From contig JAIXZA010000162.1 of the NCBI GenBank assembly GCA_027489965.1, forward strand, positions 248,001 through 312,000: 64,000 nucleotides of DNA, in the 5' to 3' direction. Shown here piece by piece: positions 1 through 64,000 of this stretch. The notes below the pieces were generated by a model. It saw nothing but the letters and a program-made list of their open reading frames with translations, was not told the DNA's origin and ran no database searches. Numbering within the stretch: position 1 is the first letter of the stretch; each line of letters begins with the position of its first letter. This DNA is from Verrucomicrobiaceae bacterium (GTDB taxonomy: Bacteria; Verrucomicrobiota; Verrucomicrobiia; Verrucomicrobiales; Verrucomicrobiaceae). A program made the position numbers and the translations under genes.

Positions 1-912
1 TTGGCGCAGGTAATCGAGAAAGAGGTCCCGCTTGTCATCATATTCACGCTGAAGGTCTGTGTAGTAGCTGTCTGGGAACTCCAGAGCGGTGACGGCAGCC
101 TCCTGCAGTGGCGCCGCAGCACCAACGGTCAGGAAATCATGGACCTTGCGTGCACGGGCAATCAGGTTTTCTGGAGCAATGACGTGCCCAAGTCGCCAGC
201 CCGTGATTGAATAAGTCTTCGAAAGCGACCCACAGCTCAGTGTCCGCTCCCACATGCCTGGCAGCGTGGCAAAATAAGTGTGCTCATGGGGCGCATACAC
301 AATGTGCTCATACACCTCATCCATCAGCACAAACGCATCATATTCCTCAGCTAGTCCCGCAATGTAGAGCAGCTCGTCTCGCGTGAAAACCTTGCCGCTC
401 GGGTTGGCTGGATTGCAGATGACGATGGCCTTCGCCCCACCAGCAAAAGCGCGGCGCAGCTCTTCACGATCAAAGGTGAACTCTGGTGCGTGAAGCGGCA
501 CATGTACTGGGATAGCACCCGTCAGGATCGCATCAGCCGCGTAGTTTTCATAAAAGGGCGAAAAGACGATCACCTTGTCACCCGGATCGCAGGCCGTCAT
601 CATCGAGACCATCATCGCCTCTGTGCTGCCGCAAGTGACGACGAGATGACGATCAGGATCAATCTCCAGTCCCGTGAAGCGCTGATGCTTTTTAGCCAAA
701 GCCTGGCGAAAACGCGGCGCGCCCCAAGTCACCGCATACTGATGATACGGACCACGAATCGCTACTGCCAGCGCATCAATGAGCGCTTCTGGCGGATTAA
801 AGTCAGGAAACCCCTGAGCCAGATTGATCGAACCATGACGGTTCGAAAGACGTGTCATCTCGCGAATGACAGATTCAGTGAAAACTTCGAGTCGGCGGGC
901 TGGCTGAGGCAT
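1..912 (-). CDS. PLP-dependent aminotransferase class I/II, partial (C-terminus off window)
   Basis: Reading the minus strand from the ATG at 912 gives an uninterrupted protein of about 304 residues that runs off the left edge. It is a fold-type I aminotransferase: an N-terminal NLAQGFPDF substrate-loop motif, CNPANPSGKVF in the middle, an aspartate in LMDEVYEH, and the PLP-binding lysine in SLSKTYSITGWRLG (Lys232). The set of motifs is that of the kynurenine/methionine/aspartate aminotransferase group (YbdL, MtnE, LL-DAP aminotransferase relatives). The substrate cannot be decided from sequence alone. It is a soluble cytoplasmic enzyme. The first 50-bp direct repeat lies just upstream of its start. 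Confidence 0.9.
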   Translation of the reverse strand, partial: MPQPARRLEVFTESVIREMTRLSNRHGSINLAQGFPDFNPPEALIDALAVAIRGPYHQYAVTWGAPRFRQALAKKHQRFTGLEIDPDRHLVVTCGSTEAMMVSMMTACDPGDKVIVFSPFYENYAADAILTGAIPVHVPLHAPEFTFDREELRRAFAGGAKAIVICNPANPSGKVFTRDELLYIAGLAEEYDAFVLMDEVYEHIVYAPHEHTYFATLPGMWERTLSCGSLSKTYSITGWRLGHVIAPENLIARARKVHDFLTVGAAAPLQEAAVTALEFPDSYYTDLQREYDDKRDLFLDYLRQ

Positions 913-946
913 AGTGGATTCCTTTTTAAAACAGGATTTCAGGAAT

Positions 947-996
947 AACAGGATTGAAGTTTGAACTTTTCTTCAGGTGGGCCAAAAAGACTAGGT
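947..996. repeat. 50-bp direct repeat, left copy
   Basis: Bases 947-996 match 1763-1812 with a single difference (C at 991, T at 1807). The two copies bracket the HNH endonuclease and its small partner gene. The right copy forms the 5' flank of the rarD-like gene. Confidence 0.9.
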
Positions 997-1010
997 TCGG
1001 CGGAGACCTG

Positions 1011-1412
1011 TCAAAGCTGTTCACCGGCATCTAGCAATTCCTGCCGTAATTCGACTCGCTCATCACTGTTCATTTCCAGGAGCCAAACCGTGGTTCTGCC
1101 AATCGCCGTCTTACCAACGATCCTGGCTCCTAGATGTTCAAAGCTCTCTTGCCAATCGTCTGTGCGCGGATTGAACAAGCGCTCCAACTGATTCGAATCT
1201 GGATCAATGCCCGCCAGATTGGTTCCTTTATAGACATTACAATTGAAGCAAGCTAGGGCGAGGTTACTTAGCTCACTGAGGCCTCCATGAAACTGCGCGA
1301 TGATGTGCTCGACATGAAATTTAACAAGAGGCTCATGCTGTTGCCGAAGTCCGCAATATTCACAACGATAGTTAGCGCGCTCACGCACCAGATGCTTCGT
1401 CTCTGCCTTCAT
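1011..1412 (-). CDS. HNH endonuclease
   Basis: A 133-residue protein with a compact HNH (His-Me finger) nuclease core. CEYC (Cys17, Cys20) forms the first half of a zinc knuckle, HVEHIIAQFHGG (His33-His36 region) carries the catalytic His/metal residues, and ACFNCNVYKG (Cys55, Cys58) closes the zinc site. This arrangement is typical of small stand-alone HNH proteins, whose biological roles are mostly unknown (mobile elements, defence, restriction). Its start overlaps the stop of the upstream 88-residue gene by 4 bases (ATGA), so the two are translationally coupled. The pair sits between 50-bp direct repeats, which suggests it moved in as a unit. The C-terminal 60 residues are not recognised. 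Confidence 0.88.
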   Translation of the reverse strand: MKAETKHLVRERANYRCEYCGLRQQHEPLVKFHVEHIIAQFHGGLSELSNLALACFNCNVYKGTNLAGIDPDSNQLERLFNPRTDDWQESFEHLGARIVGKTAIGRTTVWLLEMNSDERVELRQELLDAGEQL

Positions 1413-1675
1413 TTGGCTTGACCGAGCTGGCGAAGATGACGGCGGGCCTTCGCTTGCAGCAAAGAAATCACAGCAATGGCATTTGCGTAACTTAAGTATT
1501 GCCGTTGCTCTTCAGCGGACAATAGGCCCTCTCGTGACCTATCGGCAAGATCCTCAATGTAGGCCTGAGTTTCATCATCCGCACGCAGCTCGACCAGGGC
1601 CTTGGCTGCATGCTCATCCAGAGAATCAGAAAATGGCGTTAACAAGCGGTCAAGAAGGCCGGTCGAGGTATTCAT
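1409..1675 (-). CDS. Small acidic helical protein, partner of HNH endonuclease
   Basis: An 88-residue protein, mostly predicted helix, with acidic patches (DSLDEHAAKALVELRADDETQAYIEDLADRS) and a basic C-terminus (KARRHLRQLGQAK). It shares a 4-base ATGA overlap with the HNH gene behind it and has no other partner. No known domain was recognised. Position and overlap suggest that it works with the nuclease, for example as an inhibitor, specificity or immunity subunit, but this is inference. The start is the first ATG of the frame. The 80 bases upstream hold an imperfect inverted repeat (CCCACC at 1712, GGTGGG at 1737) that may lie in its promoter or leader. Confidence 0.7.
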   Translation of the reverse strand: MNTSTGLLDRLLTPFSDSLDEHAAKALVELRADDETQAYIEDLADRSREGLLSAEEQRQYLSYANAIAVISLLQAKARRHLRQLGQAK

Positions 1676-1762
1676 GGCACAGAATGTAACTGGTTGATTG
1701 CTCTTGGCAATCCCACCTTAAGTCTGAATTTAAGGCGGTGGGTTCCGATGCAATCCATTTAA

Positions 1763-1812
1763 AACAGGATTGAAGTTTGAACTTTTCTTCAGGTGGGCCA
1801 AAAAGATTAGGT
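1763..1812. repeat. 50-bp direct repeat, right copy
   Basis: Second copy of the repeat at 947-996, ending three bases before the chosen rarD-like start codon at 1815. It contains an in-frame TTG (1770) that would extend the rarD-like protein by 15 residues, but that stretch is repeat sequence and unlikely to be coding. Confidence 0.9.
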
Positions 1813-1814
1813 CC

Positions 1815-2690
1815 ATGCAGCGCCTTCCTATTTCAGCCATTCTCAGTGCCGTCTTTGCTTTTGGCTTCTGGGGTCTGTTGCCGATTTACTGGAAGCAACT
1901 CGGCCATCTCGGCTCCGACGTTGCCGTGGCGCAGAGGGTGATTTGGACGCTCCTGGTAGCTACTCTTTTACTCCTGTGGAAGGGCGAGACTCGGTCCTGG
2001 TGGAGTGATTTACGACAGCCTGCCGTTTTGCGAACTCATGTTCTCTCTGCCGCGCTTCTCGGTGTCAATTGGGGCCTCTTTGTCTGGGGCGCACAACATG
2101 GTCGCATCTTGGAGTGCAGTCTCGGATACTTTTTGAATCCGCTGCTGAATGTCCTCATCGGCTGCGTGCTTTTAGGCGAGAAACTCAACCGCACGCAAAG
2201 GGTCAGCATCACGCTTGCAGGCCTGGGTGTTGGCATTCAAATGATCGCTGTGGGGCGTCCGCCATGGATTGCCCTGCTCTTGGCTTTCACCTTCGGTTTT
2301 TACGGCCTCGTCCGCCGCCGCTCGACCTTGGGACCGCTAGCTGGACTCGCCACGGAGTCCATCATTGCCCTGCCAATCTCACTGTTCTTTCTCAGTCTTT
2401 GGATCTATCAAGGCCAGCCCATTTTTGGCAGCGGTTCCGTGCGGGACGTGTCTCTGATTCTCGGCCTCGGGATCATCACCGCCGCCCCGCTGCTAGGCTT
2501 TGCCAATGCCGCACGGAAACTGCCCTTCAGTCTGCTCGGCTTTCTCCAATTCCTCGCCCCCACCGGTCAATTCATCCTCGGCTTTTTCGTGTATGATGAA
2601 CCCCTGTCCCCTTGGTCTCTTGTGGCCTTTGCCTTCATCTGGAGCGCCATTGCACTATTTTGCGTGAACTTGGTTCAGTCGAGAACTTGA
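1815..2690 (+). CDS. rarD: RarD-type EamA/DMT superfamily permease
   Basis: A hydrophobic protein of 291 residues with about ten membrane segments arranged as two EamA repeats. It starts with SAVFAFGFWGLLPIYWKQL, a RarD hallmark, and carries the RarD-like stretch LECSLGYFLNPLLNVLIG and a second-half KLPFSLLGFLQFLAPT. RarD proteins are inner-membrane drug/metabolite transporter family members. The E. coli member was named for chloramphenicol resistance, but its natural substrate is unclear. The ATG at 1815 is preferred over the in-frame TTG at 1770 because the latter lies inside the duplicated 50-bp repeat and adds a hydrophilic tail atypical of the family. Confidence 0.9.
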   Translation: MQRLPISAILSAVFAFGFWGLLPIYWKQLGHLGSDVAVAQRVIWTLLVATLLLLWKGETRSWWSDLRQPAVLRTHVLSAALLGVNWGLFVWGAQHGRILECSLGYFLNPLLNVLIGCVLLGEKLNRTQRVSITLAGLGVGIQMIAVGRPPWIALLLAFTFGFYGLVRRRSTLGPLAGLATESIIALPISLFFLSLWIYQGQPIFGSGSVRDVSLILGLGIITAAPLLGFANAARKLPFSLLGFLQFLAPTGQFILGFFVYDEPLSPWSLVAFAFIWSAIALFCVNLVQSRT

Positions 2691-2769
2691 ATTTTCACAC
2701 AGCCGCTGAGGAGTCGTCGTGATGAGCAGAGATGAACAGGAAGGTCACAAAGCGACATGGTTGCTTTCA

Positions 2770-3717
2770 TCAACTGATGACCACGACGTCAGTGCCGGGA
2801 TTGATTTCGAAATCAGCACTGCCCAGCTTGTACCTCTCCATCTCCTGCTCCCAGCGGGCGCGGCTCAAAAGATGGATAGGAGTGGTTTCGGTGTCATGCT
2901 TCCCTTCATCCCAGCCATGATCGATCTGGATGCCTCCACGGTCCGTGAGCAGATAGCGCGGATGCATCTTCTCCCGGCCTCGACTCCAGAGGTGGGCACG
3001 AAGACTCCAGCCTGACCGCAGCAGAGGGTAAAGTTGCTTCTTTAGCTCGGAAATAGTGAAGTTCGGTGGACTCGTGTCCTGTGGCTCCTTGTCTTCGGGG
3101 TGACGCACATGCAGTTCGATCTCGCGGATGGAAGCCCCTTCGGCGTGCAGCCTGTCGAACATGGCTGCAAGAACATTAACAAAACGGTCTATTCTTGGAT
3201 GGAAGTGCGGCTCGACCAACTTCACCACTTTGGAGCCGCGTAGCAGCGGCCAGACACAGTCGATCATCGGCTGGCACCTGCGCTGGATGGTTCTTTGGGT
3301 TTCCACGCTGAATTTTGGATCGCGCAGATACTCCTGATCTTCATCAGCAGGGATTGCGTTCTTCGTTTCAATTTCCTGATGGGAGAGGATAGCATCGAAG
3401 GACTTCCAGGCATCGGCAGCATTGAGCTGCCAGGCTTTGGTTCCATCGTAGCTAGCCTTGCTGCTGACCATTCGGAGGTCTGGGGAGCCCATGGGCACTT
3501 CCAACCAGGTTCGCAGACTCTTGGCCTTCACAGGTCCGATCTCTCCAGCGGCCTCCAAGCGATTCACTTCCTCACGCACATGGCCCCGCCACTTCTTGGG
3601 AAAGGCAGAGATGACGCGTCCTTTCTCCACCCCAAAGGCATCTCGCAGGGCGAGGTGGTGCTGCCATTGAGCGAAAAGACAAGGATCGAGGGCAATCTCT
3701 TTGATCATAGAGCACAT
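2770..3717 (-). CDS. PLD/MIT_C-like putative nuclease or effector, partner of AAA ATPase
   Basis: A 315-residue protein whose C-terminal half looks like a phospholipase-D-like domain of the MIT_C type. A strand ending in KLVEPHFHPRIDRFVNVLAAMFDRL is followed by REIELHVRHPEDK and then the active-site-like HPRYLLTDRGGIQIDHGWDEG, a variant of the H-x-K/R...D...G signature. The N-terminal half (CLFAQWQHHLALRDAFGVEKGRVISAFPKKW) is helical and unrecognised. Its start codon shares one base with the stop of the ATPase gene (TGATG), so translation is coupled. By analogy with ATPase-plus-nuclease defence pairs, it may be the DNA- or RNA-cleaving effector switched by the ATPase. The domain call is by eye and the function is inferred. 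Confidence 0.62.
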   Translation of the reverse strand: MCSMIKEIALDPCLFAQWQHHLALRDAFGVEKGRVISAFPKKWRGHVREEVNRLEAAGEIGPVKAKSLRTWLEVPMGSPDLRMVSSKASYDGTKAWQLNAADAWKSFDAILSHQEIETKNAIPADEDQEYLRDPKFSVETQRTIQRRCQPMIDCVWPLLRGSKVVKLVEPHFHPRIDRFVNVLAAMFDRLHAEGASIREIELHVRHPEDKEPQDTSPPNFTISELKKQLYPLLRSGWSLRAHLWSRGREKMHPRYLLTDRGGIQIDHGWDEGKHDTETTPIHLLSRARWEQEMERYKLGSADFEINPGTDVVVIS

Positions 3718-5690
3718 CAGAAGAGGTCAGCGCTGCGTTCGTCAAAAAATCCATTCGGCCAAGGGCGGGTGAAGTCACCATCTGGTGTCACCGGAAGTTC
3801 AATAACCTCGCTACCTTTATCTCCTGGCTGCACGTAGAGAATACAAAGATCTTCAGGGCGCAGTGGATGTCTGCCCGCTTCAAGTTGACCTTCAGTGGTT
3901 TCCCGAACGCGCCGCAGGAGACGTAAGATTAAATGTTCGCTGTGGGTTTCGAGAATGAACTGGTTTCTGTTGGGGCCAAGGGCGGATTCGATGAACAAAT
4001 CTCCGAGCTTGGCTTGAAGGGCGGGATGGAGGTGCAGTTCAGGCTGTTCCACCGCAATTGTAGCCTCCTTTTCCGCCAAGGCATGAATAACGACTGGTAT
4101 CAACTGACTGATTCCCACGCCAACATCTCGGCTGCTTACAGCGACATTGTTTTTCAGGTCGTGGAGGACCAAGTCCCGAAGTTTTCTGGGAAGACGCGTA
4201 TTCCAAAGCAGCATAGCCTGCTCTTTGTCATCCCAGAAGTCGGGCGGGCATGGAGCATAGTGCGTCTCCTTCTCGAAGCCTGTCTTGTAAGACTCCCTTG
4301 AGAGATCATACCTTAGCTCGGTTGCTTCCGAGCTGATTCCAGGCTCGCCGACGACAGACTCAAAGATAGAGGAAAGCTCCGCATAGACTTGCGATTCGTA
4401 ACGATAGCCCAAATCAAGACGGCCTTTCCCAATCCATTGGTTCACCTCGTTCATTAGTGCGGGGTCATCACGAAGCCGCAACCAAGCATCTGCTACTGCC
4501 CCCAACCTTTCATCTTTTCCTAACATCAAGAGCGATCTTGGAGGTAGATCACGCAATGGCCCCAAGTAGTTAATTTTAGCGATCGACCCCTCAAGCCGCC
4601 GACGGCAATCTCGAATCAGCTGATCCAGTGATTCAAGAGTTTCACGGCTCTCAATGCCTTGGTCGCATGGCTCCGAAAATGTGGAACTGTTAGCCAACCT
4701 GGGAATTAAACCTTGAAATTCAATTCCAATACCATCATTCAACTCTTCATCAGACCAAACTTCATCAGACCAGAAGTCTTCGAGACTCAATACCTGTGCG
4801 GGATGAGTAACCACCCAAGGTGCATCCATCCAAGGCTCTATAACGACATCTTCGTTAATGTATTGTAGGACACCCGGAAGTTCTCTACTCACTTTCGTCA
4901 AATGCAGGCATCCCTCAAAGGTCCTTCTTTCGGCCTTAAGCAGAACTTTCTCACCTATGGCGATCTCAAAGCTAAAGACGCTGGGATCATTATCCTCATT
5001 CTCAAGCCACTCTTGATAATTATTGAGTCGCTCGAAATGGCGATCCACCTTGTCCCTAATACCCAGCTTAGCGTTCTCGTTATGCCATTTCTGCCACAAA
5101 GCTGTCAAACGCAGATCCCATTCTTGGACGATGCAATCGTGGAACTCTTGCATACTGGAAAAATCATCTCCGAAAAACTCCCGCTCGATAAGGTCACCTT
5201 TCTCGTCAAGCACAGCGTGTCCTTTGTCATCTACAACCCAACGCGCATTCATAGTTCGCCTTGATGCTTCATCCTCGGCATCAATGAATTCCTTCTTGGC
5301 GGCGAGCCAGCCCTTGATCTCATTGTGAGGCTCAGGCTTTGATCTGACTCGCTGTTTCTGCTCGCGAGTCCACAGACCCACTTCGAAGCTAACGCGATAG
5401 TCAGGGGCGTGCTCCGATGGCAATTGTAGCCCAAAATGAATTTTCCGTTTTCGGTCTTTGCCGAATACGGCACCTGTAAAGCCTCCAAAATCAGGGGTAT
5501 CGTCCGAGCCACCACGCGATTCAAACGCGAGTGACTTTGTTTTCACAGCATGCTTCGCCCACTTTAGACTGTGCAGGACACTGGACTTACCGCCGCTGTT
5601 GGGTCCAAAAATCAAAGTTAGCGGTCGCAAAGGCACCTGCTGGGCGCTGCCGAAAGCCTTGAAGTTGGCGAGTGTGATGTGACGAATCAT
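3717..5690 (-). CDS. AAA/ABC-type ATPase with DUF3696-like C-terminus (OLD/RecF-like)
   Basis: A 657-residue SMC/RecF-type ATPase. The N-terminus reads MIRHITLANFKAFGSAQQVPL followed by Walker A GPNSGGKSS. A long central insert (about residues 90-420) follows. Then come an ABC-signature-like RDVGVGISQLIPVV, Walker B AVEQPELHLHPALQAKLGD and the His loop LETHSEHLILRLLRR. The tail (ILYVQPGDKGSEVIEL...PWPNGFFDERSADLF) matches the DUF3696 type that ends many ATPases of anti-phage systems. No TOPRIM nuclease motif was seen, so cleavage is probably supplied by the overlapping downstream gene. The divergent neighbour is a LysR regulator across a 170-bp intergenic region. The start at 5690 is the canonical MIRxIxLxNFK. 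Confidence 0.88.
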   Translation of the reverse strand: MIRHITLANFKAFGSAQQVPLRPLTLIFGPNSGGKSSVLHSLKWAKHAVKTKSLAFESRGGSDDTPDFGGFTGAVFGKDRKRKIHFGLQLPSEHAPDYRVSFEVGLWTREQKQRVRSKPEPHNEIKGWLAAKKEFIDAEDEASRRTMNARWVVDDKGHAVLDEKGDLIEREFFGDDFSSMQEFHDCIVQEWDLRLTALWQKWHNENAKLGIRDKVDRHFERLNNYQEWLENEDNDPSVFSFEIAIGEKVLLKAERRTFEGCLHLTKVSRELPGVLQYINEDVVIEPWMDAPWVVTHPAQVLSLEDFWSDEVWSDEELNDGIGIEFQGLIPRLANSSTFSEPCDQGIESRETLESLDQLIRDCRRRLEGSIAKINYLGPLRDLPPRSLLMLGKDERLGAVADAWLRLRDDPALMNEVNQWIGKGRLDLGYRYESQVYAELSSIFESVVGEPGISSEATELRYDLSRESYKTGFEKETHYAPCPPDFWDDKEQAMLLWNTRLPRKLRDLVLHDLKNNVAVSSRDVGVGISQLIPVVIHALAEKEATIAVEQPELHLHPALQAKLGDLFIESALGPNRNQFILETHSEHLILRLLRRVRETTEGQLEAGRHPLRPEDLCILYVQPGDKGSEVIELPVTPDGDFTRPWPNGFFDERSADLF

Positions 5691-5844
5691 GAACAGTTAT
5701 CTTTAATCGGCGGCTGCACTGTTGGCAGCAACCCGAATTCTCATATTAGTGGAAGATTCCAACGAATAGAGAATTAAAGCTTTGTTGGTGAACAGCAATG
5801 TATGCTCGAAAATCCGCCTATTTGCCAGCAGGACGATTCCATGT

Positions 5845-5866
5845 AACATGACTGCATAGTCATGTT
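5845..5866. promoter_or_regulatory. Palindrome overlapping LysR start codon
   Basis: A perfect inverted repeat with 9-bp arms (AACATGACT at 5845-5853 and AGTCATGTT at 5858-5866) around a 4-bp spacer. The right arm includes the ATG of the LysR-type gene. This fits an autoregulatory operator or a leader hairpin that covers the start. The 170-bp intergenic region also serves the divergent ATPase gene. Confidence 0.6.
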
Positions 5867-6779
5867 CAAACATCTCGCCAATCAATCCGGTTTTTCCCTC
5901 GAACGTCTTGCCTCGCTTTGTGAGGTGGCGGAGGCGGGGAGCATTGGGCAGGCTTCGAAGGGGGATGCGAATCGGCAAAGTCAGCTTAGCAGGCAGATCG
6001 CGGAGCTGGAAGCGGTGTTTGGGATCGCACTTTTGGCTCGGCAGAGTCGGCCCTTTCGACTGACGCTGCAGGGGCAGGAGTTAGCACAGGCGGCGCGGCA
6101 GTTTTTTCAGAGCGTGGATGATCTCCAAAAGCGTTCTGGCAATGAGGCGCAGAGAGTCGTGTTGGGTGGCGGTGAGGCGCTGATCCAGTGGTTGTTGTTC
6201 CCGGCGTGCGAGACGGTAAAGGATGGTATGGGTGGTGTGGTTTTTGCGTTCAAAAATCTGGACAGTGCGCGACTGGTGGAATCTCTCCAACGTGGTGAGT
6301 TGGATGTAGCACTGATCCGCGCGGGTAAGGCGGTGCCGAGTCTTTCCACAACAGGTCAATGGCGCTATGCTTATGCGCCGTTTGTTCCCAAGAAACTTTC
6401 TCGTTCTTCGGCTGAGCTGGGCATGGAGGATCTGGGACGCCTTCCATGGGCTCTGCTTGAGGGGCGTGGGCACTTCCGACAGTTCCTAGAAGAGGCAGCG
6501 CGGCAAAGCGGAACAGAGATTCAATGTGCTCTGGAGTGCTCGTCTTACACCCAGGTGGCGATGGCGATCCAAACGGGCAAGTATGCGGGATTTCTTCCCG
6601 AGTTTGCCTTGGGTTCAGCTTTTGCCTCTAATGCTGCCGTGACCCAACGCCCCTTGGTGAAAGCGCTGCGCTATGAACGCTCGCTGACTCTGGCTTGGCG
6701 TGAAGCCACTCTTCGCGCGAGGCCTGTGCTAGAGAAGGTGATCGAGGAACTGAAGCGGGAGCTTTCGAAGCGCTTTTAA
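5862..6779 (+). CDS. LysR-family transcriptional regulator
   Basis: A 305-residue protein with an N-terminal winged helix-turn-helix: FSLERLASLCEVAEAGSIGQASKGDANRQSQLSRQIAELEAVFGIALLARQ, with the usual GS...QS.LSRQI.LE pattern, then LTLQGQEL. Residues from about 95 form the two-lobed periplasmic-binding-like effector domain (GELDVALIRAGKAVPS in the hinge region). LysR proteins usually regulate a divergent gene and themselves. Here the divergent gene is the DUF3696 ATPase, so control of the putative defence pair is possible but unproven. The HTH starts unusually close to a palindrome that overlaps the start codon. The inducer is unknown. Confidence 0.88.
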   Translation: MFKHLANQSGFSLERLASLCEVAEAGSIGQASKGDANRQSQLSRQIAELEAVFGIALLARQSRPFRLTLQGQELAQAARQFFQSVDDLQKRSGNEAQRVVLGGGEALIQWLLFPACETVKDGMGGVVFAFKNLDSARLVESLQRGELDVALIRAGKAVPSLSTTGQWRYAYAPFVPKKLSRSSAELGMEDLGRLPWALLEGRGHFRQFLEEAARQSGTEIQCALECSSYTQVAMAIQTGKYAGFLPEFALGSAFASNAAVTQRPLVKALRYERSLTLAWREATLRARPVLEKVIEELKRELSKRF

Positions 6780-6853
6780 ATGCATGGATCGTTCTCACGG
6801 CACGCAGGTTCACGTCACTTGACCTTTGGCTGACCTGCCCTGACTCTGCGGCC

Positions 6854-7780
6854 ATGCGCAATCCAGACCGCGACCACACGATGGCCATTTTTTGTGACTT
6901 CGAAAACCTCGCTATCGGGGTGCGCGAGGCGAAGTATGACAAGTTCGACATGGGCAAGGTGCTGGAGCGCCTGCTCGTCAAAGGCAGCATTGTCGTGAAA
7001 AAGGCCTACTGCGACTGGGAGCGCTACAAGGAACACAAGCGCGCCATGCACGAGGCCGCCTTTGAGATGATCGAGATCCCGCACGTGCGCCAGGGCGGCA
7101 AAAACAGCGCCGACATCCGCATGGTCGTCGATGCGCTCGACCTCTGCTACACGAAGTCCCACGTCGATACCTTCGTCATCGTCAGCGGTGACTCGGACTT
7201 CTCCCCGCTCGTCAGCAAGTTGCGGGAAAACAACAAGACCGTCATCGGAGTCGGCGTGAAGAACTCCACCGGCGACATCTTCATCAGCAACTGCGACGAA
7301 TTCATCTTCTACGACGACCTCGTCCGCGAGCAGCAGCGTCGCCGCCCAGCACCGAAGCCCGCCGCGGCCAAACAGCCTGCGAAGCCCAAGGAAACCAACG
7401 CAGCACAGCCGCCCAAAGCAAACGGCAGCGCACTGGCTCAACCCACCGGAGACGCCTCAGCCTCCAAATCCGCCGGCGACCCCGACGATGCCATCGAGCT
7501 GTTCATGGAAACCGTGGACGCGATGATGAACGAGCGCGGCGGCAACCAACCCATCTGGGCCTCCGCCGTGAAGCAGACCATCAAACGCCGCCAACCTCAG
7601 TTCAGCGAGCGCTACCACGGCTTCCGTTCCTTCGCCGCCCTCGTCCTAGCCGCCACCGAGCGCGGCTTCATCCACACCACCAAAGACGCCAAGTCAGGAG
7701 ATCACCAGATCCACCCGGATGCGGGCGGGGATTTGGGGGTGGTGGAAGAGCGGACGGAGAATCTGCTTGAAGGGGCTTAG
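6854..7780 (+). CDS. NYN-domain RNase with C-terminal OST-HTH/LOTUS domain
   Basis: A 308-residue protein. Residues 10-155 form a NYN (PIN-like, LabA/DUF88) domain: MAIFCDFENLAIGV with the first catalytic Asp, GGKNSADIRMVVDALDL with another, and FVIVSGDSDFSPLVSKLRENNKTVIGVG with the third acidic cluster. An alanine/proline/lysine-rich linker (about 157-205) leads to an OST-HTH/LOTUS domain (FMETVDAMMNERGGNQPIWASAVKQTIKRRQPQFSERYHGFRSFAALV). NYN domains are metal-dependent ribonucleases and LOTUS domains bind RNA, so a role in RNA processing or decay is likely. The architecture is seen in many bacteria and is sometimes found near stress or defence genes. An alternative start is the Met of MAIFCDF. 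Confidence 0.9.
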   Translation: MRNPDRDHTMAIFCDFENLAIGVREAKYDKFDMGKVLERLLVKGSIVVKKAYCDWERYKEHKRAMHEAAFEMIEIPHVRQGGKNSADIRMVVDALDLCYTKSHVDTFVIVSGDSDFSPLVSKLRENNKTVIGVGVKNSTGDIFISNCDEFIFYDDLVREQQRRRPAPKPAAAKQPAKPKETNAAQPPKANGSALAQPTGDASASKSAGDPDDAIELFMETVDAMMNERGGNQPIWASAVKQTIKRRQPQFSERYHGFRSFAALVLAATERGFIHTTKDAKSGDHQIHPDAGGDLGVVEERTENLLEGA

Positions 7781-7852
7781 TTTGAGTTTTTTCTTCGCGA
7801 TGAAGTCGTGAAATCTGCTGACACGGTCAAGTCTTCCGAAGGTTCATTGAAA

Positions 7853-8451
7853 ATGAGTTCACTGCCTGAAATCGATGATTTCTACACCACGTTCTTTGAT
7901 CGGTGGTACACCGATGATGATCGAGATCGGAAGCGATTTAAATTCACCCGCCCCGACATCATGAAACTCTACAAACCTGGAGTGTCAGTGAGTGAAATAT
8001 GCGCTCTAAACGATGAGTATCGAGATGAAGCTGAGCGCCGTGTATTGCGAATGTTTAGCAGCGCGAAGAGTGACTGGCCGACATTTTGCCCCTTTCTGAA
8101 CCAGCGAATGAAACCTGGATTCAATCATTCGATGATCACTACACCAGCGAAGCTGTTGCTGACTTGATTCAAAAATCTGATCCCGAGGATTTTGCCAACG
8201 ATGTTGTTGTTTCAGTCTGCCAGTTTGGAGCAGTGCTTGGTTTCGTTCTTCAGGGAATGCTGCCCCGGTTGGAATGGCTTTGGGACTGGCCTTATTGGGA
8301 GAGCAGTCTTTACGACCCCGAATCGGGCAGCGTCATTCCACCATTTCATTGGGCCATGAAGAAGTTCAGCGAATATGGAATAGACGACGGGTTTGCAGAG
8401 AAGCTCCACTGTTGCATCCACCTCCTCAACGATAAGCCCACATCTCCGTGA
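7853..8451 (+). pseudogene. Frameshifted hypothetical gene
   Basis: Two partly overlapping frames appear to be one gene. The first starts MSSLPEIDDFYTTFFDRW at 7853 (or from a GTG at 7808) and runs well to about SAKSDWPTF near 8090. The second continues in another frame as LADILPLSEPANETWIQSFDDHYT and ends at 8451 after HLLNDKPTSP. Loss of a single base in the C- and T-rich stretch around 8078-8095 would explain the shift. The combined product would be about 200 residues, acidic and rich in aromatics (LEWLWDWPYWESS), with no recognised domain. It may be a decayed gene or a sequencing error in a homopolymer. Confidence 0.6.
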
Positions 8452-8455
8452 AGTC

Positions 8456-8563
8456 GTGCCGGAGGCACAAAGGATAGTAGCCCGGGGTGAAGGGAGCGTA
8501 GCGACCGAGAACCCCGGGATAGTCAGACCTCAGACTTCTGATGCCTGCGCCCCAGCGGGGCGC
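8456..8563. repeat. REP-like block of three hairpins
   Basis: Three consecutive palindromes directly follow the stop codon at 8451: GTGCC-gga-GGCAC (8456-8468), CCCGGGGT (8481-8488) paired with ACCCCGGG (8511-8518), and GCGCCCC-agc-GGGGCGC (8547-8563). There is no ORF of interest in this stretch. It looks like a composite interspersed palindromic element of the kind common between genes in Verrucomicrobiota. Confidence 0.65.
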
Positions 8564-8599
8564 GAGAAGGAAACGGACACTTTTGCGGATGCCTAAATT

Positions 8600-8716
8600 C
8601 TCGTCCATCTTCACCGCATTACCCTTGCACGGCTTCAGGCTGCTGAGGTAGGCGACGACATTCCGCACCTCCCGCAGGGTGAGGATGCCGAGCGTGGGGG
8701 CCTCATGGAGACGCAT
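8600..8716 (-). pseudogene. 3' remnant of PVC-type dehydrogenase gene
   Basis: The minus strand encodes PTLGILTLREVRNVVAYLSSLKPCKGNAVKMDE, almost the same as the last 35 residues of the dehydrogenase at 11206-14499 (PMLGILTPREVRDVVAYLSSLKPSKSKTVKKD). DNA similarity also covers bases 8606-8714 against 11213-11320 and then stops. No start or upstream domain is present. This is a truncated paralogue or recombination scar, not a gene. Confidence 0.75.
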
Positions 8717-8791
8717 CAGCTATTTTTTTTCGCTCTCCGACATGATCGAGACCTTGCTCGACGTAACACTGACTCACCTATTTATTGCCTT

Positions 8792-9817
8792 ATGAATCCC
8801 TTGAATTCTTGTTCTGAGACTGGTGGCCTGTCTCGTCGCGATGCCGTGAAGGCCACGTTGGCGACACTCGGCCTATCCGCTGCCGCTTTTGAGCCCACAG
8901 CCCATGCGCAAGCAGCCACGCCGGACCCACGCCGAGGTGCCGTGAAACGATACGACATGCTGAAGTCGATCAACCTTTGGGCCTTCCCATACCCTCAACG
9001 CATGACTTTACGTGAATGCATGCAGCTTGCCAAAGACGCAGGCTTTGACGGGATTGAGCTGAATTACGATCTGGACAATGATTTGTCGCCGAAGCATGGC
9101 ACTCAGGATTACAAGGCCATCCGCAAGATGGCTGACGACATCGGCATTCAAATCAGTGGCTTGTGCTCATTCCTCTTTTGGCCCTACCCACTGACCAGCA
9201 ATGATCCTGCCAAGCGGGCCCAGGGGATGGAGCTGGCTGGCAAAATCGCCCAATGTGCGCATGACCTCGGTGTGGAAAATGTGCTCGTCGTGCCAGGGGC
9301 AGTCCACATCCCTTGGCGTGATGATCATGAACCGGTCGCGAACGATGTCTGCGATCAACGCGCTCGTGAAGCCGTGGGGCAGCTCGCCAAACAGGCGGAG
9401 AAACTGAAGGTCTGCCTCAACATCGAGAACATCTTTTTCAATGGCTACCTCATGACACCGATGGAGATGAACAGCTTTGTGGACAGCTTCCACAGCGAAC
9501 ATGTCCGCGTGCACTTCGATACGGGAAACATCTCCATGTTCCAGTTCCCGGAACATTGGGCCAAAGTGCTCGGCCAACGCACCAAGAACGTCCATCTCAA
9601 GGAGTTCACCAAGAAGGGCACCGACTTCTCTCTGGAGACCTTCCGCCCGCTGCTGGATGGCACCACGAACTGGCCGGCGGTGACGGATGCGCTGGCGGAC
9701 GTGGGTTACAAGGGCTTCCTGACTTTTGAATATTTCCATCCCTACACGCATTACCCTGAGGCGCTGATCTGGCAGACTTCTGACTCGATGGATCGTATCC
9801 TCGGCCGCAAAGCCTAA
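8792..9817 (+). CDS. Tat-exported xylose-isomerase-like TIM barrel protein (sugar phosphate isomerase/epimerase type)
   Basis: A 341-residue protein. The N-terminus has a twin-arginine signal (LSRRDAVKATLATLGLSAAAFEPTAHAQA). The mature part is an AP-endonuclease-2/xylose-isomerase-type TIM barrel: AKDAGFDGIELNY, LGVENVLVVPGAVH, CLNIENIFFN, VRVHFDTGNIS, NVHLKEF, GFLTFEYFHPY. The acidic and His residues at the strand ends would bind a divalent metal. Related proteins include hydroxypyruvate isomerase and sugar epimerases, but exported PVC/Bacteroidota homologues mostly lack assigned substrates. The ATG at 8792 puts the RR motif close to the N-terminus. Starting at 8705 would add a tail that overlaps the pseudogene remnant. 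It is likely co-transcribed with the next Tat protein 21 bases downstream. Confidence 0.87.
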   Translation: MNPLNSCSETGGLSRRDAVKATLATLGLSAAAFEPTAHAQAATPDPRRGAVKRYDMLKSINLWAFPYPQRMTLRECMQLAKDAGFDGIELNYDLDNDLSPKHGTQDYKAIRKMADDIGIQISGLCSFLFWPYPLTSNDPAKRAQGMELAGKIAQCAHDLGVENVLVVPGAVHIPWRDDHEPVANDVCDQRAREAVGQLAKQAEKLKVCLNIENIFFNGYLMTPMEMNSFVDSFHSEHVRVHFDTGNISMFQFPEHWAKVLGQRTKNVHLKEFTKKGTDFSLETFRPLLDGTTNWPAVTDALADVGYKGFLTFEYFHPYTHYPEALIWQTSDSMDRILGRKA

Positions 9818-9838
9818 CCTTCCAAATCAGCCACCCTC

Positions 9839-11191
9839 ATGAACCTCAGCCGCCGCCGATTTCTCGAAGCCTCTACCCTCGCGCTCAGTGCACCGCTGCT
9901 GGGCCAAGTGCCGGGCGAGCGACCGCACCAGGATGCTCAAGTGAAGGTGCTGAACCCACGCACCCGGGTGCCCGTGAGCATCATCATCGACGACTCCACC
10001 TGCTTGGTGAACCTGAACAAATTTGCCATCCCTCAGTTCGCGGCGGCGAATCCGGGCAAGTATGATCATTACCCCTGGAAAAGCTGGCCAGTCGAGATCC
10101 CGGACAGCTTTGTGCGCAAGTTTGGCGACTGGGCTGAAGAGAACGGGGTGAAGGGCAAGTACAGCGTCGTGCCCTATCCCGCCTGCGTGGGGCGACTCGA
10201 TCGTGAGATCCCCGGCTGGACGCAGCGAGAGTTGGCGGACAGCATCAAACTCGTGCGTGAGCGCATCATGCCGAACTGGGACATCCACCCGGAGATGGTC
10301 ACCCACACCCGCATCATCGACACGAAAACGGGACATCCCTTCACCGAGATCAGTCCGCGCTACATGGAGAACTGGAAATGGTGCGGCGGCCGCAGTGTGG
10401 ATGAGATCGCTGATTACATGAGCTACGGGCTCACCATCCTGAAAAACATTGGTCTGCCCTGTGAGGGCCTGACGACACCTGGTGGCTTCGGAAGTGATGC
10501 ACGCCCGCAGCTTGCGCAGGCCACATTTGAATCCTGCCGCAGCGTGTTTCAGACGGAGATCCCGCATTACTTCCGGGATCTCCATGCCAGTGGCGATCAA
10601 AGCGTGGCTCCCCTGGTGCAAAACGTGTCCGGCTTGGACAGCGATGATCCACGCTGCGTCGTGCATGTGCTCGGCTGCACGGGGGACTGGACTGGAGGCT
10701 GGGACTGCGTGACCCCCAAGGGAGCAGATGCCTTCATCACTGAAGATGGGAAGCGCGGGCGCATGGTGGAGGTCATCCAGCGTGGTGAGCCTGCCATCAT
10801 CGTTTGCCATTGGACGGGTATTTATTGGAACGGACTGGAGATCGGCTTTGAGATCTTTCGTGAGGTGGTGAAGCGGTTGCACGCCACCTTTGATCATCTG
10901 CATTGGATGAAGCTGAGCGAAATTTCGCGTTACTGGGCCGCGAAAGAACTCACGCGGATCGAAGTGAACGCCGACAAGCCAGAGGTCTCGTTCAAAGCAC
11001 CGTTCTCCTGCGAGGAGTTCACGGTCGAGTTACCCTTCAGCACAGGTCGTCCTACACTGAGCGGGCGCCCGCTGGACGAAGTCGCCACTCGTCTGCAACT
11101 GAAGCCTGACTCCTGGTGCCGAGAGCAGAACAAAACCCTCGTCTGCCTGAAGCTGAGCAAAGGAGTCAGCAAGCTCTCGGTCATCGTTTAG
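9839..11191 (+). CDS. Tat-exported deacetylase/glycoside-hydrolase-fold protein
   Basis: A 450-residue protein with an N-terminal twin-arginine signal (LSRRRFLEASTLALSAPLLG). The body starts VPVSIIIDDSTCLVN, which resembles the first DD motif of polysaccharide-deacetylase/glycoside-hydrolase (beta/alpha)7 barrels. Further stretches are GVKGKYSVVPYPACVG, IHPEMVTHTRIID, GLTTPGGFG and AIIVCHWTGIYWNG, consistent with a carbohydrate-active barrel. The last 90 residues look like a small beta-domain. The exact family is not recognised and the substrate is unknown. The gene lies 21 bases after the TIM-barrel gene, so both may act on the same extracytoplasmic sugar or glycoside. Confidence 0.72.
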   Translation: MNLSRRRFLEASTLALSAPLLGQVPGERPHQDAQVKVLNPRTRVPVSIIIDDSTCLVNLNKFAIPQFAAANPGKYDHYPWKSWPVEIPDSFVRKFGDWAEENGVKGKYSVVPYPACVGRLDREIPGWTQRELADSIKLVRERIMPNWDIHPEMVTHTRIIDTKTGHPFTEISPRYMENWKWCGGRSVDEIADYMSYGLTILKNIGLPCEGLTTPGGFGSDARPQLAQATFESCRSVFQTEIPHYFRDLHASGDQSVAPLVQNVSGLDSDDPRCVVHVLGCTGDWTGGWDCVTPKGADAFITEDGKRGRMVEVIQRGEPAIIVCHWTGIYWNGLEIGFEIFREVVKRLHATFDHLHWMKLSEISRYWAAKELTRIEVNADKPEVSFKAPFSCEEFTVELPFSTGRPTLSGRPLDEVATRLQLKPDSWCREQNKTLVCLKLSKGVSKLSVIV

Positions 11192-11205
11192 AAGCTGACT
11201 CAATG

Positions 11206-14200
11206 CTAATCCTTCTTCACCGTCTTGCTCTTCGAGGGCTTCAGGCTGCTGAGGTAGGCGACAACGTCCCGAACCTCGCGCGGGGTGAGGATGCCGAGCA
11301 TGGGGGGCATCATGGAGACGGGTGGGGTCTGCATGGTGATTTGGGCGCGGGGGAGTTTCTTCTCCGTGCTGTCGGCGAGGCGGAGAGTAACGGCGGTTTT
11401 GTCTTCTTTGAAAAGGGCTCCGGCGTGGTTACTGCCGTCCTTCATCGTGATAGAGACGAGGCCGTAGCCAGGGACAATCTTCGCCACGGGATTCACGAGT
11501 GACTCCAGCAACTCGGCCTTGGTGCGTTGGCCGCCGATGGTCTTTAAAATGGGGCCGACTTGGCTGCCTTCTTTGGCTTCGACAGTGTGGCAGGCGAGGC
11601 AGTTGGCACCAAGATGATTGGTGACGATTTCCTTGCCGTTGGTGGCATCGCCGCCTTCGATCAAATCATCGCGCGGGGCGGTGGTGCGGCTTTGCTGGTA
11701 GGTGGCGAGTCGCTCGGCGAGTGCGGGGAAAGCGGCGGAGGCTTCGAGGACATCGAGCTTCAGGCTGGGCTCTACCTTGCCGATAGCAAGACGCTGAAGC
11801 CAGGTATCCATCAGGGTGGCAGAAGTCTTGGTGTCGGAGCTGGCGAGCAGCTTCATGGCGGCTTGTTTCTCCTTTAAACTGCCCTGCTCCAAGACGCGTG
11901 AGGCTTCGGTGACGGCGCGGTCTTTTTGGTGAGCAAAGGTCTGCACGAGCGACTCCATGCGCAGCTCGGCGGGCGAGGTTTTAGCCGCGGTGAGTGTGAG
12001 TGTTTGGGCAAAGGCGGCATCGCTGGCGTGCTGCGCGGCCATGAGGCGGAGGGCTCCGACTCGCTGACTGGGCTTGGCTTTGGCATCGGCGATGATGCTG
12101 CGCAAAGCCGGAGCATCGACCTGGAGCGCGAGTTTCACCATGAGTTCGATTCCGGCGGCTTTTTGATCGGGATCGGTGAGCGCGAGAAGGTCGGCAACAC
12201 GCGGCTGAACGACGGCGGCGATGGCTGCGGCATCACGCGATTCGTATTTGCGGGCGACGCCGTCCACGAGGTCAAGTCGCGGTGGTTCGCTGTAGGCGAG
12301 CAGGGCGGTGAAGGCTTCACTTGAACCTGCGAGCGCGGCTTTGAGCAGGCGTTGAGTGTTTTCGATTTTACCAAGGCGGAGATTGGCATTGATGGCTCGT
12401 CGCGTGGTGACTTCGGAGGTGGCTTTGCCATCGAGCAAAGCAGCGAGCGCCGGAAGAGCTTCGGGGATGCCGATGTCGTCGTGGATGGCACGCGCGGCTT
12501 CATCGACAATGGCGCTGTCGGTATCCGCGAGCGCGGGCTGGATGAGTGGAGAATGCTGACGTGCCAGCGCGAGCACGGCGGCGAGACGGATGTTCCGCGT
12601 GCTGTCTGAAAGGCGTTTGGCGAGTGCTTCGGCTTTCAAAGAACCAGCCAAACCCGTGACGACAGCATGACGCAGCCAGGCATCGCCTGCATCCTGAGCG
12701 GCCATGGCCCAAAGAGCGTCTTCAGCACCTGCGAGCTGGAGTTTGCCAGCGGCGATGGCTGCGTAGAAGCGGACGCGTATGTTCTTCGATGCAATGAGAC
12801 TGGTGATGGCTTTGCGGCTGGCCTCGCTGGCTTTTGCGGGAGCATCGCCGAGCACTTTGAGGAGTTGCGTTTGGACTTCAGGATCGGTGTCTGCGAGGTG
12901 CGACTGAAGCTGTGAGTCATCGGTTTGCCCATGACGCAGGCCGATGCCGAGGCCCCAGATGGCGTGGAGTTTGGCGAGCCGTGGGGCTTTGCCATCGTCG
13001 AGAACTTCGGTGAAGACGGTCCATGCTTTGCGGGAAGCGAGTTCGAGCTGCGCAGCGAGACGCACGCGCTGATCGGCATGGGCGAGCAGGATTTGCAGTG
13101 CATCGGGCTCAGTCTTTTTGAAGCCGACACTGAGGAGCTTTTGCGTCTCGGCACGAGCGGGGTTCTTCGTCTCTTCATCGACACGCCAGATGGCACCTTT
13201 TTCATCCAGCGGATAACCGCCCACCCAGTCTGCCATGTAGAGCGCACCATCAGGGCCGAAGCTGAGACCGATGCCCATGATGCCAGCATTGATGACGCGT
13301 GGCCGGCTCATTTCAAAGGCGCTGCCTTTCGGCGTGATGGTGAAGGCTTCCATCTTCCCGGAGGGGAATTGATCGAGAATGAAATGGCCGTGCAGACGAG
13401 GTCCGAGTGCGGTGCCAGGCTCGTGAGCGAAGCCAGCGGGGCCGTTCGAGTAGTTCGCGAGCGGTGGGGTAATGAAGAGCGGGGTAGGCGCATTCGCCAG
13501 AATGCGGTCTGGAGCCTTCGCCCGCAGAATGGCGTCTGCGCCTACGGGAGCCTGCCAGATGCCTTCGCGCATCCAGCGGCTTTGTTCCTTCATGTATTGG
13601 TGGGAGCAGCGCCAGCCGGAGTCGCTCTGCTCGGTGATGAAAACGAAGCGCTCCTTTTCGCCGGGCATGTCGGCATCATTGTCCACGCCGAACATGTTGC
13701 CGAAGTCATCAAAGGCGATCTCCTGGATGTTGCGCAGGCCGTGGGCAAAGACTTCGAAGCCGCTGCCGTCGGGCTCGATGCGCATCACGGCGCCTTCGTG
13801 CGGGTAAAACCAATGTTTGCCTTCCTTGCTCGTCACATTCACGCCTTTGTCGCCAATGCTCCAATAGATGCGGCCATCGAGCCCGAGGCGCGGGCCGTGC
13901 ATGTCATGCCCGGCATAGGCGATGTGCATTCCGAAGCCATGCGCGACGACTTCGCGCACATCGGCGACGCCGTCATCGTCCGTGTCTTTGAGCCTCCAGA
14001 GATCCGGCGCGATGGTGGCATAGACCCAGCCGTCATGATACAGAATGCCCGCCGCGATGCCGGTGACTTCAGTGTTAAAACCTTCCGCGAAGACGGTCAT
14101 CTTGTCTGCGGTGCCATCGCCATCCGTGTCGCGGAGCTGGTAGATGCGCTCGCTGTGCACGGTGAGGTCTTTCCAGTCGATCGAGCCGTCTTTGTTATGG

Positions 14201-14499
14201 TCCTTCAGTCCGCCACGAGGCAGACGCAGCTTACCCGGAGCTAACTCGCGTTTCAGAAACGCCTGCTTCTCTTCCACACTCGTCAAACCCACATCATCTG
14301 CGATCCACATGGGATGCTCGCGAATGTCTAGATCGGCTACCTTGCGCCGAGTGGTCGCCGACACGTAAACGCGACCCTTTTCATCAACGGTGCAGGCAAC
14401 CGGATCAGGCACATTTAAGGCGCCAGACCAGCGATGAAGATTGACCTCAGCCGCAGAGGCCAAGGTCGATATAAGAAGACAGAGCGCAAAGGATCGCAT
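11206..14499 (-). CDS. PVC-type membrane-bound dehydrogenase: beta-propeller, HEAT repeats, cytochrome c
   Basis: A 1097-residue exported protein. The signal peptide is MRSFALCLLISTLASA. Residues 20-400 form a six-bladed propeller of the PVC dehydrogenase/sorbosone-dehydrogenase type (FAHGLRNIQEIAFDDFGNMFGVDNDAD, LSFGPDGALYMADWVGGYP). About residues 420-900 are alanine-rich HEAT-like repeats. The C-terminus is a heme-binding domain with CLACH (Cys967, Cys970, His971), followed by the family tail GILTPREVRDVVAYLSSLKPS. Such proteins are greatly expanded in Planctomycetota and Verrucomicrobiota and are thought to oxidise sugars or alcohols, passing electrons to the heme. The ATG at 14499 gives a clean signal peptide; the longer frame from 14631 does not. 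Its stop lies 15 bases from the convergent Tat protein gene. Confidence 0.9.
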   Translation of the reverse strand: MRSFALCLLISTLASAAEVNLHRWSGALNVPDPVACTVDEKGRVYVSATTRRKVADLDIREHPMWIADDVGLTSVEEKQAFLKRELAPGKLRLPRGGLKDHNKDGSIDWKDLTVHSERIYQLRDTDGDGTADKMTVFAEGFNTEVTGIAAGILYHDGWVYATIAPDLWRLKDTDDDGVADVREVVAHGFGMHIAYAGHDMHGPRLGLDGRIYWSIGDKGVNVTSKEGKHWFYPHEGAVMRIEPDGSGFEVFAHGLRNIQEIAFDDFGNMFGVDNDADMPGEKERFVFITEQSDSGWRCSHQYMKEQSRWMREGIWQAPVGADAILRAKAPDRILANAPTPLFITPPLANYSNGPAGFAHEPGTALGPRLHGHFILDQFPSGKMEAFTITPKGSAFEMSRPRVINAGIMGIGLSFGPDGALYMADWVGGYPLDEKGAIWRVDEETKNPARAETQKLLSVGFKKTEPDALQILLAHADQRVRLAAQLELASRKAWTVFTEVLDDGKAPRLAKLHAIWGLGIGLRHGQTDDSQLQSHLADTDPEVQTQLLKVLGDAPAKASEASRKAITSLIASKNIRVRFYAAIAAGKLQLAGAEDALWAMAAQDAGDAWLRHAVVTGLAGSLKAEALAKRLSDSTRNIRLAAVLALARQHSPLIQPALADTDSAIVDEAARAIHDDIGIPEALPALAALLDGKATSEVTTRRAINANLRLGKIENTQRLLKAALAGSSEAFTALLAYSEPPRLDLVDGVARKYESRDAAAIAAVVQPRVADLLALTDPDQKAAGIELMVKLALQVDAPALRSIIADAKAKPSQRVGALRLMAAQHASDAAFAQTLTLTAAKTSPAELRMESLVQTFAHQKDRAVTEASRVLEQGSLKEKQAAMKLLASSDTKTSATLMDTWLQRLAIGKVEPSLKLDVLEASAAFPALAERLATYQQSRTTAPRDDLIEGGDATNGKEIVTNHLGANCLACHTVEAKEGSQVGPILKTIGGQRTKAELLESLVNPVAKIVPGYGLVSITMKDGSNHAGALFKEDKTAVTLRLADSTEKKLPRAQITMQTPPVSMMPPMLGILTPREVRDVVAYLSSLKPSKSKTVKKD

Positions 14500-14623
14500 G
14501 GGGGGATTATCAAAATGGCGGGGCAACCAAAGATTGCCAGCTTTCATCGGGTTACGTATTTGCCAAGACAGCTTACGCAGCCAAAAAAGGTCAAATACCA
14601 CCATCAAAAATTTCAGACCTGAC

Positions 14624-15544
14624 TCAACCACGCGCTGCCAATGACAGCTCGATGATGCGGACGCAGAGTTCGGGGAACTCGATGCCGAGGGCTCTGGCGG
14701 CTTTGGGGAGGAGACTGCTGCTGGTCATGCCGGGGATGGTGTTGATCTCCAAGACATAGGGTGAGCCATCCGCGCGAAGCATGACATCAACGCGACCATA
14801 GACTTCCGTGCCGCAGCTCTTGAAAGCAGCCATGGCGGCGGCTTGGACTCTCTGGGTGGTTTCAGCATCGAGTTCCGCCGGGCAATGATAGAGCGTTTTA
14901 CCAGTGCCATTCATCCACGGGTATTTGTTGTTCATGTCGTAGAAGCCATCCACTGGCTCAATGTGGATGACGGGCAAAACTTGATCTCCGAGAATACCGA
15001 CGGTGAGTTCTTTGCCTTCGATGAATTCTTCGACCAAGGTCTCCGTGCCGTATTTTTTGGCCAGTTCGATGGCTTTCTGCCATTCTTCTTCTGTACGGCA
15101 GATGTTGACGCCGACGCTGGATCCTTCACGAGGGGGTTTGGAGACAAGAGGAATTGAAATGGCCAAAGGCTCGCTGCCGTCGAGTTTGTAGATTTGTGAA
15201 CGGGGTGTGGGAACACCTGCGGCGATGAATTTTTCTTTGCTTAGCGCTTTATCAAAAGCGATGCGGCTGGTGATGACGCCAGCGCCTGTGTAGCGGATGC
15301 CGCGTGCTTCCAGGATGGCTTGGATCTCGCCATCTTCACCAAAGGTGCCGTGAATGAGATTCATCGCGATGAAGACATCCTCAGGCAGGTCGAACTCGGG
15401 TCCGGTGACATCGACCTCGACGACATCTGCACCTACGGTGCGCAGTGCTTCAGCGACGCTTTCAGCCGTTTTGATGGAGACGTGGCGTTCGTTGCCAGGA
15501 CCGCCTTTGAGCAACGCGATTTTTTTTCCAGTGATGTCGAGCAT
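14624..15544 (-). CDS. ddl: D-alanine--D-alanine ligase
   Basis: A 306-residue ATP-grasp enzyme that joins two D-alanines for peptidoglycan precursors in the cytoplasm. Visible motifs: KIALLKGGPGNERHVSIKT at the N-terminus (first substrate loop), NLIHGTFGEDGEIQAILE, the YTGAGVITSRIAFDK stretch, SKPPREGSSVGV (lid loop), VEEFIEGKELTVGILG and the metal-binding YVLEINTIPGMTSSSLLPKAA. Length and motif order match Ddl. The ATG at 15544 is chosen because the 18 extra residues of the longer frame (from 15598) are not part of the family. It runs in the same direction as the PVC dehydrogenase gene, 124 bases upstream of its start. Confidence 0.95.
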   Translation of the reverse strand: MLDITGKKIALLKGGPGNERHVSIKTAESVAEALRTVGADVVEVDVTGPEFDLPEDVFIAMNLIHGTFGEDGEIQAILEARGIRYTGAGVITSRIAFDKALSKEKFIAAGVPTPRSQIYKLDGSEPLAISIPLVSKPPREGSSVGVNICRTEEEWQKAIELAKKYGTETLVEEFIEGKELTVGILGDQVLPVIHIEPVDGFYDMNNKYPWMNGTGKTLYHCPAELDAETTQRVQAAAMAAFKSCGTEVYGRVDVMLRADGSPYVLEINTIPGMTSSSLLPKAARALGIEFPELCVRIIELSLAARG

Positions 15545-15746
15545 GGTGGTGAGATATGGCGCGAATGCTGGGGAAGCGCAAAGGCTAGATGGCATCAATT
15601 TAATTGAGTGTCATACGCGGAAACAGCCGGTGCCATCAACAGAGCCATCGGATCATTCGTGATACCGCCAAAGGAGGAAACCATTTACCCCTTCTCAATA
15701 TTGATATGAAAAATTGACTGATGTCTCGAAATTAAGATTTAGCTTG

Positions 15747-15789
15747 TTGATATTATGGTAATTAGATTTTAAATTGCATTTTCTATAAT
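15747..15789 (+). promoter_or_regulatory. Putative AT-rich promoter of the MbnP-MbnH / copper oxidase operon
   Basis: The 250-bp gap after ddl is AT-rich. TTGATA (15747-15752) and TAAATT (15770-15775) are 17 bp apart, a plausible sigma-70-type promoter. A perfect TATAAT at 15784-15789 has no good -35. If that one is used, transcription would begin after the ATG at 15794 and translation would start at 15824. No operator was recognised. Confidence 0.45.
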
Positions 15790-15793
15790 TAAA

Positions 15794-17560
15794 ATGCCCA
15801 TTCATAGATCAAGTGACCTGAGAATGAACTTCCTGAGCTTTTTGGCTCTGGTGGTGGGTGTTTGTGGCATTGATGCAGCCGTGCCGATGATGCGCTTAGA
15901 GATCGAGCCCATCTGGGACGGCTTCCCGCTAAAAGTAACTGGCGCGGCAGAGGGTCGTGAGAGTATTCGATTGAGTCGGTTAGATTACCTCTTGTCAAAG
16001 TTGGCACTGAAAAAAGCCGATGGAGCCTGGGTAGAATCGAGAGACTGGTTTGCCTTTTTCAGTTTGGAAAAAGGCCAGTTGCGTACCGAAGCAGACGGAC
16101 TGCCTGCGGAGTCATTTACGGCCATTCGTTTCAAAGTGGGAGTGCCACCAGAAATCAATGTGGCAGATCCAGCGATCTGGCCCGTAGGACACGCGCTGAA
16201 TCCGCAAGTCTGTGGACTGCATTGGGGTTGGCAGGGGGGGTATGTCTTCATGGCTCTAGAAGGCTATGCACCGAAGCAGCAGGCTTTTTCTTTTCATGTC
16301 GCCAATGATCCCAATGTGGCCCTGGTGGAGTTGCCCGTGTCCTTTAGAGGTGGTGGTCCGCTGACGATCCATCTCACTTTAAATGCAGCCCGCTTGCTAA
16401 ATGGAGTGGACTTTGAGAAAGATGGAACGAGCACGCATAGCCGTGTCGGTGATCCACTAGCCACGAAGCTGCGTGCCAACATCGAGAAGGCCTTTCAGGT
16501 GGTGAAAGTCAGTCATGATCTATTTCAACCGTCGGCGGCAACAGCACAAAAGACACCGCTGCCAGCGGCCACAAAGGCTTATCCACTAGCCATTACGGAG
16601 CGCTTTCCCAAAGTGTCTCTACCTCCAGATAACCCACTGACGCGTGAAGGTGTGGAACTGGGAGAGATCTTATTTCATGACAAGCGGCTCAGTGTCAATA
16701 ACACACAATCCTGCACTAGTTGCCATGATCAAAGTCATGCCTTCAGTGATCTTCGGCGCTTCAGTCTAGGAGCTGAAGGGCAGGTGGGTAAGCGCCAGGC
16801 GATGCCGCTCTTTAATCTAGCGTGGGCTCAGGGCTTCTTCTGGGATGGCCGCGCTAAGACATTGCGGGAACAGGTGCTGATGCCAATTCAGGACGCACAT
16901 GAGATGAATGAAACGCTAGAGCGTGTGGCAGAGAAGATAAAGGCAGATGCTGATATGCTTGGTTTATTCGCAAAGGCCTTTGGTTCTAAGGAGATCACTA
17001 CAGAGCGGATGGCTAAAGCTTTGGAGCAGTATTTGTTAACGCTGATCTCTCAGGACTCACGCTTTGACCGCGCAGTGCGTAAGCTGGCTGATCTCAGTGA
17101 GCAGGAAAAGCGAGGCTTGCAGCTCTTTGTGACCGAGCATGATCCCAAACGCGGCCTGATGGGTGCGGACTGTTTTCATTGCCACGGCGGTACGCTTTTT
17201 ACCGATCATCAGTATCGCGATAATGGATTGAAATTGACGCCTGATGAGCTTGGGCGCATGGCGGTTACAGGACAGGTGACAGATCGCGGCAAGTTTAAGA
17301 CGCCATCGCTCAGGAACATTGCCGTCACAGCGCCTTACATGCATGACGGACGTTTTTCCACTCTCGAAGAAGTGGTGGCCCACTATAGCGGTTCGATGGA
17401 AAAACGTGACACGCTAGACCCCAATTTGGCCAAGCATCCCGCGGCTGGTATTCAACTCAGCGCCGAGGACCAGCAGGCTCTGATTGCCTTTCTCAAAACA
17501 CTCACAGATGAAGCATTCATCCAGCCTGCCAAATCAGATCAACTTGTAAAACAACCATGA
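15794..17560 (+). CDS. MbnP-like / MbnH-like (MauG-type di-heme peroxidase) fusion protein
   Basis: A 588-residue exported protein with two domains. After a signal peptide (NFLSFLALVVGVCGIDA), residues 30-225 look like MbnP: an early LEIEPIWDGFPLKV, SRLDYLLSKLAL, a GVPPEINV stretch and the hallmark LHWGWQGGYVFMALEGY (His143, Trp144, Trp146). Residues 265-575 are a bacterial cytochrome c peroxidase/MauG-family domain with two c-hemes, CTSCH (Cys307-His311) and CFHCH (Cys460-His464), and the motif APYMHDGRFSTLEEVVAHYSG. Tyr531 sits where classical peroxidases have the axial Met and MauG/MbnH have Tyr. In methanobactin-type operons, MbnH uses peroxide to convert an MbnP Trp to kynurenine, creating a copper site; here substrate and enzyme would be one chain. 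The stop overlaps the next gene by 4 bases. An alternative start is 15824. Confidence 0.85.
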   Translation: MPIHRSSDLRMNFLSFLALVVGVCGIDAAVPMMRLEIEPIWDGFPLKVTGAAEGRESIRLSRLDYLLSKLALKKADGAWVESRDWFAFFSLEKGQLRTEADGLPAESFTAIRFKVGVPPEINVADPAIWPVGHALNPQVCGLHWGWQGGYVFMALEGYAPKQQAFSFHVANDPNVALVELPVSFRGGGPLTIHLTLNAARLLNGVDFEKDGTSTHSRVGDPLATKLRANIEKAFQVVKVSHDLFQPSAATAQKTPLPAATKAYPLAITERFPKVSLPPDNPLTREGVELGEILFHDKRLSVNNTQSCTSCHDQSHAFSDLRRFSLGAEGQVGKRQAMPLFNLAWAQGFFWDGRAKTLREQVLMPIQDAHEMNETLERVAEKIKADADMLGLFAKAFGSKEITTERMAKALEQYLLTLISQDSRFDRAVRKLADLSEQEKRGLQLFVTEHDPKRGLMGADCFHCHGGTLFTDHQYRDNGLKLTPDELGRMAVTGQVTDRGKFKTPSLRNIAVTAPYMHDGRFSTLEEVVAHYSGSMEKRDTLDPNLAKHPAAGIQLSAEDQQALIAFLKTLTDEAFIQPAKSDQLVKQP

Positions 17561-20500
17561 AAAAAACCGTAGCTTTACTGCTCTCTCTTAGCTTCAGCGT
17601 CCTAGCTGGGAATGATGACCATGGCATCAGTGATGTACTGTCTGCTGAAGCCCAGGCCTTTGCCCCTGCGTTTATTGTCAAGACAGGCCCTGCGCCGACA
17701 GCGGCGACCCGCAGCACGGTAGGGCAATGGGGCTCTGTGATTAACTGGACACCACATTTACCAGTTACAGCAGCCACGCTCCCAGATGGCAGACTGCTTA
17801 CCTTTTCATCCAATCAACGAACCACTTTCCCTGGTGGCGTCGAGTTCACCTTTGCGGCTGTTTGGAATCCTGCAACGGGTGCCTTCACCGAGATCAATAA
17901 CACACGCCATGACATGTTTTGCGGTGGAACAGCGATGCTTCCAGATGGCCGTGTCGTGATCAATGGCGGGCGTAACACAACGCGGCTGAGCAGCATCTTT
18001 GATTGGCGTACGAACCAATGGTCGGCTATGCCAAACATGAATGATCCACGCTGGTATAACACCACGGTGGCTTTGACTGATGGCAGTGTTTTTACCGTTA
18101 CTGGCGATGGAGGCACGAATACCGCGGAGCGTTGGGTAGAAGCCGCAGGTTGGGGGCGACTGAGCAATATCAACTGGGCTTCTGTCGTGGCTCAACCAGG
18201 GTATCTGACACGCTGGCACCCCTTCATTTTGGTGGCGCCTGACAATCGTTTATTCCATGGCGGTCCGACAGATGAGATGAATTGGATCACCACGATAGGC
18301 AATGGCAGCCTGACCTCTGCCAATGCCAATGTGCCAGGAGCGCACTACCCAAAGGAAGGCACTTTTGCGATGTATAACGAAGGCCGTATTCTTGTGATGG
18401 GTGGTTCAGCCAATACGAATCCCAATCCGTCAGATGGTAGCACGGGAACAAGCACCAACTTGGCCTTCACCATTGATATTCGCGGATCGCAGCCAGTCGT
18501 TGCGCCGACATCGTCGATGAAATTTGTTCGGCAATTTTGCAACAGCGTCATTTTACCAAACGGTGAAGTCATGGTCATCGGCGGTAATAGCAGTGGGCTC
18601 AAGTTTAATGACACGGGATCCATTTTAGCGCCAGAAATCTGGAATCCAACCACAGGTCAATGGCGTGAAGTCACCGACATGGCTATCCCTCGCAATTATC
18701 ACTCGTTGGCCCTGCTACTCCCCGATGGCCGCGTGTGGTCAGGTGGCAGTGGTTTGTCTGGAAACGCTGCTGATCATCGTGATGCGCAGCTCTATACACC
18801 ACCGATGCTATTTAATGCCGATGGTAGCAATGCTACTCGCCCAACCTTGAGCAATAGCCCAAGCAGCATTGGCCCAGGTCAGGTTTTCAACATTCAAGGC
18901 AGCAGCGGAATCACCCGCTTCACCTTTATCAAGATGTCCTCACAGACACATTCAGTGAATACTGACCTGCGTTTCCTCGAACTGCCGTTTACCAGCCCGA
19001 GTACGGGTAATTATCAAATCACCGCCCATAGCAATATCAGTGTGATGACCCCTGGCTACTGGATGCTTTTTGGACTGAACGCTCAAGGGGCCTACTCGGT
19101 GGCTAGCATCATTCAAGTGGCTACAACCAATGTGCCAACACTTGGCAATCCAGGACCACAGACAACAGCGAGCACAAAGACGGCATCGCTCCAGCTCGTC
19201 GCCGCAGGCACCGGCACGCTGACCTACAGTGCCACGGGTTTGCCTCCAGGATTGAGCATCAATGCGACGACGGGACTCATCAGTGGCACAGTGACCGCGG
19301 CACCAGCTGTCTTCAATGTCGTAGCAAGGGTTCAGTCGTCCCTTGGCTTTAACACCAGTGTTCCCTTCACTTGGACAATCGTCCCATCCACGCTGGGCTC
19401 AGGCACGATCTTACGGGAATGGTGGCTGAACATTGGTAGCGGCATGACGGTTCAAGATCTGACCAACAACACAGCATATCCCAACAATCCTAGTGGGTCC
19501 GATCAACCGACGAGCTTCGAGGCTCCGTCGAATTGGGCTGATAACTATGGCACGAGAATGCGTGGATGGGTTCACGCAGCTGTCACAGGGCAGTATCGCT
19601 TTTGGATCGCCAGTGATGACAATGGACGCCTATTGTTGAGCACGAATGATAATCCAGCCAATGCCGGGCAAATTGCCTCAGTGGGTGATTGGACAGATTC
19701 TCGGCAGTGGACGAAATTTGCCACGCAGGCCTCCGCACTCATCACTCTGCAAGCAGGCCAGCGTTACTACATCGAAGCGCTGATGAAAGAAGGGGCTGGC
19801 GGTGATAATCTTGCTATTGGCTGGCAACCGCCGGGAGCTTCGGGTCCCGAAGTGATTCCTGGCATCAATTTATCTCCATGGTCCCCCAATCGTGCTCCTA
19901 TTGTGACCAATCCTGGAGCTCGCAGTCATGTCGTCGGCACGGCAATCACGCTAGCGATTCAAGCCAGCGATGTGGATGGGGATACACTTTCCTATTCTGC
20001 GACCGGTCTGCCGAATGGAATGACCATTCAACCCTCGAGCGGCGTCATCAACGGCACACCGAGCGCTGTCGGAACTTTTAACGTGGTGGTCAGCGTGACA
20101 GACAACAAAGGCTCTCCAAGCACAGCGGGCTTCACGTGGACCATCGTGCAGACTTTGGTCCTGAGCAAGCCACTGACAACCGCTAGACCCATCAATACAG
20201 CGGTCTCATATACGGCCACGAGTACTGGTGGCGTGAATACGCGTTATCGCTGGAATTTTGGTGATGGAAGTGCAACGACCTCTTACAGTGCTAACCCTAC
20301 GGCTTCTCGTAGTTATGTGGCTCCAGGTCGTTATCTGGTGACTCTGGATGCTACAGACGATTCTGCCATCGTCCGCAGTGTGACGTTTTATCAAGTCATT
20401 CATGCTCCTCTTACAACTCGCAAACCTACGGTCTCTTCAAACATTGTTTTCGAAGATCTCGCCACCGGTAACGATCGCATCTGGGTGGTCAATCAAGATG

Positions 20501-23500
20501 CCGATACCGTCACGGTCTTTGATGCTGTGACTCGGGCTAAACTGGTCGAAACCACGGTCGGCACAGGTCCACGTAATATTGCCATCGCACCGGATGGTCG
20601 GGCGTGGGTAACCAATGTGGAATCCTCCACCATTAGCATTCTCAATGGCACCAGCTATGCCGTTGCTGCCACTGTGACTTTGCCAAGAGGATCGCGGCCC
20701 TTTGGCATCGCCTTTGATCCGGTCGGCACAGCCGCTTTCGTAGCACTTGAGGGCAGCGGACAATTGCTGAAACTCAATCCAATCACCGGAACCCAAATCA
20801 GCAGCCTCAGTGTGGGTCAACATGCACGGCATGTATCGGTCAATGCGGACGGCACGCGTGTTTACGTGAGTCGCTTTATCTCACCAGCACTGCCAGGTGA
20901 GAACACCCTAACGCCTGACACCACAGGTCGAGGTGGTGAGGTTGTTGTCGTTGCTGGTAGCACGCTGGCCTTTGAGAGGATGATCATTCTCCAACATAGC
21001 GAACTCTCTGATTCGCAGAACTCGGCGCGAGGCATCCCCAATTATCTGGGTGCAACAGCTTTGTCTCCAGACGGCCTTTCGGCCTGGGTGCCATCTAAAC
21101 AAGATAACATCAAACGCGGAACAGCGCGCAATGGCGTCGGCCTCAATCATGATCAAACGCTGCGTGCGATCAGCAGTCGCATCAATCTGACCACCCAGAC
21201 GGAAGATTATGCGGGTCGGGTGGACTATGACAATGCAGGCATGCCAAGCGCAGCTATCTATGATCCCTGGGGTGGCTATGTCTTTGTAGCTCTGGAGAGC
21301 AGTCGTGCCGTGGCGGTGATTGATGCTTGGAATAAAGAGATCATTGCTCGCTTCGATGTGGGACGTGCTCCTCAGGGCTTAGCCATCTCGCCAGATGGAC
21401 TGACTCTGTTTGTCCACAACTTCATGGATCGCAGCGTCGGCGTCTTTAATGTTTCAAGTATTGTTTCAGGTGGTAATGCGCAGCCCATTACCGTGGCTAC
21501 ATTGGCCAGCGTGCAGACTGAAAAACTCACTGCAACGGTGTTAAAAGGAAAACAGTTATTCTATGATGCATTAGATGTCCGAGTGGCTCTTCAGGAATAC
21601 ATGTCTTGCGCTTCTTGTCACAATGATGGCGGCCAGGATGGGCGGGTGTGGGATCTAACTGGTTTTGGTGAAGGATTGAGAAATACGATCACACTGCGTG
21701 GTCACGGGAATCATGGGATGCTGCATTGGACGGGTAACTTTGATGAAGTGCATGACTTTGAAGGACAAATTCGCACACTCGCGGGTGGCACCGGTTTGAT
21801 GACCGATACCCAGTTCAATACAGGCACCCGCAGGCAACCACTCGGAGATCCAAAGGCTGGTGTCAGTGTAGATCTAGATGCTCTGGCTGCCTATGTCAGA
21901 TCACTGACCGTTGAATCACGCAGCCCTTTCCGAAACACCGATGGCACACTGACAGCGGCGGCGGTTTCAGGAGAGCTAGTCTTCCGTCAGCAAAACTGCG
22001 CTAGCTGCCATAGCGGCACCAACTTCACAAATAGTGCCCTTAATGTCTTCCGTAATATTGGCACCATCAAGCCGATCAGCGGTAAGCGTTTGAATGGAAC
22101 ACTCACAGGCTTTGATGTTCCAACTTTGCGTGGTCTGTGGGCGACAGGTCCGTATCTGCATGATGGATCAGTCGCCACGCTTTCAGCCGTAGTCTTAGCG
22201 CATCAAGGCACGGCGATTCCTACCGCCGATCTTAATAATCTTGTGGCCTATCTTCAACAGATTGATGATGTTCCCGCCACTGCACCGCTGCCAGTCACGG
22301 TGCAGATTAGCACGACTGCGGCTGCTCCGGTTTCAGCTGCCTTTAATGTCAACGCAACCTTTAGCCATCCAGTGACTGGATTTGTCCTCAGTGATATCAG
22401 TCTCAGCGGTGGTAGTGTCAGTGCGCTAAATGGTTCTGGTAGCAGTTACACTTTCACCGTCACTCCTACCGCAAACGTGGCCATCAGTCTTGATGCAAAC
22501 GTGGTTCAGGATGCGGCAAGTCTGGGCAACCAAGCCTCAAATACATTAAATCTCTCCTACAGTGCACCTGTTAATCCATCGGCTCTTGTGGGGCAGGACA
22601 TTGGTGCACCTTCCCTCGCAGGATCAACGACGTTTGACTCAGCTACTGGGACCTACACCTTGACCGGATCAGGCGCAGAGATTTTCTTTGATCATGACGA
22701 CTTCCAATACGCTCTAACAACACTCACAGGCGATGGCGAAATCAGGGCTCGTGTGCGCAGTCTCAGCAATACCAATCCTTGGGCCAAAGCAGGCGTCATG
22801 ATCCGTGAATCCAGCGCCACCGGATCACGTCATGCTCTTACCTGCATCACACCGCCCTCAGCGGGCAATGGTTTTGCGATGATTAGTCGCGCCGCGCTGA
22901 ATGGTGCCTCTGACTTCGTTGGTGGATCTGCCGTGAATGCTTCTCCTAATAACTGGGTCAGACTTGTCAGAGTGGGCAACGTGCTCACCAGCTTCACATC
23001 AGCCAACGGAACCGCCTGGACTCAGCTTGGAACGGTCACTTTGAGTGGTTTGACTAATCAAGTGCTTATCGGACTGGCTCTGAGCTCAACAGACGATAGT
23101 TTGTTAGCCGAAGGCGTCTTTGACAATGTGCAGATTACTGGCAGCACTGGAGGCATTGCCCCGACGTCGAGACTGACTTCCACCTCAGCTATCGAAGCAG
23201 GTGCGTTCAATGTGAGAACTCAATTTTCTCAAACGGTAACTGGATTAACCCTGTCTGACTTTACCGTGACGAATGGAACCGCCTCCAATCTCACAGGTTC
23301 AGGTGCCATCTACAATGTCACGATTACGCCTTTAGCCGCTGGTGCCGTAACCATTCGTTTGCCTGCCGCTGCTGTTGTGAATACAGCCAATGTGGCCAGC
23401 AGTGCCTCTAACACTTTAAGTGTGACCTTCTCACCTCCTGTCAACGTGGCTCTTGCGGGCCAAGATGTCGGCAATGTTCAGCTAACTGGCAGCACCGTCT

Positions 23501-26235
23501 TTAACAGCACCACTGGCACTTATACTCTGCAAGGAGCCGGTGCGGAGATCTTCTTCAATGCCGATGGATTCCAATACGCTCTGACTCAACTCACCGGCGA
23601 TGGCGAAATTCGTGCGCGTGTCACCAGTCAGACCAATTCCAATCCCTGGGCCAAGGCGGGGGTTATGTTCCGAGAGAACCTCAGCGCAGGCTCACGCCAT
23701 GCAACGGTCTTTACCACACCAGTCACTGCCGCAAACGGGTTTGGTGTTGTCTGGCGTCCGACAGCCAATGGCGCCTCCAATTATGCTGGCGGACCAGTCG
23801 TGAATGCGGCTCCCAATAACTGGGTCCGCCTTGTTCGTGCTGGGAATGTGGTCACCGCTTTCTCGTCCACAAATGGCAATGCCTGGACCACCATCAGCAC
23901 TGCCACTTTGACCAATCTGTCCTCGTCGCTGTATGTAGGTCTGGTCGTCACCTCAGCCACGGCTACACAGTTGAGCACGGCGACTTTTGACAATGTGCAG
24001 ATCGTCGGTTCACTCACGGCGGTTGCGCCAGCTGTGACGCTTTCTTCTTCGAGTGCTGTCGAAAGTGGAGCCTTCACGGTGCAGACGCGGTTCACACAAG
24101 CGGTCACGGGACTCGCTCCTTCCGATTTCAATGTGACCAATGGCAATGCCTCAAATCTGACTGGTTCAGGAAACGCTTATGCCATCACGATCACACCTAC
24201 ACTTGCAGGAAATGTCACCGTTTCCTTGCCCGCCGCGGCGGCTGTGAATGCAGGAAATGTCGCTAGCTTGGCCTCCAACTCGCTAACGGTCGCCTTTACC
24301 CCGCCTGCCGCCGTGACATTGACAGGTCGAGACATCGGTACTGTTGGGGTTGCAGGTAATACAAGTCTGAATACCACCAACGGCACGTACACGGTTCGTG
24401 GAGCAGGTGAAGAGATCTTCTTCTCCGAAGACAGCTTCCATTTTGCAGCAGCACAACTGACTGGTGATGGAGAAATCCGCGCCCGAGTCACAGGTCTAAC
24501 AAACACCGGTGATTGGGCTAAAGCAGGCGTCATGTTCCGTGAAAATCTTAACGCCGGTTCTCGGCACGCCATGTTCTGCTCCATGCCTGCTGCCTCAGGC
24601 TTTGGCACGGGGCTTGTCTGGCGTCCGACTGCAAATGCTGCTGCCGCATTTCAATTCGGCCCATCACTGAATCCAGCTCCAAATAATTGGTTACGTCTGG
24701 TTCGTGTCGGCAATGTCATTTCTTCGTTTGCCTCCTCCAACGGCACCACTTGGACGAGCATTCAGTCGATCACTTTCACAGCTTTGCCATCCACGCTGTA
24801 TGTTGGTCTGGCAGTCACCGCAACAGACCCGCAGACACTGGCTGCAGGTACTTTTGATAACGTGCAGATTGTCGGCATCACTACTGCGGGCTCCATGCCG
24901 GCTATTCCTGTCAGTGGTGGAGGCACCGTGACTGGCGGTGGCGTCGGTTACAGTCAGATAGCTGATACTGATTTTGATGGGGATGATGTGAATGACCTCA
25001 TCGAATACGCCCTCGGAAGCAATGTTGCCTACGATGGTGGCTGGTGGCTTACCACGATGGCTGGTGGTCGTGTCGATGCTCATTTGACTTACCTAGATTC
25101 CGTTACTGACGTGACCTTCAACTTGGAAACTTCATCCGACTTAGTGAACTGGGTGCCACTTGCGCTTGCCTCAACGGTCAGTGATTTAGGTGGTGGCATA
25201 GTCCAGCGAACTTGGTCAGGCATCACTGGCTTAAACGGTCAAAGCGTGCAACGTGGTTTGCTTCGATTACGAGTGACTCACAACAACGGGCTTACAGCCG
25301 CCAGCGCACCTCAGGGTTGGCAGCGGTTTAATCTTGACGTTGGTACACAATCGGTTGGCGTCAGCCTACTCAATGCACCGCTCTTTTCAGGCATCGTCAC
25401 GGCCCGCACCGCCGCTGATCAAGTTCAAATGGCATCTGTCGAGGCACTCTCTATTGACCCTGCTGCCAGCTACTACCTGGAAGTGCGTGATGGAGCACAG
25501 GCAGGTCACCGCTACGAAATCAGCAGTATCAATGGTTCTGTCGCCACCCTGAATCTGACCTCTGCCAATTCCACTCAGGCAGCGCTTCCAGAAGATATCA
25601 TTGGAGCCCGTATCTTTGTACGGCCGCATATGACTCTCGGCCAAATCTTCCCCAAAGCCACAATGACAGGCAGCACGCGCAGCAGCGGAGCCGATCAGGT
25701 GCTTTTCCACAATGGCACGGGCTGGGAAACGTACTGGTTGAATCAAACCGCTACAAGACAACAATGGGTGCTTACTGGAGATGCCACACTGGCCTCTCGT
25801 GACAACCAAATCATTTCTCCAGGAACGGGAGTGATGGCAAAGATTCTCAGCCTGCCAAAATCCATGACCTTAACGGGTTATGCGCGTCTGAATCCCTTCC
25901 GCCGCCTCCTAAAAGCGGGGCATAATTTCTTGGCTCTGCCGCGTCCTGTCGATGCCACACCGTTGCAATTGGACCTCACCACCGAAGTTGGATTCATTCC
26001 CTCCACCCGCCTAACCACTGCCGACCAGCTACAGCTATGGACGGGCGACAGCCAAGTTGGTGCAACCGCCTACACCACCTATTGGCTTCGTGGATCTGCG
26101 GCCTCAGCCAATTGGGTGCTACAAACCGACGCTAACAATACCAGCGTTAGCGATACCCTGAAACTCCCTGCCAACAAAGCCTTCTTCCTCAAAACAATGC
26201 CAACCAGCACTCCCAATGGCTGGCTTACCGATTAG
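17557..26235 (+). CDS. Giant exported copper radical oxidase with PA14, PKD, propeller and di-heme MauG-like domains
   Basis: A 2892-residue protein with signal peptide MKKTVALLLSLSFSVLAG. Domains by eye: galactose-oxidase Kelch propeller (40-420) plus C-terminal E-set domain (420-525); Ig-like He_PIG (527-615); PA14 (618-775); He_PIG (778-866); PKD (868-955); YVTN-type propeller (958-1330); di-heme cytochrome/MauG-like domain (1335-1580) with two CASCH motifs (Cys1351-His1355, Cys1481-His1485); three Ig-plus-LamG-like units (1583-2443); and a TIGR02597-type tail (2450-2892). Galactose oxidase residues are conserved: Cys122 (MFCGG) and Tyr167 (RWYN) for the cross-linked cofactor, Tyr381-His382 (NYHS) and His465 (THSVNTD) as copper ligands. 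The stacking Trp of galactose oxidase appears absent, as in glyoxal oxidases. It oxidises an alcohol or aldehyde to make peroxide, by inference. It overlaps the upstream fusion gene (ATGA). Confidence 0.88.
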   Translation: MKKTVALLLSLSFSVLAGNDDHGISDVLSAEAQAFAPAFIVKTGPAPTAATRSTVGQWGSVINWTPHLPVTAATLPDGRLLTFSSNQRTTFPGGVEFTFAAVWNPATGAFTEINNTRHDMFCGGTAMLPDGRVVINGGRNTTRLSSIFDWRTNQWSAMPNMNDPRWYNTTVALTDGSVFTVTGDGGTNTAERWVEAAGWGRLSNINWASVVAQPGYLTRWHPFILVAPDNRLFHGGPTDEMNWITTIGNGSLTSANANVPGAHYPKEGTFAMYNEGRILVMGGSANTNPNPSDGSTGTSTNLAFTIDIRGSQPVVAPTSSMKFVRQFCNSVILPNGEVMVIGGNSSGLKFNDTGSILAPEIWNPTTGQWREVTDMAIPRNYHSLALLLPDGRVWSGGSGLSGNAADHRDAQLYTPPMLFNADGSNATRPTLSNSPSSIGPGQVFNIQGSSGITRFTFIKMSSQTHSVNTDLRFLELPFTSPSTGNYQITAHSNISVMTPGYWMLFGLNAQGAYSVASIIQVATTNVPTLGNPGPQTTASTKTASLQLVAAGTGTLTYSATGLPPGLSINATTGLISGTVTAAPAVFNVVARVQSSLGFNTSVPFTWTIVPSTLGSGTILREWWLNIGSGMTVQDLTNNTAYPNNPSGSDQPTSFEAPSNWADNYGTRMRGWVHAAVTGQYRFWIASDDNGRLLLSTNDNPANAGQIASVGDWTDSRQWTKFATQASALITLQAGQRYYIEALMKEGAGGDNLAIGWQPPGASGPEVIPGINLSPWSPNRAPIVTNPGARSHVVGTAITLAIQASDVDGDTLSYSATGLPNGMTIQPSSGVINGTPSAVGTFNVVVSVTDNKGSPSTAGFTWTIVQTLVLSKPLTTARPINTAVSYTATSTGGVNTRYRWNFGDGSATTSYSANPTASRSYVAPGRYLVTLDATDDSAIVRSVTFYQVIHAPLTTRKPTVSSNIVFEDLATGNDRIWVVNQDADTVTVFDAVTRAKLVETTVGTGPRNIAIAPDGRAWVTNVESSTISILNGTSYAVAATVTLPRGSRPFGIAFDPVGTAAFVALEGSGQLLKLNPITGTQISSLSVGQHARHVSVNADGTRVYVSRFISPALPGENTLTPDTTGRGGEVVVVAGSTLAFERMIILQHSELSDSQNSARGIPNYLGATALSPDGLSAWVPSKQDNIKRGTARNGVGLNHDQTLRAISSRINLTTQTEDYAGRVDYDNAGMPSAAIYDPWGGYVFVALESSRAVAVIDAWNKEIIARFDVGRAPQGLAISPDGLTLFVHNFMDRSVGVFNVSSIVSGGNAQPITVATLASVQTEKLTATVLKGKQLFYDALDVRVALQEYMSCASCHNDGGQDGRVWDLTGFGEGLRNTITLRGHGNHGMLHWTGNFDEVHDFEGQIRTLAGGTGLMTDTQFNTGTRRQPLGDPKAGVSVDLDALAAYVRSLTVESRSPFRNTDGTLTAAAVSGELVFRQQNCASCHSGTNFTNSALNVFRNIGTIKPISGKRLNGTLTGFDVPTLRGLWATGPYLHDGSVATLSAVVLAHQGTAIPTADLNNLVAYLQQIDDVPATAPLPVTVQISTTAAAPVSAAFNVNATFSHPVTGFVLSDISLSGGSVSALNGSGSSYTFTVTPTANVAISLDANVVQDAASLGNQASNTLNLSYSAPVNPSALVGQDIGAPSLAGSTTFDSATGTYTLTGSGAEIFFDHDDFQYALTTLTGDGEIRARVRSLSNTNPWAKAGVMIRESSATGSRHALTCITPPSAGNGFAMISRAALNGASDFVGGSAVNASPNNWVRLVRVGNVLTSFTSANGTAWTQLGTVTLSGLTNQVLIGLALSSTDDSLLAEGVFDNVQITGSTGGIAPTSRLTSTSAIEAGAFNVRTQFSQTVTGLTLSDFTVTNGTASNLTGSGAIYNVTITPLAAGAVTIRLPAAAVVNTANVASSASNTLSVTFSPPVNVALAGQDVGNVQLTGSTVFNSTTGTYTLQGAGAEIFFNADGFQYALTQLTGDGEIRARVTSQTNSNPWAKAGVMFRENLSAGSRHATVFTTPVTAANGFGVVWRPTANGASNYAGGPVVNAAPNNWVRLVRAGNVVTAFSSTNGNAWTTISTATLTNLSSSLYVGLVVTSATATQLSTATFDNVQIVGSLTAVAPAVTLSSSSAVESGAFTVQTRFTQAVTGLAPSDFNVTNGNASNLTGSGNAYAITITPTLAGNVTVSLPAAAAVNAGNVASLASNSLTVAFTPPAAVTLTGRDIGTVGVAGNTSLNTTNGTYTVRGAGEEIFFSEDSFHFAAAQLTGDGEIRARVTGLTNTGDWAKAGVMFRENLNAGSRHAMFCSMPAASGFGTGLVWRPTANAAAAFQFGPSLNPAPNNWLRLVRVGNVISSFASSNGTTWTSIQSITFTALPSTLYVGLAVTATDPQTLAAGTFDNVQIVGITTAGSMPAIPVSGGGTVTGGGVGYSQIADTDFDGDDVNDLIEYALGSNVAYDGGWWLTTMAGGRVDAHLTYLDSVTDVTFNLETSSDLVNWVPLALASTVSDLGGGIVQRTWSGITGLNGQSVQRGLLRLRVTHNNGLTAASAPQGWQRFNLDVGTQSVGVSLLNAPLFSGIVTARTAADQVQMASVEALSIDPAASYYLEVRDGAQAGHRYEISSINGSVATLNLTSANSTQAALPEDIIGARIFVRPHMTLGQIFPKATMTGSTRSSGADQVLFHNGTGWETYWLNQTATRQQWVLTGDATLASRDNQIISPGTGVMAKILSLPKSMTLTGYARLNPFRRLLKAGHNFLALPRPVDATPLQLDLTTEVGFIPSTRLTTADQLQLWTGDSQVGATAYTTYWLRGSAASANWVLQTDANNTSVSDTLKLPANKAFFLKTMPTSTPNGWLTD
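22300..24890 (+). repeat. Three tandem Ig-plus-LamG-like coding repeats
   Basis: Within the giant gene, a unit of about 850 bp occurs three times. Each encodes an Ig-like stretch (F..TF..PVTGF.LSDI...G..S.L.GSG..Y) and a domain with TYTL.G.GAEIFF, QLTGDGEIRARV, WAKAGVM.RE, NNWVRLVR.GNV and FDNVQI.G. The LamG-like parts begin near 22580, 23442 and 24313. The copies are clearly diverged, so the expansion is not recent. Confidence 0.85.
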
Positions 26236-26990
26236 AGCGCCGTTTTGAGTAGAGCTGCTAGGCCTAAGGACGCTTGTCTTCCCACGCTGACCACCTCGGC
26301 ATGGTCCAGAATCTGTGGTTTCAAACCAGCGGCCCAATTGGTGAGCATTGAAATTCCGGCGACCTCCATACCCAAAGCGCGAGCTTGTATCGCCTCGGGC
26401 ACAGTGGACATGCCTACCGCATCTGCGCCCAGGGTTCGTAGCATTCGGATCTCTGCTGGGGTTTCATATTGGGGGCCGAGGAGCGCTGCATAAACGCCTT
26501 CGTGCAGGGGTAGTTGTAGATCTTGTGCCGCTTGATGAAAGCGCTGGCGCCAGCCTGCTGAGTATACCTCACTCATGTCATGAAACTGGGCGCTGCCAAG
26601 CAGCGGTGTCGTTCCTTGTAAATTCAGATGATCGCTGATCAGCATGAGTTCACCCACCTCCATGGAGTCTTTGATCGCCCCAGCAGCATTGGTCAGCACC
26701 ACCCGCCGGATACCGAGATCGTGCATGAAACGAATGCTTGCGGTAACTTCAAAAGCGCTGAGGCCTTCATACAAATGCCGTCTTCCCTGCGCAATGAGCA
26801 CAGGCTTTTCTGAGACCTTGACAAGAACAAAGCGACCGACATGACCCGGAACGGTAGATGCGCTCAAGCCTGGAACTTTGGCAAACGCGACCTCCGCTTC
26901 GACACCGAAGGCATCCACCACTCCACTTAATCCAGAACCTAGAATGATGGCGGTTTCAGGACAGGCTTTGTTAATCAGGGTTAGACTCAT
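26232..26990 (-). CDS. Purine nucleoside phosphorylase
   Basis: A 252-residue enzyme of the trimeric PNP family (PunA/XapA/MTAP type), cleaving purine nucleosides with phosphate for salvage. Motifs: ETAIILGSGLSGVVD (phosphate loop), the conserved GR.H.YEG pattern as GRRHLYEGLS, VVLTNAAGAIK, LISDHLNLQG, YAALLGPQYETPAEIRMLRTLGADAVGMSTVPEAIQA and GISMLTNWAAG. Length is normal. It is convergent with the giant oxidase gene and its stop overlaps that gene's end by 4 bases. The upstream divergent neighbour is a glycosyltransferase. An hpt gene nearby on the plus strand serves the same purine salvage route, though not in one operon. Confidence 0.94.
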   Translation of the reverse strand: MSLTLINKACPETAIILGSGLSGVVDAFGVEAEVAFAKVPGLSASTVPGHVGRFVLVKVSEKPVLIAQGRRHLYEGLSAFEVTASIRFMHDLGIRRVVLTNAAGAIKDSMEVGELMLISDHLNLQGTTPLLGSAQFHDMSEVYSAGWRQRFHQAAQDLQLPLHEGVYAALLGPQYETPAEIRMLRTLGADAVGMSTVPEAIQARALGMEVAGISMLTNWAAGLKPQILDHAEVVSVGRQASLGLAALLKTAL

Positions 26991-27084
26991 GGCTTGATTG
27001 ATCGTCGGAGAAGATCGTCTTTCAACAAATCATCCAAAAGACAAATTGCGCTGGAACTCTGAAAAATGTCCCCGTCAGTACTTG

Positions 27085-28347
27085 ATGTCTTCAGCCAGTT
27101 CAGGTTTATCCACTTTTCGCACTCACTTGCCGGGTATCATCGCGGCCATAACCATCCTGTTTATCTATGCTGTTCTAGCCATTTTGCGTCATTCTGAAAC
27201 GCTGATCTGGGATGAGGGTCGCTACCTGATTTATGCCAAAAATTTGACACAGGGTTTCTATGTGGATAGTGCTGATCCAGACTTCGTCAATGGTCCAGGT
27301 TACCCGATGGTGCTGATGCCTTTTTGTTGGAGTACGCAGGGTTGGCTTATGGCTCGTCTGCTTAATGCCTTGTTGATGGCTGGCGCTTCCGGCTTTGTTT
27401 GGTTGACCCTGCGTCAGTATGCCAGTGCTGCTTGGGCGGCGGCGGGAGCTTGGATCATAGGCCTGCATCCATCTCTACTGTGGATTGGCTTTTCGATCAT
27501 GACAGAGCCTCTCACCATGTTCTGTCTGACAGGCTTCATGTGGTCTTTTTGTTATGCCCTGCGCATCGGCACTTGGCGCTGGATCATCACTGCAGCCCTA
27601 TTTCTCGGCTGGTTAACTTTGACCCGAGTGTTCTTTGGTCATGTAATCGTCGCCTGCGCTGTCATGGGTTTAGTCTTGCTACTCATTCGTGAATGGCGCG
27701 TTCAGATCCGCCGCGCTTTATTGATCCTTGCTGGCGCCTTTTTTCTGTGCACGCCTTACTTGTTTCATACTTGGCAAAAGACGGGCCAAGTCCTTTGCTG
27801 GTCCACTAACAGTGGCGAGCTGCTTTACTGGATGTGCAGCACCAACGAAGGTGAAAATGGTCATTGGTTTCGCTACTCAGACGCCAAGGAAGACCCAATG
27901 CTGGCCGGGAAACATGCAGCTTTTTTCACTGCGGCCCTGAAGAAGCCTGCCCTTGAAAGAGAAGCACTGTTTAAACAAGCGGCTGTAGCGAATTTTAGGG
28001 CGAATCCTGGGCAAGTCGGATACAACTGGCTCTGCAATCTTTCACGTTTGGCTTTTGGTTTTCCACGTTCTCATCAAGTCGAAGAACTGCGGTATGTGGC
28101 TTTTATCATCGCTAATGGACCTCTCATTTTGTTGGCAGGAATCATGGGGTTACTCGGTCTTTGGCGCTGGCGCACTGTGCCTGTGGAGGTTTGGTTCCTC
28201 ATGGGTTTTACGGCCTTTTACCTGGGTGGCACCAGCTTAGCGCCATCACTGCCGCGCTACTTTGTGCCCGTGTATCCTCTGCTGATGCTCGGTATAGCTG
28301 CGGTCTGGAAAAACAATGTGGTTTGTCAGCTCAAAAAGCTCGACTGA
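27085..28347 (+). CDS. GT39/PMT-like membrane glycosyltransferase
   Basis: A 420-residue integral membrane protein with about nine to ten hydrophobic segments. The first loop carries LIWDEGRYLIYAKNLTQGFY, with the acidic DE pair typical of GT-C glycosyltransferases (dolichyl-phosphate-mannose mannosyltransferase/ArnT group), followed by NGPGYPMVLMPF. It probably transfers a lipid-linked sugar to a protein or envelope glycan on the periplasmic side; donor and acceptor are unknown. The ATG at 27085 is chosen over 26998 because the extra 29 residues are polar and unrelated. It lies 94 bases from the divergent PNP gene and ends 6 bases before the convergent pdxH. Confidence 0.82.
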   Translation: MSSASSGLSTFRTHLPGIIAAITILFIYAVLAILRHSETLIWDEGRYLIYAKNLTQGFYVDSADPDFVNGPGYPMVLMPFCWSTQGWLMARLLNALLMAGASGFVWLTLRQYASAAWAAAGAWIIGLHPSLLWIGFSIMTEPLTMFCLTGFMWSFCYALRIGTWRWIITAALFLGWLTLTRVFFGHVIVACAVMGLVLLLIREWRVQIRRALLILAGAFFLCTPYLFHTWQKTGQVLCWSTNSGELLYWMCSTNEGENGHWFRYSDAKEDPMLAGKHAAFFTAALKKPALEREALFKQAAVANFRANPGQVGYNWLCNLSRLAFGFPRSHQVEELRYVAFIIANGPLILLAGIMGLLGLWRWRTVPVEVWFLMGFTAFYLGGTSLAPSLPRYFVPVYPLLMLGIAAVWKNNVVCQLKKLD

Positions 28348-28353
28348 ACCTGC

Positions 28354-29007
28354 TCATGGGCTGAGTCGGTCGATTTTCCAAACTCCATCGACACGCGTGT
28401 AGCGCAGGCGATCGTGCAAGCGACTGACCCGCCCCTGCCAAAACTCGATCTGAGTTGGCTTCAATGCATAGCCACCCCAAAAGGGTGGGCATGGGATCTC
28501 CTTGTCGGCAAAACGTGCCTCCATCTCCAATTGGCGGGCTTCCAGCCACTCGCGCCCTGGGATCACCTGACTTTGTTCAGACACCCAAGCTCCAATTTGA
28601 TGGCCTCTCGGGCGACTCGCAAAGTAGCTCTCCGCTTCCGCGGGCGGTAGCTTCTCAATGACCCCACGAATGCTCACCTGATGATGTCTTTGCGTCCAAA
28701 GAAACACCGCACTCGCCGCTGGATGGGCAGCGATCTCCTGGCCTTTCCGGCTCTCATAGTTCGTGTAAAAATGAAAGCCTTGATCATCCAACCCTTTAAG
28801 GAGAACGGTCCGCGCCGTTGGAGCACCATCCAGACCGATCGTGCCAAGAGTCATCGCATTAGGTTCTGGTAGCTTGTGGGAAAGCGCGTCTTCCAACCAG
28901 GCCTGGAAAAGCACTTGCGGATCAGCTGGCGCTTTGTCCTCGGTCAGGTTATCGAGATCATAACTGACGCGGAGGTCACGGAGAGTGTTTGGCGGAAAAT
29001 CGATCAT
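28354..29007 (-). CDS. pdxH: Pyridoxamine 5'-phosphate oxidase
   Basis: A 217-residue FMN enzyme oxidising pyridoxine/pyridoxamine 5'-phosphate to PLP. The family pattern is complete: RVSYDLDNLTED at the N-terminus, ARTVLLKGLDDQGFHFYTNYESRKGQEIAAHP (FMN contacts), VRGVIEKL-like strand as SIRGVIEKLPPAEAESYFASRPRGHQIGAWVS (PLP contacts) and the C-terminal signature PPFWGGYALKPTQIEFWQGRVSRLHDRLRY. The ATG at 29007 is preferred: the long frame to 29163 adds residues antisense to the hpt start region. It is divergently placed, 73 bases from hpt, so the two may share promoter space. Confidence 0.95.
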   Translation of the reverse strand: MIDFPPNTLRDLRVSYDLDNLTEDKAPADPQVLFQAWLEDALSHKLPEPNAMTLGTIGLDGAPTARTVLLKGLDDQGFHFYTNYESRKGQEIAAHPAASAVFLWTQRHHQVSIRGVIEKLPPAEAESYFASRPRGHQIGAWVSEQSQVIPGREWLEARQLEMEARFADKEIPCPPFWGGYALKPTQIEFWQGRVSRLHDRLRYTRVDGVWKIDRLSP

Positions 29008-29080
29008 AGTAGGAGAAGAAACGCGTGTCAGGCCATTGCGGCAATCCCTTGTTTGCGCCTTGATGCATGATTCTTGTCCC

Positions 29081-29623
29081 ATGACCCCACTTACAGGCAT
29101 TTTGAGCGACCTCGACCGCGTACTGCTCAGCGCGGAGGAAATCCATGATCGTGTGGCCACCATGGCTGCGCAAATCCAGCGAGACTATGAAGGTAAAGTC
29201 ATCACCGTTGTCGTTCTCATGGACGGCGCTCTTTTCTTTGTGGCCGATCTTTTACGCCAAATCGATCTGCCCATTCGGCTCGTTACCCTCGGAGCCAGCA
29301 GTTACCACGGCGGCACCCAGTCCACAGGCCAAGTGGCGATCCAGTGGCCAGCTGGCGCAGATTTTGAAAACCAGGACATTCTGCTCTTAGACGATATCTT
29401 GGACACGGGGCTTACCCTCAGCGCCCTCAGAGAGCGTCTCATGGCAGAAAAACCTGCTACTCTGCGCACAGCCGTCTTATTGGATAAAAAGCGCCCTCGC
29501 TCCCATGAATGTCCGCTTGACTATTGTGGCTTTGAAATTGCCGATGAGTTTGTTGTCGGTTACGGCATGGACTATCAGGCCCGCTTTCGTAATCTGCCCT
29601 GCATCGGGATTCTCAAGCCATGA
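29081..29623 (+). CDS. hpt: Hypoxanthine phosphoribosyltransferase
   Basis: A 180-residue purine-salvage phosphoribosyltransferase, converting hypoxanthine/guanine with PRPP to nucleotides. Motifs: VVVLMDGALFFVADLLRQI (loop I), RLVTLGASSYHGGTQSTGQV (flexible loop), the PRPP motif DILLLDDILDTGLTLSAL, and the C-terminal PLDYCGFEIADEFVVGYGMDYQARFRNLP. The length fits Hpt. The start used is the ATG at 29081; another ATG at 29063 would add six residues. The stop overlaps the start of moaD by 4 bases (ATGA). Confidence 0.95.
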   Translation: MTPLTGILSDLDRVLLSAEEIHDRVATMAAQIQRDYEGKVITVVVLMDGALFFVADLLRQIDLPIRLVTLGASSYHGGTQSTGQVAIQWPAGADFENQDILLLDDILDTGLTLSALRERLMAEKPATLRTAVLLDKKRPRSHECPLDYCGFEIADEFVVGYGMDYQARFRNLPCIGILKP

Positions 29624-29865
29624 AACTGCAACTCCTCTTCTTCTCCGTGCTGCAAGACATCACTAGCACCGCAGAGCTACCCTGGACATGCACTCCGGGC
29701 GCTCAGGTCAAAGATCTTCTCGCCAGTCTCTACGAGCGCTGGCCAAAACTTCGCGACTGGGACAGCAGCCTGCTCGTGGCCATCGATCAAACTTACGTCA
29801 AAAGAGAAGCTCCGCTGACCGACGGCGCTGAAGTCGCCATCATGCCGCCCGTTCAAGGCGGCTAG
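29620..29865 (+). CDS. moaD: MoaD/ThiS-family sulfur carrier protein
   Basis: An 81-residue ubiquitin-like protein ending in PPVQGG, the di-glycine tail that is adenylated and thiocarboxylated by MoeB/MoaB-type enzymes. The body (MKLQLLFFSVLQDI...VAIDQTYVKREAPLTDGAEVAIMPPVQGG) matches the small subunit of molybdopterin synthase. MoaE is not in this window. It is coupled to hpt by a 4-base overlap, an unusual pairing with no obvious metabolic link, and lies 42 bases upstream of the OB-HD protein. A general sulfur carrier role other than molybdopterin synthesis is possible. Confidence 0.85.
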   Translation: MKLQLLFFSVLQDITSTAELPWTCTPGAQVKDLLASLYERWPKLRDWDSSLLVAIDQTYVKREAPLTDGAEVAIMPPVQGG

Positions 29866-29907
29866 TTTCTCCTTTGATCTTTTGACATTTAAACCTTCAC
29901 TCCAGCC

Positions 29908-30996
29908 ATGGAAGAAAGCCACGACCTACCTGATCTACTGACTCTGACTCAAATTCGACAGGTCGCGGGACCGTCACCTCAGCCTTATCGGGTGCACGTT
30001 CAAGTTGATCAACGCAGTGAAAAGCAGACTTCTGGTGGTGCTCCTTTTCTTGAGATCAAGCTGGCTGATGGCGGTGAATCCATGGTATGGCGTCTGTTTG
30101 ACAATAACCCGCTTTTCGCTGACGCCCGTGCTTTGCAGCGAGGCCATTTTATTGAGCTGACAGCTCAATGGATCGATACAGGCAAGTATGGGATTGAACC
30201 TCGGCAGCCGCAGATGCGGTCTTTGAGCGAGGAAGAAAAACTCCTCGTTCTTGGTGGCGATCCTGATTTGGCCAGTCGTCAACAAGTGGACTTTGCCGAC
30301 ATCGCCAGCTTTGTAGAGTCGATTCATGATCCTCGGCTGCGCTGTTTGAGCAGTCTGTTTTTAGAAAAGCATGGAGAGCGATTCCGCAGAACGGCAGCCG
30401 CGCGTGAGAATCACCACGCAAGGCGTGGCGGTCTCGTCGAGCACGTGGCTCAGATGATGCGCTGTGCAGTGGCAATTTCTGGCGTGTATCCACATCTGAA
30501 TCAAGATCTCCTCATTGCTGGAGTGCTCTTTCATGATTGCGGAAAACTCTGGGAAAACTCTTATCCAGAAAACAGTTTTGCCATGCCATATCAGCTTCAT
30601 GGTGAGATGCTCGGCCACATCACTTTAGGGTTAGAGTTGGTCAACAAACTCTGGCGCGACATGCATGATCGCCCTGAGGCCGCCGAGTGGACGATGATGG
30701 AACCCGCTAGCGATCTGGTGCGTTTGCACCTCCTGCACCTCATCGCCTCACATCATGGCCAATACGAATATGGATCTCCGGTCCTGCCAAAGACACCAGA
30801 AGCCTTGGTTCTACATCATGTGGATAACATTGACGCAAAGATGGAAATGATGCGTCGTGGTTATGAGACCGCCAAAGAATTAGCTCCTGGAATCTTCGAG
30901 CGTTTCCGGCCTTTAAACATCAATGTGGTTGCTCCGTTGACCAAAGTGGCCCCACAGAGTGAAATCAGAGTTCATCCGCCCAGAGAAGGTGAATGA
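29908..30996 (+). CDS. YhaM-like OB-fold/HD-domain 3'-5' exoribonuclease
   Basis: A 362-residue protein. Residues 15-110 are an OB-fold (YRVHVQVDQRSEKQTSGGAPFLEIKLADGGESMVWRLFDNNP). Residues 165-330 form an HD phosphohydrolase domain: RREN-like AARENHHARRGGLVEHVAQMMR, the metal-binding LFHDCGKLWE, then LHLIASHHGQYEYGSP and LHHVDNIDAKME. This order and length fit the YhaM/CBF1 family of 3'-5' exoribonucleases. It lies in the same direction as hpt-moaD, with 42 bases between. Its end overlaps the convergent MBOAT-AlgJ fusion gene by 32 bases. Confidence 0.88.
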   Translation: MEESHDLPDLLTLTQIRQVAGPSPQPYRVHVQVDQRSEKQTSGGAPFLEIKLADGGESMVWRLFDNNPLFADARALQRGHFIELTAQWIDTGKYGIEPRQPQMRSLSEEEKLLVLGGDPDLASRQQVDFADIASFVESIHDPRLRCLSSLFLEKHGERFRRTAAARENHHARRGGLVEHVAQMMRCAVAISGVYPHLNQDLLIAGVLFHDCGKLWENSYPENSFAMPYQLHGEMLGHITLGLELVNKLWRDMHDRPEAAEWTMMEPASDLVRLHLLHLIASHHGQYEYGSPVLPKTPEALVLHHVDNIDAKMEMMRRGYETAKELAPGIFERFRPLNINVVAPLTKVAPQSEIRVHPPREGE

Positions 30997-32680
30997 CAAG
31001 CTTCTTGGTCGTAAGCGGATGCTGATTTGAAGGCAAAGAAAGTGGCCTACCCAACAGAGACGCAAGTTGAGTGATAAAACCAGCCTGCTGCGATTGGCCT
31101 AAAGCATTTCCAAAGCTTGCTTCCGCAGATTCAAAGACCTCAATGAGATCATCGCCATACACGACGATGGGAGAACTCGGATCATTGCCGAGACCGGCTA
31201 TGGAAACGAGTTGTGCTGTTTCTTCCCCGAACTGTTTTTGGCCTAAAGGGAAAAGTTTTTTCACCAAATCACCTGATTCAATGCGCTCCAGAATGGTGGC
31301 TTGAATCAAGGGGGTCTCAGATTGATGCAGCTCAGGCCAACGTTTGCGGATCTCTTTTGCAGCCATATTCGCCACGAACTTCATGGTATCGTCGGTCCAG
31401 TGACTGTCGTTCTGATAAAAAGCCTGCTCTTTCAGTAAACGATCCCACAGCCCCTGAGCGGGATCAACGACAGCAATGCCAGCAGCGGTGAGTTGATCGA
31501 TTTTAGTCTTCTGTCCAGGCGGCATGAGTGGCACCTGGTAATCGCCACGGAAAAAGTGCTGCGGATACAGAGCCACTTTGCTTGGAAGAGGAATCACCAT
31601 CAAGCCGACACCCAATGATTTTAAAGTATGGGCCTGTTTGACGAGGTCCTCTGTTTTTCCTGGTTTTTCACGGCGCAGCGTCAAGTGATCTAGTTCATGC
31701 ATGGGATAGAACCACCCATTGTAACCGAGATGTACCTGCGCGTTTCCTTCATCAAAGATCCACGTCACTGGCCATTGCGCGATTTGCCTGATGACAGCGG
31801 GCGCATTTAAACTATCACGGAAAGGATAAAGCAGGGAAAGTGGCAACAGTGCAAAACCCAGAATGCGCCATGTTTTGATTTCCATCTGCAAGAGCAGTGG
31901 AAGTCTTGGTAAGCCAATGCTGGTCAGGAGTGCGATGAATTGAATGCTTTGTAACCATCCACTCGTCATGCGCTTTTCCAGCATCGCGGCATAAATGGAG
32001 CCGGCCTCCATGGTGAACATCATTTGCCAGCCATTCACCGCTGTTAGCAAATCAGGTGTCACGAGAAGCACATTCGTCACCACAAATAACAGCATCGTGA
32101 GGATGACTCTGAAGGGCGTTGGCAATGGAGCGAAGAGACTTTTTTTGCGCCAAACTTCGATATAGAGAATCACCAGTTGAATCAGAAACCAGACGGAGAC
32201 AGAGCTCAAATTTCCATGCCACAGCACCGCCACACCGCCCATTAGAACCACAGTCGGCAAGACCTGCCCTAGAGGCGGCCCTGAGGGTTTCAAAAGTCCA
32301 AGATGAAGATGCTTCCAAAGTCCTAGAAAACTGCCTTGTCGATACGGCGCATCACACAGTTCACCACGAGGCTGCCCCCTGATCATAGACGCAGCAATTA
32401 GAACATCTGCCAGGCCTGAGATCGCTAGATAAAGCTGACTTGTTTGTGCTAAAGCAGCCATCCAAAAAGCCTTTCCCGTTAATGCCGCAGGCTCTGCTTG
32501 CTGGAATAAATGGATCATCCATTCGAGGGGCAAAATGAGCAGGCTCAGTTTGGCTAAACCAAAGCCCAGTCTGGCCAGACCGCGTGAACGATCTAACTTT
32601 AGGGTCGATGGCATCCGCGTGCTGTAATGCACCAGAAAAAAGACGATGAGGACTGGGAGCAGTGATTTGGCGTAGAGCAT
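30965..32680 (-). CDS. MBOAT / AlgJ-AlgX-like acetyltransferase fusion
   Basis: A 571-residue protein. About residues 1-300 are membrane-spanning and resemble a shortened MBOAT O-acyltransferase (AlgI-like): APYRQGSFLGLWKHLHLGLLK recalls the conserved FW..WH element, and GGVAVLWHGNLSSV carries the MBOAT histidine. Residues 320-571 are a periplasmic AlgJ/AlgX-type SGNH domain: GYNGWFYPMHELDHLT, GVGLMVIPLPSKVALYP, and catalytic-like NDSHWTDDTMKFVA. In AlgJ/AlgX a Gly-Thr/Asp-Ser motif supplies the nucleophile; here the matching place reads VVYGDDLIEVF, without Ser. It probably modifies an exported polysaccharide or has lost activity in the SGNH half. The gene overlaps the convergent HD gene by 32 bases. 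Confidence 0.78.
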   Translation of the reverse strand: MLYAKSLLPVLIVFFLVHYSTRMPSTLKLDRSRGLARLGFGLAKLSLLILPLEWMIHLFQQAEPAALTGKAFWMAALAQTSQLYLAISGLADVLIAASMIRGQPRGELCDAPYRQGSFLGLWKHLHLGLLKPSGPPLGQVLPTVVLMGGVAVLWHGNLSSVSVWFLIQLVILYIEVWRKKSLFAPLPTPFRVILTMLLFVVTNVLLVTPDLLTAVNGWQMMFTMEAGSIYAAMLEKRMTSGWLQSIQFIALLTSIGLPRLPLLLQMEIKTWRILGFALLPLSLLYPFRDSLNAPAVIRQIAQWPVTWIFDEGNAQVHLGYNGWFYPMHELDHLTLRREKPGKTEDLVKQAHTLKSLGVGLMVIPLPSKVALYPQHFFRGDYQVPLMPPGQKTKIDQLTAAGIAVVDPAQGLWDRLLKEQAFYQNDSHWTDDTMKFVANMAAKEIRKRWPELHQSETPLIQATILERIESGDLVKKLFPLGQKQFGEETAQLVSIAGLGNDPSSPIVVYGDDLIEVFESAEASFGNALGQSQQAGFITQLASLLGRPLSLPSNQHPLTTKKLVIHLLWADEL

Positions 32681-32742
32681 GGGGTGTCAGTCAGTGAAGA
32701 CGGTCGATGAAGAATAAACTTGGGGCTACAACTAGATCTTCA

Positions 32743-34419
32743 TTAAAAGCCATCCGCTTTACCTGGAATACGAGGATCATGAGCAGGCACAAGCAGCTTC
32801 CGTTGATCGTCCCACATCACGCACTGACAGGCACCAAAGCCAGCTGATCTTTCCAGTTTATGTCCGAGTGCCTCGACTCGTTTTAGGGTGCTTTCATCAA
32901 AGGTCGTTTCAATCTTCAGTTCGTCAGGCTGCCATTGCTGATGAAAACGTGGCTCTTTCAACGCGGCATTCGGTTCCATGCCCTGATCAATGATATTGGA
33001 GATAAGCAACAAAGTTTGCGTAATGATCGTCGGGCCGCCAGCGGCACCGACCGTCAATATCGGTTTCCCATCTTTAAACACCAAGGTTGGGCTCATGCTA
33101 GAAAGTGGGCGCTTGCCTGGTGCGATGCTGTTGGCCTCTGCTCCGATCAGCTTAAAAGCATTGGGCACTCCCGGCTGGACGGCAAAGTCATCCATCTCAT
33201 CATTGAGTAAAACACCTGTTCCAGGAACAATAACCTTACTGCCAAATGCGGTATTGATGGTCTGATTCAATGCCACCCAATAACCTTCTGCATCGGCAGT
33301 GCTCAGATGTGTCGTGTGTTTGCCAAAGATGTCGCCTTCCCAACGTGGAGGTGTGCCATGAGCAGGCACAGGTGTCATGTGATCCAAGCTGATTTTTGCC
33401 GCCAATTTTTTGGCATAGGCAGGATCGATCAAGCCTCGTGGCACTTTGACAAAGTCAGGATCTCCCAGCCAATAGGCGCGATCGGCAAAGGCCAATTTCA
33501 TGGCTTCTGTGATCACATGCACCCGACTGCTGGCACGAAAATGTCGCACGGGGAACTGCTCTAGGATACTCAGGATCTGGGCCACGTGAACGCCACCACT
33601 GCTAGGTGGCGGCATGGCGACAATGTCGTAACCTCGATAACTTGCGTGCACAGGCTCACGCTCGATAGCCTTGTAATTGGCAAAGTCTGCCGCAGTTGAA
33701 ATGCCGCCATTGGCTTGCATCCACGCATCGACTTTCTGGGCATATTCACCCTCATAGAACCAAGCAATGCCATTCTCTGCAATAGCTCGATAAGTCTTGG
33801 CCAAATCTTTTTGAATGAGCAAATCACCTTTTTGCAAAGGCGAGCCATCGGCTTTGAAGAAGATCTCTCGAGAAGCAGGAAATAGCTTTAGCTTTTCCGC
33901 CGTCGCAGCCAGCTTGCGGGCATAAACTTCATCAATCGGAAAGCCCTTTTCGGCAATGTCCGCAGCCGGTAGCAGGAGGTCCGCCAGCTTTAATTTGCCA
34001 TGCTTTTTGATGGCCAAATCATAAGCTCGCAGCGCCCCTGGGATCCCTGATGCCAAAGCCCCCGTCTTGCTGGCTTCGTGATCCAGCTGGCCGCCAATCA
34101 GATACATATCACGGCTGGCCTTCGATGGAGCCATCTCCCGACCATCAATCGCAGTCACTGTCCCATCAGCAGTCCGAATCACCAGGAAGCAACCGCCGCC
34201 AATTCCTGAATTATGGCCATCCACCACGCCCAAAGTCAGACCTGCTGCCACGGCTGCATCCACGGCATTGCCTCCCTTTTTTGCCGCGTTCACCGCTGCA
34301 TCTGTTGCTAGCGGCTGAACCGTCGCAGCCGCAAAGTGTGGGAATCCAGGCTCAGCTGCTCTGGATGGAGAGAGCAGACTACCAAGCAAAGAGACCAAAA
34401 GAAATAAGGATCGGTTCAT
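32743..34419 (-). CDS. ggt: Gamma-glutamyltransferase
   Basis: A 558-residue exported Ntn-hydrolase that cleaves gamma-glutamyl bonds (glutathione). The signal peptide is MNRSLFLLVSLLGSLLSPSRA. The large-subunit region includes GGNAVDAAVAAGLTLGVVDGHNSGIGGGCFLV and AIDGREMAP. The autocleavage site and nucleophile lie in FGKHTTHLSTADAEGYWVA (Thr of THLS), followed by LNDEMDDF, PGKRPLSSMSPT and VGAAGGPTI. The whole length is as expected for Ggt. The ATG at 34419 gives a good signal peptide and lies inside an inverted repeat, so translation or transcription may be controlled there. No operon partner is close. Confidence 0.94.
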   Translation of the reverse strand: MNRSLFLLVSLLGSLLSPSRAAEPGFPHFAAATVQPLATDAAVNAAKKGGNAVDAAVAAGLTLGVVDGHNSGIGGGCFLVIRTADGTVTAIDGREMAPSKASRDMYLIGGQLDHEASKTGALASGIPGALRAYDLAIKKHGKLKLADLLLPAADIAEKGFPIDEVYARKLAATAEKLKLFPASREIFFKADGSPLQKGDLLIQKDLAKTYRAIAENGIAWFYEGEYAQKVDAWMQANGGISTAADFANYKAIEREPVHASYRGYDIVAMPPPSSGGVHVAQILSILEQFPVRHFRASSRVHVITEAMKLAFADRAYWLGDPDFVKVPRGLIDPAYAKKLAAKISLDHMTPVPAHGTPPRWEGDIFGKHTTHLSTADAEGYWVALNQTINTAFGSKVIVPGTGVLLNDEMDDFAVQPGVPNAFKLIGAEANSIAPGKRPLSSMSPTLVFKDGKPILTVGAAGGPTIITQTLLLISNIIDQGMEPNAALKEPRFHQQWQPDELKIETTFDESTLKRVEALGHKLERSAGFGACQCVMWDDQRKLLVPAHDPRIPGKADGF

Positions 34420-34442
34420 GATAAAGTCAGTCACTATCATGA
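34416..34442. promoter_or_regulatory. Inverted repeat over the ggt start
   Basis: Perfect 8-bp arms, TCATGATA (34416-34423) and TATCATGA (34435-34442), separated by 11 bp. The left arm contains the complement of the ggt start codon. This is consistent with an operator or with mRNA structure controlling ggt. Confidence 0.5.
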
Positions 34443-34503
34443 TACTTTTCCCAGAGCCTGCCGTCTTTTTTATATGAATCACCTCGCCAATAGTGTGTGA
34501 GTT

Positions 34504-35901
34504 TTATTTCCAGCCGCCGCCCAGAGCTCGAATCATCTGGACTGTGGCGGTCAGGCGCTGGCCATCCAGCTGGGCCTGGAGGAGGCGTGTGGTGAGTACT
34601 GTTCGGTCGGCATCCACCACCTCAAAGTAGCTGGCCAGTCCTTTGTCATAACGCAGGCGAGCCAGTTTGCTGGTCTCTTGCGAAGCCGCCACCGCAGCAC
34701 TCACCGCAGCACGCTGACGACTATAAGCGTTCACGTCTAGCATGGCGTTTTCCACTTCTCCCAGAGCTGTCAGGATCGATTGGCGATAGGCTGCCACGCT
34801 TTCTTGATACTTGGCCTGGGCACTGCGCATGTTTCCACGCAGGCGACCGCCTTGAAACAAAGGGATGCTGAGTTGTGGGCCGATGTTGGCGGTGCGGCTT
34901 TTCCATTCCAGGAAATCCTCCGCCCCGACGCTTTCTAAGCCACCATTGCCGACGAGGCTGAAGGCTGGATAAAAGTTGGCTTTGGCCACGCCGACGTTGG
35001 CATTGGCCTCGCGCATGGCCTGTTCAGCCGCACGGATGTCTGGCCGACGCTGAAGCAACGTGCTCGGGACCCCGGCGGCCAAGCGAGGCGGACTCGGTAA
35101 ATGGCGATTTTGAGCCAAGCGAAACGAAGACGGAAGCTCGCCACAAAGCACGGCCAGAGCGTTCTCCGCATTGCCACGTTGGCGCTCGATGTTGATCTTG
35201 TCGTTCTTTGCCAATTCCAGCTCGGTGCGTGATCGGGCCACGTCCATCTCATTGGCCAGTCCGCCCTGAAAGCGTGATTGCTGGAGGGACAATGACTCTT
35301 GTCGCAAACCGATGGTTTCCTGCAAAATAGCCTCCTGAGCATCCAGCGAGGCGATTTGAAAAAAGCTGCGTGAGACCTCAGCGGCGACCACGAGGCGCTG
35401 TGCGGCGAGATTGTCCACCGAAGCTGATTCACGGGCTTTGGAGGCTTCCACACTGCGGCGCACCTTACCCCAGAGATCGACCTCATAACTCAGATTTCCG
35501 AAAGCTTGATGACGATCTCGCTCTAGCGGCGGCAGTGGCACACCGGGGGGTAAATTAGCTCCAATACTGTTGGCAGAGAGTTGCTCATACGTGGCTCGAT
35601 TATCCATGCTGAGCTGAGGAAACCATGCCGCGCGATCCACGCCGAGCATGGCCCGCGCTGTGGCTACTCTTGCTTCAGCACTAGCGAGATCCTGATTGTA
35701 TAAAAGCGCTCGATCCACGAGGCCGTTGAGCGTGCTGTTCCGAAACAGTGTCCACCATTGATCTGGAAGAGCTAAGTCTGAGACATCCGCCTGCTGTTTC
35801 CAGCGAGTGGTGAGCTTCATCTCAGGAAGATTAAAGTCAGGACCCACCACACAAGAGGTCAAGGCAAGAGCTGAGAGAGGATAGAAAAATTTGGTGATCA
35901 T
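34504..35901 (-). CDS. TolC/NodT-family outer-membrane efflux lipoprotein
   Basis: A 465-residue outer-membrane factor. It has a lipoprotein signal (MITKFFYPLSALALTSC, lipid-bearing Cys17) and CVVGPDFNLPEM, a start typical of the NodT/OprM group. Two homologous halves of long helices follow, for example RARAMLGVDRAAWFPQLSMDNRATYEQ and ANANVGVAKANFYPAFSLVGNGGLESVG. It would form the trimeric channel through which the ABC exporter encoded just upstream releases its substrate. The ATG at 35901 is preferred, giving a 25-base gap after the adaptor gene. It is the last gene of the TetR-permease-ATPase-adaptor-channel operon. Confidence 0.92.
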   Translation of the reverse strand: MITKFFYPLSALALTSCVVGPDFNLPEMKLTTRWKQQADVSDLALPDQWWTLFRNSTLNGLVDRALLYNQDLASAEARVATARAMLGVDRAAWFPQLSMDNRATYEQLSANSIGANLPPGVPLPPLERDRHQAFGNLSYEVDLWGKVRRSVEASKARESASVDNLAAQRLVVAAEVSRSFFQIASLDAQEAILQETIGLRQESLSLQQSRFQGGLANEMDVARSRTELELAKNDKINIERQRGNAENALAVLCGELPSSFRLAQNRHLPSPPRLAAGVPSTLLQRRPDIRAAEQAMREANANVGVAKANFYPAFSLVGNGGLESVGAEDFLEWKSRTANIGPQLSIPLFQGGRLRGNMRSAQAKYQESVAAYRQSILTALGEVENAMLDVNAYSRQRAAVSAAVAASQETSKLARLRYDKGLASYFEVVDADRTVLTTRLLQAQLDGQRLTATVQMIRALGGGWK

Positions 35902-35926
35902 GGGGAGCTGGGGTGCTTGGTAAGCC

Positions 35927-36958
35927 TCATTTCGTAGAAGAGTCAGCGGCAATGAAGACATCCATCTGCTGGCCTATGAAGAGAGAGGCGGGAGCGGGAT
36001 TCTGCAAACGGTAGATCACCTGAAGCACCCGAGTATCCACACGCTCCGTGGCATCTCCTGTAAGGGATTTTTTCGGAATGACCATGGGCTCAAAGCGGAC
36101 AAAAGTCAGTTGGCTTTTCAGTTCTGCATTGCCACGGACATGGGCCGTAGCTTCAGCCTGACTTTTGATGCGCCAGGCTTCATGCTCATCCACATCAGCG
36201 CGGAGGTGAAGGGTCTGGGTTTGCCCAAGGGTGAGCCAGGCGTTGGAAGAGGTGGCGGAGCTGACGTATTCACCGGGGCGGACGCGCAGCTGAAGCACGG
36301 TGGAATCGAGTGGGGCGGTAATGGTGGACCGCTCTATCTCTACCTGAGTGACGCGTTGTTGTGCTTTGGCGGCTACGACGGCGGCCTTGGCGGAGGCAAC
36401 GCTGCTGATGGCAGAGGCAACGGAGGCTTCTGCTGACTGGCACTTGGCTTGTTGGGTGAGAACGGCCATTTTGCGCTGGGTGCGTTCTTCGTCGGAGATG
36501 ACACGGCTGTCTTTGACGCTTTCAGCGAAGTCGAGGAGGCGTTGCACGTTGGCGAGTTCAGCACTGGCGATCTTGACTTGAGCTGTCGAGATGGTGACTT
36601 GGCTCTGGGCGACTTCGACGGCGGCTTCGGCCTGGGTGATGGCGGCGTTGGCGACGGCGAGTTCCGCTTCAAGCTCACTAGTGCGGAGCTTAAGGAGAGG
36701 CTGGTTCTTTTTTACAGTATCGCCGACGGTGACGAAGACTTGATCGACAACCCCGGCACGGGCAGAGCCGATGCTAATGGGTTCTGAACTGGGCTCGATG
36801 AGGCCGACGGCTGCGACGTTGTGCGCGTAGCTAGGGCGTGGTGGAGCGTTGGGGGGATCGGTCAGCTCACGGTTGGGTTGGGTGCGGACGATGCTGGTCG
36901 TGGCGTAAACGATGCTGCCAATGGCGAGCAGGGGCAGGAGGAGATCACGGATTTTCAT
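35927..36958 (-). CDS. HlyD/DevB-like periplasmic adaptor (membrane fusion protein)
   Basis: A 343-residue adaptor with an N-terminal membrane anchor (IRDLLLPLLAIGSIVYATTSIV). The biotinyl-lipoyl-like half AARAGVVDQVFVTVGDTVKKNQPLLKL-type stretch (around residues 65-95) leads into a coiled-coil hairpin (ELEAELAVANAAITQAEAAVEVAQ to AAVVAAKAQQRVTQVEIERS), then the second lipoyl half TITAPLDSTVLQLRVRPGEYV and a beta-barrel. It matches DevB-type adaptors of ABC exporters. Its start overlaps the ATPase stop by 4 bases. It should bridge the inner-membrane permease and the TolC-like channel. Confidence 0.92.
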   Translation of the reverse strand: MKIRDLLLPLLAIGSIVYATTSIVRTQPNRELTDPPNAPPRPSYAHNVAAVGLIEPSSEPISIGSARAGVVDQVFVTVGDTVKKNQPLLKLRTSELEAELAVANAAITQAEAAVEVAQSQVTISTAQVKIASAELANVQRLLDFAESVKDSRVISDEERTQRKMAVLTQQAKCQSAEASVASAISSVASAKAAVVAAKAQQRVTQVEIERSTITAPLDSTVLQLRVRPGEYVSSATSSNAWLTLGQTQTLHLRADVDEHEAWRIKSQAEATAHVRGNAELKSQLTFVRFEPMVIPKKSLTGDATERVDTRVLQVIYRLQNPAPASLFIGQQMDVFIAADSSTK

Positions 36959-37671
36959 GCGGCTTGGAGCTTTGGGTTTTGTTCGGTGTGAGTGATGATG
37001 CCGTCCTCCATGTGGGTGATGCGGTCGGCGAAATGGAAAACGCGGTTGTCATGGGTGACGACAACGACGGCGCGGTCAGGGTGGACGGCGGAGGTGGCGA
37101 GGAGTTCCATGACGGACTCACCTGACTTGTGGTCGAGGGCGGCGGTGGGCTCGTCACAAATGATTAGGCGAGGCTCGTGGACGAGTGCTCTGGCGAGTGC
37201 GACGCGTTGCTGTTGGCCGCCGGAGAGGGTGCGGGGATAGTTGTCTGCGCGGCTTGCCATGCCGAGGCGATCGAGGATCTCTTTGGAGCGTTTGACGGCG
37301 GTGGAGCGATTGACCCCAGCGGCGAGGAGTGGAACGGCGGCGTTTTCTGCGGCGGTGAGAGCTGGGAGAAGATTGTATTGCTGGAAGACGAAACCGAGGT
37401 TCTTCCGCCGAAAGAGGATTTGGTCTCTGCTCGTCATTTTGGCGAGTTGCTGGCCGAAGATGGAGACTTTACCTTCGGATGGATCGAGGAGGCCAGCGAT
37501 GACGGAGATAAGGGTGGTTTTGCCACAGCCGCTGGGGCCAACGAGGAAGGTCATCTCGCCGCGGTGGGCCTCGAACTGGATGCCGCGAAGGACATCGATT
37601 TTGGTGTCACCTGTGCCGAAGGATTTTCTGATGCCATGGCAAGAGACGGCGGTTGAATCGGGTGATGTCAT
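36955..37671 (-). CDS. ABC exporter ATPase (DevA/MacB type)
   Basis: A 238-residue ABC ATPase with all motifs: Walker A VGPSGCGKTT, Q-loop FVFQQYNLLPALTAAEN, signature LSGGQQQR, Walker B LIICDEPTAALD and the His switch VVVVTHDNR. The sequence fits the LolD/MacB/DevA group that energises FtsX-like permeases. The ATG at 37671 overlaps the permease stop (ATGA), and its own stop overlaps the adaptor start. The longer frame to 37782 would run into the permease coding region. Confidence 0.94.
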   Translation of the reverse strand: MTSPDSTAVSCHGIRKSFGTGDTKIDVLRGIQFEAHRGEMTFLVGPSGCGKTTLISVIAGLLDPSEGKVSIFGQQLAKMTSRDQILFRRKNLGFVFQQYNLLPALTAAENAAVPLLAAGVNRSTAVKRSKEILDRLGMASRADNYPRTLSGGQQQRVALARALVHEPRLIICDEPTAALDHKSGESVMELLATSAVHPDRAVVVVTHDNRVFHFADRITHMEDGIITHTEQNPKLQAA

Positions 37672-38795
37672 GAGCGGAAAACAGTAACGGGTTGAAGTTG
37701 GGTCACGTGTCGGAAGCCGATGGCGGCCGTGACGGCGGAGATGAGTGCCATGAAGGCGGAGCAAAGCGCGACGACCTGCCAAGGGATGTAGAGCCCGCGG
37801 AGGAAGGGGATGCTGGTGATGGATTCTGTGACAAAAGCAGCGATGCCGGTGCCGAGGGAGAGCCCCAGGAGCATGACCATGAGTGCCTGTGCTGCTAACA
37901 TGACGGCTAGCTGACCGTGGGTGACGCCGAGGACTTTGAGCATGGTGATACCGCGGGCGTTTTCTTTGATGAACATGATGAAGGTCTGGGCGGTGAAGGC
38001 TGCACCGACAGTGAGTCCGATGGCGATGGTGATGTAGAAGATCATGGGGACGCCCTGCCCCTCGTAGAAGGTGTAGCTTTGCGTCTGGAATCCTTCGCGA
38101 CTGTATGCCCGCCAGTTCGTGGCGCGGCTAATGTACTTAGACAGGTCATCAGGGTCTTGGCTGGTGCGGCCAACGATGAAAGTGGTCGTGCGGGTCTCGC
38201 CTCGGATTAGCTCCTTGGCCGTGCGGTCTGAGACGTGTAAAACTGGTAAGCCAGTGAAGGGTGGTGAGGCATTGCTGATGCCGGTGATGGTGAGCCATTG
38301 GTCGTGGATGCGGATGCTGCGGCCAGGGGTGTAGCTGGTGCCGGGAAACAGGAGTTCCCAACCGCCAGGATCGACGATGGCATTGCCCTTCAGGTAGATG
38401 GGGCTGGCGCTACCGATGCACATGCGTGGTTCACCGATACGGTTGGTCCCATCGACGCCGAGGAGGGTTACGGTGCGGAGTTTGCCGTCATCGGTGCGGG
38501 CATTGGTATCGACTTTGATCAGAGGGACGGCCCAGTCGATGCCAGGGATGCCACGGACGGTTTGCAATGCGGTGTCGCGCAGCGGTTTGGCTTGGTCAAA
38601 GCACTCGGTATCTGGTTCCATGATCCAAAGGTTCGCTTCTCGGACGTCTTTGATTTGTGATCCACTCATGCCGAGAAAGGCGACGAGGATGGAGGCTTGA
38701 TTCTGGATGAGGAATGAGGCAAGTGCGATGGCCATGACCATGGCGATGTACTTGGCGCGGTCGTACCGGAGAATCTGAAGGCCGAGGGAGATCAT
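37668..38795 (-). CDS. FtsX-like/DevC-type ABC permease 1
   Basis: A 375-residue permease: one membrane segment near the N-terminus (YIAMVMAIALASFLIQNQASILVAF), a large periplasmic domain (about residues 45-255) and three C-terminal segments (IFYITIAIGLTVGAAFTAQTFIMFI, LAVMLAAQALMVMLLGLSLGTGIAAFV, VVALCSAFMALISAVTAAIGFRHV). The topology and ENARGITMLKVLGVTHGQL stretch are those of MacB/DevC permeases. It overlaps the ATPase start and the TetR stop, so the TetR-permease-ATPase-adaptor genes form one tightly coupled unit. A paralogue lies at 39495-40631. Confidence 0.92.
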   Translation of the reverse strand: MISLGLQILRYDRAKYIAMVMAIALASFLIQNQASILVAFLGMSGSQIKDVREANLWIMEPDTECFDQAKPLRDTALQTVRGIPGIDWAVPLIKVDTNARTDDGKLRTVTLLGVDGTNRIGEPRMCIGSASPIYLKGNAIVDPGGWELLFPGTSYTPGRSIRIHDQWLTITGISNASPPFTGLPVLHVSDRTAKELIRGETRTTTFIVGRTSQDPDDLSKYISRATNWRAYSREGFQTQSYTFYEGQGVPMIFYITIAIGLTVGAAFTAQTFIMFIKENARGITMLKVLGVTHGQLAVMLAAQALMVMLLGLSLGTGIAAFVTESITSIPFLRGLYIPWQVVALCSAFMALISAVTAAIGFRHVTQLQPVTVFRS

Positions 38796-39403
38796 GCTGC
38801 GTCCTCCCTGTTATCGGTGAGCTGAGTGATGATGTTGACGAAGTCGCGGCTGAGCTTCTTGGAGCTGACGGTGGAGTCCACCACCATACGCATCATGAGC
38901 CCATCGAAGGCGCTGATGATGAAGCTGGCGAGCACAGCTGCGGAGAAGTGCGAGGTGAGTTCGCGGCGGGCCTGAGCACGCTTGATCACCTGCTCTAGCA
39001 TCTTGGAGAAGCTCCGGTAGTGCTGCTCGATGAGTTTTTGCACCGTGGGGTTGCTGGCGCTCTCGGCGTGGATCTGAAGCCAGACAGAGTTGATCTCCCG
39101 GCTGGTAGTGTAGATCTGCTCAGCCATGGCTGCGAGTGCGACGAGCGAATCTCTGAAGGATAGATCGGGTGAGAGTGTGGAGAAGGCGCTGAGCCACTGA
39201 GTGTGGTCTTCCTTGACCATGGCGTGGATTATTTCCTCCTTGGAGCCGAAGTAGCGGTAGAGGCCACCAGCGCTGATGTTGAGGGCTTCGCAGAGATCTC
39301 GCATGGAGGTCTGATGAAAGCCTTTGCGGGAGAAGCAGACGATGCAGTCCTGTAGGATCTGCTGCTTGCGTTGAGCAAAATGTTCGAGTGTGACCTTGGG
39401 CAT
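38792..39403 (-). CDS. TetR-family repressor 1 (exporter operon)
   Basis: A 203-residue regulator. The N-terminal HTH is MPKVTLEHFAQRKQQILQDCIVCFSRKGFHQTSMRDLCEALNISAGGLYRYFGSKEEII, the classic TetR pattern with GLYRYFGSK. The rest is an all-helical ligand-binding domain. It is the first gene of the exporter operon (4-base overlap with permease 1). Two GAAC-N4-GTTC-type palindromes lie 12 and 55 bases upstream, so autorepression of the whole operon is likely. The inducer is probably a substrate of the exporter. Confidence 0.93.
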   Translation of the reverse strand: MPKVTLEHFAQRKQQILQDCIVCFSRKGFHQTSMRDLCEALNISAGGLYRYFGSKEEIIHAMVKEDHTQWLSAFSTLSPDLSFRDSLVALAAMAEQIYTTSREINSVWLQIHAESASNPTVQKLIEQHYRSFSKMLEQVIKRAQARRELTSHFSAAVLASFIISAFDGLMMRMVVDSTVSSKKLSRDFVNIITQLTDNREDAA

Positions 39404-39414
39404 AGGGATGATAA

Positions 39415-39475
39415 AGCGAACGAACGTTCGCTATTGATCCATGATTGTCAAAAATAAAAAGAACGAATGTTCGCT
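39415..39475. promoter_or_regulatory. Tandem TetR-1 operators
   Basis: Site 1 (39415-39432) has perfect 7-bp arms AGCGAAC / GTTCGCT around GAAC. Site 2 (39458-39475) has the same right arm GTTCGCT, a degenerate left arm AAAGAAC and spacer GAAT. The centres are 43 bp apart, just upstream of the TetR-1 gene and between it and the end of permease 2. Confidence 0.75.
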
Positions 39476-39494
39476 TTTTAAAAAAAGATAGTGC

Positions 39495-40631
39495 TCATCT
39501 GAAGACGGAAGCGGGTTCCAGGACAATGACACGACGGATACTGATGACGCTGACGAAAAGAATGACGGCGGTCATGAGCGCAGCGACGATGGCTTCCACC
39601 TGCCATGTGAGGATGATGCCACGAGTGGCCATTTGTTTGCTCATGACCTCGAAAAAGAGGGCGGCCATGCCTGAACCGAAGGCAAAGCCGACGAAGCCAG
39701 CGGTTGCTGCCTGAAGGACCACCATGCCGACGAGACGGGAGTTGGTAACGCCGATGGCTTTGAGTGCACCGAACTGTTTGAGATTATCTAAGGTGAAAAG
39801 GAAGAAGGTTTGCCCTGCTACTGCAAGCCCGACGACGAGGGCGATGGCAATGGTGATGCCGAAGTTCACGGGGATGCCAGTATTTCGCAGGTAATAACCG
39901 ATGCAGTCCCAGACGAACTCCATGGTGGTGCGGGCTTTCAGCGCGGTGGCGGCTTCGATGCTCCTGGCCAAGGTCTCAGGTGAGATGCCGGGTTTAGCGC
40001 GGACTAGAACGTAGGCGAGCTGGTTGCGTTGTTGGCCTTGGAAATGAAGGGCTTCGCTGTAGCGAGCATGGATGACAGGGAAGCTGACAAAGGGAGCACT
40101 GGCTTCGGAGATACCTACAAGCTTTGCCTTGTGATCATTGAGTTCAAGCACACGCCCAAGCTCCAAAGGTTGGCCTGGATAAAGCAACGCGTAGCCTGCT
40201 CGATCTAGAATGATGCTGTTCGCTTCCCGTAGGTTCTCCCACCTCCCAAGGGCCATCTTCCGAGGTGCTCCAATCAACGTGCTATCATCCACGCCGATAG
40301 TGAAGGTCGATGCAAATTTCCCCTCAATCGTTCGGGCGATCGGATTCCCTTTAAACAATCGCACCGCATAATCCACTCCTTCTACGCCACGCACACGAGT
40401 CAGATCAGTGTCCTTTAGCGCCTTGGTTTGCTCGAAGTACTCTGTGTAAGGGTCCATGACCCAAACATCCGCATCGGTAACATCCAAGATCTGACTGCCG
40501 GTGCGCTGCATGATCCCACAGAAAATGCTGATTTGATTCAACAGCAAGAAGGTGGAAAACGCGAAAGCGAAGATCAGGCCAAAGTATTTAGCTCGATCTG
40601 ACACTAACATGCGAAAGGCGATAAAGTTCAT
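39495..40631 (-). CDS. FtsX-like/DevC-type ABC permease 2
   Basis: A 378-residue paralogue of permease 1, with an N-terminal segment (YFGLIFAFAFSTFLLLNQISIFCGIM), a periplasmic domain and three C-terminal segments (NFGITIAIALVVGLAVAGQTFFLFTL, LVGMVVLQAATAGFVGFAFGSGMAALFF, VEAIVAALMTAVILFVSVISIRRV). Shared stretches with permease 1 include DADVWVMDPYTEYFEQTKALKDTDL and LKAIGVTNSRLVGM. It has no adjacent ATPase of its own, so it may form a heterodimer with permease 1 using the same ATPase. An operator of the second TetR lies 17 bases before its start, which suggests separate control. Confidence 0.9.
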   Translation of the reverse strand: MNFIAFRMLVSDRAKYFGLIFAFAFSTFLLLNQISIFCGIMQRTGSQILDVTDADVWVMDPYTEYFEQTKALKDTDLTRVRGVEGVDYAVRLFKGNPIARTIEGKFASTFTIGVDDSTLIGAPRKMALGRWENLREANSIILDRAGYALLYPGQPLELGRVLELNDHKAKLVGISEASAPFVSFPVIHARYSEALHFQGQQRNQLAYVLVRAKPGISPETLARSIEAATALKARTTMEFVWDCIGYYLRNTGIPVNFGITIAIALVVGLAVAGQTFFLFTLDNLKQFGALKAIGVTNSRLVGMVVLQAATAGFVGFAFGSGMAALFFEVMSKQMATRGIILTWQVEAIVAALMTAVILFVSVISIRRVIVLEPASVFR

Positions 40632-40647
40632 GCGTTTAGTCGATTAA

Positions 40648-40660
40648 TGACCGTTGGTCA
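40648..40660. promoter_or_regulatory. TetR-2 operator upstream of permease 2
   Basis: TGACC-GTT-GGTCA, between the TetR-2 stop (40677) and the permease 2 start (40631). It is the same palindrome as the one at the TetR-2 promoter (41434-41448). Confidence 0.75.
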
Positions 40661-40676
40661 ATTTTAGGGTAAAAAA

Positions 40677-41414
40677 TCAGGCTTTATACCAGTTCACAGC
40701 TTCTGGAAAAACTTCTGCAATGATTCGCTGATCGGTCTTGCTATAATCGTGGTCACGGAACAAAGGTTTCCAGTTTAAACCATCACAGACGATGTCCTGA
40801 TTGATGCGGACGGCTTGCATTGGATTCGTGATTCCTGCCTGGACTCGGATCTGCGGTTCCTGAGTCATGACATGACTGCCGACGGTAACGGAGACGAGGG
40901 CAAAGGTAGCTTCCTCAGCTGTGAATGAATCTCGAGGCATCTCGTTGAGTGCCATCGCTTCGACTACAATGTGGTTCAAGATCCGCCAGCAACGAGCTCC
41001 CTGGAACGAGTGAGCTTGGCGTCTTTCCTCCGAGGCTTTCTCCCAGAAAGAAGCTGACTTTAGCATCATTTCGACATGGAAATACTCGGGGCATTTTTCA
41101 GCAAATTCGCAGCAAGCAAATCCGATGGCGCGGCTACGTTCCCGAGTGCTGCCTTGAAATCGGGCGGCTTTTTCAAACCAATCAGCTCGGTTACGCAAGG
41201 AATCTGTGGCCACGGCCAATACGAGATCTTCTTTGGAAGTAAAATGCTGGTAGAGGGTGCCTTTGGAATACTCCACTGCTTCAGCCAATTGTTCCATGTT
41301 CCAGGCCTGAAAGCCGCGCTCGATCAGCAGCCGCCGAGCATGAGTTAGAATCAACTCTTCACGCACCTGAAACTCGCGTTCCTTGCGTGTTTGCGTTGTA
41401 AGATCAGCAGGCAT
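40677..41414 (-). CDS. TetR-family repressor 2
   Basis: A 245-residue regulator. Its HTH reads REELILTHARRLLIERGFQAWNMEQLAEAVEYSKGTLYQHFTSKEDLVLAVAT, with the TetR hallmark GTLYQHFTSKEDL, followed by a helical sensing domain. The ATG at 41414 is chosen: the longer frame uses a TTG inside the operator at 41434-41448. The same TGACCnnnGGTCA palindrome occurs upstream of this gene and upstream of permease 2, so this protein probably controls itself and permease 2. Unlike TetR 1 it is not translationally coupled to exporter genes. Confidence 0.92.
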   Translation of the reverse strand: MPADLTTQTRKEREFQVREELILTHARRLLIERGFQAWNMEQLAEAVEYSKGTLYQHFTSKEDLVLAVATDSLRNRADWFEKAARFQGSTRERSRAIGFACCEFAEKCPEYFHVEMMLKSASFWEKASEERRQAHSFQGARCWRILNHIVVEAMALNEMPRDSFTAEEATFALVSVTVGSHVMTQEPQIRVQAGITNPMQAVRINQDIVCDGLNWKPLFRDHDYSKTDQRIIAEVFPEAVNWYKA

Positions 41415-41433
41415 ATAGTTATCTATTCTTTTT

Positions 41434-41448
41434 TTGACCAACGGTCAA
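41434..41448. promoter_or_regulatory. TetR-2 autoregulatory operator
   Basis: Perfect inverted repeat TTGACC-AAC-GGTCAA, 20 bases upstream of the TetR-2 start codon at 41414. Confidence 0.78.
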
Positions 41449-41548
41449 ATATTTTCTCTCAGAGACTTTGCCAATGACGATGGATGCAGACTTGCTCCTA
41501 CAGCTAACGCTCGCTTATCTTTTGCTGAACTCTTTCCCCAAAAACCCC

Positions 41549-43051
41549 ATGAGCATGACACTTCAGGATCTCCAAACAGCTCTCATCGTTGTGCAAGAAG
41601 AACTCAAGCGAGTCCAGGGGCGACTCAATGAACTGGAAAAGGTGGTCACTATCGAAAACGATCCCGAAGGCATCCGCCGTGTGTATTTAGAATGCACCGA
41701 TTTCGTGGTCAGGCCTGCGGAAGATCAGCGCTACATCGCAGTTCACATGGGTGCGGATACAGATGGCGGCTACATCCACCTGCATTATCCCGAGTCGTCT
41801 GCCCCTGCCGTAAACATGGGCTTCGAGTCGTCGGGAGATCCTCATTTACAGCTCAAAGGCCGAGATTTTAAACCCCGGACGGACCTCTTCATTCGCGACA
41901 ATTGTGGCTGCGTCGCTGTGCTTTCAGACAACGGCAAGCCGGGGGCGCTGATGCGTGCGCAGGAGGATGGTGGCTCCATCGCTGTACTGCAAGAAGACGG
42001 CCAGGCGCGTGCCGTGCTGATTCATGGCATCACGGAAATGCCGACGGCTGAAGGCAAACAGGCAGCACCCAGCACCAACCTCATCTTTGCTGACGGCAAT
42101 GGCCACACCATGCTGAAACTGCGTGCGGATGAAACCGGCGGCATGTTGACTGCTGGCATCCCCGGACAATCAGACGCCATCGCGCTCGTGGCACGGGAAG
42201 ACGGCCCTGCGCTGCTCATGCATAGCCCAGAAGAAGATCACAGCGTTTCCATTTTAGCCATGACTGGTGCCGCTGAAATCTGTGTGCATGAAAACAAGAT
42301 CCCTGGCACTGGCACCCAGGCTAGCCTGACCGCAGGTGAATTCGGCAGTAGCCTCTGCCTACGTGGCATCGGCGGGCAAAAATCCGTGGACATCTCTGCG
42401 TTAGACGTGGCCAGCAGCCTGACCCTGCACGATGCTCAAGGAGACATGAGAGTCATGTTAGCACACCATTTTGGAAGCCATTCCGCGCTTACTTTGCAGA
42501 GTTTGACCGATGAAGAAGGGCTGCGAGCCATCGCCAGCGCGGACGTTTCCTCCATCGAGATTATTTCCCCCGTCGATCCTGATACAAAAGTTCTCACCGC
42601 TGTCACTGCCGAAAAAGCCGTCACCATCGTGCAAAAACACCATCGTCCCATCGTCATGCTGGGCGAGGGGGATCAAGGCGGCATCGTCTGTGCCTACGGT
42701 CCCTCCGCCGAGAGCGCAGGCATTGCCTCTCTCTCCGGTGGACCTGTTGCGGGCTCGGTCGTTTTAGCGACTGTCGATGGCACTGCCCAGCTAACCCTTG
42801 ATGCTACGGATCATGGTGGTCGCATGCTCATTAATAATGACCTCGGCTTCCAGCGTGTGGCCATGGGTGTCTATGAAGAAGCCGGCGGTCTGCATCTCAA
42901 TAATACCGGCAGTACGGGCATCCAGGCCGTTGCCACGCCTAAAGGCGGCGTCGTTACTGTCAGTGATCATGATGGCCGTCCCATCGCCAGCCTCCCCGAA
43001 AGTGATGGTGAAGACACTGGTGACTGGGGTAAGCTGCCGGATAGTTTCTGA
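41549..43051 (+). CDS. Hypothetical repetitive beta-strand protein with N-terminal coiled coil
   Basis: A 500-residue acidic protein with no signal peptide. Residues 1-35 (MSMTLQDLQTALIVVQEELKRVQGRLNELEKVV) are a probable coiled coil. The rest is a long series of short beta-strand repeats rich in Gly and Asp, such as GCVAVLSDNGKPGALMRAQEDGGSIAVLQEDGQARAVL and GGVVTVSDHDGRPIASLPESDGED. This suggests a beta-solenoid or fibre, as in phage-tail-fibre-like or scaffold proteins, but no family is recognised. It ends 3 bases before the histidine kinase start, so the two are probably co-transcribed. Alternative starts lie upstream at 41474 and 41480. Confidence 0.75.
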   Translation: MSMTLQDLQTALIVVQEELKRVQGRLNELEKVVTIENDPEGIRRVYLECTDFVVRPAEDQRYIAVHMGADTDGGYIHLHYPESSAPAVNMGFESSGDPHLQLKGRDFKPRTDLFIRDNCGCVAVLSDNGKPGALMRAQEDGGSIAVLQEDGQARAVLIHGITEMPTAEGKQAAPSTNLIFADGNGHTMLKLRADETGGMLTAGIPGQSDAIALVAREDGPALLMHSPEEDHSVSILAMTGAAEICVHENKIPGTGTQASLTAGEFGSSLCLRGIGGQKSVDISALDVASSLTLHDAQGDMRVMLAHHFGSHSALTLQSLTDEEGLRAIASADVSSIEIISPVDPDTKVLTAVTAEKAVTIVQKHHRPIVMLGEGDQGGIVCAYGPSAESAGIASLSGGPVAGSVVLATVDGTAQLTLDATDHGGRMLINNDLGFQRVAMGVYEEAGGLHLNNTGSTGIQAVATPKGGVVTVSDHDGRPIASLPESDGEDTGDWGKLPDSF

Positions 43052-43054
43052 TTC

Positions 43055-45139
43055 GTGATTCTGCGCACCACACTTCTTTCTCTCCTGCTGCTCTCTCAGG
43101 CTGCGGGTCAAAACGTACTGACTCGCGCTATCGACATCCGCACGCTGCCGTATGAGCGGTCTTTGGAGAAACTGCCCGTCGATCTCACGGCCACCATTGG
43201 CTTTGTGGAGAGTGGCGGCACGGCTTTTGTCCAAGACAACAGTGCAGGGACTCACCTGCATTTTAAACCTGCCCGCCGTGATCTGGTTGTGGGTGATCAA
43301 GTGCGGGTCAAAGGCTTCACGATGGCTGGGCTCTATCTTCCAGGGATTGATGTGACTGAGCTGCAAATTCTAGGGCACGGGTCAGCACCAGAGCCGGTAA
43401 AAGCAGGTTACGAGGACCTCACCACCGGGCGCTTTCATTACCAAAGAGTCAGCATCGAAGGACTCGGACGCACACTCACCGCCTTGGATGAAAACCGCAG
43501 CCTACTCCGACTGGCCATTGGCAGTCGTGTGATCGAGGTCCGAGTCGATGCAGCCCTGGCATCTGCGCCCAATCTGATCGATGCCCGCCTGCGCATCACC
43601 GCCCTCGCCGCTGGTGGCATCAATGATAGGCGGCAACTCGTGTTCCCCTATTTACGTGTCACCGATTGGAGTGATGTCGTCGTGATCCATGTCCCGCCTG
43701 CTGCCGATTCGCTACCCATCACCTCCGTCGCCGCACTGTTGCCTTTTGGCTCTGCGGATGAGCCACAACACCGTGCCCGCATTCGCGGCACCGTTTTGGC
43801 CGCGTTTGAGGATGGTCGCGTCTTCCTTCGAGATGTCACCCCGCCGCCGCCGCCGCGTGAGGTCAAAAAAGACGAGCCGCCCAAGCCGCCGCTCTCCCCG
43901 GCCATCGCCATTCATCTCATCAGCAATCCACTACTCCAACACTCCACGACTCCATCACTCCCTTCCACCCAACCCCTCCGCTCCGGTGATCTGGCGGAGA
44001 TCATCGGCTTTCCCATCATGGCTGGATTTAGCGCCTCATTGGCGGATGCGCTCTTGCTCAAGACCGAGCCTGCGGACGCACCTGAAGCAGTCCATGTTTC
44101 ACTCAAAGATTTCCTAGATGGCTCACACGATGCCGATCTCGTCCATCTCACATCGCCCGCCGTGCTTCAGGATGTTTTACGCACTGCCGATGGCTTCGAG
44201 CTACGTTTCACCGCTGGCGGCACCCCCATCCGTGCTTTCTTGCTACAATCAAACACGCCGGACTTTGAACTCGGCTCTTCCTGCGCACTCACCGGCATCT
44301 GCCTCGTCGAATCTGCCAGCACTGACAAAGGCTTCCGTTCCGAGCCAGATCGCGCCTCTCTGCTCCTGCGTTCTATCTCGGATATTCGCATCCTCAGCAA
44401 AGCAGCGTTTTGGGATGCCCAACGCCTCGTCATTACCATCAGCATCCTCGGTGCCATCGTTTCGCTCAGCTTGTTCTGGATCACTCAGCAACGCCGCCAA
44501 ATCACCCGGCTCGAACGCAGGATTGTCGAACAAGCCACGCTAGAAGAGCGCCAGCGCATCGCCCGCGAGTTTCACGATACGCTGGAGCAAGAACTCACCG
44601 GCCTATCCCTCCGTCTCGATGCAGCCCTGACTCGACCGCTGGAAGACAAAGCCCGCAACCTTCTCGGAACCTCACGCAACCTCGTCTCCCGCATCCAGAG
44701 CGAAGCCCGCAACCTCGTCTCCGACCTCCGCGACGACACCGCGCACGCCACCAACCTGCCCGAGGCCCTGCAACTGCTCGCCAAGCGCGCCCCCGAAGGC
44801 ATCGCCATCACGCTCGACCTCCACCCCATCGGCCCCATCCCGCCGCACGTCACCCACCACCTCCGCATGATCGCCCAAGAGGCCATCACCAACGCCCTCA
44901 AACACGCCCACCCCACCCAAATCCAGCTCCACCTTTCCACCACTCCCTCACTCCTGTCTCTCCGCATCACCGACAATGGCCAAGGCTTCGACCCCACCGC
45001 CCAAACCCACGGCCAACCCGGCCACTTCGGCTGCATCGGCATCCGCGAACGAGCGCGGAAAGTGTGCGCAGAGGTGAGATGGGAAAGCGAGCAGGGGAAA
45101 GGGACGGCGGTGTGGGTCGAGTTGCCGATTGAGAAATGA
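43055..45139 (+). CDS. NarL-type sensor histidine kinase with exported sensor domain
   Basis: A 694-residue kinase starting at a GTG. It has a signal-like N-terminus (MILRTTLLSLLLLSQAAG), a long periplasmic region (about 20-455) of OB-like beta-domains with a proline-rich linker (DVTPPPPPREVKKDEPPKPPL), one membrane segment (LVITISILGAIVSLSLFWIT) and a HisKA_3/HATPase_c kinase core. The phospho-acceptor is His507 in EERQRIAREFHDTLEQE. ATP-binding boxes are EAITNALKHAHP, ITDNGQGFDP and GCIGIRERA. Its natural partner is a NarL/LuxR-type regulator, found 3.9 kb downstream at 49075. Codon use becomes very C-rich toward the 3' end. Confidence 0.92.
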   Translation: MILRTTLLSLLLLSQAAGQNVLTRAIDIRTLPYERSLEKLPVDLTATIGFVESGGTAFVQDNSAGTHLHFKPARRDLVVGDQVRVKGFTMAGLYLPGIDVTELQILGHGSAPEPVKAGYEDLTTGRFHYQRVSIEGLGRTLTALDENRSLLRLAIGSRVIEVRVDAALASAPNLIDARLRITALAAGGINDRRQLVFPYLRVTDWSDVVVIHVPPAADSLPITSVAALLPFGSADEPQHRARIRGTVLAAFEDGRVFLRDVTPPPPPREVKKDEPPKPPLSPAIAIHLISNPLLQHSTTPSLPSTQPLRSGDLAEIIGFPIMAGFSASLADALLLKTEPADAPEAVHVSLKDFLDGSHDADLVHLTSPAVLQDVLRTADGFELRFTAGGTPIRAFLLQSNTPDFELGSSCALTGICLVESASTDKGFRSEPDRASLLLRSISDIRILSKAAFWDAQRLVITISILGAIVSLSLFWITQQRRQITRLERRIVEQATLEERQRIAREFHDTLEQELTGLSLRLDAALTRPLEDKARNLLGTSRNLVSRIQSEARNLVSDLRDDTAHATNLPEALQLLAKRAPEGIAITLDLHPIGPIPPHVTHHLRMIAQEAITNALKHAHPTQIQLHLSTTPSLLSLRITDNGQGFDPTAQTHGQPGHFGCIGIRERARKVCAEVRWESEQGKGTAVWVELPIEK

Positions 45140-45267
45140 CGAAGGAAGGCCGAATGCCCAATGTCATAGCAATAGCGGTGCCGGTGAGTTTCTGCGAAAT
45201 TGATCAGACAGCTTTTTCGGCGCCGCCTTCGATGACTTGGTTACCCCGTTTTGTTGATAGAATCGTC

Positions 45268-45792
45268 TTATTCCAGTTGGGTTTTATCCGCCACTGATTT
45301 GGCTAAAGTGAGAGATTCAGAAGTGATCTTCCAAGAAGAAGCTAGAAGTCCATCAGGGTCTGGGGCGAAGGTCGTATTTTGTCGAGATACTGCGAAAGGC
45401 TCTTTAACTTTCAGAACGCCGTCAGCCGAAAGCGTATAAGGGAAGACCACGACTACTGAATAATCGTCTCGGTGGTCGATCTCAATGGCAATGGCATCCT
45501 GCTTCTCTTCCTGTGCTGGAGGTACAGTGCGGATGTCATACACAACACAGGAGGCTCTGATTTCTCCTTTCAGGGCTCTTTGTCTATGAGACTCTCACAG
45601 GATTTCGATAAGTGGCTGTGATCGCGGTTGCTCGGTTCCATCTGATGCGCCCTCCCATACGATCCTACCATCAGCCTTCATGTGACCGCCGAATGGATAA
45701 TATTCACCGTGGTCCCTCAATAGCTTCTCTGCGAAGACAATGAACTCGTCCACTAGTGCTTGGGCATCATTCTTGGCTGCTTGGGCTCTCAT
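45268..45792 (-). pseudogene. Hypothetical gene broken by an in-frame TGA
   Basis: Two minus-strand frames in the same register form one protein of about 174 residues: MRAQAAKNDAQALVDEFIVFAEKLLRDHGEYYPFGG...PLIEIL, then a TGA at 45597-45595, then ESHRQRALKGEIRASCVVYDIRTVPPAQEEKQDAIAIEIDHRDDYSVVVVFPYTL. The continuous homologous feel across the stop points to a single nonsense mutation. The pattern (HGEYYPFGG, then YDIRTVPP...DAIAIEIDHRD) resembles a small uncharacterised bacterial family. There is no sign of a selenocysteine context. It lies in the accessory stretch that separates the histidine kinase from its regulator. Confidence 0.72.
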
Positions 45793-45919
45793 GCGTTTAG
45801 TTCTTCAGTAAACACTTTTGTTCAGACGACAGCGAGCAGGACGCGAAGATGACATGCGAACTGTTGCCTGTATCCTTTTGGTCGTCGTTGGTTGTGGATA
45901 TGCGCTACTCATGGCTGAG

Positions 45920-46357
45920 TCAGAAAAGTGGCTTGTTTGGGTAGGTTGTGTGAACTGCCATCTTAGCGTTAAACGGACGGCTTTTTAATCCATCGTTTCG
46001 ATGGTACTCCTGAATGCTGGTCTTGAAGGCCGACAAAGCACCGCTGCTAATTGCAGCCTGCTCAGCCTCTCCGCTATCGAACGAGAGCCGATAACCGGGA
46101 TAGCCGTAACTGCCAGCCTGCGTGAAAGCGGGTGGCTGAATACCTCGTGAGACAAACGCTGAGTCAATCATGGCCTGAACTGCACGGCGAAGCCTGTAGC
46201 GCGAATACTGCTCTAGCAGGAGACCGAGCCCCAAGGTGACTCCAATCCAGATGCTTTGATTCCAGCCTGCAATGAACGTCCAAACAATCGCCGCCACGAA
46301 GGCCGCCAGCAATACGAAGCAGCCAGCTGAAACGATGCGATCGAGAACGGTCTTCAT
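45920..46357 (-). CDS. Small hypothetical membrane protein
   Basis: About 145 residues from the ATG near 46357, or 185 residues if translation starts at 46477. Two hydrophobic segments near the N-terminus (AGCFVLLAAFVAAIVWTFIAGW and SIWIGVTLGLGLLLEQY) are followed by a soluble tail with RLRRAVQAMIDSAFVSRG and a C-terminal basic stretch. No domain is recognised. The shorter start is preferred because it places the hydrophobic segments at the N-terminus. It lies in the accessory region with no clear operon partner. Confidence 0.55.
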   Translation of the reverse strand: MKTVLDRIVSAGCFVLLAAFVAAIVWTFIAGWNQSIWIGVTLGLGLLLEQYSRYRLRRAVQAMIDSAFVSRGIQPPAFTQAGSYGYPGYRLSFDSGEAEQAAISSGALSAFKTSIQEYHRNDGLKSRPFNAKMAVHTTYPNKPLF

Positions 46358-46507
46358 GAACTGTTCTAGTGGCGAGTTGAGTTGGTCTGAGAGTTGCCCA
46401 CAGTTTTTTAAATAACAGATTTGTGATTGGAAAGCGGGAAGAAGCTCACTGACGGAGTGGCTTGAGAACTCATCCACCCAAGAAAACGGAAAAGACGCCT
46501 CAAATCA

Positions 46508-46536
46508 AGCCTTGACTGTAGCAGGTCGTCAAGGCT
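46508..46536. repeat. Small inverted repeat
   Basis: Perfect 9-bp arms AGCCTTGAC (46508-46516) and GTCAAGGCT (46528-46536) with an 11-base loop. There is no T-run, so it is not a typical terminator. Confidence 0.5.
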
Positions 46537-46569
46537 GCGGGCGTTTGAGGGCAATGCCACCACTTTTAT

Positions 46570-46632
46570 GGCAACAGAATGAAGACAACAGAATGGCTTT
46601 TCTCAACATTCTGCTGCCCCCATTCTATTGCC
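46570..46632. repeat. Interspersed palindromic hairpin
   Basis: Outer arms GGCAACAGAATG (46570-46581) and CATTCTATTGCC (46621-46632) enclose near-copies GACAACAGAATG and CATTCTGCTGCC around an A/T-rich loop, making a long imperfect hairpin of about 26 bp per arm. The surrounding 46478-46735 has no gene of its own. Confidence 0.6.
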
Positions 46633-46735
46633 AATATCTCCCATTTTGCAGGGCATGGCATTTAGGTCGGGGAAAGCGTTTGTCATCGCGTCATCACCTC
46701 AGTTGTCAGCCTCCGCCTTGTCCTGCTGAGTCACT

Positions 46736-47128
46736 TCAATGCTGATCGGGTGGTCTCACCAAGTCAGCTCCAGCGGGTTCCCAGAGTTCGATTCGGTTGC
46801 CTTCTGGGTCACGCAGATGAGCAAAGCGCCCATTCGGGTAGATTGTGTCATCGACATCGACGGCGGCACCTGCAGCTCGAAGCTGGGCCACCATCGCATC
46901 CAGATCCCGGACTCGGAAATTGATTCGCCAGGCGTAGTCTGGCCCGCCTGCCTGATCAGCCGCCGATTCGGAGGCAAAGACCGTCGGTCCCGCATCCTGC
47001 CACCACGATCCATCTTCGTCTCTCTCTGCAACTTGCCGGATGCCCAAATGCTTCTCATACCACTCATTGAGAGCGTCTGAGTTCTTAACACGGAAGAAGA
47101 AGCCTCCAATGCCAGTTACTTTTTCCAT
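46736..47128 (-). CDS. VOC-superfamily (glyoxalase/bleomycin-resistance-like) protein
   Basis: A 130-residue protein with the two-module VOC fold: MEKVTGIGGFFFRVKNSDALNEWYEKHLGIRQ, then a second half WRINFRVRDLDAMVAQLRAAGAAVDVDDTIYPNGRFAHLRDPEGNRIELWEP with the conserved DPEGN.IELWEP end and its metal-ligand Glu. Members include glyoxalase I, dioxygenases and antibiotic-binding proteins; this one resembles the general YpdB/YaeR-type. Specific activity cannot be assigned. It sits alone within the accessory stretch between kinase and response regulator. Confidence 0.88.
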   Translation of the reverse strand: MEKVTGIGGFFFRVKNSDALNEWYEKHLGIRQVAERDEDGSWWQDAGPTVFASESAADQAGGPDYAWRINFRVRDLDAMVAQLRAAGAAVDVDDTIYPNGRFAHLRDPEGNRIELWEPAGADLVRPPDQH

Positions 47129-47193
47129 CTTGGATGTGGGTGGGGTTAAAACTTTGCTAAATGTCGGTTTGGGCGGAACGGATACATGCAGCG

Positions 47194-48891
47194 CTACTGC
47201 AACAAGAAGGAGGCGACGAGTTGCTTGCCTTCAGTCGCATAGTTGGTGCTGCTGCCGGTGACGGAGAGACCGTGAGTGCCGCCGATGAGTTTGTAGTGGA
47301 CGATTTGGCCGCTACGATAGGTGTATTTGACGAAAAGTGGCGCGCTAGTGTGGAGGATGCCAGCGGCATCGGCCAGTTGCGGGCCGGTTTCACCCATCGC
47401 CTGAGCAAAGCGGTAGATGCTCTCTTGGGCGGTCATGAAGGTGCCAATGCTGTTGAGCATCCCGCCGGTATAGGGGACCGTTATATCGGAGGTTCCGCTG
47501 AGGCTGATGATGCGTCGGCGTTTGGCGGGCACGATTGTTTGGTCGTAGTCATTGCTGCCTGTGGCATTGAACCAAAAGGCACCGTCGTGATGCATGTCGG
47601 CGAGCATTTGGGAGACCTGACAGGCTGCATTCTGAAAGGCGGCGCCATCGAGCTCAATCAGCAGGCGGTTGGTCAAGGCGGAGCCGTTGGAGTTGCCGAA
47701 GATGGAGATCTTGCCCGCATCCACATTGTCGTAGGTCTTTAGCAGTGCGATGAGGTCGCGGATGAAGGCGACATCGGGTGCTTTGGAGTTTTCGTTTTTG
47801 ACATTCCAACTCTGTCCTCCACCGGAAAAGTATCCATTGGGAGCGACACGGATGGCGGTGTTAGCGTAGGTATCCAGCGCATTGATAAAAGACGACGCTA
47901 CATTCCCACTCCCGCCATTGCCATGAAGCATGATGATGACGGGGTGCGGCCCGGCACCTGCGGGCACCTGGACAACGGCGGTGCGGGCGTAGCCGTTCGG
48001 CTCCTGATCCCACGTTTGCGTGATGCTGAGCGTGGTGTTGGCGAGGTTCCCATTCGGTGTGAGCACGGTCTTGGCACGGTGAAATTTCCTCGGCACGCTC
48101 GGCGCATGGGTAAACTCGTCCGAATAGGTGACAGAGCCGCCGGTGCCCGAGAGCGTGGCCATCGGCGTCCACGAAAGCAGATCGGTGGAGCATTGGATCT
48201 CGTAGCTTTCCCCCGCGACGCTGTCGAAGGTGAAGAACGGATGGTTGCTGCCATCAATGCCCGAATGCGTGATCTTCGCCGCATCATTGGCGCTACCGCC
48301 AGTGCCTCCGCTGCCTCCGGTGATGGTGAGGAGTAGCTGATTGATGAGGAATCGCGAATTCAAGGCGGGGGCAGTGGTGGGTCCCGTCGCCGTGATCTTC
48401 GCACTGGTGAGATTGGGCACGGAGATCGCAAAGGATGTGGCCGTGAACGAGCCGCTGCTGACAGAGGTAGTGCCGTCGTAGATGGCGTATTGCTTGGTCG
48501 TGCTGTTGTTACCCGAACGAGCGCCGATGCCGGAAACTAGCAGCGATTGCCCAACGGCAAGGCCAGTAACATTGCTCAGACTGAAAACGAGCGACTCATC
48601 ATCCGCGGCGTTGGTATTGTTGCGATTTTCCAATTCGAAATCATTGGTAAGGCTGTAAACGCCGATACCGTCGTTGTGGGGTGCCACCGTCAGCCCGGTG
48701 CTGGCATTTGAGGCCGTGATCGTGAGATCAAAGCTGATGCCCGCACTGAGACCGGAGACATTCGGATTCGCCGAACTCAACCCCGTGACGGAGCCAGTGA
48801 TTTTGCCAATGCCGAAGCTGACGATCGTCTGGCCTTGAAGCATGCTGGTGAGCAGGAGGAAGGTAGGCAAGAAAGCGAAGATGTTTTTCAT
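47194..48891 (-). CDS. Modular exported esterase (PHB-depolymerase-like alpha/beta hydrolase)
   Basis: A 565-residue exported protein. The signal peptide is MKNIFAFLPTFLLLTSMLQG. The first 190 residues form a beta-rich domain (SFDLTITASNASTGLTVAPHNDGIGVYSLTNDFE). A short module follows with FTFDSVAGESYEIQCSTDLLSWTPMATL, a sentence-like repeat common in Verrucomicrobial exported proteins. The rest is an alpha/beta hydrolase: HPVIIMLHGNGGSG (oxyanion), IFGNSNGSALTNRLL (nucleophile Ser in G-x-S-x-G), SGTSDITVPYTGG (Asp region) and KLIGGTHGLSVTG (His). The hydrolase resembles LpqC/feruloyl-esterase/PHB-depolymerase enzymes, probably acting on plant or polymer esters. The ATG at 48891 gives the signal peptide. 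Confidence 0.85.
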   Translation of the reverse strand: MKNIFAFLPTFLLLTSMLQGQTIVSFGIGKITGSVTGLSSANPNVSGLSAGISFDLTITASNASTGLTVAPHNDGIGVYSLTNDFELENRNNTNAADDESLVFSLSNVTGLAVGQSLLVSGIGARSGNNSTTKQYAIYDGTTSVSSGSFTATSFAISVPNLTSAKITATGPTTAPALNSRFLINQLLLTITGGSGGTGGSANDAAKITHSGIDGSNHPFFTFDSVAGESYEIQCSTDLLSWTPMATLSGTGGSVTYSDEFTHAPSVPRKFHRAKTVLTPNGNLANTTLSITQTWDQEPNGYARTAVVQVPAGAGPHPVIIMLHGNGGSGNVASSFINALDTYANTAIRVAPNGYFSGGGQSWNVKNENSKAPDVAFIRDLIALLKTYDNVDAGKISIFGNSNGSALTNRLLIELDGAAFQNAACQVSQMLADMHHDGAFWFNATGSNDYDQTIVPAKRRRIISLSGTSDITVPYTGGMLNSIGTFMTAQESIYRFAQAMGETGPQLADAAGILHTSAPLFVKYTYRSGQIVHYKLIGGTHGLSVTGSSTNYATEGKQLVASFLLQ

Positions 48892-48946
48892 CAGTTGGAG
48901 GTGACATGAAACTCCGCTGTTGGTCAGAGGTCGCGGTCGAATATAA

Positions 48947-49073
48947 AATGACGAAATCCGAATAACGAAGGAAGCCACAACGCCGAATGTCGAACCTCCT
49001 TGCCTCCCCTGTTTTTCGTCATTCAGACTTCGACATTCCTTGGTCATTAGGTTTTACTCATTCGACATTCCCC
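48947..49073. repeat. AATGACGAA/ATTCGACATTC intergenic repeat, copy before the response regulator
   Basis: Contains AATGACGAA, CGAATAACGAAGGAAG, CGCCGAATGTCGAA and, in reverse sense, TTCGTCATT, CGACATTCCTTGGTCATTAG and TCGACATTC. The arms can pair with each other. Similar words occur at 45131-45160 and 51962-52090. Confidence 0.6.
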
Positions 49074-49074
49074 C

Positions 49075-49689
49075 ATGATCACCCTCCTCATCATTGACGA
49101 TCATTTCGTCGTCCGCAGCGGCTTAGTTGCCTCACTCGAGCTGGAGGACGATCTGAAAGTCGTCGGTGAAACCGATCGTGGAGAAGACGCGGCGGTTCTC
49201 TTTGATCAAAAGAAACCCGACGTCGTGCTCATGGATCTCCAGCTTCCAGGCATCAGCGGTATCGAGGCCACCGCTGCTCTCTTGCGGGATCATCCCAACG
49301 CTCGAGTGCTCATATTTTCGACGTTTGCCCGAGATGATGAAATTCAGGCTGCACTCAAAGCCGGAGCCCTTGGCTATCTCCAAAAATCGTCTTCGCGTGA
49401 AGACCTGCTTCAGGCCATTCGCACTGTGGCCAAAGGTGATTGTAGTTTGCCCGCCGACATTGCTCAGCGCTTGAAGGATCGTCTTGCCGAGCCTGAAATC
49501 ACACCACGCGAACTGGAGATCCTCACGCTCGTCACTCGTGGCAATGCCAACAAGGAAATCGCCGCCACCCTTGGTATTTCCGAGGACACCGTGAAGCAGC
49601 ATGTTAGCCGCATTTTAATGAAGTTGAAGGTCAACGACCGCGCTCAAGCCACGGCGGAGGCAATCCGGCGTGGCTTGGTGAAGGTGTAA
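49075..49689 (+). CDS. NarL/LuxR-family response regulator
   Basis: A 204-residue regulator: receiver domain (MITLLIIDDHFVVRSGL, phospho-acceptor Asp54 in VVLMDLQLPG, then FSTFARDDEI and YLQKSSSREDLLQAI) and a C-terminal LuxR-type HTH (ITPRELEILTLVTRGNANKEIAATLGISEDTVKQHVSRILMKLKVNDRAQA). Length and domains are as expected. The most likely partner is the HisKA_3 kinase at 43055, whose gene normally would be adjacent. Here they are separated by accessory genes. A strong hairpin terminator follows. Confidence 0.93.
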   Translation: MITLLIIDDHFVVRSGLVASLELEDDLKVVGETDRGEDAAVLFDQKKPDVVLMDLQLPGISGIEATAALLRDHPNARVLIFSTFARDDEIQAALKAGALGYLQKSSSREDLLQAIRTVAKGDCSLPADIAQRLKDRLAEPEITPRELEILTLVTRGNANKEIAATLGISEDTVKQHVSRILMKLKVNDRAQATAEAIRRGLVKV

Positions 49690-49727
49690 ATGGAGTTTTA
49701 CCCCACGGTCTCCATCGCATTCAACGT

Positions 49728-49759
49728 AAACGGGCCGGAGATTGCTCTCCGGCCCGTTT
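49728..49759 (+). terminator. Intrinsic-type terminator after the response regulator
   Basis: Perfect 13-bp arms AAACGGGCCGGAG (49728-49740) and CTCCGGCCCGTTT (49747-49759) with a 6-base loop, followed on the plus strand by GTTTGGGG. The U-tract is weak but the stem is very stable. The rest of 49690-49912 holds no gene. Confidence 0.75.
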
Positions 49760-49912
49760 GTTTGGGGTTTGGTTTTTGTTCGGATTCTGGCAGTGCTAGC
49801 TCCCGGTAAGCAATGCCAGTTCGATCAGAACAAAATCTTTTACGAATGGCGGACGGTGAGGGATGTCACTGTCCGCCGTGGTGAGAGGCGGCTAGCGGCC
49901 TCTTGATTCAAA

Positions 49913-51541
<1,629 letters not shown>

Positions 51542-51568
51542 TTAGCGTTTGTGGGGTTTTGGGTTGAA

Positions 51569-51865
51569 TTAAGCGAGGATGCCGAGGATGTCGGTTTCGT
51601 TGATGATGAGGAGGTCCTCGCCATCGACTTTGACTTCCGTGCCGCCGTATTTGGAGATCAGGACTTTGTCGCCCTTCTTCACAGTGAAGAGAGTGGACAC
51701 GTCTTTGCCTTCGTCGTCTTTGCCGACGCCAAGTGCGAGCACTTCAGCTTCCTGTGGCTTTTCTTTAGCATTGTCAGGAAGGAAGATTCCGCCTGCGGTT
51801 TTTTCTTCACTTGCGGAACGCTTGACGAGGACGCGACGTCCGAGCGGGGTGATTGCGGTAGCCAT
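51569..51865 (-). CDS. groES: Co-chaperonin GroES (Hsp10)
   Basis: A 98-residue lid protein of the GroEL chaperonin. Motifs: [42 protein letters not shown] (mobile loop GGIFLP) and [33 protein letters not shown]. The start codon is at 51865, matching the normal GroES length; upstream in-frame residues are intergenic repeat. It is the first gene of the groES-groEL operon. Confidence 0.97.
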
Positions 51866-51910
51866 ATATCTGGTTGGTGCTTTGGGTTTGGGTTTTGTTT
51901 GGTTTTGTCT

Positions 51911-51956
51911 GCCCGGCCTGCTGTCACACGAGTTTGTGTGTGCCGGCTGGCCGGGC
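51911..51956. promoter_or_regulatory. Two-tier hairpin in the groES leader region
   Basis: Outer arms GCCCGGCC (51911-51918) and GGCCGGGC (51949-51956); inner arms CACAC (51925-51929) and GTGTG (51936-51940). It lies 46-91 bases before the groES start. It is not a CIRCE match. It could be a heat-responsive leader structure, an operator or a terminator of upstream transcription. Confidence 0.45.
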
Positions 51957-51961
51957 GGAAA

Positions 51962-52090
51962 GTTTAGGAATGTCGAATGAGAAGATCCGAATGACGAAAG
52001 AATGTCGAAGCACGAAGGCCAAACACCATGTGAGGTGCATTCCGTGTTTTGAGTTTCATCATTGGGGTTTGATTCGTCATTAGGTTTTAG
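51962..52090. repeat. AATGTCGAATGA intergenic repeat, copy between groES and the lipoprotein gene
   Basis: Words GAATGTCGAATGAGAAGATCC, GAATGACGAAAGAATGTCGAAGCACGAAGG and TTGATTCGTCATTAGGTTTTAGGAATTCG recur from the copy at 48947-49073 (TTGGTCATTAGGTTTTACTCATTCG). The element can fold on itself. No ORF is supported. Confidence 0.6.
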
Positions 52091-52097
52091 GAATTCG

Positions 52098-52706
52098 TTA
52101 TTTCGCCGCAGGCAGCGTTTCTTTGAGCGCCACGCCGTTGCTGGCTCTCGGCGCTCCGCCAAAGCTGAGCTCTGGGGCCGCTTCGCCGATCTCCTCAGTG
52201 AGAAAACGCACGATCTGCTTCGGATCTTCGGAGATAACAGCTTGAACCATGCGGGATTTGCGGGTGCGGTCGTAGCCTTTGAGGTCCAGGTCTAGACCCA
52301 CCGTGCCAGGCTCACCGGAGAGGCCTTTCATCTTTGCGGCTAGTGAGACGCTTTGATTGATTTGGTTCTGGAGGTTTTTGTCTTTGGAAAGCTTGGTCAA
52401 TCCAGCTTTCAGCGCTTCCTGCAGCTCAGGTACGCCAAGCAGGTCTTGGCCATTTTTACTTGGGTATTTAGAAAGGATATCCTCTGCCTGGGCTTCGAGT
52501 CCGGCTTGCAGGTCGGATTTCGAAGGAGCGGCTGGGGCTTCTGGCGTTAAAGCATCTGCAATCGCCGCATCAATCTTTGCCTCGGAGACGGCAACGGGTT
52601 TGGGGGCTTCGATGGCGGTCTTCGGAGCTTCCTTCTTACCGCAGGAGATGAGGGACCCTGCAAGCAACACTGCACTGATTTGAAAGCCTAGATAGCGTGA
52701 AATCAT
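52098..52706 (-). CDS. Hypothetical lipoprotein
   Basis: A 202-residue protein with a lipoprotein signal ([25 protein letters not shown], lipidated Cys22 after LIS). The mature part is Ala/Pro-rich and then helical ([65 protein letters not shown]). No domain is recognised. Its start overlaps the dinD stop by 4 bases, so it is translationally coupled to dinD, an unusual pairing of an envelope protein with a DNA-damage gene. Confidence 0.8.
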
Positions 52707-53569
52707 GACCTCTTCTCCTTTCCCTTCGGCAGAGCTTGAGCTGACTTGGGTAGCTTCTTCTTCTCGGATTCGAGCCGACGTTCGACTTTCTTCATGTCTT
52801 CGTCAGCAGGCAGATTTTCAGGGACGATATCGCGCTCAATGAGGAGCTGCCGCACGTCGCTGTTGTTTTTGACGTGTTCTTGGGTGATTGCAGGCTCAGA
52901 TTTCAGATCGGCCTGCTTGGTTTGGAAGACGGTGATCTCATTCGCGAAATCCTTGGCCTTGATCGTGATCGTCGGTAGGAAGTCGGCTAATGGGCGATTG
53001 TCCGGCACCGCCAGTCTGTTTTTCATGTCCTGCGTGGTGTTTCCACCAAACAGAGCCTGATCTCCCTTGCTGCGGATGCGGCCAAAGGATTGTCCGTCTC
53101 CGAGTCGCTCAAAGATGATCGCTGAAAGCTCTTTTTCAGACGCACTCATCTTCTGTCTCGCCATCAGCCTTTCGACCTCTGCCAGTCGGCTCTCGATGAT
53201 CTCCTGCTTCCGTGTCTGGACAGCAAAGTAAGTTTGAGCAAAAGCGATGGCGTCTTTGGCTGGGTCACCATTCTGCGCGATCAGGTAACAGGCGTAGCGA
53301 GTGAGCATCACGTCCTCGATCTCACGTTGGGCTCCATTACCCACGACAATGGACCTTCTAACATTGAGAAAGTGATTTTCCTCTAAGCCGTCCACCGTCT
53401 CACAGGAGATTTTAGCCTTCTCAATGACTTTGCTGAAATTCTCCCATTTTTGATATTCTAAAACCTCTTGAAGATCTCGGGCATACCAAAACTCTGTGCC
53501 TGAGTCTGGCTCGATATGAACCATTCCCTCGAAGTCACGATGGAGTTTGATAATCAGTTCCTTCTTCAT
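52703..53569 (-). CDS. dinD: DNA-damage-inducible protein D-like
   Basis: A 288-residue DinD-like protein: residues 1-130 contain the BRO-N-like part FEGMVHIEPDSGTEFWYARDLQEVLEYQKWENFSKVIEKAKISCETVDGLEENHFLNVRR, and DVMLTRYACYLIAQNGDPAKDAIAFAQTYFAVQTRKQEIIE. The rest carries a DinD-type stretch IIFERLGDGQSFGRIRSKGDQALFGGNTTQDMKNRLAVP and a Lys-rich tail. DinD of E. coli is LexA-regulated and inhibits RecA filaments. The promoter region has a 30-nt palindrome 30 bases upstream, a likely damage-response or other operator. It is coupled to a lipoprotein gene. Confidence 0.9.
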   Translation of the reverse strand: MKKELIIKLHRDFEGMVHIEPDSGTEFWYARDLQEVLEYQKWENFSKVIEKAKISCETVDGLEENHFLNVRRSIVVGNGAQREIEDVMLTRYACYLIAQNGDPAKDAIAFAQTYFAVQTRKQEIIESRLAEVERLMARQKMSASEKELSAIIFERLGDGQSFGRIRSKGDQALFGGNTTQDMKNRLAVPDNRPLADFLPTITIKAKDFANEITVFQTKQADLKSEPAITQEHVKNNSDVRQLLIERDIVPENLPADEDMKKVERRLESEKKKLPKSAQALPKGKEKRS

Positions 53570-53598
53570 GCTAGATTAAAGGATTGAAGGTTAGTATC

Positions 53599-53628
53599 GA
53601 ACATGTTCCTGACATCAGGAACATGTTC
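53599..53628. promoter_or_regulatory. 30-nt perfect palindrome upstream of dinD
   Basis: Arms GAACATGTTCCTGA (53599-53612) and TCAGGAACATGTTC (53615-53628), 2-nt spacer. Each arm begins or ends with the palindrome GAACATGTTC. TGTTC and GAACA words are those of the Verrucomicrobia LexA motif (TGTTC-N4-GAACA), but here they are arranged GAACA-TGTTC or with a 10-base gap, so the match is not exact. Confidence 0.6.
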
Positions 53629-53788
53629 ACACAGCTGCGGCGACTCAGCCGTAGGTCGGGTGTGTTTGGCGCGGTGAAACTCGCCAAGTGGACGATCCCC
53701 TTCGCCAAACTACCCGACAGGTTCGGGAAGGTCGAGCGCGTAAACATGCCCCCAATCAGCCGAGTCATTCGGTGAAGCGGACGCAGGG

Positions 53789-53938
53789 AAAGTGGTCCGC
53801 ACAGTCCTCTGTGCGGCGCGACGAAGTCCGAATGATCTACAGGAACACCCATGTCATCAAAGTCCGTCCAAGACGTTACTGACCCTGGTACCTGCATCCC
53901 TGCGCCCGTTCCGCACAGAGGACTGTGCGGACCACTTT
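53789..53938. repeat. MITE-like element with 28-bp inverted repeats
   Basis: Arms at 53789-53816 and 53911-53938 are perfect reverse complements over 28 bp. Each arm is itself a hairpin (CCGCACAG-tcct-CTGTGCGG). The 94-bp interior has no ORF. The adjacent 53629-53788 also has no supported gene and looks like further intergenic repeat sequence. Confidence 0.7.
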
Positions 53939-53999
53939 GGCCGGGCCGGAGATGCAGTTGCCTGGATGGCAACGACTGGAAGCTTGGTATCATGGCGAG

Positions 54000-54362
54000 T
54001 TACATGCGATCCTTGTCACGGGCAGTATCCCAATGATATTGTTGGATCATCTCTGTCAGCAATGCGCCCAGCATACATAGTCCGCATGATTCAACACCTA
54101 TCTTTCTACGCTCACGTCCCTCAAAAGCAGGAACGACAAGCTTGAGCCCCTCCATCACCATTTTGTATTGCTCAGGTTGAGCTGTGATGGAGCTAAAATC
54201 AGATCCCTCGATCGTCACCTCAAGAGTTTGGAAAATTGTTCCATTCTCAATACCGGAATAGATAGTCTCAAAACTAAATTTCTTGGCATACCCGCGGTCA
54301 ATCGCGGCAAAAACTTCGAAGATGAGATACGAAAGGCTGCTGAGGCGAAGATCTTTGGTCAT
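54000..54362 (-). CDS. Hypothetical protein downstream of dnaK
   Basis: A 120-residue protein: MTKDLRLSSLSYLIFEVFAAIDRGYAKKFSFETIYSGIENGTIFQTLEVTIEGSDFSSITAQPEQYKMVMEGLKLVVPAFEGRERRKIGVESCGLCMLGALLTEMIQQYHWDTARDKDRM (first and last parts quoted in pieces elsewhere). No signal peptide, no recognised domain; mixed alpha/beta with two Cys near the C-terminus (ESCGLCML). It starts 30 bases after the dnaK stop in the same direction and could be read through from dnaK. Probable but unverified gene. Confidence 0.55.
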   Translation of the reverse strand: MTKDLRLSSLSYLIFEVFAAIDRGYAKKFSFETIYSGIENGTIFQTLEVTIEGSDFSSITAQPEQYKMVMEGLKLVVPAFEGRERRKIGVESCGLCMLGALLTEMIQQYHWDTARDKDRM

Positions 54363-54392
54363 ACAATGTTGGGATTAAGTTTGGAGCCGTTC

Positions 54393-56411
<2,019 letters not shown>

Positions 56412-56481
56412 TTAATCCGTTGATTATGAATATATTATTTCTTTTCGATTGCTATTCAGTGATTCGACGGGAGGGGTTAAA

Positions 56482-56497
56482 GTGCCATTTTTGGCAC
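56482..56497. promoter_or_regulatory. Inverted repeat GTGCCA-N4-TGGCAC upstream of gltB
   Basis: Perfect 6-bp arms, 56482-56487 and 56492-56497, about 105 bases upstream of the sigma-54 -24 element. It uses the same GGCAC word as the repeat at 56376-56396. Several single TGGCAC words (about 56507, 56513, 56535) lie between. This is a good candidate enhancer-binding-protein site. Confidence 0.55.
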
Positions 56498-56599
56498 AAA
56501 TGAGCGTGGCACTTGGCACTTTGATGCGGGCTTTTGGCACTTTCCGGAATGCTGTGCCGAAGATGCTCCAAAAAAGCCGATAGGGATCCCATGGTTGCT

Positions 56600-56615
56600 T
56601 GGCACTCTCCTTGCT
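56600..56615 (+). promoter_or_regulatory. Sigma-54 (RpoN) promoter of gltB
   Basis: TGGCAC (56600-56605), N5 (TCTCC), TTGCT (56611-56615) match the sigma-54 consensus TGGCAC-N5-TTGCW exactly, with GG and GC ten bases apart. Transcription would begin near 56626, leaving a leader of about 68 bases before the gltB ATG at 56694. Confidence 0.8.
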
Positions 56616-56693
56616 TTCCACTCGTTCTATAATCCAACACCCACTGCTACGTCGGACGGCGCTCGTTGCCGTGTGATGTGGCTCCCCAACCCC

Positions 56694-59600
56694 ATGAAGC
56701 ACCCTTTTTACGACCTGGACATCCCTAATGAAGGATCTCTTCACAGCATGGATCATGAGCGCGATGCCTGCGGCGTCGGCTTTGTGGCCAATATTCATGG
56801 TAAGCGTAGCCGTGACATCCTGGACCTAGCGATCAACGGCGTCTGCAATGTGCAGCATCGCGGTGCTGTCGATGCCGACCGTGTGACTGGGGACGGCGCG
56901 GGCGTGCTGACGCAGATTCCGCACAAAATTTTCCAGCCGTTCATCGACGAGATGCGCTTCGAATTGGATCACCCGATGGACTTGGCCGTTGGCGTGTTTT
57001 TCATGCCGGAAGATCCGACAGAGCGGATGAAGATTCATCTCCTGGCAGAAGGTCTATTACGGAATCGCGATATCCAAGTCATCGGTTGGCGTGATGTGCC
57101 AGTGAATCCGAATGAGCTGGGCTACAAGGCCCGCAAAACCATGCCGATGATTCAGCATCTGCTCGTCGCTCGGCCCGAAGGCATGGATGACAATCCATTT
57201 GAGCGTCAGCTCTATCTCATTCGTCGTGAGATGAGGCTCAAGGCACGCATCCATAAACTAGCGGACTTTTACATCGCCTCGTTCTCGCATCGCACGATGG
57301 TTTATAAGGCACTGCTGCTACCCTCTTCATTGCAGAAATTCTACACCGATCTGCAAAGTGATGACTATGAGACTTCGTTGGCGGTTTTCCACCAGCGCTT
57401 CAGCACCAACACGTTTCCAACTTGGGCGCTTTCTCATCCTTTCCGTACCTTGGCGCACAATGGTGAAATCAATACCGTGCGTGGCAATCGCAATTGGCTC
57501 AACAGCCGTGCGAGCGACTTTGAGAACGTTGTCTGGGAGGGGGAAGAGCAGCTGCTGAAGGAGCTGATCACCAAAGGTCAAAGTGATAGCGCCAGCTTGG
57601 ATGCAGCGCTGGATCTACTGATTCAAAGTGGGCGTGATCCTGTTCATGCCTTGGCCATGCTGGTGCCGAGCGCTTATGGCATTGATCCCGCCACCTCCGC
57701 TGATCTCAAGGCTTTCTACGAATACCACGAGTGCTTTAGCGAGCCTTGGGATGGACCTGCGGCGTTGGTTTTAACCAATGGGCTCAGTGTCGTCGCCAGC
57801 TTGGATCGTAATGGGCTGCGTCCGAGCCGCTGGAAGATGACGACGGATGGCATCTTTGCCCTTGGATCAGAAGTCGGCATTGTGCCGATCGACGATGCGA
57901 AGATTCTGCGCAAAGGCCGCTTGGCCCCTGGTGAAATGTTGGAGATTGACACGCTGCATGGCCGTGTGCGCTTCAATGACGAGATCAAAGCCGATCTTGC
58001 CAGCCGCAAGCCGTATGGTGAATGGCTGAAAAACCGCACCAGTCTCACGACCCTCGCGCCTGAAGTCCCGACCGGTGATTTGGATGTTTTGAGTCTTTCT
58101 CAAAAGCAGGCTGCTTTTGGTTATACGAAAGAAGAGATCGACATGTCTTTCACGCCTGTTTTGGCGAAGGGTGAAGAGGCGACTTACTCCATGGGTGACG
58201 ACGTTGCTCTGTCCGTCTTATCCACGCGTCCACGTCTGCTGACCGCCTATTTCCGTCAGCTCTTTGCTCAAGTCACCAATCCACCTATCGACCCCATTCG
58301 TGAACGTGCAGTGATGAGCCTGGATGTCGTTCTTGGCTATCAGCGTAATTGGTTAGATCAGACGCCAGAGCACGCCAAAGTCGTACACCTGAACTCACCG
58401 TTCCTCTTTGAAAATGAGCTGGCCTCTTTGAAAGGCATGGCAGACTACCCGCACCGTGTGCTGGATACGACATGGCCCGTGAGTGATGGACCAGACGGCA
58501 TGAAGTCGGCTCTGGATCGGCTTTGTCAGGAGTCTGAAAAAGCCGCTAAAGACCATGTGCGCATCCTCATTCTCAGTGACCGCGCTCTTGAGTATGATCG
58601 CGCTGCGATCCCGGCTCTGTTGGCCACCGGTGCTGTGCATCATCACCTGAATCGCCGGAAAATTCGTATGCGGCTCAGCCTTGTCGTGGATTCAGGAGAA
58701 GCCCGTGACACCCATCAAATGGCCTGCCTCTTTGGCTTTGGTGCCAGTGCAGTGTGCCCGCACATGGCTTTTGAGACCATTCGCGAACTTGTCGAGTCAG
58801 ACAAGACAGCCAAGAAGCCTCAGCTGGATGGCATGGACTTTGCCAAAGCCGTGACCAATTACCGCAAAGGTCTGGAAAAAGGCGTATTGAAGATCATGAG
58901 CAAGATGGGCATCTCTGTGCTCAGCAGCTACATCGGCGCGCAAATTTTTGAAGCTGTCGGTATCGGTGAAGAAGTCATGCAGTTTGCTTTTACAGGCACT
59001 TCCAGTCAGATCAGTGGCATCGGCTTCAAAGAGATCGCTCAGGAGGCCCTGGCACGCCACGCTGCTGGCTACGGCTCGGCTTTGCCGGAAGGCCAAACCA
59101 GCATCGATCTCGGAGACCCTGGTTACTATCGCCCCCGTCAAAAAGGCGAGATGCACGCGGTCACTGGCCCCGTCATCAAGAACTTCCATACCTTTGTCAA
59201 AAGCGGCAAACAGGAAGATTACGAGACCTATGTGAAGGCCTCCTTGGAAAACACGCCGACCGCTTTGAAAGACATGTTCGAGTTTGTGCCTGGAGAAGAA
59301 GGCCCGATCTCGATTGATGAAGTCGAAAGCATCGAAGACATCCGCGTGCGATTCACCACCGCCGCCATGTCTCTGGGAGCCATTTCACCCGAGGCCCATG
59401 AGGCGCTTGCCATCGCCATGAACCGCATCGGCGGCAAGTCGGATAGCGGTGAAGGCGGCGAAGATCCAAAACGCTTCAAGCCCTATGAAAACGGGGATTG
59501 GGCCAACTCAAAAATCAAGCAAGTCGCCAGCGGACGCTTCGGTGTCACGGCCGCTTATTTGGCCAATGCTTGGGAACTGGAAATCAAAATGGCCCAAGGT

Positions 59601-61271
59601 GCCAAACCCGGTGAAGGTGGTCAGCTCCCGGCCATGAAGGTGAACCGCATGATCGCTCGGTTACGGAACACCACGCCCGGCGTCACTCTCATCAGCCCAC
59701 CGCCCCATCATGACATCTATTCCATCGAAGATCTAGCCCAGCTCATCCACGATCTCAAAGAGAGCAATCCTCGCGCTCGCGTCTGTGTGAAACTCGTCGC
59801 TGAAACCGGTGTCGGCACCATCGCGGCTGGTGTGGCCAAGGCCAATGCGGACATCATTTTGATCTCCGGTCACGAAGGCGGCACTGGGGCCAGTCCACTC
59901 TCCTCCATCAAACACGCCGGTCTGCCCTGGGAGCTTGGTTTAGCCGAGACCCAGCAAGTACTCATGCTCAATGGGCTGCGTGAACGAGTCACGTTGCGTG
60001 CCGACGGTGGCTTGCGCAATGGACGCGACATCGCCATGGCAGCCATCCTTGGCGCGGAAGAATTTAACTTCGGTACCATCGCTCTCATCGCGTTGGGCTG
60101 CGTCTATGTGCGCCAATGCCATTTGAACAACTGCCCTGTCGGCATCGCCACCACCGACCCTAAATTCCGCGCCAAGTTCAAAGGCAACCCTGATCAGATC
60201 GTCAACTTCTTCAACGCCGTCGCTCAGGAAGTCCGTGAAATCATGGCCAGCCTCGGCGTCCGAACTATGGATGAAATGATCGGTCGCCCCGAGTTCCTCA
60301 AACAACGCATCGTACCCGGTCATCCCAAAGCCAACTTGCTGAAGCTCGACCGCATCCTCCGCGATGTTGGCAAAGACCTCGGTCAAGATGCCGCTCGCAC
60401 CTGTCACATGAATCGCAATGACGGGCTCGATCAGCATCCGCTCGACGATCGGATCATCCAGGAAGCGCAGTTTGCCATCAGCGATAAGATGAAAGTCCGT
60501 CCGTTGCGCTATAAAGTGAAGAACACCTTCCGCAATATTGGCACCAAGCTCAGTGGCCAGATCGCCTTCAATCACGGCAATCATGGGCTCGCTCCCGGAA
60601 CTGTTGATGTCACCCTCGAAGGCAGCGCGGGCCAAAGCTTTGCTGCCTTCACCTGTGGTGGCGTGAAGCTCACGCTTATCGGCGAAGCCAACGACTATGT
60701 CGGCAAAGGCTTGTGTGGAGCCGAGATCATTCTGAAGCCTGGTCCGCGCATCAGCAGCGACTATCGCACTTGGGAAAACAGCATCATGGGCAATACCGTG
60801 ATGTATGGAGCCACCAGTGGCAGCCTGTATGCCGCAGGCCGAGCTGGCGAGCGCTTCTGCGTGCGTAATTCCGGCGCCACCGCCGTTGTCGAAGGCATCG
60901 GCGATCACGGCTGTGAATACATGACTGGCGGCACCGTCGTTGTGCTCGGCAGCTTCGGCAAAAACTTCGGTGCCGGCATGAGTGGCGGCGTGGCTTACCT
61001 GCTAGACGAAGCAGGCACCTTTGCCCAGCTGCATAACCCCGAAATGATCAAAGGTGAAAAGCTTAGCGATCCAGAAGACATCAATCAGCTCAAAAAACTC
61101 ATCTTCGATCACCTGGAAAAAACGGACAGTGCCCGTGCTAAAATGATCCTCGAAAGCTGGGCCACCTACGAACCCCAATTCGTCAAAGTCCTCAGCAAAG
61201 CCGAACCCGTCCAAGTGCCTGCTGAAGAAGCGGAACCTGTGGATAAGCCAACGGAGGCAGTGGCAGCTTAG
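56694..61271 (+). CDS. gltB: Glutamate synthase large subunit
   Basis: A 1525-residue glutamate synthase (GOGAT) alpha subunit that, with GltD, makes two glutamates from glutamine and 2-oxoglutarate. A class II glutaminase domain starts with a short propeptide and nucleophile Cys26 (ERDACGVGFVANIHG). The central and FMN domains include GEGGEDPKRF and LPAMKVNRMIARLRNTTPGVTLISPPPHHDIYSIEDLAQLI. The 3Fe-4S cluster is formed by Cys1136, Cys1142 and Cys1147 (CVYVRQCHLNNCPVG). The C-terminal beta-helix contains GGTVVVLGSFGKNFGAGMSGGVAY. The ATG at 56694 matches other GltB starts. A sigma-54 promoter lies upstream. No gltD is in this window. Confidence 0.97.
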   Translation: MKHPFYDLDIPNEGSLHSMDHERDACGVGFVANIHGKRSRDILDLAINGVCNVQHRGAVDADRVTGDGAGVLTQIPHKIFQPFIDEMRFELDHPMDLAVGVFFMPEDPTERMKIHLLAEGLLRNRDIQVIGWRDVPVNPNELGYKARKTMPMIQHLLVARPEGMDDNPFERQLYLIRREMRLKARIHKLADFYIASFSHRTMVYKALLLPSSLQKFYTDLQSDDYETSLAVFHQRFSTNTFPTWALSHPFRTLAHNGEINTVRGNRNWLNSRASDFENVVWEGEEQLLKELITKGQSDSASLDAALDLLIQSGRDPVHALAMLVPSAYGIDPATSADLKAFYEYHECFSEPWDGPAALVLTNGLSVVASLDRNGLRPSRWKMTTDGIFALGSEVGIVPIDDAKILRKGRLAPGEMLEIDTLHGRVRFNDEIKADLASRKPYGEWLKNRTSLTTLAPEVPTGDLDVLSLSQKQAAFGYTKEEIDMSFTPVLAKGEEATYSMGDDVALSVLSTRPRLLTAYFRQLFAQVTNPPIDPIRERAVMSLDVVLGYQRNWLDQTPEHAKVVHLNSPFLFENELASLKGMADYPHRVLDTTWPVSDGPDGMKSALDRLCQESEKAAKDHVRILILSDRALEYDRAAIPALLATGAVHHHLNRRKIRMRLSLVVDSGEARDTHQMACLFGFGASAVCPHMAFETIRELVESDKTAKKPQLDGMDFAKAVTNYRKGLEKGVLKIMSKMGISVLSSYIGAQIFEAVGIGEEVMQFAFTGTSSQISGIGFKEIAQEALARHAAGYGSALPEGQTSIDLGDPGYYRPRQKGEMHAVTGPVIKNFHTFVKSGKQEDYETYVKASLENTPTALKDMFEFVPGEEGPISIDEVESIEDIRVRFTTAAMSLGAISPEAHEALAIAMNRIGGKSDSGEGGEDPKRFKPYENGDWANSKIKQVASGRFGVTAAYLANAWELEIKMAQGAKPGEGGQLPAMKVNRMIARLRNTTPGVTLISPPPHHDIYSIEDLAQLIHDLKESNPRARVCVKLVAETGVGTIAAGVAKANADIILISGHEGGTGASPLSSIKHAGLPWELGLAETQQVLMLNGLRERVTLRADGGLRNGRDIAMAAILGAEEFNFGTIALIALGCVYVRQCHLNNCPVGIATTDPKFRAKFKGNPDQIVNFFNAVAQEVREIMASLGVRTMDEMIGRPEFLKQRIVPGHPKANLLKLDRILRDVGKDLGQDAARTCHMNRNDGLDQHPLDDRIIQEAQFAISDKMKVRPLRYKVKNTFRNIGTKLSGQIAFNHGNHGLAPGTVDVTLEGSAGQSFAAFTCGGVKLTLIGEANDYVGKGLCGAEIILKPGPRISSDYRTWENSIMGNTVMYGATSGSLYAAGRAGERFCVRNSGATAVVEGIGDHGCEYMTGGTVVVLGSFGKNFGAGMSGGVAYLLDEAGTFAQLHNPEMIKGEKLSDPEDINQLKKLIFDHLEKTDSARAKMILESWATYEPQFVKVLSKAEPVQVPAEEAEPVDKPTEAVAA

Positions 61272-61356
61272 ACTAGAATAGAAGGCAAAATGAAACCGCG
61301 CACGGATCCTTCATACGGTCCCGCTGCGCCATTTTTGGCTGCCTTGGTTCGTAGGA

Positions 61357-62214
61357 TCAGAGTTTCTGAATCTTCGCCAGAAAATCCTCGAGCGCCTTCG
61401 TGGTCAAATCACCTTCGGTGCCGATGAGTGCATTGATCTTCGAGTGATTTGTCTCCTTGCCTCCAAAGACCGTCACAGGGATTTCTGCCGCCTTTAGAGC
61501 TGCCTCCAGTCGCTTGGCTTGAATGGAATTGTCTGGATGATCCGCCACATGCACGATCAGGAATGGCGGGATGCTTTTCCCGTCAGCCACATGCGTCACG
61601 GCGGAAAAATCGACGTGCTTTGCGGGATCGTTGCCAAACTTCAGGCGATGACCATACTTCGGCATCGGCATCCCATGCACTCGCAGCCGCGTCTCTGCCG
61701 TCTCGATGATGGCTGGGATGTCGTAGGTGTCGCCATCCACCGGCACGCAGCCGATGAGCGAGGTAAATGAAACGCCTTCTTCCTTCAAATAGCGGTCATC
61801 CGTGCAAATCAGCGCAGCGAGCTGAGCACCCGAGGAATGCCCGCCGATCAGCACGCGATTCGGATCACCGCCGTGCTCGGCGATGTGCTTGTGCATCCAG
61901 CCAAAAGCCTTTGCCACATCGCGGACGAGCACCTCCATCTCCACCTCTGGCAGCAGGCGATGGTTGATCGACACAAACACAAAACCCTTCTTCGTGAACC
62001 ACGCGGGCTTCTCCTGCACATTCGCTTTGTCGCCCGTCTGCCAGCCACCACCATGAATCCAAAAGACCACCGGTAAATTTTTCGCGCCCGCTGGCGTGTA
62101 GATGTCCAGCACATGACGTGCATGGCCGTTTTCCACATAGGGGATGCTACGTTTCAACTCCTGAGCCATGGCGGAGACGGCAAATAGGAGGCTGGCGAGA
62201 AGGATGAATTTCAT
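61357..62214 (-). CDS. Secreted alpha/beta-hydrolase esterase
   Basis: A 285-residue exported esterase. The signal peptide is [17 protein letters not shown]. It has the carboxylesterase/BD-FAE-type motifs [15 protein letters not shown] (oxyanion hole), [17 protein letters not shown] (nucleophile Ser in G-x-S-x-G), and the C-terminal [12 protein letters not shown] carrying the catalytic His. It probably removes acyl or feruloyl groups from sugars. It lies 29 bases downstream of the NodB-type deacetylase in the same direction, so both likely act on the same polysaccharide substrate. Confidence 0.88.
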
Positions 62215-62242
62215 GAGCTGAGCAATACGCAGCCAGTCGAGA

Positions 62243-62971
62243 TTACTTCAGGTATTTTGCCAAATCCCGCATGGCAATCACCGTGCAGCCTTCGTCTCTG
62301 AGATGCTGGATGTAGGCCTCAAACTTCGCCGGATCCGTATTCACCCACGGATGTTTGATGTCTGGCACGCCGTGGAAGGTCATCACCGCGATCTTGCCGT
62401 CTTTCGCCTGCGCCACGGCAGCCTTGAACTGCTCTAGCGTGCTCTCCGGCTTGCCGTCAAAGGCCTGCGGCATCAGCAAAGGCTCATCGATTGAAGGATC
62501 GAAGGCCTTCGATCCTCCAGCTCGCGCAAACTTGTAACCACGCTCCCGCAGCAGCTTCACTGCCGCCTCGCTCGTTGCGTAACCGGGGTAACAAAAGCTC
62601 ACCGGCTTCGGAATGCCGTGCTCCGCACAGCGTGTCTCGATGAACTCCACATCCGCTGCTAGTTGCTCCGGCTTCTGCTTGGTCACACCCGCATGTTTGC
62701 GCGTGTGATTGCCGATCTCGAATCCCTGCTCATGCAGCGCCTTGATCTGCTCCCAGGTCATGTAGTGCGTCTTATCCACGAGGAACTCAAAGCCCTCCGT
62801 GATGAAGAACGTCGCCCCAAAGCCATGCTTCTTCAGCAGCGGTGCCACATAGTTCGCCTGACTCGCCACCGAGTCATCAAACGTCAGTACAACGAGCTTG
62901 GCGGGCACAGGTTCGGCGGAGAGAAGTGACAGAACGAGACCAACGGTCATTAGAGAGAGCAGTGTTTTCAT
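62243..62971 (-). CDS. Polysaccharide deacetylase (NodB-type)
   Basis: A 242-residue exported deacetylase of carbohydrate-esterase family 4 type. A signal peptide ([21 protein letters not shown]) precedes the NodB motifs: [11 protein letters not shown] (metal Asp), [11 protein letters not shown] (metal His pair), CYPGYATSE (substrate loop) and VMTFHGVPD (catalytic His). It would remove acetyl groups from an exported polysaccharide. A perfect 20-bp palindrome lies inside the coding region at 62496-62515 (encoding ...[10 protein letters not shown]...), which is unusual. It is co-directional with the downstream esterase and upstream CBM9-like protein. Confidence 0.9.
62496..62515. repeat. Intragenic perfect 20-bp palindrome
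   Basis: GGATCGAAGGCCTTCGATCC is a perfect palindrome within the deacetylase gene. It is in frame, coding for a short extra-looking stretch between FARAGGS and the following FDPSIDE. It may mark insertion of a palindromic unit into the gene. Confidence 0.55.
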
Positions 62972-63059
62972 CGATCAAAGAGAAGTATCGGAGGTTGCCG
63001 CAAACACTGCCAAGCACATCTCGAATTTTTACCTCCTTATCTGGGCAGGAATGCCCCGA

Positions 63060-64000
63060 TTACTCGAACACGATCTCTCCCATCACGCTTGTGTCTTCCA
63101 TGCGGGTGCTGGTGAGCGAGGAGGACCAAATCGCGCGATCCAGTTGCTCGCGTGGCAGAGCGTGATTGCGGCCGAAGTTGGCTTTCCAGGTGATGCCTTT
63201 CGTGGGGGCTTCGACGCCGAGAGTTTGGAAGGAAATCACAATGTGAGCATGCCAGCGCTTTGTCTTTGCATCGACGTGGGTTTCGCTGGTCCAGTCGCCG
63301 TTCCAGGTGGGGTCGTCTTTGCTGTGGCGGGGGTCCATGACGTCGGTGATGCGGCCGTTGAGGGCGTCGTATCGGCTGGCGGCGTTGGCACCTTGGGTGA
63401 AGCGGTAGAAGAGTGGTTGGGCGGGATTCGGAGCCAGATACACATCGATGGCTTCTTGATTGGTGAGGACGCGGTCGCGGTTGAAGGCGGTGAACTTGGT
63501 TTCATCGCCGAGCGTGGCTTCGGCGCGGAGGTGGAGGGCGTTTTCGTCGTAGAGGAGGCGGATGGTCGTCGGGCGAGGCAGCGTGTGCAGCGGCGGGAGG
63601 AGCGTGAGTTCGTGCGCGGCGGCGGTTTGCCACTCGGGGCTGTCGAGCGTGAGTTTGGCGGTCGTTTTGGCGATGGCGAGTTTCTTGAGGCCGGGCGGCG
63701 GAGCATGGCGCATGGCTTGCGTGTCCCAGTTGAAGCAGGTGTTCGCATACGGCTCCTGATAGCCGTCGTGGGCGAGTTGCAGGTGCTTCGCGTCGTGACC
63801 GGGAAAGGGGAAGAGGACGTGGTTCCATTCCTTTTGATGCCCTTTGGCGTAAAGCGTGGCGATGAAGGCGTTTCGCGTATCGATAGCATCGAGCAGGCGA
63901 TGCAGCGACGGTTGATCGGGTGCCATCTGCCAGGCCTGATGCAGGTGTACGACCTTCGCGAAGTGCTTCAGGTAATCAAACTCGGCGCGAACGAGTGCGA
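63060..64000 (-). CDS. C-terminal part of a CBM9/DOMON-like carbohydrate-binding protein, partial (N-terminus off window)
   Basis: The frame stays open from 64000 down to the stop at 63060. The ATG at 63926 is internal, because the 24 residues before it (LVRAEFDYLKHFAKVVHLHQAWQ) continue a helical protein. The last 190 residues form a CBM9/DOMON-like beta domain: TIRLLYDENALHLRAEATLGDETKFTAFNRD, EAIDVYLAPN, WNGDWTSETHVDAKTKRWHAHIVISFQTLGV and WKANFGRNHALP. The preceding helical part resembles the end of DUF4838-type glycan-acting proteins of PVC bacteria. A large exported carbohydrate-degrading protein is likely. It is co-directional with the deacetylase and esterase genes. Confidence 0.72.
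   Translation of the reverse strand, partial: ALVRAEFDYLKHFAKVVHLHQAWQMAPDQPSLHRLLDAIDTRNAFIATLYAKGHQKEWNHVLFPFPGHDAKHLQLAHDGYQEPYANTCFNWDTQAMRHAPPPGLKKLAIAKTTAKLTLDSPEWQTAAAHELTLLPPLHTLPRPTTIRLLYDENALHLRAEATLGDETKFTAFNRDRVLTNQEAIDVYLAPNPAQPLFYRFTQGANAASRYDALNGRITDVMDPRHSKDDPTWNGDWTSETHVDAKTKRWHAHIVISFQTLGVEAPTKGITWKANFGRNHALPREQLDRAIWSSSLTSTRMEDTSVMGEIVFE

What the first reader, a model, noticed from the sequence alone, without database searches (positions are those of the whole stretch)
17557..26235. Copper radical oxidase and di-heme MauG-like domain in one 2892-residue exported protein
Seen: a galactose-oxidase-type domain with Cys122, Tyr167, Tyr381-His382 and His465 at the cofactor/copper positions, and two CASCH motifs further along in the same chain, plus PA14, PKD, propeller and Ig-like parts. 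Known: copper radical oxidases make hydrogen peroxide; MauG/CCP-type domains consume it. Inference: a single-molecule oxidase-peroxidase relay, possibly feeding the overlapping MbnP-MbnH fusion. I know of no described system of this architecture.
Basis: partly seen in the sequence, partly recalled or inferred. Interest (0 to 1): 0.9.

Follow-up and report, generated by a model that had tools for sequence, protein, structure and literature searches.

The report
Copper oxidase fused to di-heme peroxidase
Many Verrucomicrobiota encode one giant exported protein that joins a galactose-oxidase-type copper enzyme, which should make hydrogen peroxide, to a two-heme peroxidase-type domain, next to a gene for a copper-binding helper protein, so peroxide making, peroxide using and copper supply appear to be one inherited unit.

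Summary
The 2,892-residue exported protein (17557..26235) has a complete copper-radical-oxidase domain: 36% identity to fungal galactose oxidase, E 8e-71; model TM 0.90. All five cofactor/copper residues are present and conserved in relatives. The same chain carries a genuine di-heme CCP/MauG-superfamily domain behind a YVTN propeller. The order oxidase - PKD - YVTN - di-heme recurs across Verrucomicrobiota and in a few gammaproteobacterial and Trueperaceae MAGs. In 13 of 13 fusion genomes of a 384-genome class sample, an MbnP-MbnH fusion gene lies directly upstream, usually with the same ATGA overlap. It is absent beside oxidase-only genes (0/7) and oxidase-less YVTN-di-heme genes (0/20).

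The label 'MauG-like' needs correction. The MauG/MbnH axial Tyr is His1549 here (36/36); by sequence the closest solved pair is hydrazine synthase beta+gamma. Published Tyr-to-His changes in MauG and BthA abolish the bis-Fe(IV) signature, and BthA keeps peroxidase activity. I therefore favour a built-in peroxidase/activator of the copper radical oxidase, with MbnP-MbnH as Cu(I) supplier. The Trp290/Arg330 galactose signature is absent, so galactose is probably not the substrate. Architecture and linkage are shown; the mechanism is inferred. No publication found describes this fusion.

The parts
15794..17560 (+). MbnP-MbnH fusion gene, 588 aa, exported; first gene of the pair
   Evidence: MbnP E 1.6e-29, CCP_MauG E 1.7e-55; TIGR04039 MbnH E 1.6e-73; nearest solved structure MbnH 6e1c E 6.2e-46
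15890..16432 (+). MbnP domain; candidate Cu(I)/kynurenine site H143, W144 (HWxW motif), H168, with H215 just after the domain
   Evidence: Pfam PF20243; H143, W144, H168, H215 invariant in 51/51 MbnP-MbnH fusions, W146 in 49/51
16622..17536 (+). MbnH di-heme domain, CTSCH 307-311 and CFHCH 460-464, W350, Y531 (= MauG Tyr294)
   Evidence: Y531, W350 and both hemes invariant 51/51
17557..17560 (+). ATGA overlap of the two genes
   Evidence: -4 nt overlap in 17 of 28 homologous pairs
17557..26235 (+). 2892-aa exported copper radical oxidase / di-heme fusion
17557..17610 (+). N-terminal Sec-type signal peptide (MKKTVALLLSLSFSVLAG)
   Evidence: sequence itself; comparable leader in most listed homologues
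17710..19119 (+). Copper radical oxidase domain (residues 52-521, Kelch propeller + E-set)
   Evidence: AF2 model pLDDT 94; Foldseek TM 0.90 to 9g43 and 1gof
17920..17922 (+). Cys122, thioether partner (GalOx Cys228)
   Evidence: present in all aligned homologues
18055..18057 (+). Tyr167, radical/copper ligand (GalOx Tyr272)
18697..18702 (+). Tyr381-His382 (GalOx Tyr495-His496)
18949..18951 (+). His465 (GalOx His581)
   Evidence: 48 of 49, the exception is a MAG ORF split in two frames (L049)
19468..19857 (+). PA14 domain (638-767)
   Evidence: replaced or missing in many homologues
19894..20145 (+). He_PIG Ig domain (780-863)
20194..20373 (+). PKD domain (880-939)
   Evidence: kept in front of the propeller in nearly all homologues
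20437..21456 (+). YVTN propeller (961-1300), hydrazine synthase beta-like
   Evidence: 5c2v_B Z 36.5
21487..22356 (+). Di-heme domain (1311-1600), CCP/MauG superfamily, nearest hydrazine synthase gamma
21607..21621 (+). Heme 1 motif CASCH 1351-1355
   Evidence: invariant 43/43
21727..21756 (+). W1391 (inter-heme Trp position) to D1400 (distal acid position) in HWxxNFDExxDFExQIR
   Evidence: W1391, E1397, D1400, E1402, Q1404 invariant in 36/36 fusion-type sequences
21997..22011 (+). Heme 2 motif CASCH 1481-1485
   Evidence: invariant 43/43
22201..22203 (+). His1549, predicted sixth ligand of heme 2 at the position of MauG Tyr294 / CCP Met
   Evidence: 36/36 fusion-type sequences; register
22294..22557 (+). 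Big_12 Ig-like domain (1580-1667)
22597..24696 (+). Three DUF1349-type repeats, probable carbohydrate-binding or spacer part
   Evidence: two stretches pass; third copy visible in the translation; absent from several homologues

Best explanation
The two genes make an exported copper-radical-oxidase machine with its own peroxidase and its own copper supplier. MbnH, using peroxide, turns a Trp of its fused MbnP part into kynurenine and so completes a Cu(I) site. That Cu(I) is passed to the oxidase domain, where Cu and O2 build the Cys122-Tyr167 cofactor. The mature domain oxidises a primary alcohol or aldehyde (probably on a glycan, probably not free galactose) and makes H2O2. The di-heme domain in the same chain reduces that H2O2. 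In doing so it either provides the one-electron oxidation that keeps the copper site in its active Cu(II)-tyrosyl-radical state, as the separate fungal tandem peroxidase does, or removes the peroxide at its source. Shown: all domains, all cofactor residues, conserved domain order, conserved gene pairing. Inferred: every chemical step, the substrate, and the direction of copper and peroxide flow.
For: GalOx fold and all copper residues. Di-heme domain with both hemes, W1391, D1400 and H1549 invariant. Domain order oxidase-PKD-YVTN-di-heme kept while spacers change; oxidase and di-heme distances correlate, rho 0.84. MbnP-MbnH directly upstream in 13/13 fusion genomes of the class sample, 0/7 oxidase-only loci, 0/20 YVTN-di-heme loci without oxidase (Fisher, not corrected for relatedness), so MbnP-MbnH follows the copper domain within this set. 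MbnP site residues invariant; kynurenine-Cu(I) sites known in the analogous CorA/MopE (PMC3912023). A peroxidase that activates a copper radical oxidase by one-electron oxidation is shown in fungi (PMC9770985). GlxA of Streptomyces needs a copper chaperone (PMC9040799), and the peroxidase DtpA is reported as needed for its maturation (title cited; paper not read). Tyr-to-His at the sixth ligand removes the bis-Fe(IV) signature in MauG and BthA, while BthA keeps H2O2 reduction (PMC6405878). Cytochrome c assembly genes present in the genome.
Against: No biochemical data. The stretch between oxidase and PKD varies from about 100 to about 870 residues, so no fixed geometry for electron transfer or channelling is evident. 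Several Prosthecobacter have a second fusion copy without an adjacent MbnP-MbnH (L027, L029, L030, L033), although the genomes carry one elsewhere. The gammaproteobacterial and Trueperaceae fusions have no adjacent MbnP-MbnH. MbnP-MbnH fusions also sit next to YHYH or glucose/sorbosone dehydrogenase genes, so they are not dedicated to copper radical oxidases in general. The second-sphere aromatic (Trp290) is not found in sequence.
Confidence: 0.5

Rival explanations
1. The di-heme part is not a peroxidase serving the oxidase but a hydrazine-synthase-gamma-like electron-transfer or small-molecule reductase module. It is joined to different catalytic propellers in different lineages, and the oxidase is simply one of them.
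For: By sequence the closest solved relatives are HZS gamma and beta in the same order (E 1.4e-23 and 9.1e-23; hydrazine_BC hit 1e-21). Related Verrucomicrobiota proteins have an LVIVD/Big_5 propeller-like part instead of the oxidase in front of YVTN-di-heme. H1549 fits the bis-His gamma-II pattern (PMC12607021).
Against: The inter-heme Trp and distal acid expected of peroxidases are conserved, and CCP structures also match at 1e-20. Co-occurrence with a peroxide-producing oxidase would be unexplained.
Confidence: 0.22
2. Peroxide flows the other way: the oxidase mainly makes H2O2 for MbnH, so that kynurenine is formed in MbnP. The locus is a copper-acquisition system.
For: Conserved two-gene pairing; MbnH is a peroxide-dependent family (established knowledge); CorA-type Cu(I) proteins serve copper acquisition (PMC3912023).
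Against: Matches to the MbnP-MbnH query occur in 78 of 384 genomes, mostly without any such oxidase, so they do not need it as a peroxide source. A protein of 1,600-3,000 residues is a costly peroxide source.
Confidence: 0.13
3. A modular surface protein in which the oxidase and di-heme parts are independent tools on one scaffold, with no chemical coupling.
For: Variable Ig, PA14, jacalin and DUF1349 spacers; very variable distance between the two catalytic parts.
Against: The order and co-presence of the two catalytic parts are kept down to about 45% identity and across phyla, and their distances are correlated.
Confidence: 0.15

Closest known systems
Galactose oxidase / copper radical oxidases, CAZy AA5 (Fusarium GalOx 1gof; Pseudoarthrobacter siccitolerans galactose oxidase 9g43)
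   Same: Fold, thioether Cys, both Tyr and both His ligands; 36-39% identity
   Different: No N-terminal galactose-binding-type domain found; Trp290 replaced (G185) and Arg330 replaced (L/V/I/E), so the galactose signature is missing; fused to a di-heme module
Fungal AlcOx-Perox tandem (Colletotrichum, Magnaporthe)
   Same: A copper radical oxidase paired with a heme peroxidase that activates it
   Different: Two separate genes; class II peroxidase with one heme; no copper-supply gene in the pair
Streptomyces GlxA with DtpA and Sco
   Same: Bacterial copper radical oxidase reported to depend on a heme peroxidase and a copper chaperone
   Different: Separate proteins, DyP-type peroxidase, Sco rather than MbnP, GlxA only 17-18% alike in the structural alignment
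MbnP-MbnH / CorA-CorB / MopE-SACCP
   Same: Upstream gene has both parts, with the conserved His/Trp site and the MauG-type Tyr
   Different: Fused into one polypeptide and coupled to an oxidase gene
Hydrazine synthase beta-gamma
   Same: YVTN propeller followed by di-heme domain; His at the sixth position of heme 2
   Different: Weak similarity (far below the NCBIfam cut-off); no alpha subunit; oxidase domain in its place
MauG / bacterial di-heme cytochrome c peroxidase
   Same: Superfamily, two CxxCH, inter-heme Trp, conserved PYxHDG
   Different: His1549 instead of Tyr294 (MauG) or Met (CCP); Asp1400 at the position of the distal Glu

Membership tests
Copper radical oxidase (AA5) | Cys-Tyr cross-link pair and Tyr/His/His copper ligands | tested here: met
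   C122, Y167, Y381, H382, H465
Copper radical oxidase (AA5) | Kelch propeller plus E-set fold | tested here: met
   (TM 0.90)
Copper radical oxidase (AA5) | Copper bound, radical formed, H2O2 produced | not testable with these tools
   needs protein
Galactose 6-oxidase (AA5_2 type activity) | Trp290/Arg330 pair named as key indicators (PMC11267884) | tested here: not met
   G185 and L217; D/S/T-G and V/I/E/N in most homologues
CCP/MauG di-heme superfamily | Two CxxCH hemes in a CCP_MauG-type domain | tested here: met
MauG / MbnH type | Axial Tyr on the second heme | tested here: not met
   His1549, 36/36; register
Bacterial CCP | Axial Met on the second heme | tested here: not met
   Met position is His1549
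Bacterial CCP | Peroxide reduction | not testable with these tools
   needs protein
Hydrazine synthase beta-gamma (NF052342) | Score above curated cut-off 1250 | tested here: not met
   76.8 bits
MbnP-MbnH pair (upstream gene) | MbnP and MbnH families, conserved Trp/His, MauG-type Tyr | tested here: met
   over the Pfam cut-offs but below the NCBIfam cut-offs (247.7 of 362.85 bits for MbnH, 34.8 of 140 for MbnP)
MbnP-MbnH pair (upstream gene) | Kynurenine formed and Cu(I) bound | not testable with these tools
   needs protein

The most novel reading that the evidence does not exclude
A single polypeptide in which a copper radical oxidase is switched on and kept on by its own di-heme peroxidase, through an arrangement of catalytic propeller, YVTN propeller and di-heme domain like that of hydrazine synthase. 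Its copper comes from a self-modifying kynurenine copper carrier encoded in the same operon.
Probability: 0.33. Interest if true: 0.82.

Novelty: new variant of a known kind. Interest (0 to 1): 0.68.

Why it matters
Copper radical oxidases need copper loading, cofactor self-assembly and one-electron activation, and are assayed with added horseradish peroxidase; what does this in bacteria is largely open. A conserved locus that carries oxidase, peroxidase and a kynurenine-type copper protein would give a concrete system in which to test all three. It would also suggest a partner enzyme for some of the widespread MbnP-MbnH genes, called 'mysterious partners' in PMC3621798. A named isolate carries it (Brevifollis gellanilyticus NBRC 108608, L024/L060).

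Tried and rejected
Chance CxxCH motifs: rejected (0.0003 expected, 43/43 conserved). Assembly artefact joining two genes: rejected, same order in many independent genomes including the isolate Brevifollis gellanilyticus. Plain Kelch protein: rejected by the copper residues. 'MauG-like' in the strict sense: rejected at the axial ligand. Galactose as substrate: made unlikely by loss of Trp290/Arg330. Intact gene split as evidence of separable domains (L035, L038): not used, as the second ORFs could come from frameshifts. Fold searches with the YVTN-di-heme model listed propellers only, so they say nothing about the di-heme part; its placement rests on sequence. Distances between Cu and heme could not be measured (no coordinates given, and the chain is too long for one model). 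Literature: no paper found on the fusion; the primary MbnH paper is not held and the DtpA paper was not read.

Full report
What is there. The ORF at 17557..26235 is intact and encodes 2892 residues with a Sec-type leader. From N to C terminus it holds a copper-radical-oxidase domain (52-521), He_PIG, PA14 (638-767), He_PIG (780-863), PKD (880-939), a YVTN propeller (about 961-1300), a di-heme domain (1311-1600), Big_12, three DUF1349-type repeats and a C-terminal part without a Pfam name. The gene before it, 15794..17560, is an MbnP-MbnH fusion and overlaps it by ATGA. The flanking genes (D-Ala ligase, PNP-type phosphorylase) lie on the other strand, so the unit is two genes.

Oxidase domain. 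phmmer against the PDB gives Pseudoarthrobacter galactose oxidase at 3.5e-101 and Fusarium galactose oxidase at 8e-71. On the printed alignment, C228, Y272, Y495, H496 and H581 fall on C122, Y167, Y381, H382 and H465. These are present in 48 of 49 relatives, and the one gap is in a MAG ORF split in two frames. The AlphaFold model (pLDDT 94) matches galactose oxidases at TM 0.90. The second-sphere Trp290 is replaced by Gly185 in this alignment and Arg330 by Leu217 (V, I, E in others). That pair has been named as the key indicator of galactose 6-oxidase activity (PMC11267884), so galactose is an unlikely substrate. An aromatic from elsewhere in the chain may stack on the cofactor, as in an AA5_1 enzyme (PMC13094651); this was not tested.

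Di-heme domain. Both CxxCH motifs are invariant in 43 of 43 homologues, against 0.0003 expected by composition. In the first 36 sequences of alignment A1 (the fusion type), W1391 (position of the inter-heme Trp of MauG), E1397, D1400 (position of the distal acid), E1402, Q1404, H1535 and H1549 are invariant. H1549 stands where MauG has Tyr294, MbnH has Tyr and CCP has Met; this register comes from the shared PYxHDG...TL segment. By sequence, the nearest solved relatives of the YVTN-di-heme module, apart from a plain YVTN surface protein, are hydrazine synthase gamma (1.4e-23) and beta (9.1e-23), then CCPs. The gamma-II heme of hydrazine synthase is bis-His (PMC12607021). A Tyr-to-His change in BthA removes the near-infrared bis-Fe(IV) feature, as reported for MauG Y294H, while BthA keeps H2O2 reduction (PMC6405878). 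The sequence therefore predicts a peroxidase or electron-transfer di-heme rather than a MauG-type modifier.

Conservation. A scan of a public genome collection gave 38 loci, and a class survey found 19 of 384 genomes with the oxidase domain. Thirteen of these are fusions, in four family-level groups; the order oxidase-PKD-YVTN-di-heme is constant (the PKD is not seen by BLAST in two) although the spacer between oxidase and PKD varies from about 100 to about 870 residues. Fusions also occur in MAGs named Methyloglobulus, Granulosicoccaceae and Trueperaceae, and in a second genome of the Methyloglobulus family. Oxidase and di-heme distances correlate (rho 0.84).

Link to MbnP-MbnH. All 13 fusion genomes of the class sample have the MbnP-MbnH fusion directly upstream. 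None of the 7 oxidase-only loci does, nor do 20 YVTN-di-heme loci that lack the oxidase, within the flanks fetched. Of 28 pairs, 17 share the 4-nt overlap. The oxidase-linked MbnP-MbnH genes group together on the tree, apart from those with other partners, though the deepest split is weakly supported; five rows labelled 'oth' fall inside the group, most of them loci where the oxidase is cut by a contig end or frameshift. Matches to the MbnP-MbnH query are otherwise found in 78 of 384 genomes, often next to YHYH-like genes, and in the window's own genome next to a glucose/sorbosone dehydrogenase gene. Some Prosthecobacter have a second fusion copy without the partner beside it. In the MbnP part H143, W144, H168 and H215 are invariant in 51 fusions, as expected of a kynurenine copper site. 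The functional analogue CorA binds Cu(I) by two His, water and kynurenine (PMC3912023).

Mechanism. Copper radical oxidases rest in an inactive Cu(II) non-radical form and need a one-electron oxidation. In Colletotrichum a co-secreted heme peroxidase does this (PMC9770985). In Streptomyces, GlxA needs the copper chaperone Sco (PMC9040799), and DtpA is reported as needed for its maturation (title; paper not read). The locus here has a candidate for each task: copper supply (MbnP-MbnH), oxidation and peroxide production (oxidase domain), peroxide use or activation (di-heme domain). I rate this reading at about 0.5. The strongest rival is that the YVTN-di-heme part is a general hydrazine-synthase-like redox module attached to different catalytic propellers, not a peroxidase for the oxidase.

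Novelty. The parts are known and an oxidase-peroxidase partnership is known in fungi, so this is a new variant of a known kind: both partners in one chain, with a di-heme peroxidase-type domain and a kynurenine-type copper gene beside it. Searches of the open literature found no description; most subscription papers were not covered.

Noticed in passing
L085 (G000:C168), L140-L158: A larger Verrucomicrobiota family has the same YVTN-di-heme module but an LVIVD/Big_5-type part in place of the oxidase; in several the His after PYLHDG sits in a longer loop ending in LHG or KHG, as in hydrazine synthase gamma (MHG).
   Followed up: partly
L086:5456-9832 (own genome, C15): A second MbnP-MbnH fusion (50% identical) is followed by a glucose/sorbosone dehydrogenase gene with a CBM96-like part.
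   Followed up: partly
L092, L093, L094, L101, L103, L106: MbnP-MbnH fusions of other Verrucomicrobiota sit next to a gene that resembles YHYH (PF14240, shown for L101), which may be another copper- or redox-related partner.
   Followed up: no
window 17608-17670 and homologues: A short conserved stretch just after the signal peptide (DDHGxSDxLxAEAxxLAP) precedes the oxidase domain in most fusions; function unknown.
   Followed up: no
L035:8953-15702, L038:2983-10988: Oxidase and di-heme parts lie in two consecutive ORFs; either gene fission or MAG frameshifts.
   Followed up: no
window 11206-14631: Large DUF7133/HEAT/cytochrome c protein on the minus strand close to the locus.
   Followed up: no
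L054:14650-17247 (Methyloglobulus MAG): The methanotroph fusion gene, which also has a jacalin-like lectin domain, is followed by an 865-aa protein with a GH5 cellulase-type match, hinting at a polysaccharide context.
   Followed up: no
window 34504-41441: Cluster resembling an exporter: outer membrane efflux protein, membrane-fusion-like and ABC-like proteins and two TetR-like regulators (only the efflux protein was searched).
   Followed up: no

Follow-up and report, generated by a model that had tools for sequence, protein, structure and literature searches.

The window, a 64,000-nucleotide stretch of a draft verrucomicrobial genome (6.5 Mb in 183 contigs), contains two overlapping plus-strand genes, of which the first encodes a fusion of MbnP-type and MbnH-type domains and the second a giant protein with a galactose-oxidase-type copper radical oxidase (CRO). 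We consider it somewhat better than an even bet that the fusion is a periplasmic partner dedicated to the oxidase of the giant, serving to load its copper and to mature or activate it oxidatively. The fusion gene is an open reading frame (ORF) of 588 aa at 15794 to 17560, and the giant gene, at 17557 to 26235 (stop included), codes for 2892 aa, with orthologues of about 2000 to 3500 aa. The sequence-only reading had claimed that the stop of the first and the start of the second share an ATGA at 17557 to 17560, which we confirmed along with the position and strand of both ORFs, and it had proposed that copper-protein maturation and copper oxidase form a functional unit, which is well supported by adjacency, by a partner clade, by co-occurrence where the genes are unlinked, and by an analogous partner in other phyla. 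It offered peroxide-driven Trp oxidation, electron transfer, and copper supply as candidate mechanisms, among which any choice is inferential. The flanking genes, whose translations resemble a D-Ala-D-Ala ligase (opposite strand) on one side and a purine-nucleoside phosphorylase on the other, indicate that the unit consists of two genes. The closest cultured relative in our oxidase-profile scan is Brevifollis gellanilyticus (81%). We note that the minus strand of the window also encodes, at 11206 to 14631, a large protein in which, by eye, HEAT-like repeats are accompanied by a CxxCH cytochrome motif close to the C-terminus; proteins of this kind are common in Planctomycetes and Verrucomicrobia.

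The fusion starts with a hydrophobic stretch, recognized by eye, and is predicted to be exported. Pfam places MbnP at residues 33 to 213 (103.6 bits; cut-off 27) and CCP_MauG at residues 285 to 430 (188.2 bits; cut-off 25.6). The MbnP-type copper domain extends over approximately residues 33 to 225 (15890 to 16468), and the MauG/MbnH-type di-heme domain over approximately residues 268 to 578 (16595 to 17527), with heme-binding motifs CTSCH at 307 to 311 and CFHCH at 460 to 464. Scores fall under the curated cut-offs of the corresponding equivalog profiles, at 247.7 bits for TIGR04039 (MbnH; cut-off 362.85) and 34.8 bits for TIGR04052 (MbnP_like_WxW, MbnP family copper-binding protein; cut-off 140). 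The di-heme domain matches MbnH 6e1c in a sequence search of the PDB (E 6.2e-46), and in an AlphaFold2 model of the fusion (24 sequences, mean pLDDT 79.6) residues 262 to 579 match the same structure with a Z of 30.6. A single-sequence search of the PDB with the fusion gave no MbnP match, and a small-profile search matched the MbnP structure 7l6g weakly (E 0.027); the MbnP fold is assigned because structural comparison of model residues 29 to 245 matched this M. trichosporium protein (Z 17.3, rmsd 3.4, 207 residues aligned, 18% identity). Both folds are thus present in the modeled fusion, despite the equivalog scores under cut-off.

Key residues of each half are strongly conserved. W350, Q360, P364, E370, and Y531 of the heme half are invariant in all 81 fusions compared, both CxxCH motifs are present, and the spacing is that of MauG, with Q ten residues after W, P four after Q, and E six after P. 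The MauG equivalents Q103, P107, E113, and Y294 are named in PDB titles, and we take MauG W93 to be the counterpart of W350. In the MbnP half, W144, the first Trp of the WxW motif, is kept in 80 of 81 fusions (the other has a gap), and H168 and H215 are kept in 81 of 81. When the fusion is aligned with three stand-alone MbnPs, H168 corresponds to the His of HLGSTGC (or HLGSIGC) and H215 to the Met of the CM motif, and the MbnP Cys residues are lost; this His and Met are presumably the ligands in TIGR04052-type MbnP. W144 is the candidate precursor of a kynurenine, and we predict a Kyn144/His168/His215 copper site.

The giant has a signal-like N-terminal stretch (by eye), and its Pfam matches are GO-like_E_set, Kelch, He_PIG, PA14, PKD, DUF1349, and, weakly, CCP_MauG. 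As read from its sequence, it is a galactose-oxidase-type CRO (family AA5) joined to a YVTN propeller and a di-heme cytochrome. The oxidase domain occupies residues 55 to 521 (17719 to 19119), where galactose oxidases are the most similar solved structures (9g43, E 2e-99); the GlxA profile NF052501 scores 152.9 bits, under its curated cut-off of 800. Cys228, Tyr272, Tyr495, His496, and His581 of galactose oxidase correspond to C122, Y167, Y381, H382, and H465 in the giant, and all five are present in 41 of the 41 giants compared; we take the two tyrosines and two histidines to be the copper ligands and Cys228 to form the thioether. The position of galactose oxidase Trp290 is replaced in all 41 by D, S, N, A, or H, and that of Arg330, which aligns with Thr218 of the giant, varies across giants and is never Arg. 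The W290/R330 pair is given as a mark of galactose 6-oxidases in the available text of PMC11267884. With the pair missing, we set galactose aside as an unlikely substrate of the oxidase, and an alcohol or aldehyde other than galactose appears likelier.

The remainder of the giant comprises He_PIG, PA14, and He_PIG modules (19123 to 20145), a PKD domain (20194 to 20373), a YVTN-type beta-propeller at approximately residues 951 to 1300 (20407 to 21456; NCBIfam beta_rpt_yvtn and model), a di-heme cytochrome domain at approximately residues 1316 to 1580 (21502 to 22296), Big_12 and DUF1349 repeats with approximate boundaries (22294 to 24816), and a C-terminal region (24817 to 26232) that matches no family and is common to most giants of the same genus. 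A model of the propeller and di-heme domain (pLDDT 90.6, pTM 0.92) has its best PDB matches in propellers (1l0q) and in hydrazine synthase (5c2v_B), with quinohemoprotein amine dehydrogenase (1jju_B) as the sixth match; the hydrazine synthase beta-gamma profile NF052342 gives a partial match of 76.8 bits and misses its curated cut-off of 1250. The two heme-binding motifs (CASCH at 1351 to 1355 and at 1481 to 1485) are conserved, as is an HW..NFDE..DFE motif, and there is no equivalent of the MauG/peroxidase Glu or Pro among the conserved positions, in a region where the profile alignment is weak. H1549 stands at the place of the partner's axial Tyr and is at least 90% conserved in 49 aligned copies, and neither a Met nor a MauG-type Tyr axial to the second heme was seen in the aligned giant di-heme domains. 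A cytochrome c peroxidase is therefore not favored for this domain, given the axial His and no catalytic Glu equivalent seen; we infer that it serves electron transfer rather than peroxidase chemistry. At G000:C168:20987-22798 and similar places, there are proteins 44 to 48% identical to the propeller and di-heme part of the giant, apparently without an oxidase domain, which suggests reuse of the module.

A scan of named genomes with an oxidase profile yielded 80 loci, overlapping in part with the set of relatives described below, and oxidase, propeller, and di-heme domain lie in one ORF at 65 of them (58 of the 63 loci uncut by contig ends). The three parts are split over neighboring ORFs at L150, L153, and L176, and two uncut loci (L206 and L212) have the oxidase alone. 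At L150 (8953 to 15702), the oxidase and the propeller/di-heme part of the giant are naturally encoded by separate ORFs about 30 bases apart. Three-part giants are found, by record title, in Verrucomicrobiota, Gammaproteobacteria, Chloroflexi, Rhodothermales, Blastocatellia, and Myxococcota. Four loci (L146, L166, L177, and L201) are titled Akkermansia muciniphila or Klebsiella pneumoniae although their sequences resemble other Verrucomicrobia or Gammaproteobacteria, and these labels of metagenome bins are probably wrong.

That the di-heme domain so regularly shares a chain with the CRO is a point for a reading in which the giant is an electron-transfer dehydrogenase, in that electrons would leave the copper site through the propeller and di-heme domain and reach the fusion, serving as a relay, or some other carrier instead of O2. 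H1549, which suggests bis-His ligation of the kind typical of electron transfer, fits this, as does the resemblance of the propeller to parts of hydrazine synthase and quinohemoprotein amine dehydrogenase. However, the split at L150 implies that a single chain is unnecessary, and propeller/di-heme proteins without a CRO exist; we regard the dehydrogenase reading as improbable.

Linkage of the two genes is conserved among relatives. Our set of relatives consists of 96 genomes, with MbnP at 85 places in 60 of them. The giant is counted in 37 of the 96, after exclusion of 4 of 41 genomes with hits (G049 for a short oxidase, G061 and G095 for weak kelch matches, and G040 for damaged pieces), and 84 of the 85 MbnP places were classified, the G040 copy, which has stops, being inspected separately. 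Of these 84 copies, 82 are fused to a heme domain. The fusion lies directly upstream of the giant in 26 of the 96 relatives, including one (G039) that is nearly the same organism as the window; 20 of these pairs have the identical 4-nt overlap, 5 lie within 30 nt, and 1 overlaps by about 300 nt if the longest giant start is used. Across 387 genomes sampled evenly from the phylum, the oxidase is present in 9 and MbnP in 22, and 8 of the 9 CRO genes adjoin an MbnP-MbnH fusion, the ninth being cut by a contig end. The sequence-only reading had raised the question of whether homologues of the two genes are usually unlinked; neither sample bears this out, and orthologous pairs of the same layout recur more than chance would give. 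Nonetheless, linkage is not universal, as 17 giants that were fetched as unlinked have no fusion alongside; some of these are close to contig ends, and 4 share about 75% identity with that of the window.

In a tree of 81 fusions, built with a quick method and having some long branches, all 26 linked fusions are in one clade of 36 (SH-aLRT 93), and none of the other 45 is linked. The clade otherwise holds nine unlinked copies in CRO genomes and one in G017, such that 35 of its 36 members lie in genomes with a giant CRO, even where unlinked; G017 is a 77% complete genome whose fusion copy is 163 nt from a contig end. A fusion of this clade is thus present in 35 of 37 CRO genomes vs 1 of the remaining 59 (Fisher p 1e-22, with no correction for kinship). 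The two CRO genomes without it are G037 and G050, and in the latter a partial fusion (left out of the tree) and a partial oxidase both end at contig ends. Two of the unlinked copies (L219 and L246) end less than 1 kb from a contig end, and linkage there is possible. It could be argued that fusion and giant share only copper-dependent regulation, the proteins having no action on each other, but one specific partner clade tracks the CRO even when unlinked, and unrelated phyla likewise pair a MauG-type enzyme with a copper-type domain (see below); we find such an explanation very doubtful.

Sister-clade MbnP-MbnH fusions adjoin other genes, and the MbnP-MbnH module is therefore not specific to CROs as a class. 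In the same genome as the window (contig C15, L092:5456-9832), a sister-class fusion precedes a glucose/sorbosone-dehydrogenase-like protein that matches CBM96, and a glucose/sorbosone-dehydrogenase-like ORF likewise follows the sister-class fusion at L096, L097, L103, and L105 (by eye); this is possibly a second system with another oxidoreductase as partner. At L100, L101, L106, and L107, sister-class fusions are near DUF1501-like ORFs of about 530 aa (by eye), and these loci also have very large ORFs with open ends, matching the He_PIG/PA14 region. The remains of a damaged oxidase gene at L279 (G040:C3:218000-232000) are in a genome without the oxidase-linked fusion clade. Co-decay of oxidase and partner in this genome is not supported, as its damaged MbnP is 55% like the sister class vs 45 to 49% like the oxidase-linked clade.

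Outside Verrucomicrobiota, some of the giants have a different partner. The fusion, or a cut piece of it, adjoins the giant at 27 of 45 verrucomicrobial loci, and a MauG-type di-heme gene does so at 11 of 35 others; 18 of the 45 and 24 of the 35 have no neighboring partner (some of these loci are cut by contig ends). By neighbor clustering, a MauG-type gene is the only functional partner type common to many loci across phyla. The MauG residue set is complete in all 11 non-verrucomicrobial partners, which have a GGMxxHxHG...M domain upstream of the heme domain or as a neighboring ORF. This domain matches Pfam YtkA-like above the cut-off at L182, L189, L194, L198, and L210, below it at L192, and not at all at L186 and L209; at L195, L200, and L207 it was recognized by alignment only. 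YtkA-domain proteins act in CuA assembly, according to passages of PMC13344008 and PMC9145763. In the gammaproteobacterial family of L194 (107 genomes), the nine oxidase genomes are nine of the ten best partner scorers (at least 584 bits), the tenth (G569) has an oxidase piece at a contig end, and all ten are linked; 14 further genomes have lower-scoring YtkA-MauG relatives (411 to 542 bits) and no oxidase.

Two kinds of putative copper domain are joined to the same type of MauG enzyme beside the same oxidase, and the simplest reading is that the partner is a maturation or activation factor. The dedicated-partner reading draws on this recurrence outside the phylum, on conserved adjacency, a dedicated clade, and co-occurrence within it, on the invariant residues, and on precedents discussed below. 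We envisage that fusion and giant would be translated together and exported, and their c-type hemes attached. The MauG-type half, using H2O2 that may come from the CRO itself, would then oxidize its own Trp144 to kynurenine, creating the Kyn/His/His copper site, and copper would pass from the MbnP half to the oxidase site of Cys122, Tyr167, Tyr381, His382, and His465. Finally, oxidizing equivalents from the MauG-type half would complete or switch on the Tyr-Cys radical cofactor. The mature oxidase could act on an alcohol or aldehyde group that the carbohydrate-binding-like modules of the giant hold in place, with the propeller and di-heme part taking electrons or sensing redox state.

Several observations count against a dedicated partner. 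Some relatives have a giant with no neighboring or strong partner: a partner search of 23 genomes outside Verrucomicrobiota gave nothing above 105 bits in 12, and among the 18 genomes of this search without a neighboring MauG-type gene, 6 have a strong partner elsewhere (at least 343 bits) and 12 do not. YtkA-MauG relatives are present in genomes without a CRO, sister-clade MbnP-MbnH fusions have other neighbors, and the MbnP half of the fusion is under the NCBIfam cut-off. Moreover, fungal galactose oxidase forms its Tyr-Cys bond given only copper and O2, so that a maturase is not a necessity.

A different role for the heme half is also conceivable. CROs produce H2O2, and the fusion could simply be a downstream user or scavenger of it, acting as a peroxidase for protection or for making its own kynurenine and leaving the oxidase untouched; the distal Glu/Pro/Gln/Trp set common to MauG and di-heme peroxidases is intact in the fusion. 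Yet all partners have a Tyr (Y531 in the fusion) at the MauG axial position rather than Met, the axial residue of di-heme peroxidases, and a scavenger needs no fused copper domain, whereas two different putative copper domains accompany the heme enzyme. Although the heme peroxidase DtpA of Streptomyces has likewise been proposed to remove H2O2 made by GlxA (a suggestion in the available part of PMC4736821), we think it unlikely that peroxide use explains the fusion.

Returning to maturation and activation by the fusion, a broader proposal, which we advance tentatively and with less than even confidence, is that MauG-type enzymes fused to or coupled with a copper-chaperone domain (MbnP in Verrucomicrobiota, YtkA-like in Gammaproteobacteria and Myxococcota) constitute a bacterial class of dedicated CRO maturases or activators, having evolved at least twice with different copper domains. 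One protein would load copper and then complete or ignite the Tyr-Cys radical of a separate enzyme by long-range high-valent heme chemistry. If true, this would be a further job for the MauG family beside TTQ and kynurenine formation. To our knowledge, the bacterial case of CRO activation is that of Streptomyces GlxA, which is not known to have a heme domain; here the activation question becomes approachable with two proteins, one of them an exported partner that combines a MauG-type heme pair with what is predicted to be a kynurenine copper site. A CRO-propeller-cytochrome architecture also proves to be widespread.

MbnP/MbnH pairs, MauG enzymes, and copper radical oxidases are already known, and in the open-licence papers searched we found no account of a partnership between an MbnP-MbnH fusion and a CRO or of the oxidase-propeller-di-heme architecture. 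A full-text search for MauG together with galactose oxidase gave no relevant paper as judged on titles and the start of abstracts, one for galactose oxidase in Verrucomicrobia gave none as judged on titles, and one for a bacterial copper radical oxidase with a tyrosyl radical and cytochrome c was empty. The nearest relative of the fusion is the methanobactin-associated MbnP/MbnH pair, which has the same two folds and whose WxW Trp and MauG-type heme residues are kept here. That pair is encoded by separate genes and the fusion is one chain; in the fusion the CM-motif Met gives way to His215 and the Cys residues are absent, and a copper oxidase accompanies it in place of a methanobactin operon or a TonB receptor. 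The predicted Kyn/His/His site also resembles that of CorA in the CorA/MopE and CorB/SACCP systems of methanotrophs, as CorA holds Cu(I) with two His, water, and kynurenine and has a di-heme MauG-like gene alongside (PMC3912023, in part). CorA/MopE is presumably a different sequence family, and the accessible portion of PMC3912023 contains no link to an oxidase.

The giant has the five copper and Tyr-Cys residues of galactose oxidase and other AA5 enzymes in common with them and differs in the absence of W290/R330 and in the fused propeller and di-heme domain. Hydrazine synthase beta/gamma likewise has a propeller followed by a di-heme domain, but a CRO is fused only here, and the profile score is far under the cut-off. 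For the pairing itself, the closest bacterial parallel is the maturation of Streptomyces GlxA, which requires the copper chaperone Sco and the heme peroxidase DtpA, the latter suggested by the authors to oxidize chaperone-bound copper (from the available text of PMC4736821). As in our reading, a copper chaperone and a heme enzyme serve a bacterial radical copper oxidase; Sco and DtpA, however, are unrelated proteins from separate genes, whereas here chaperone and heme enzyme are one chain that would be translated with the oxidase. In fungi, a heme peroxidase encoded beside a CRO activates it in a one-electron process shown by EPR, and laboratory practice with CROs is to add horseradish peroxidase for full activity, as described in the consulted sections of PMC9770985. 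The fungal peroxidase-alcohol oxidase (Perox-AlcOx) tandem is an analogue, a heme-enzyme gene adjoining a CRO gene as in the window, and we claim no homology to class II peroxidases: the fungal genes are arranged head to head and encode a class II peroxidase, no copper domain, and no CRO-fused cytochrome, whereas the heme enzyme here is of the MauG type.
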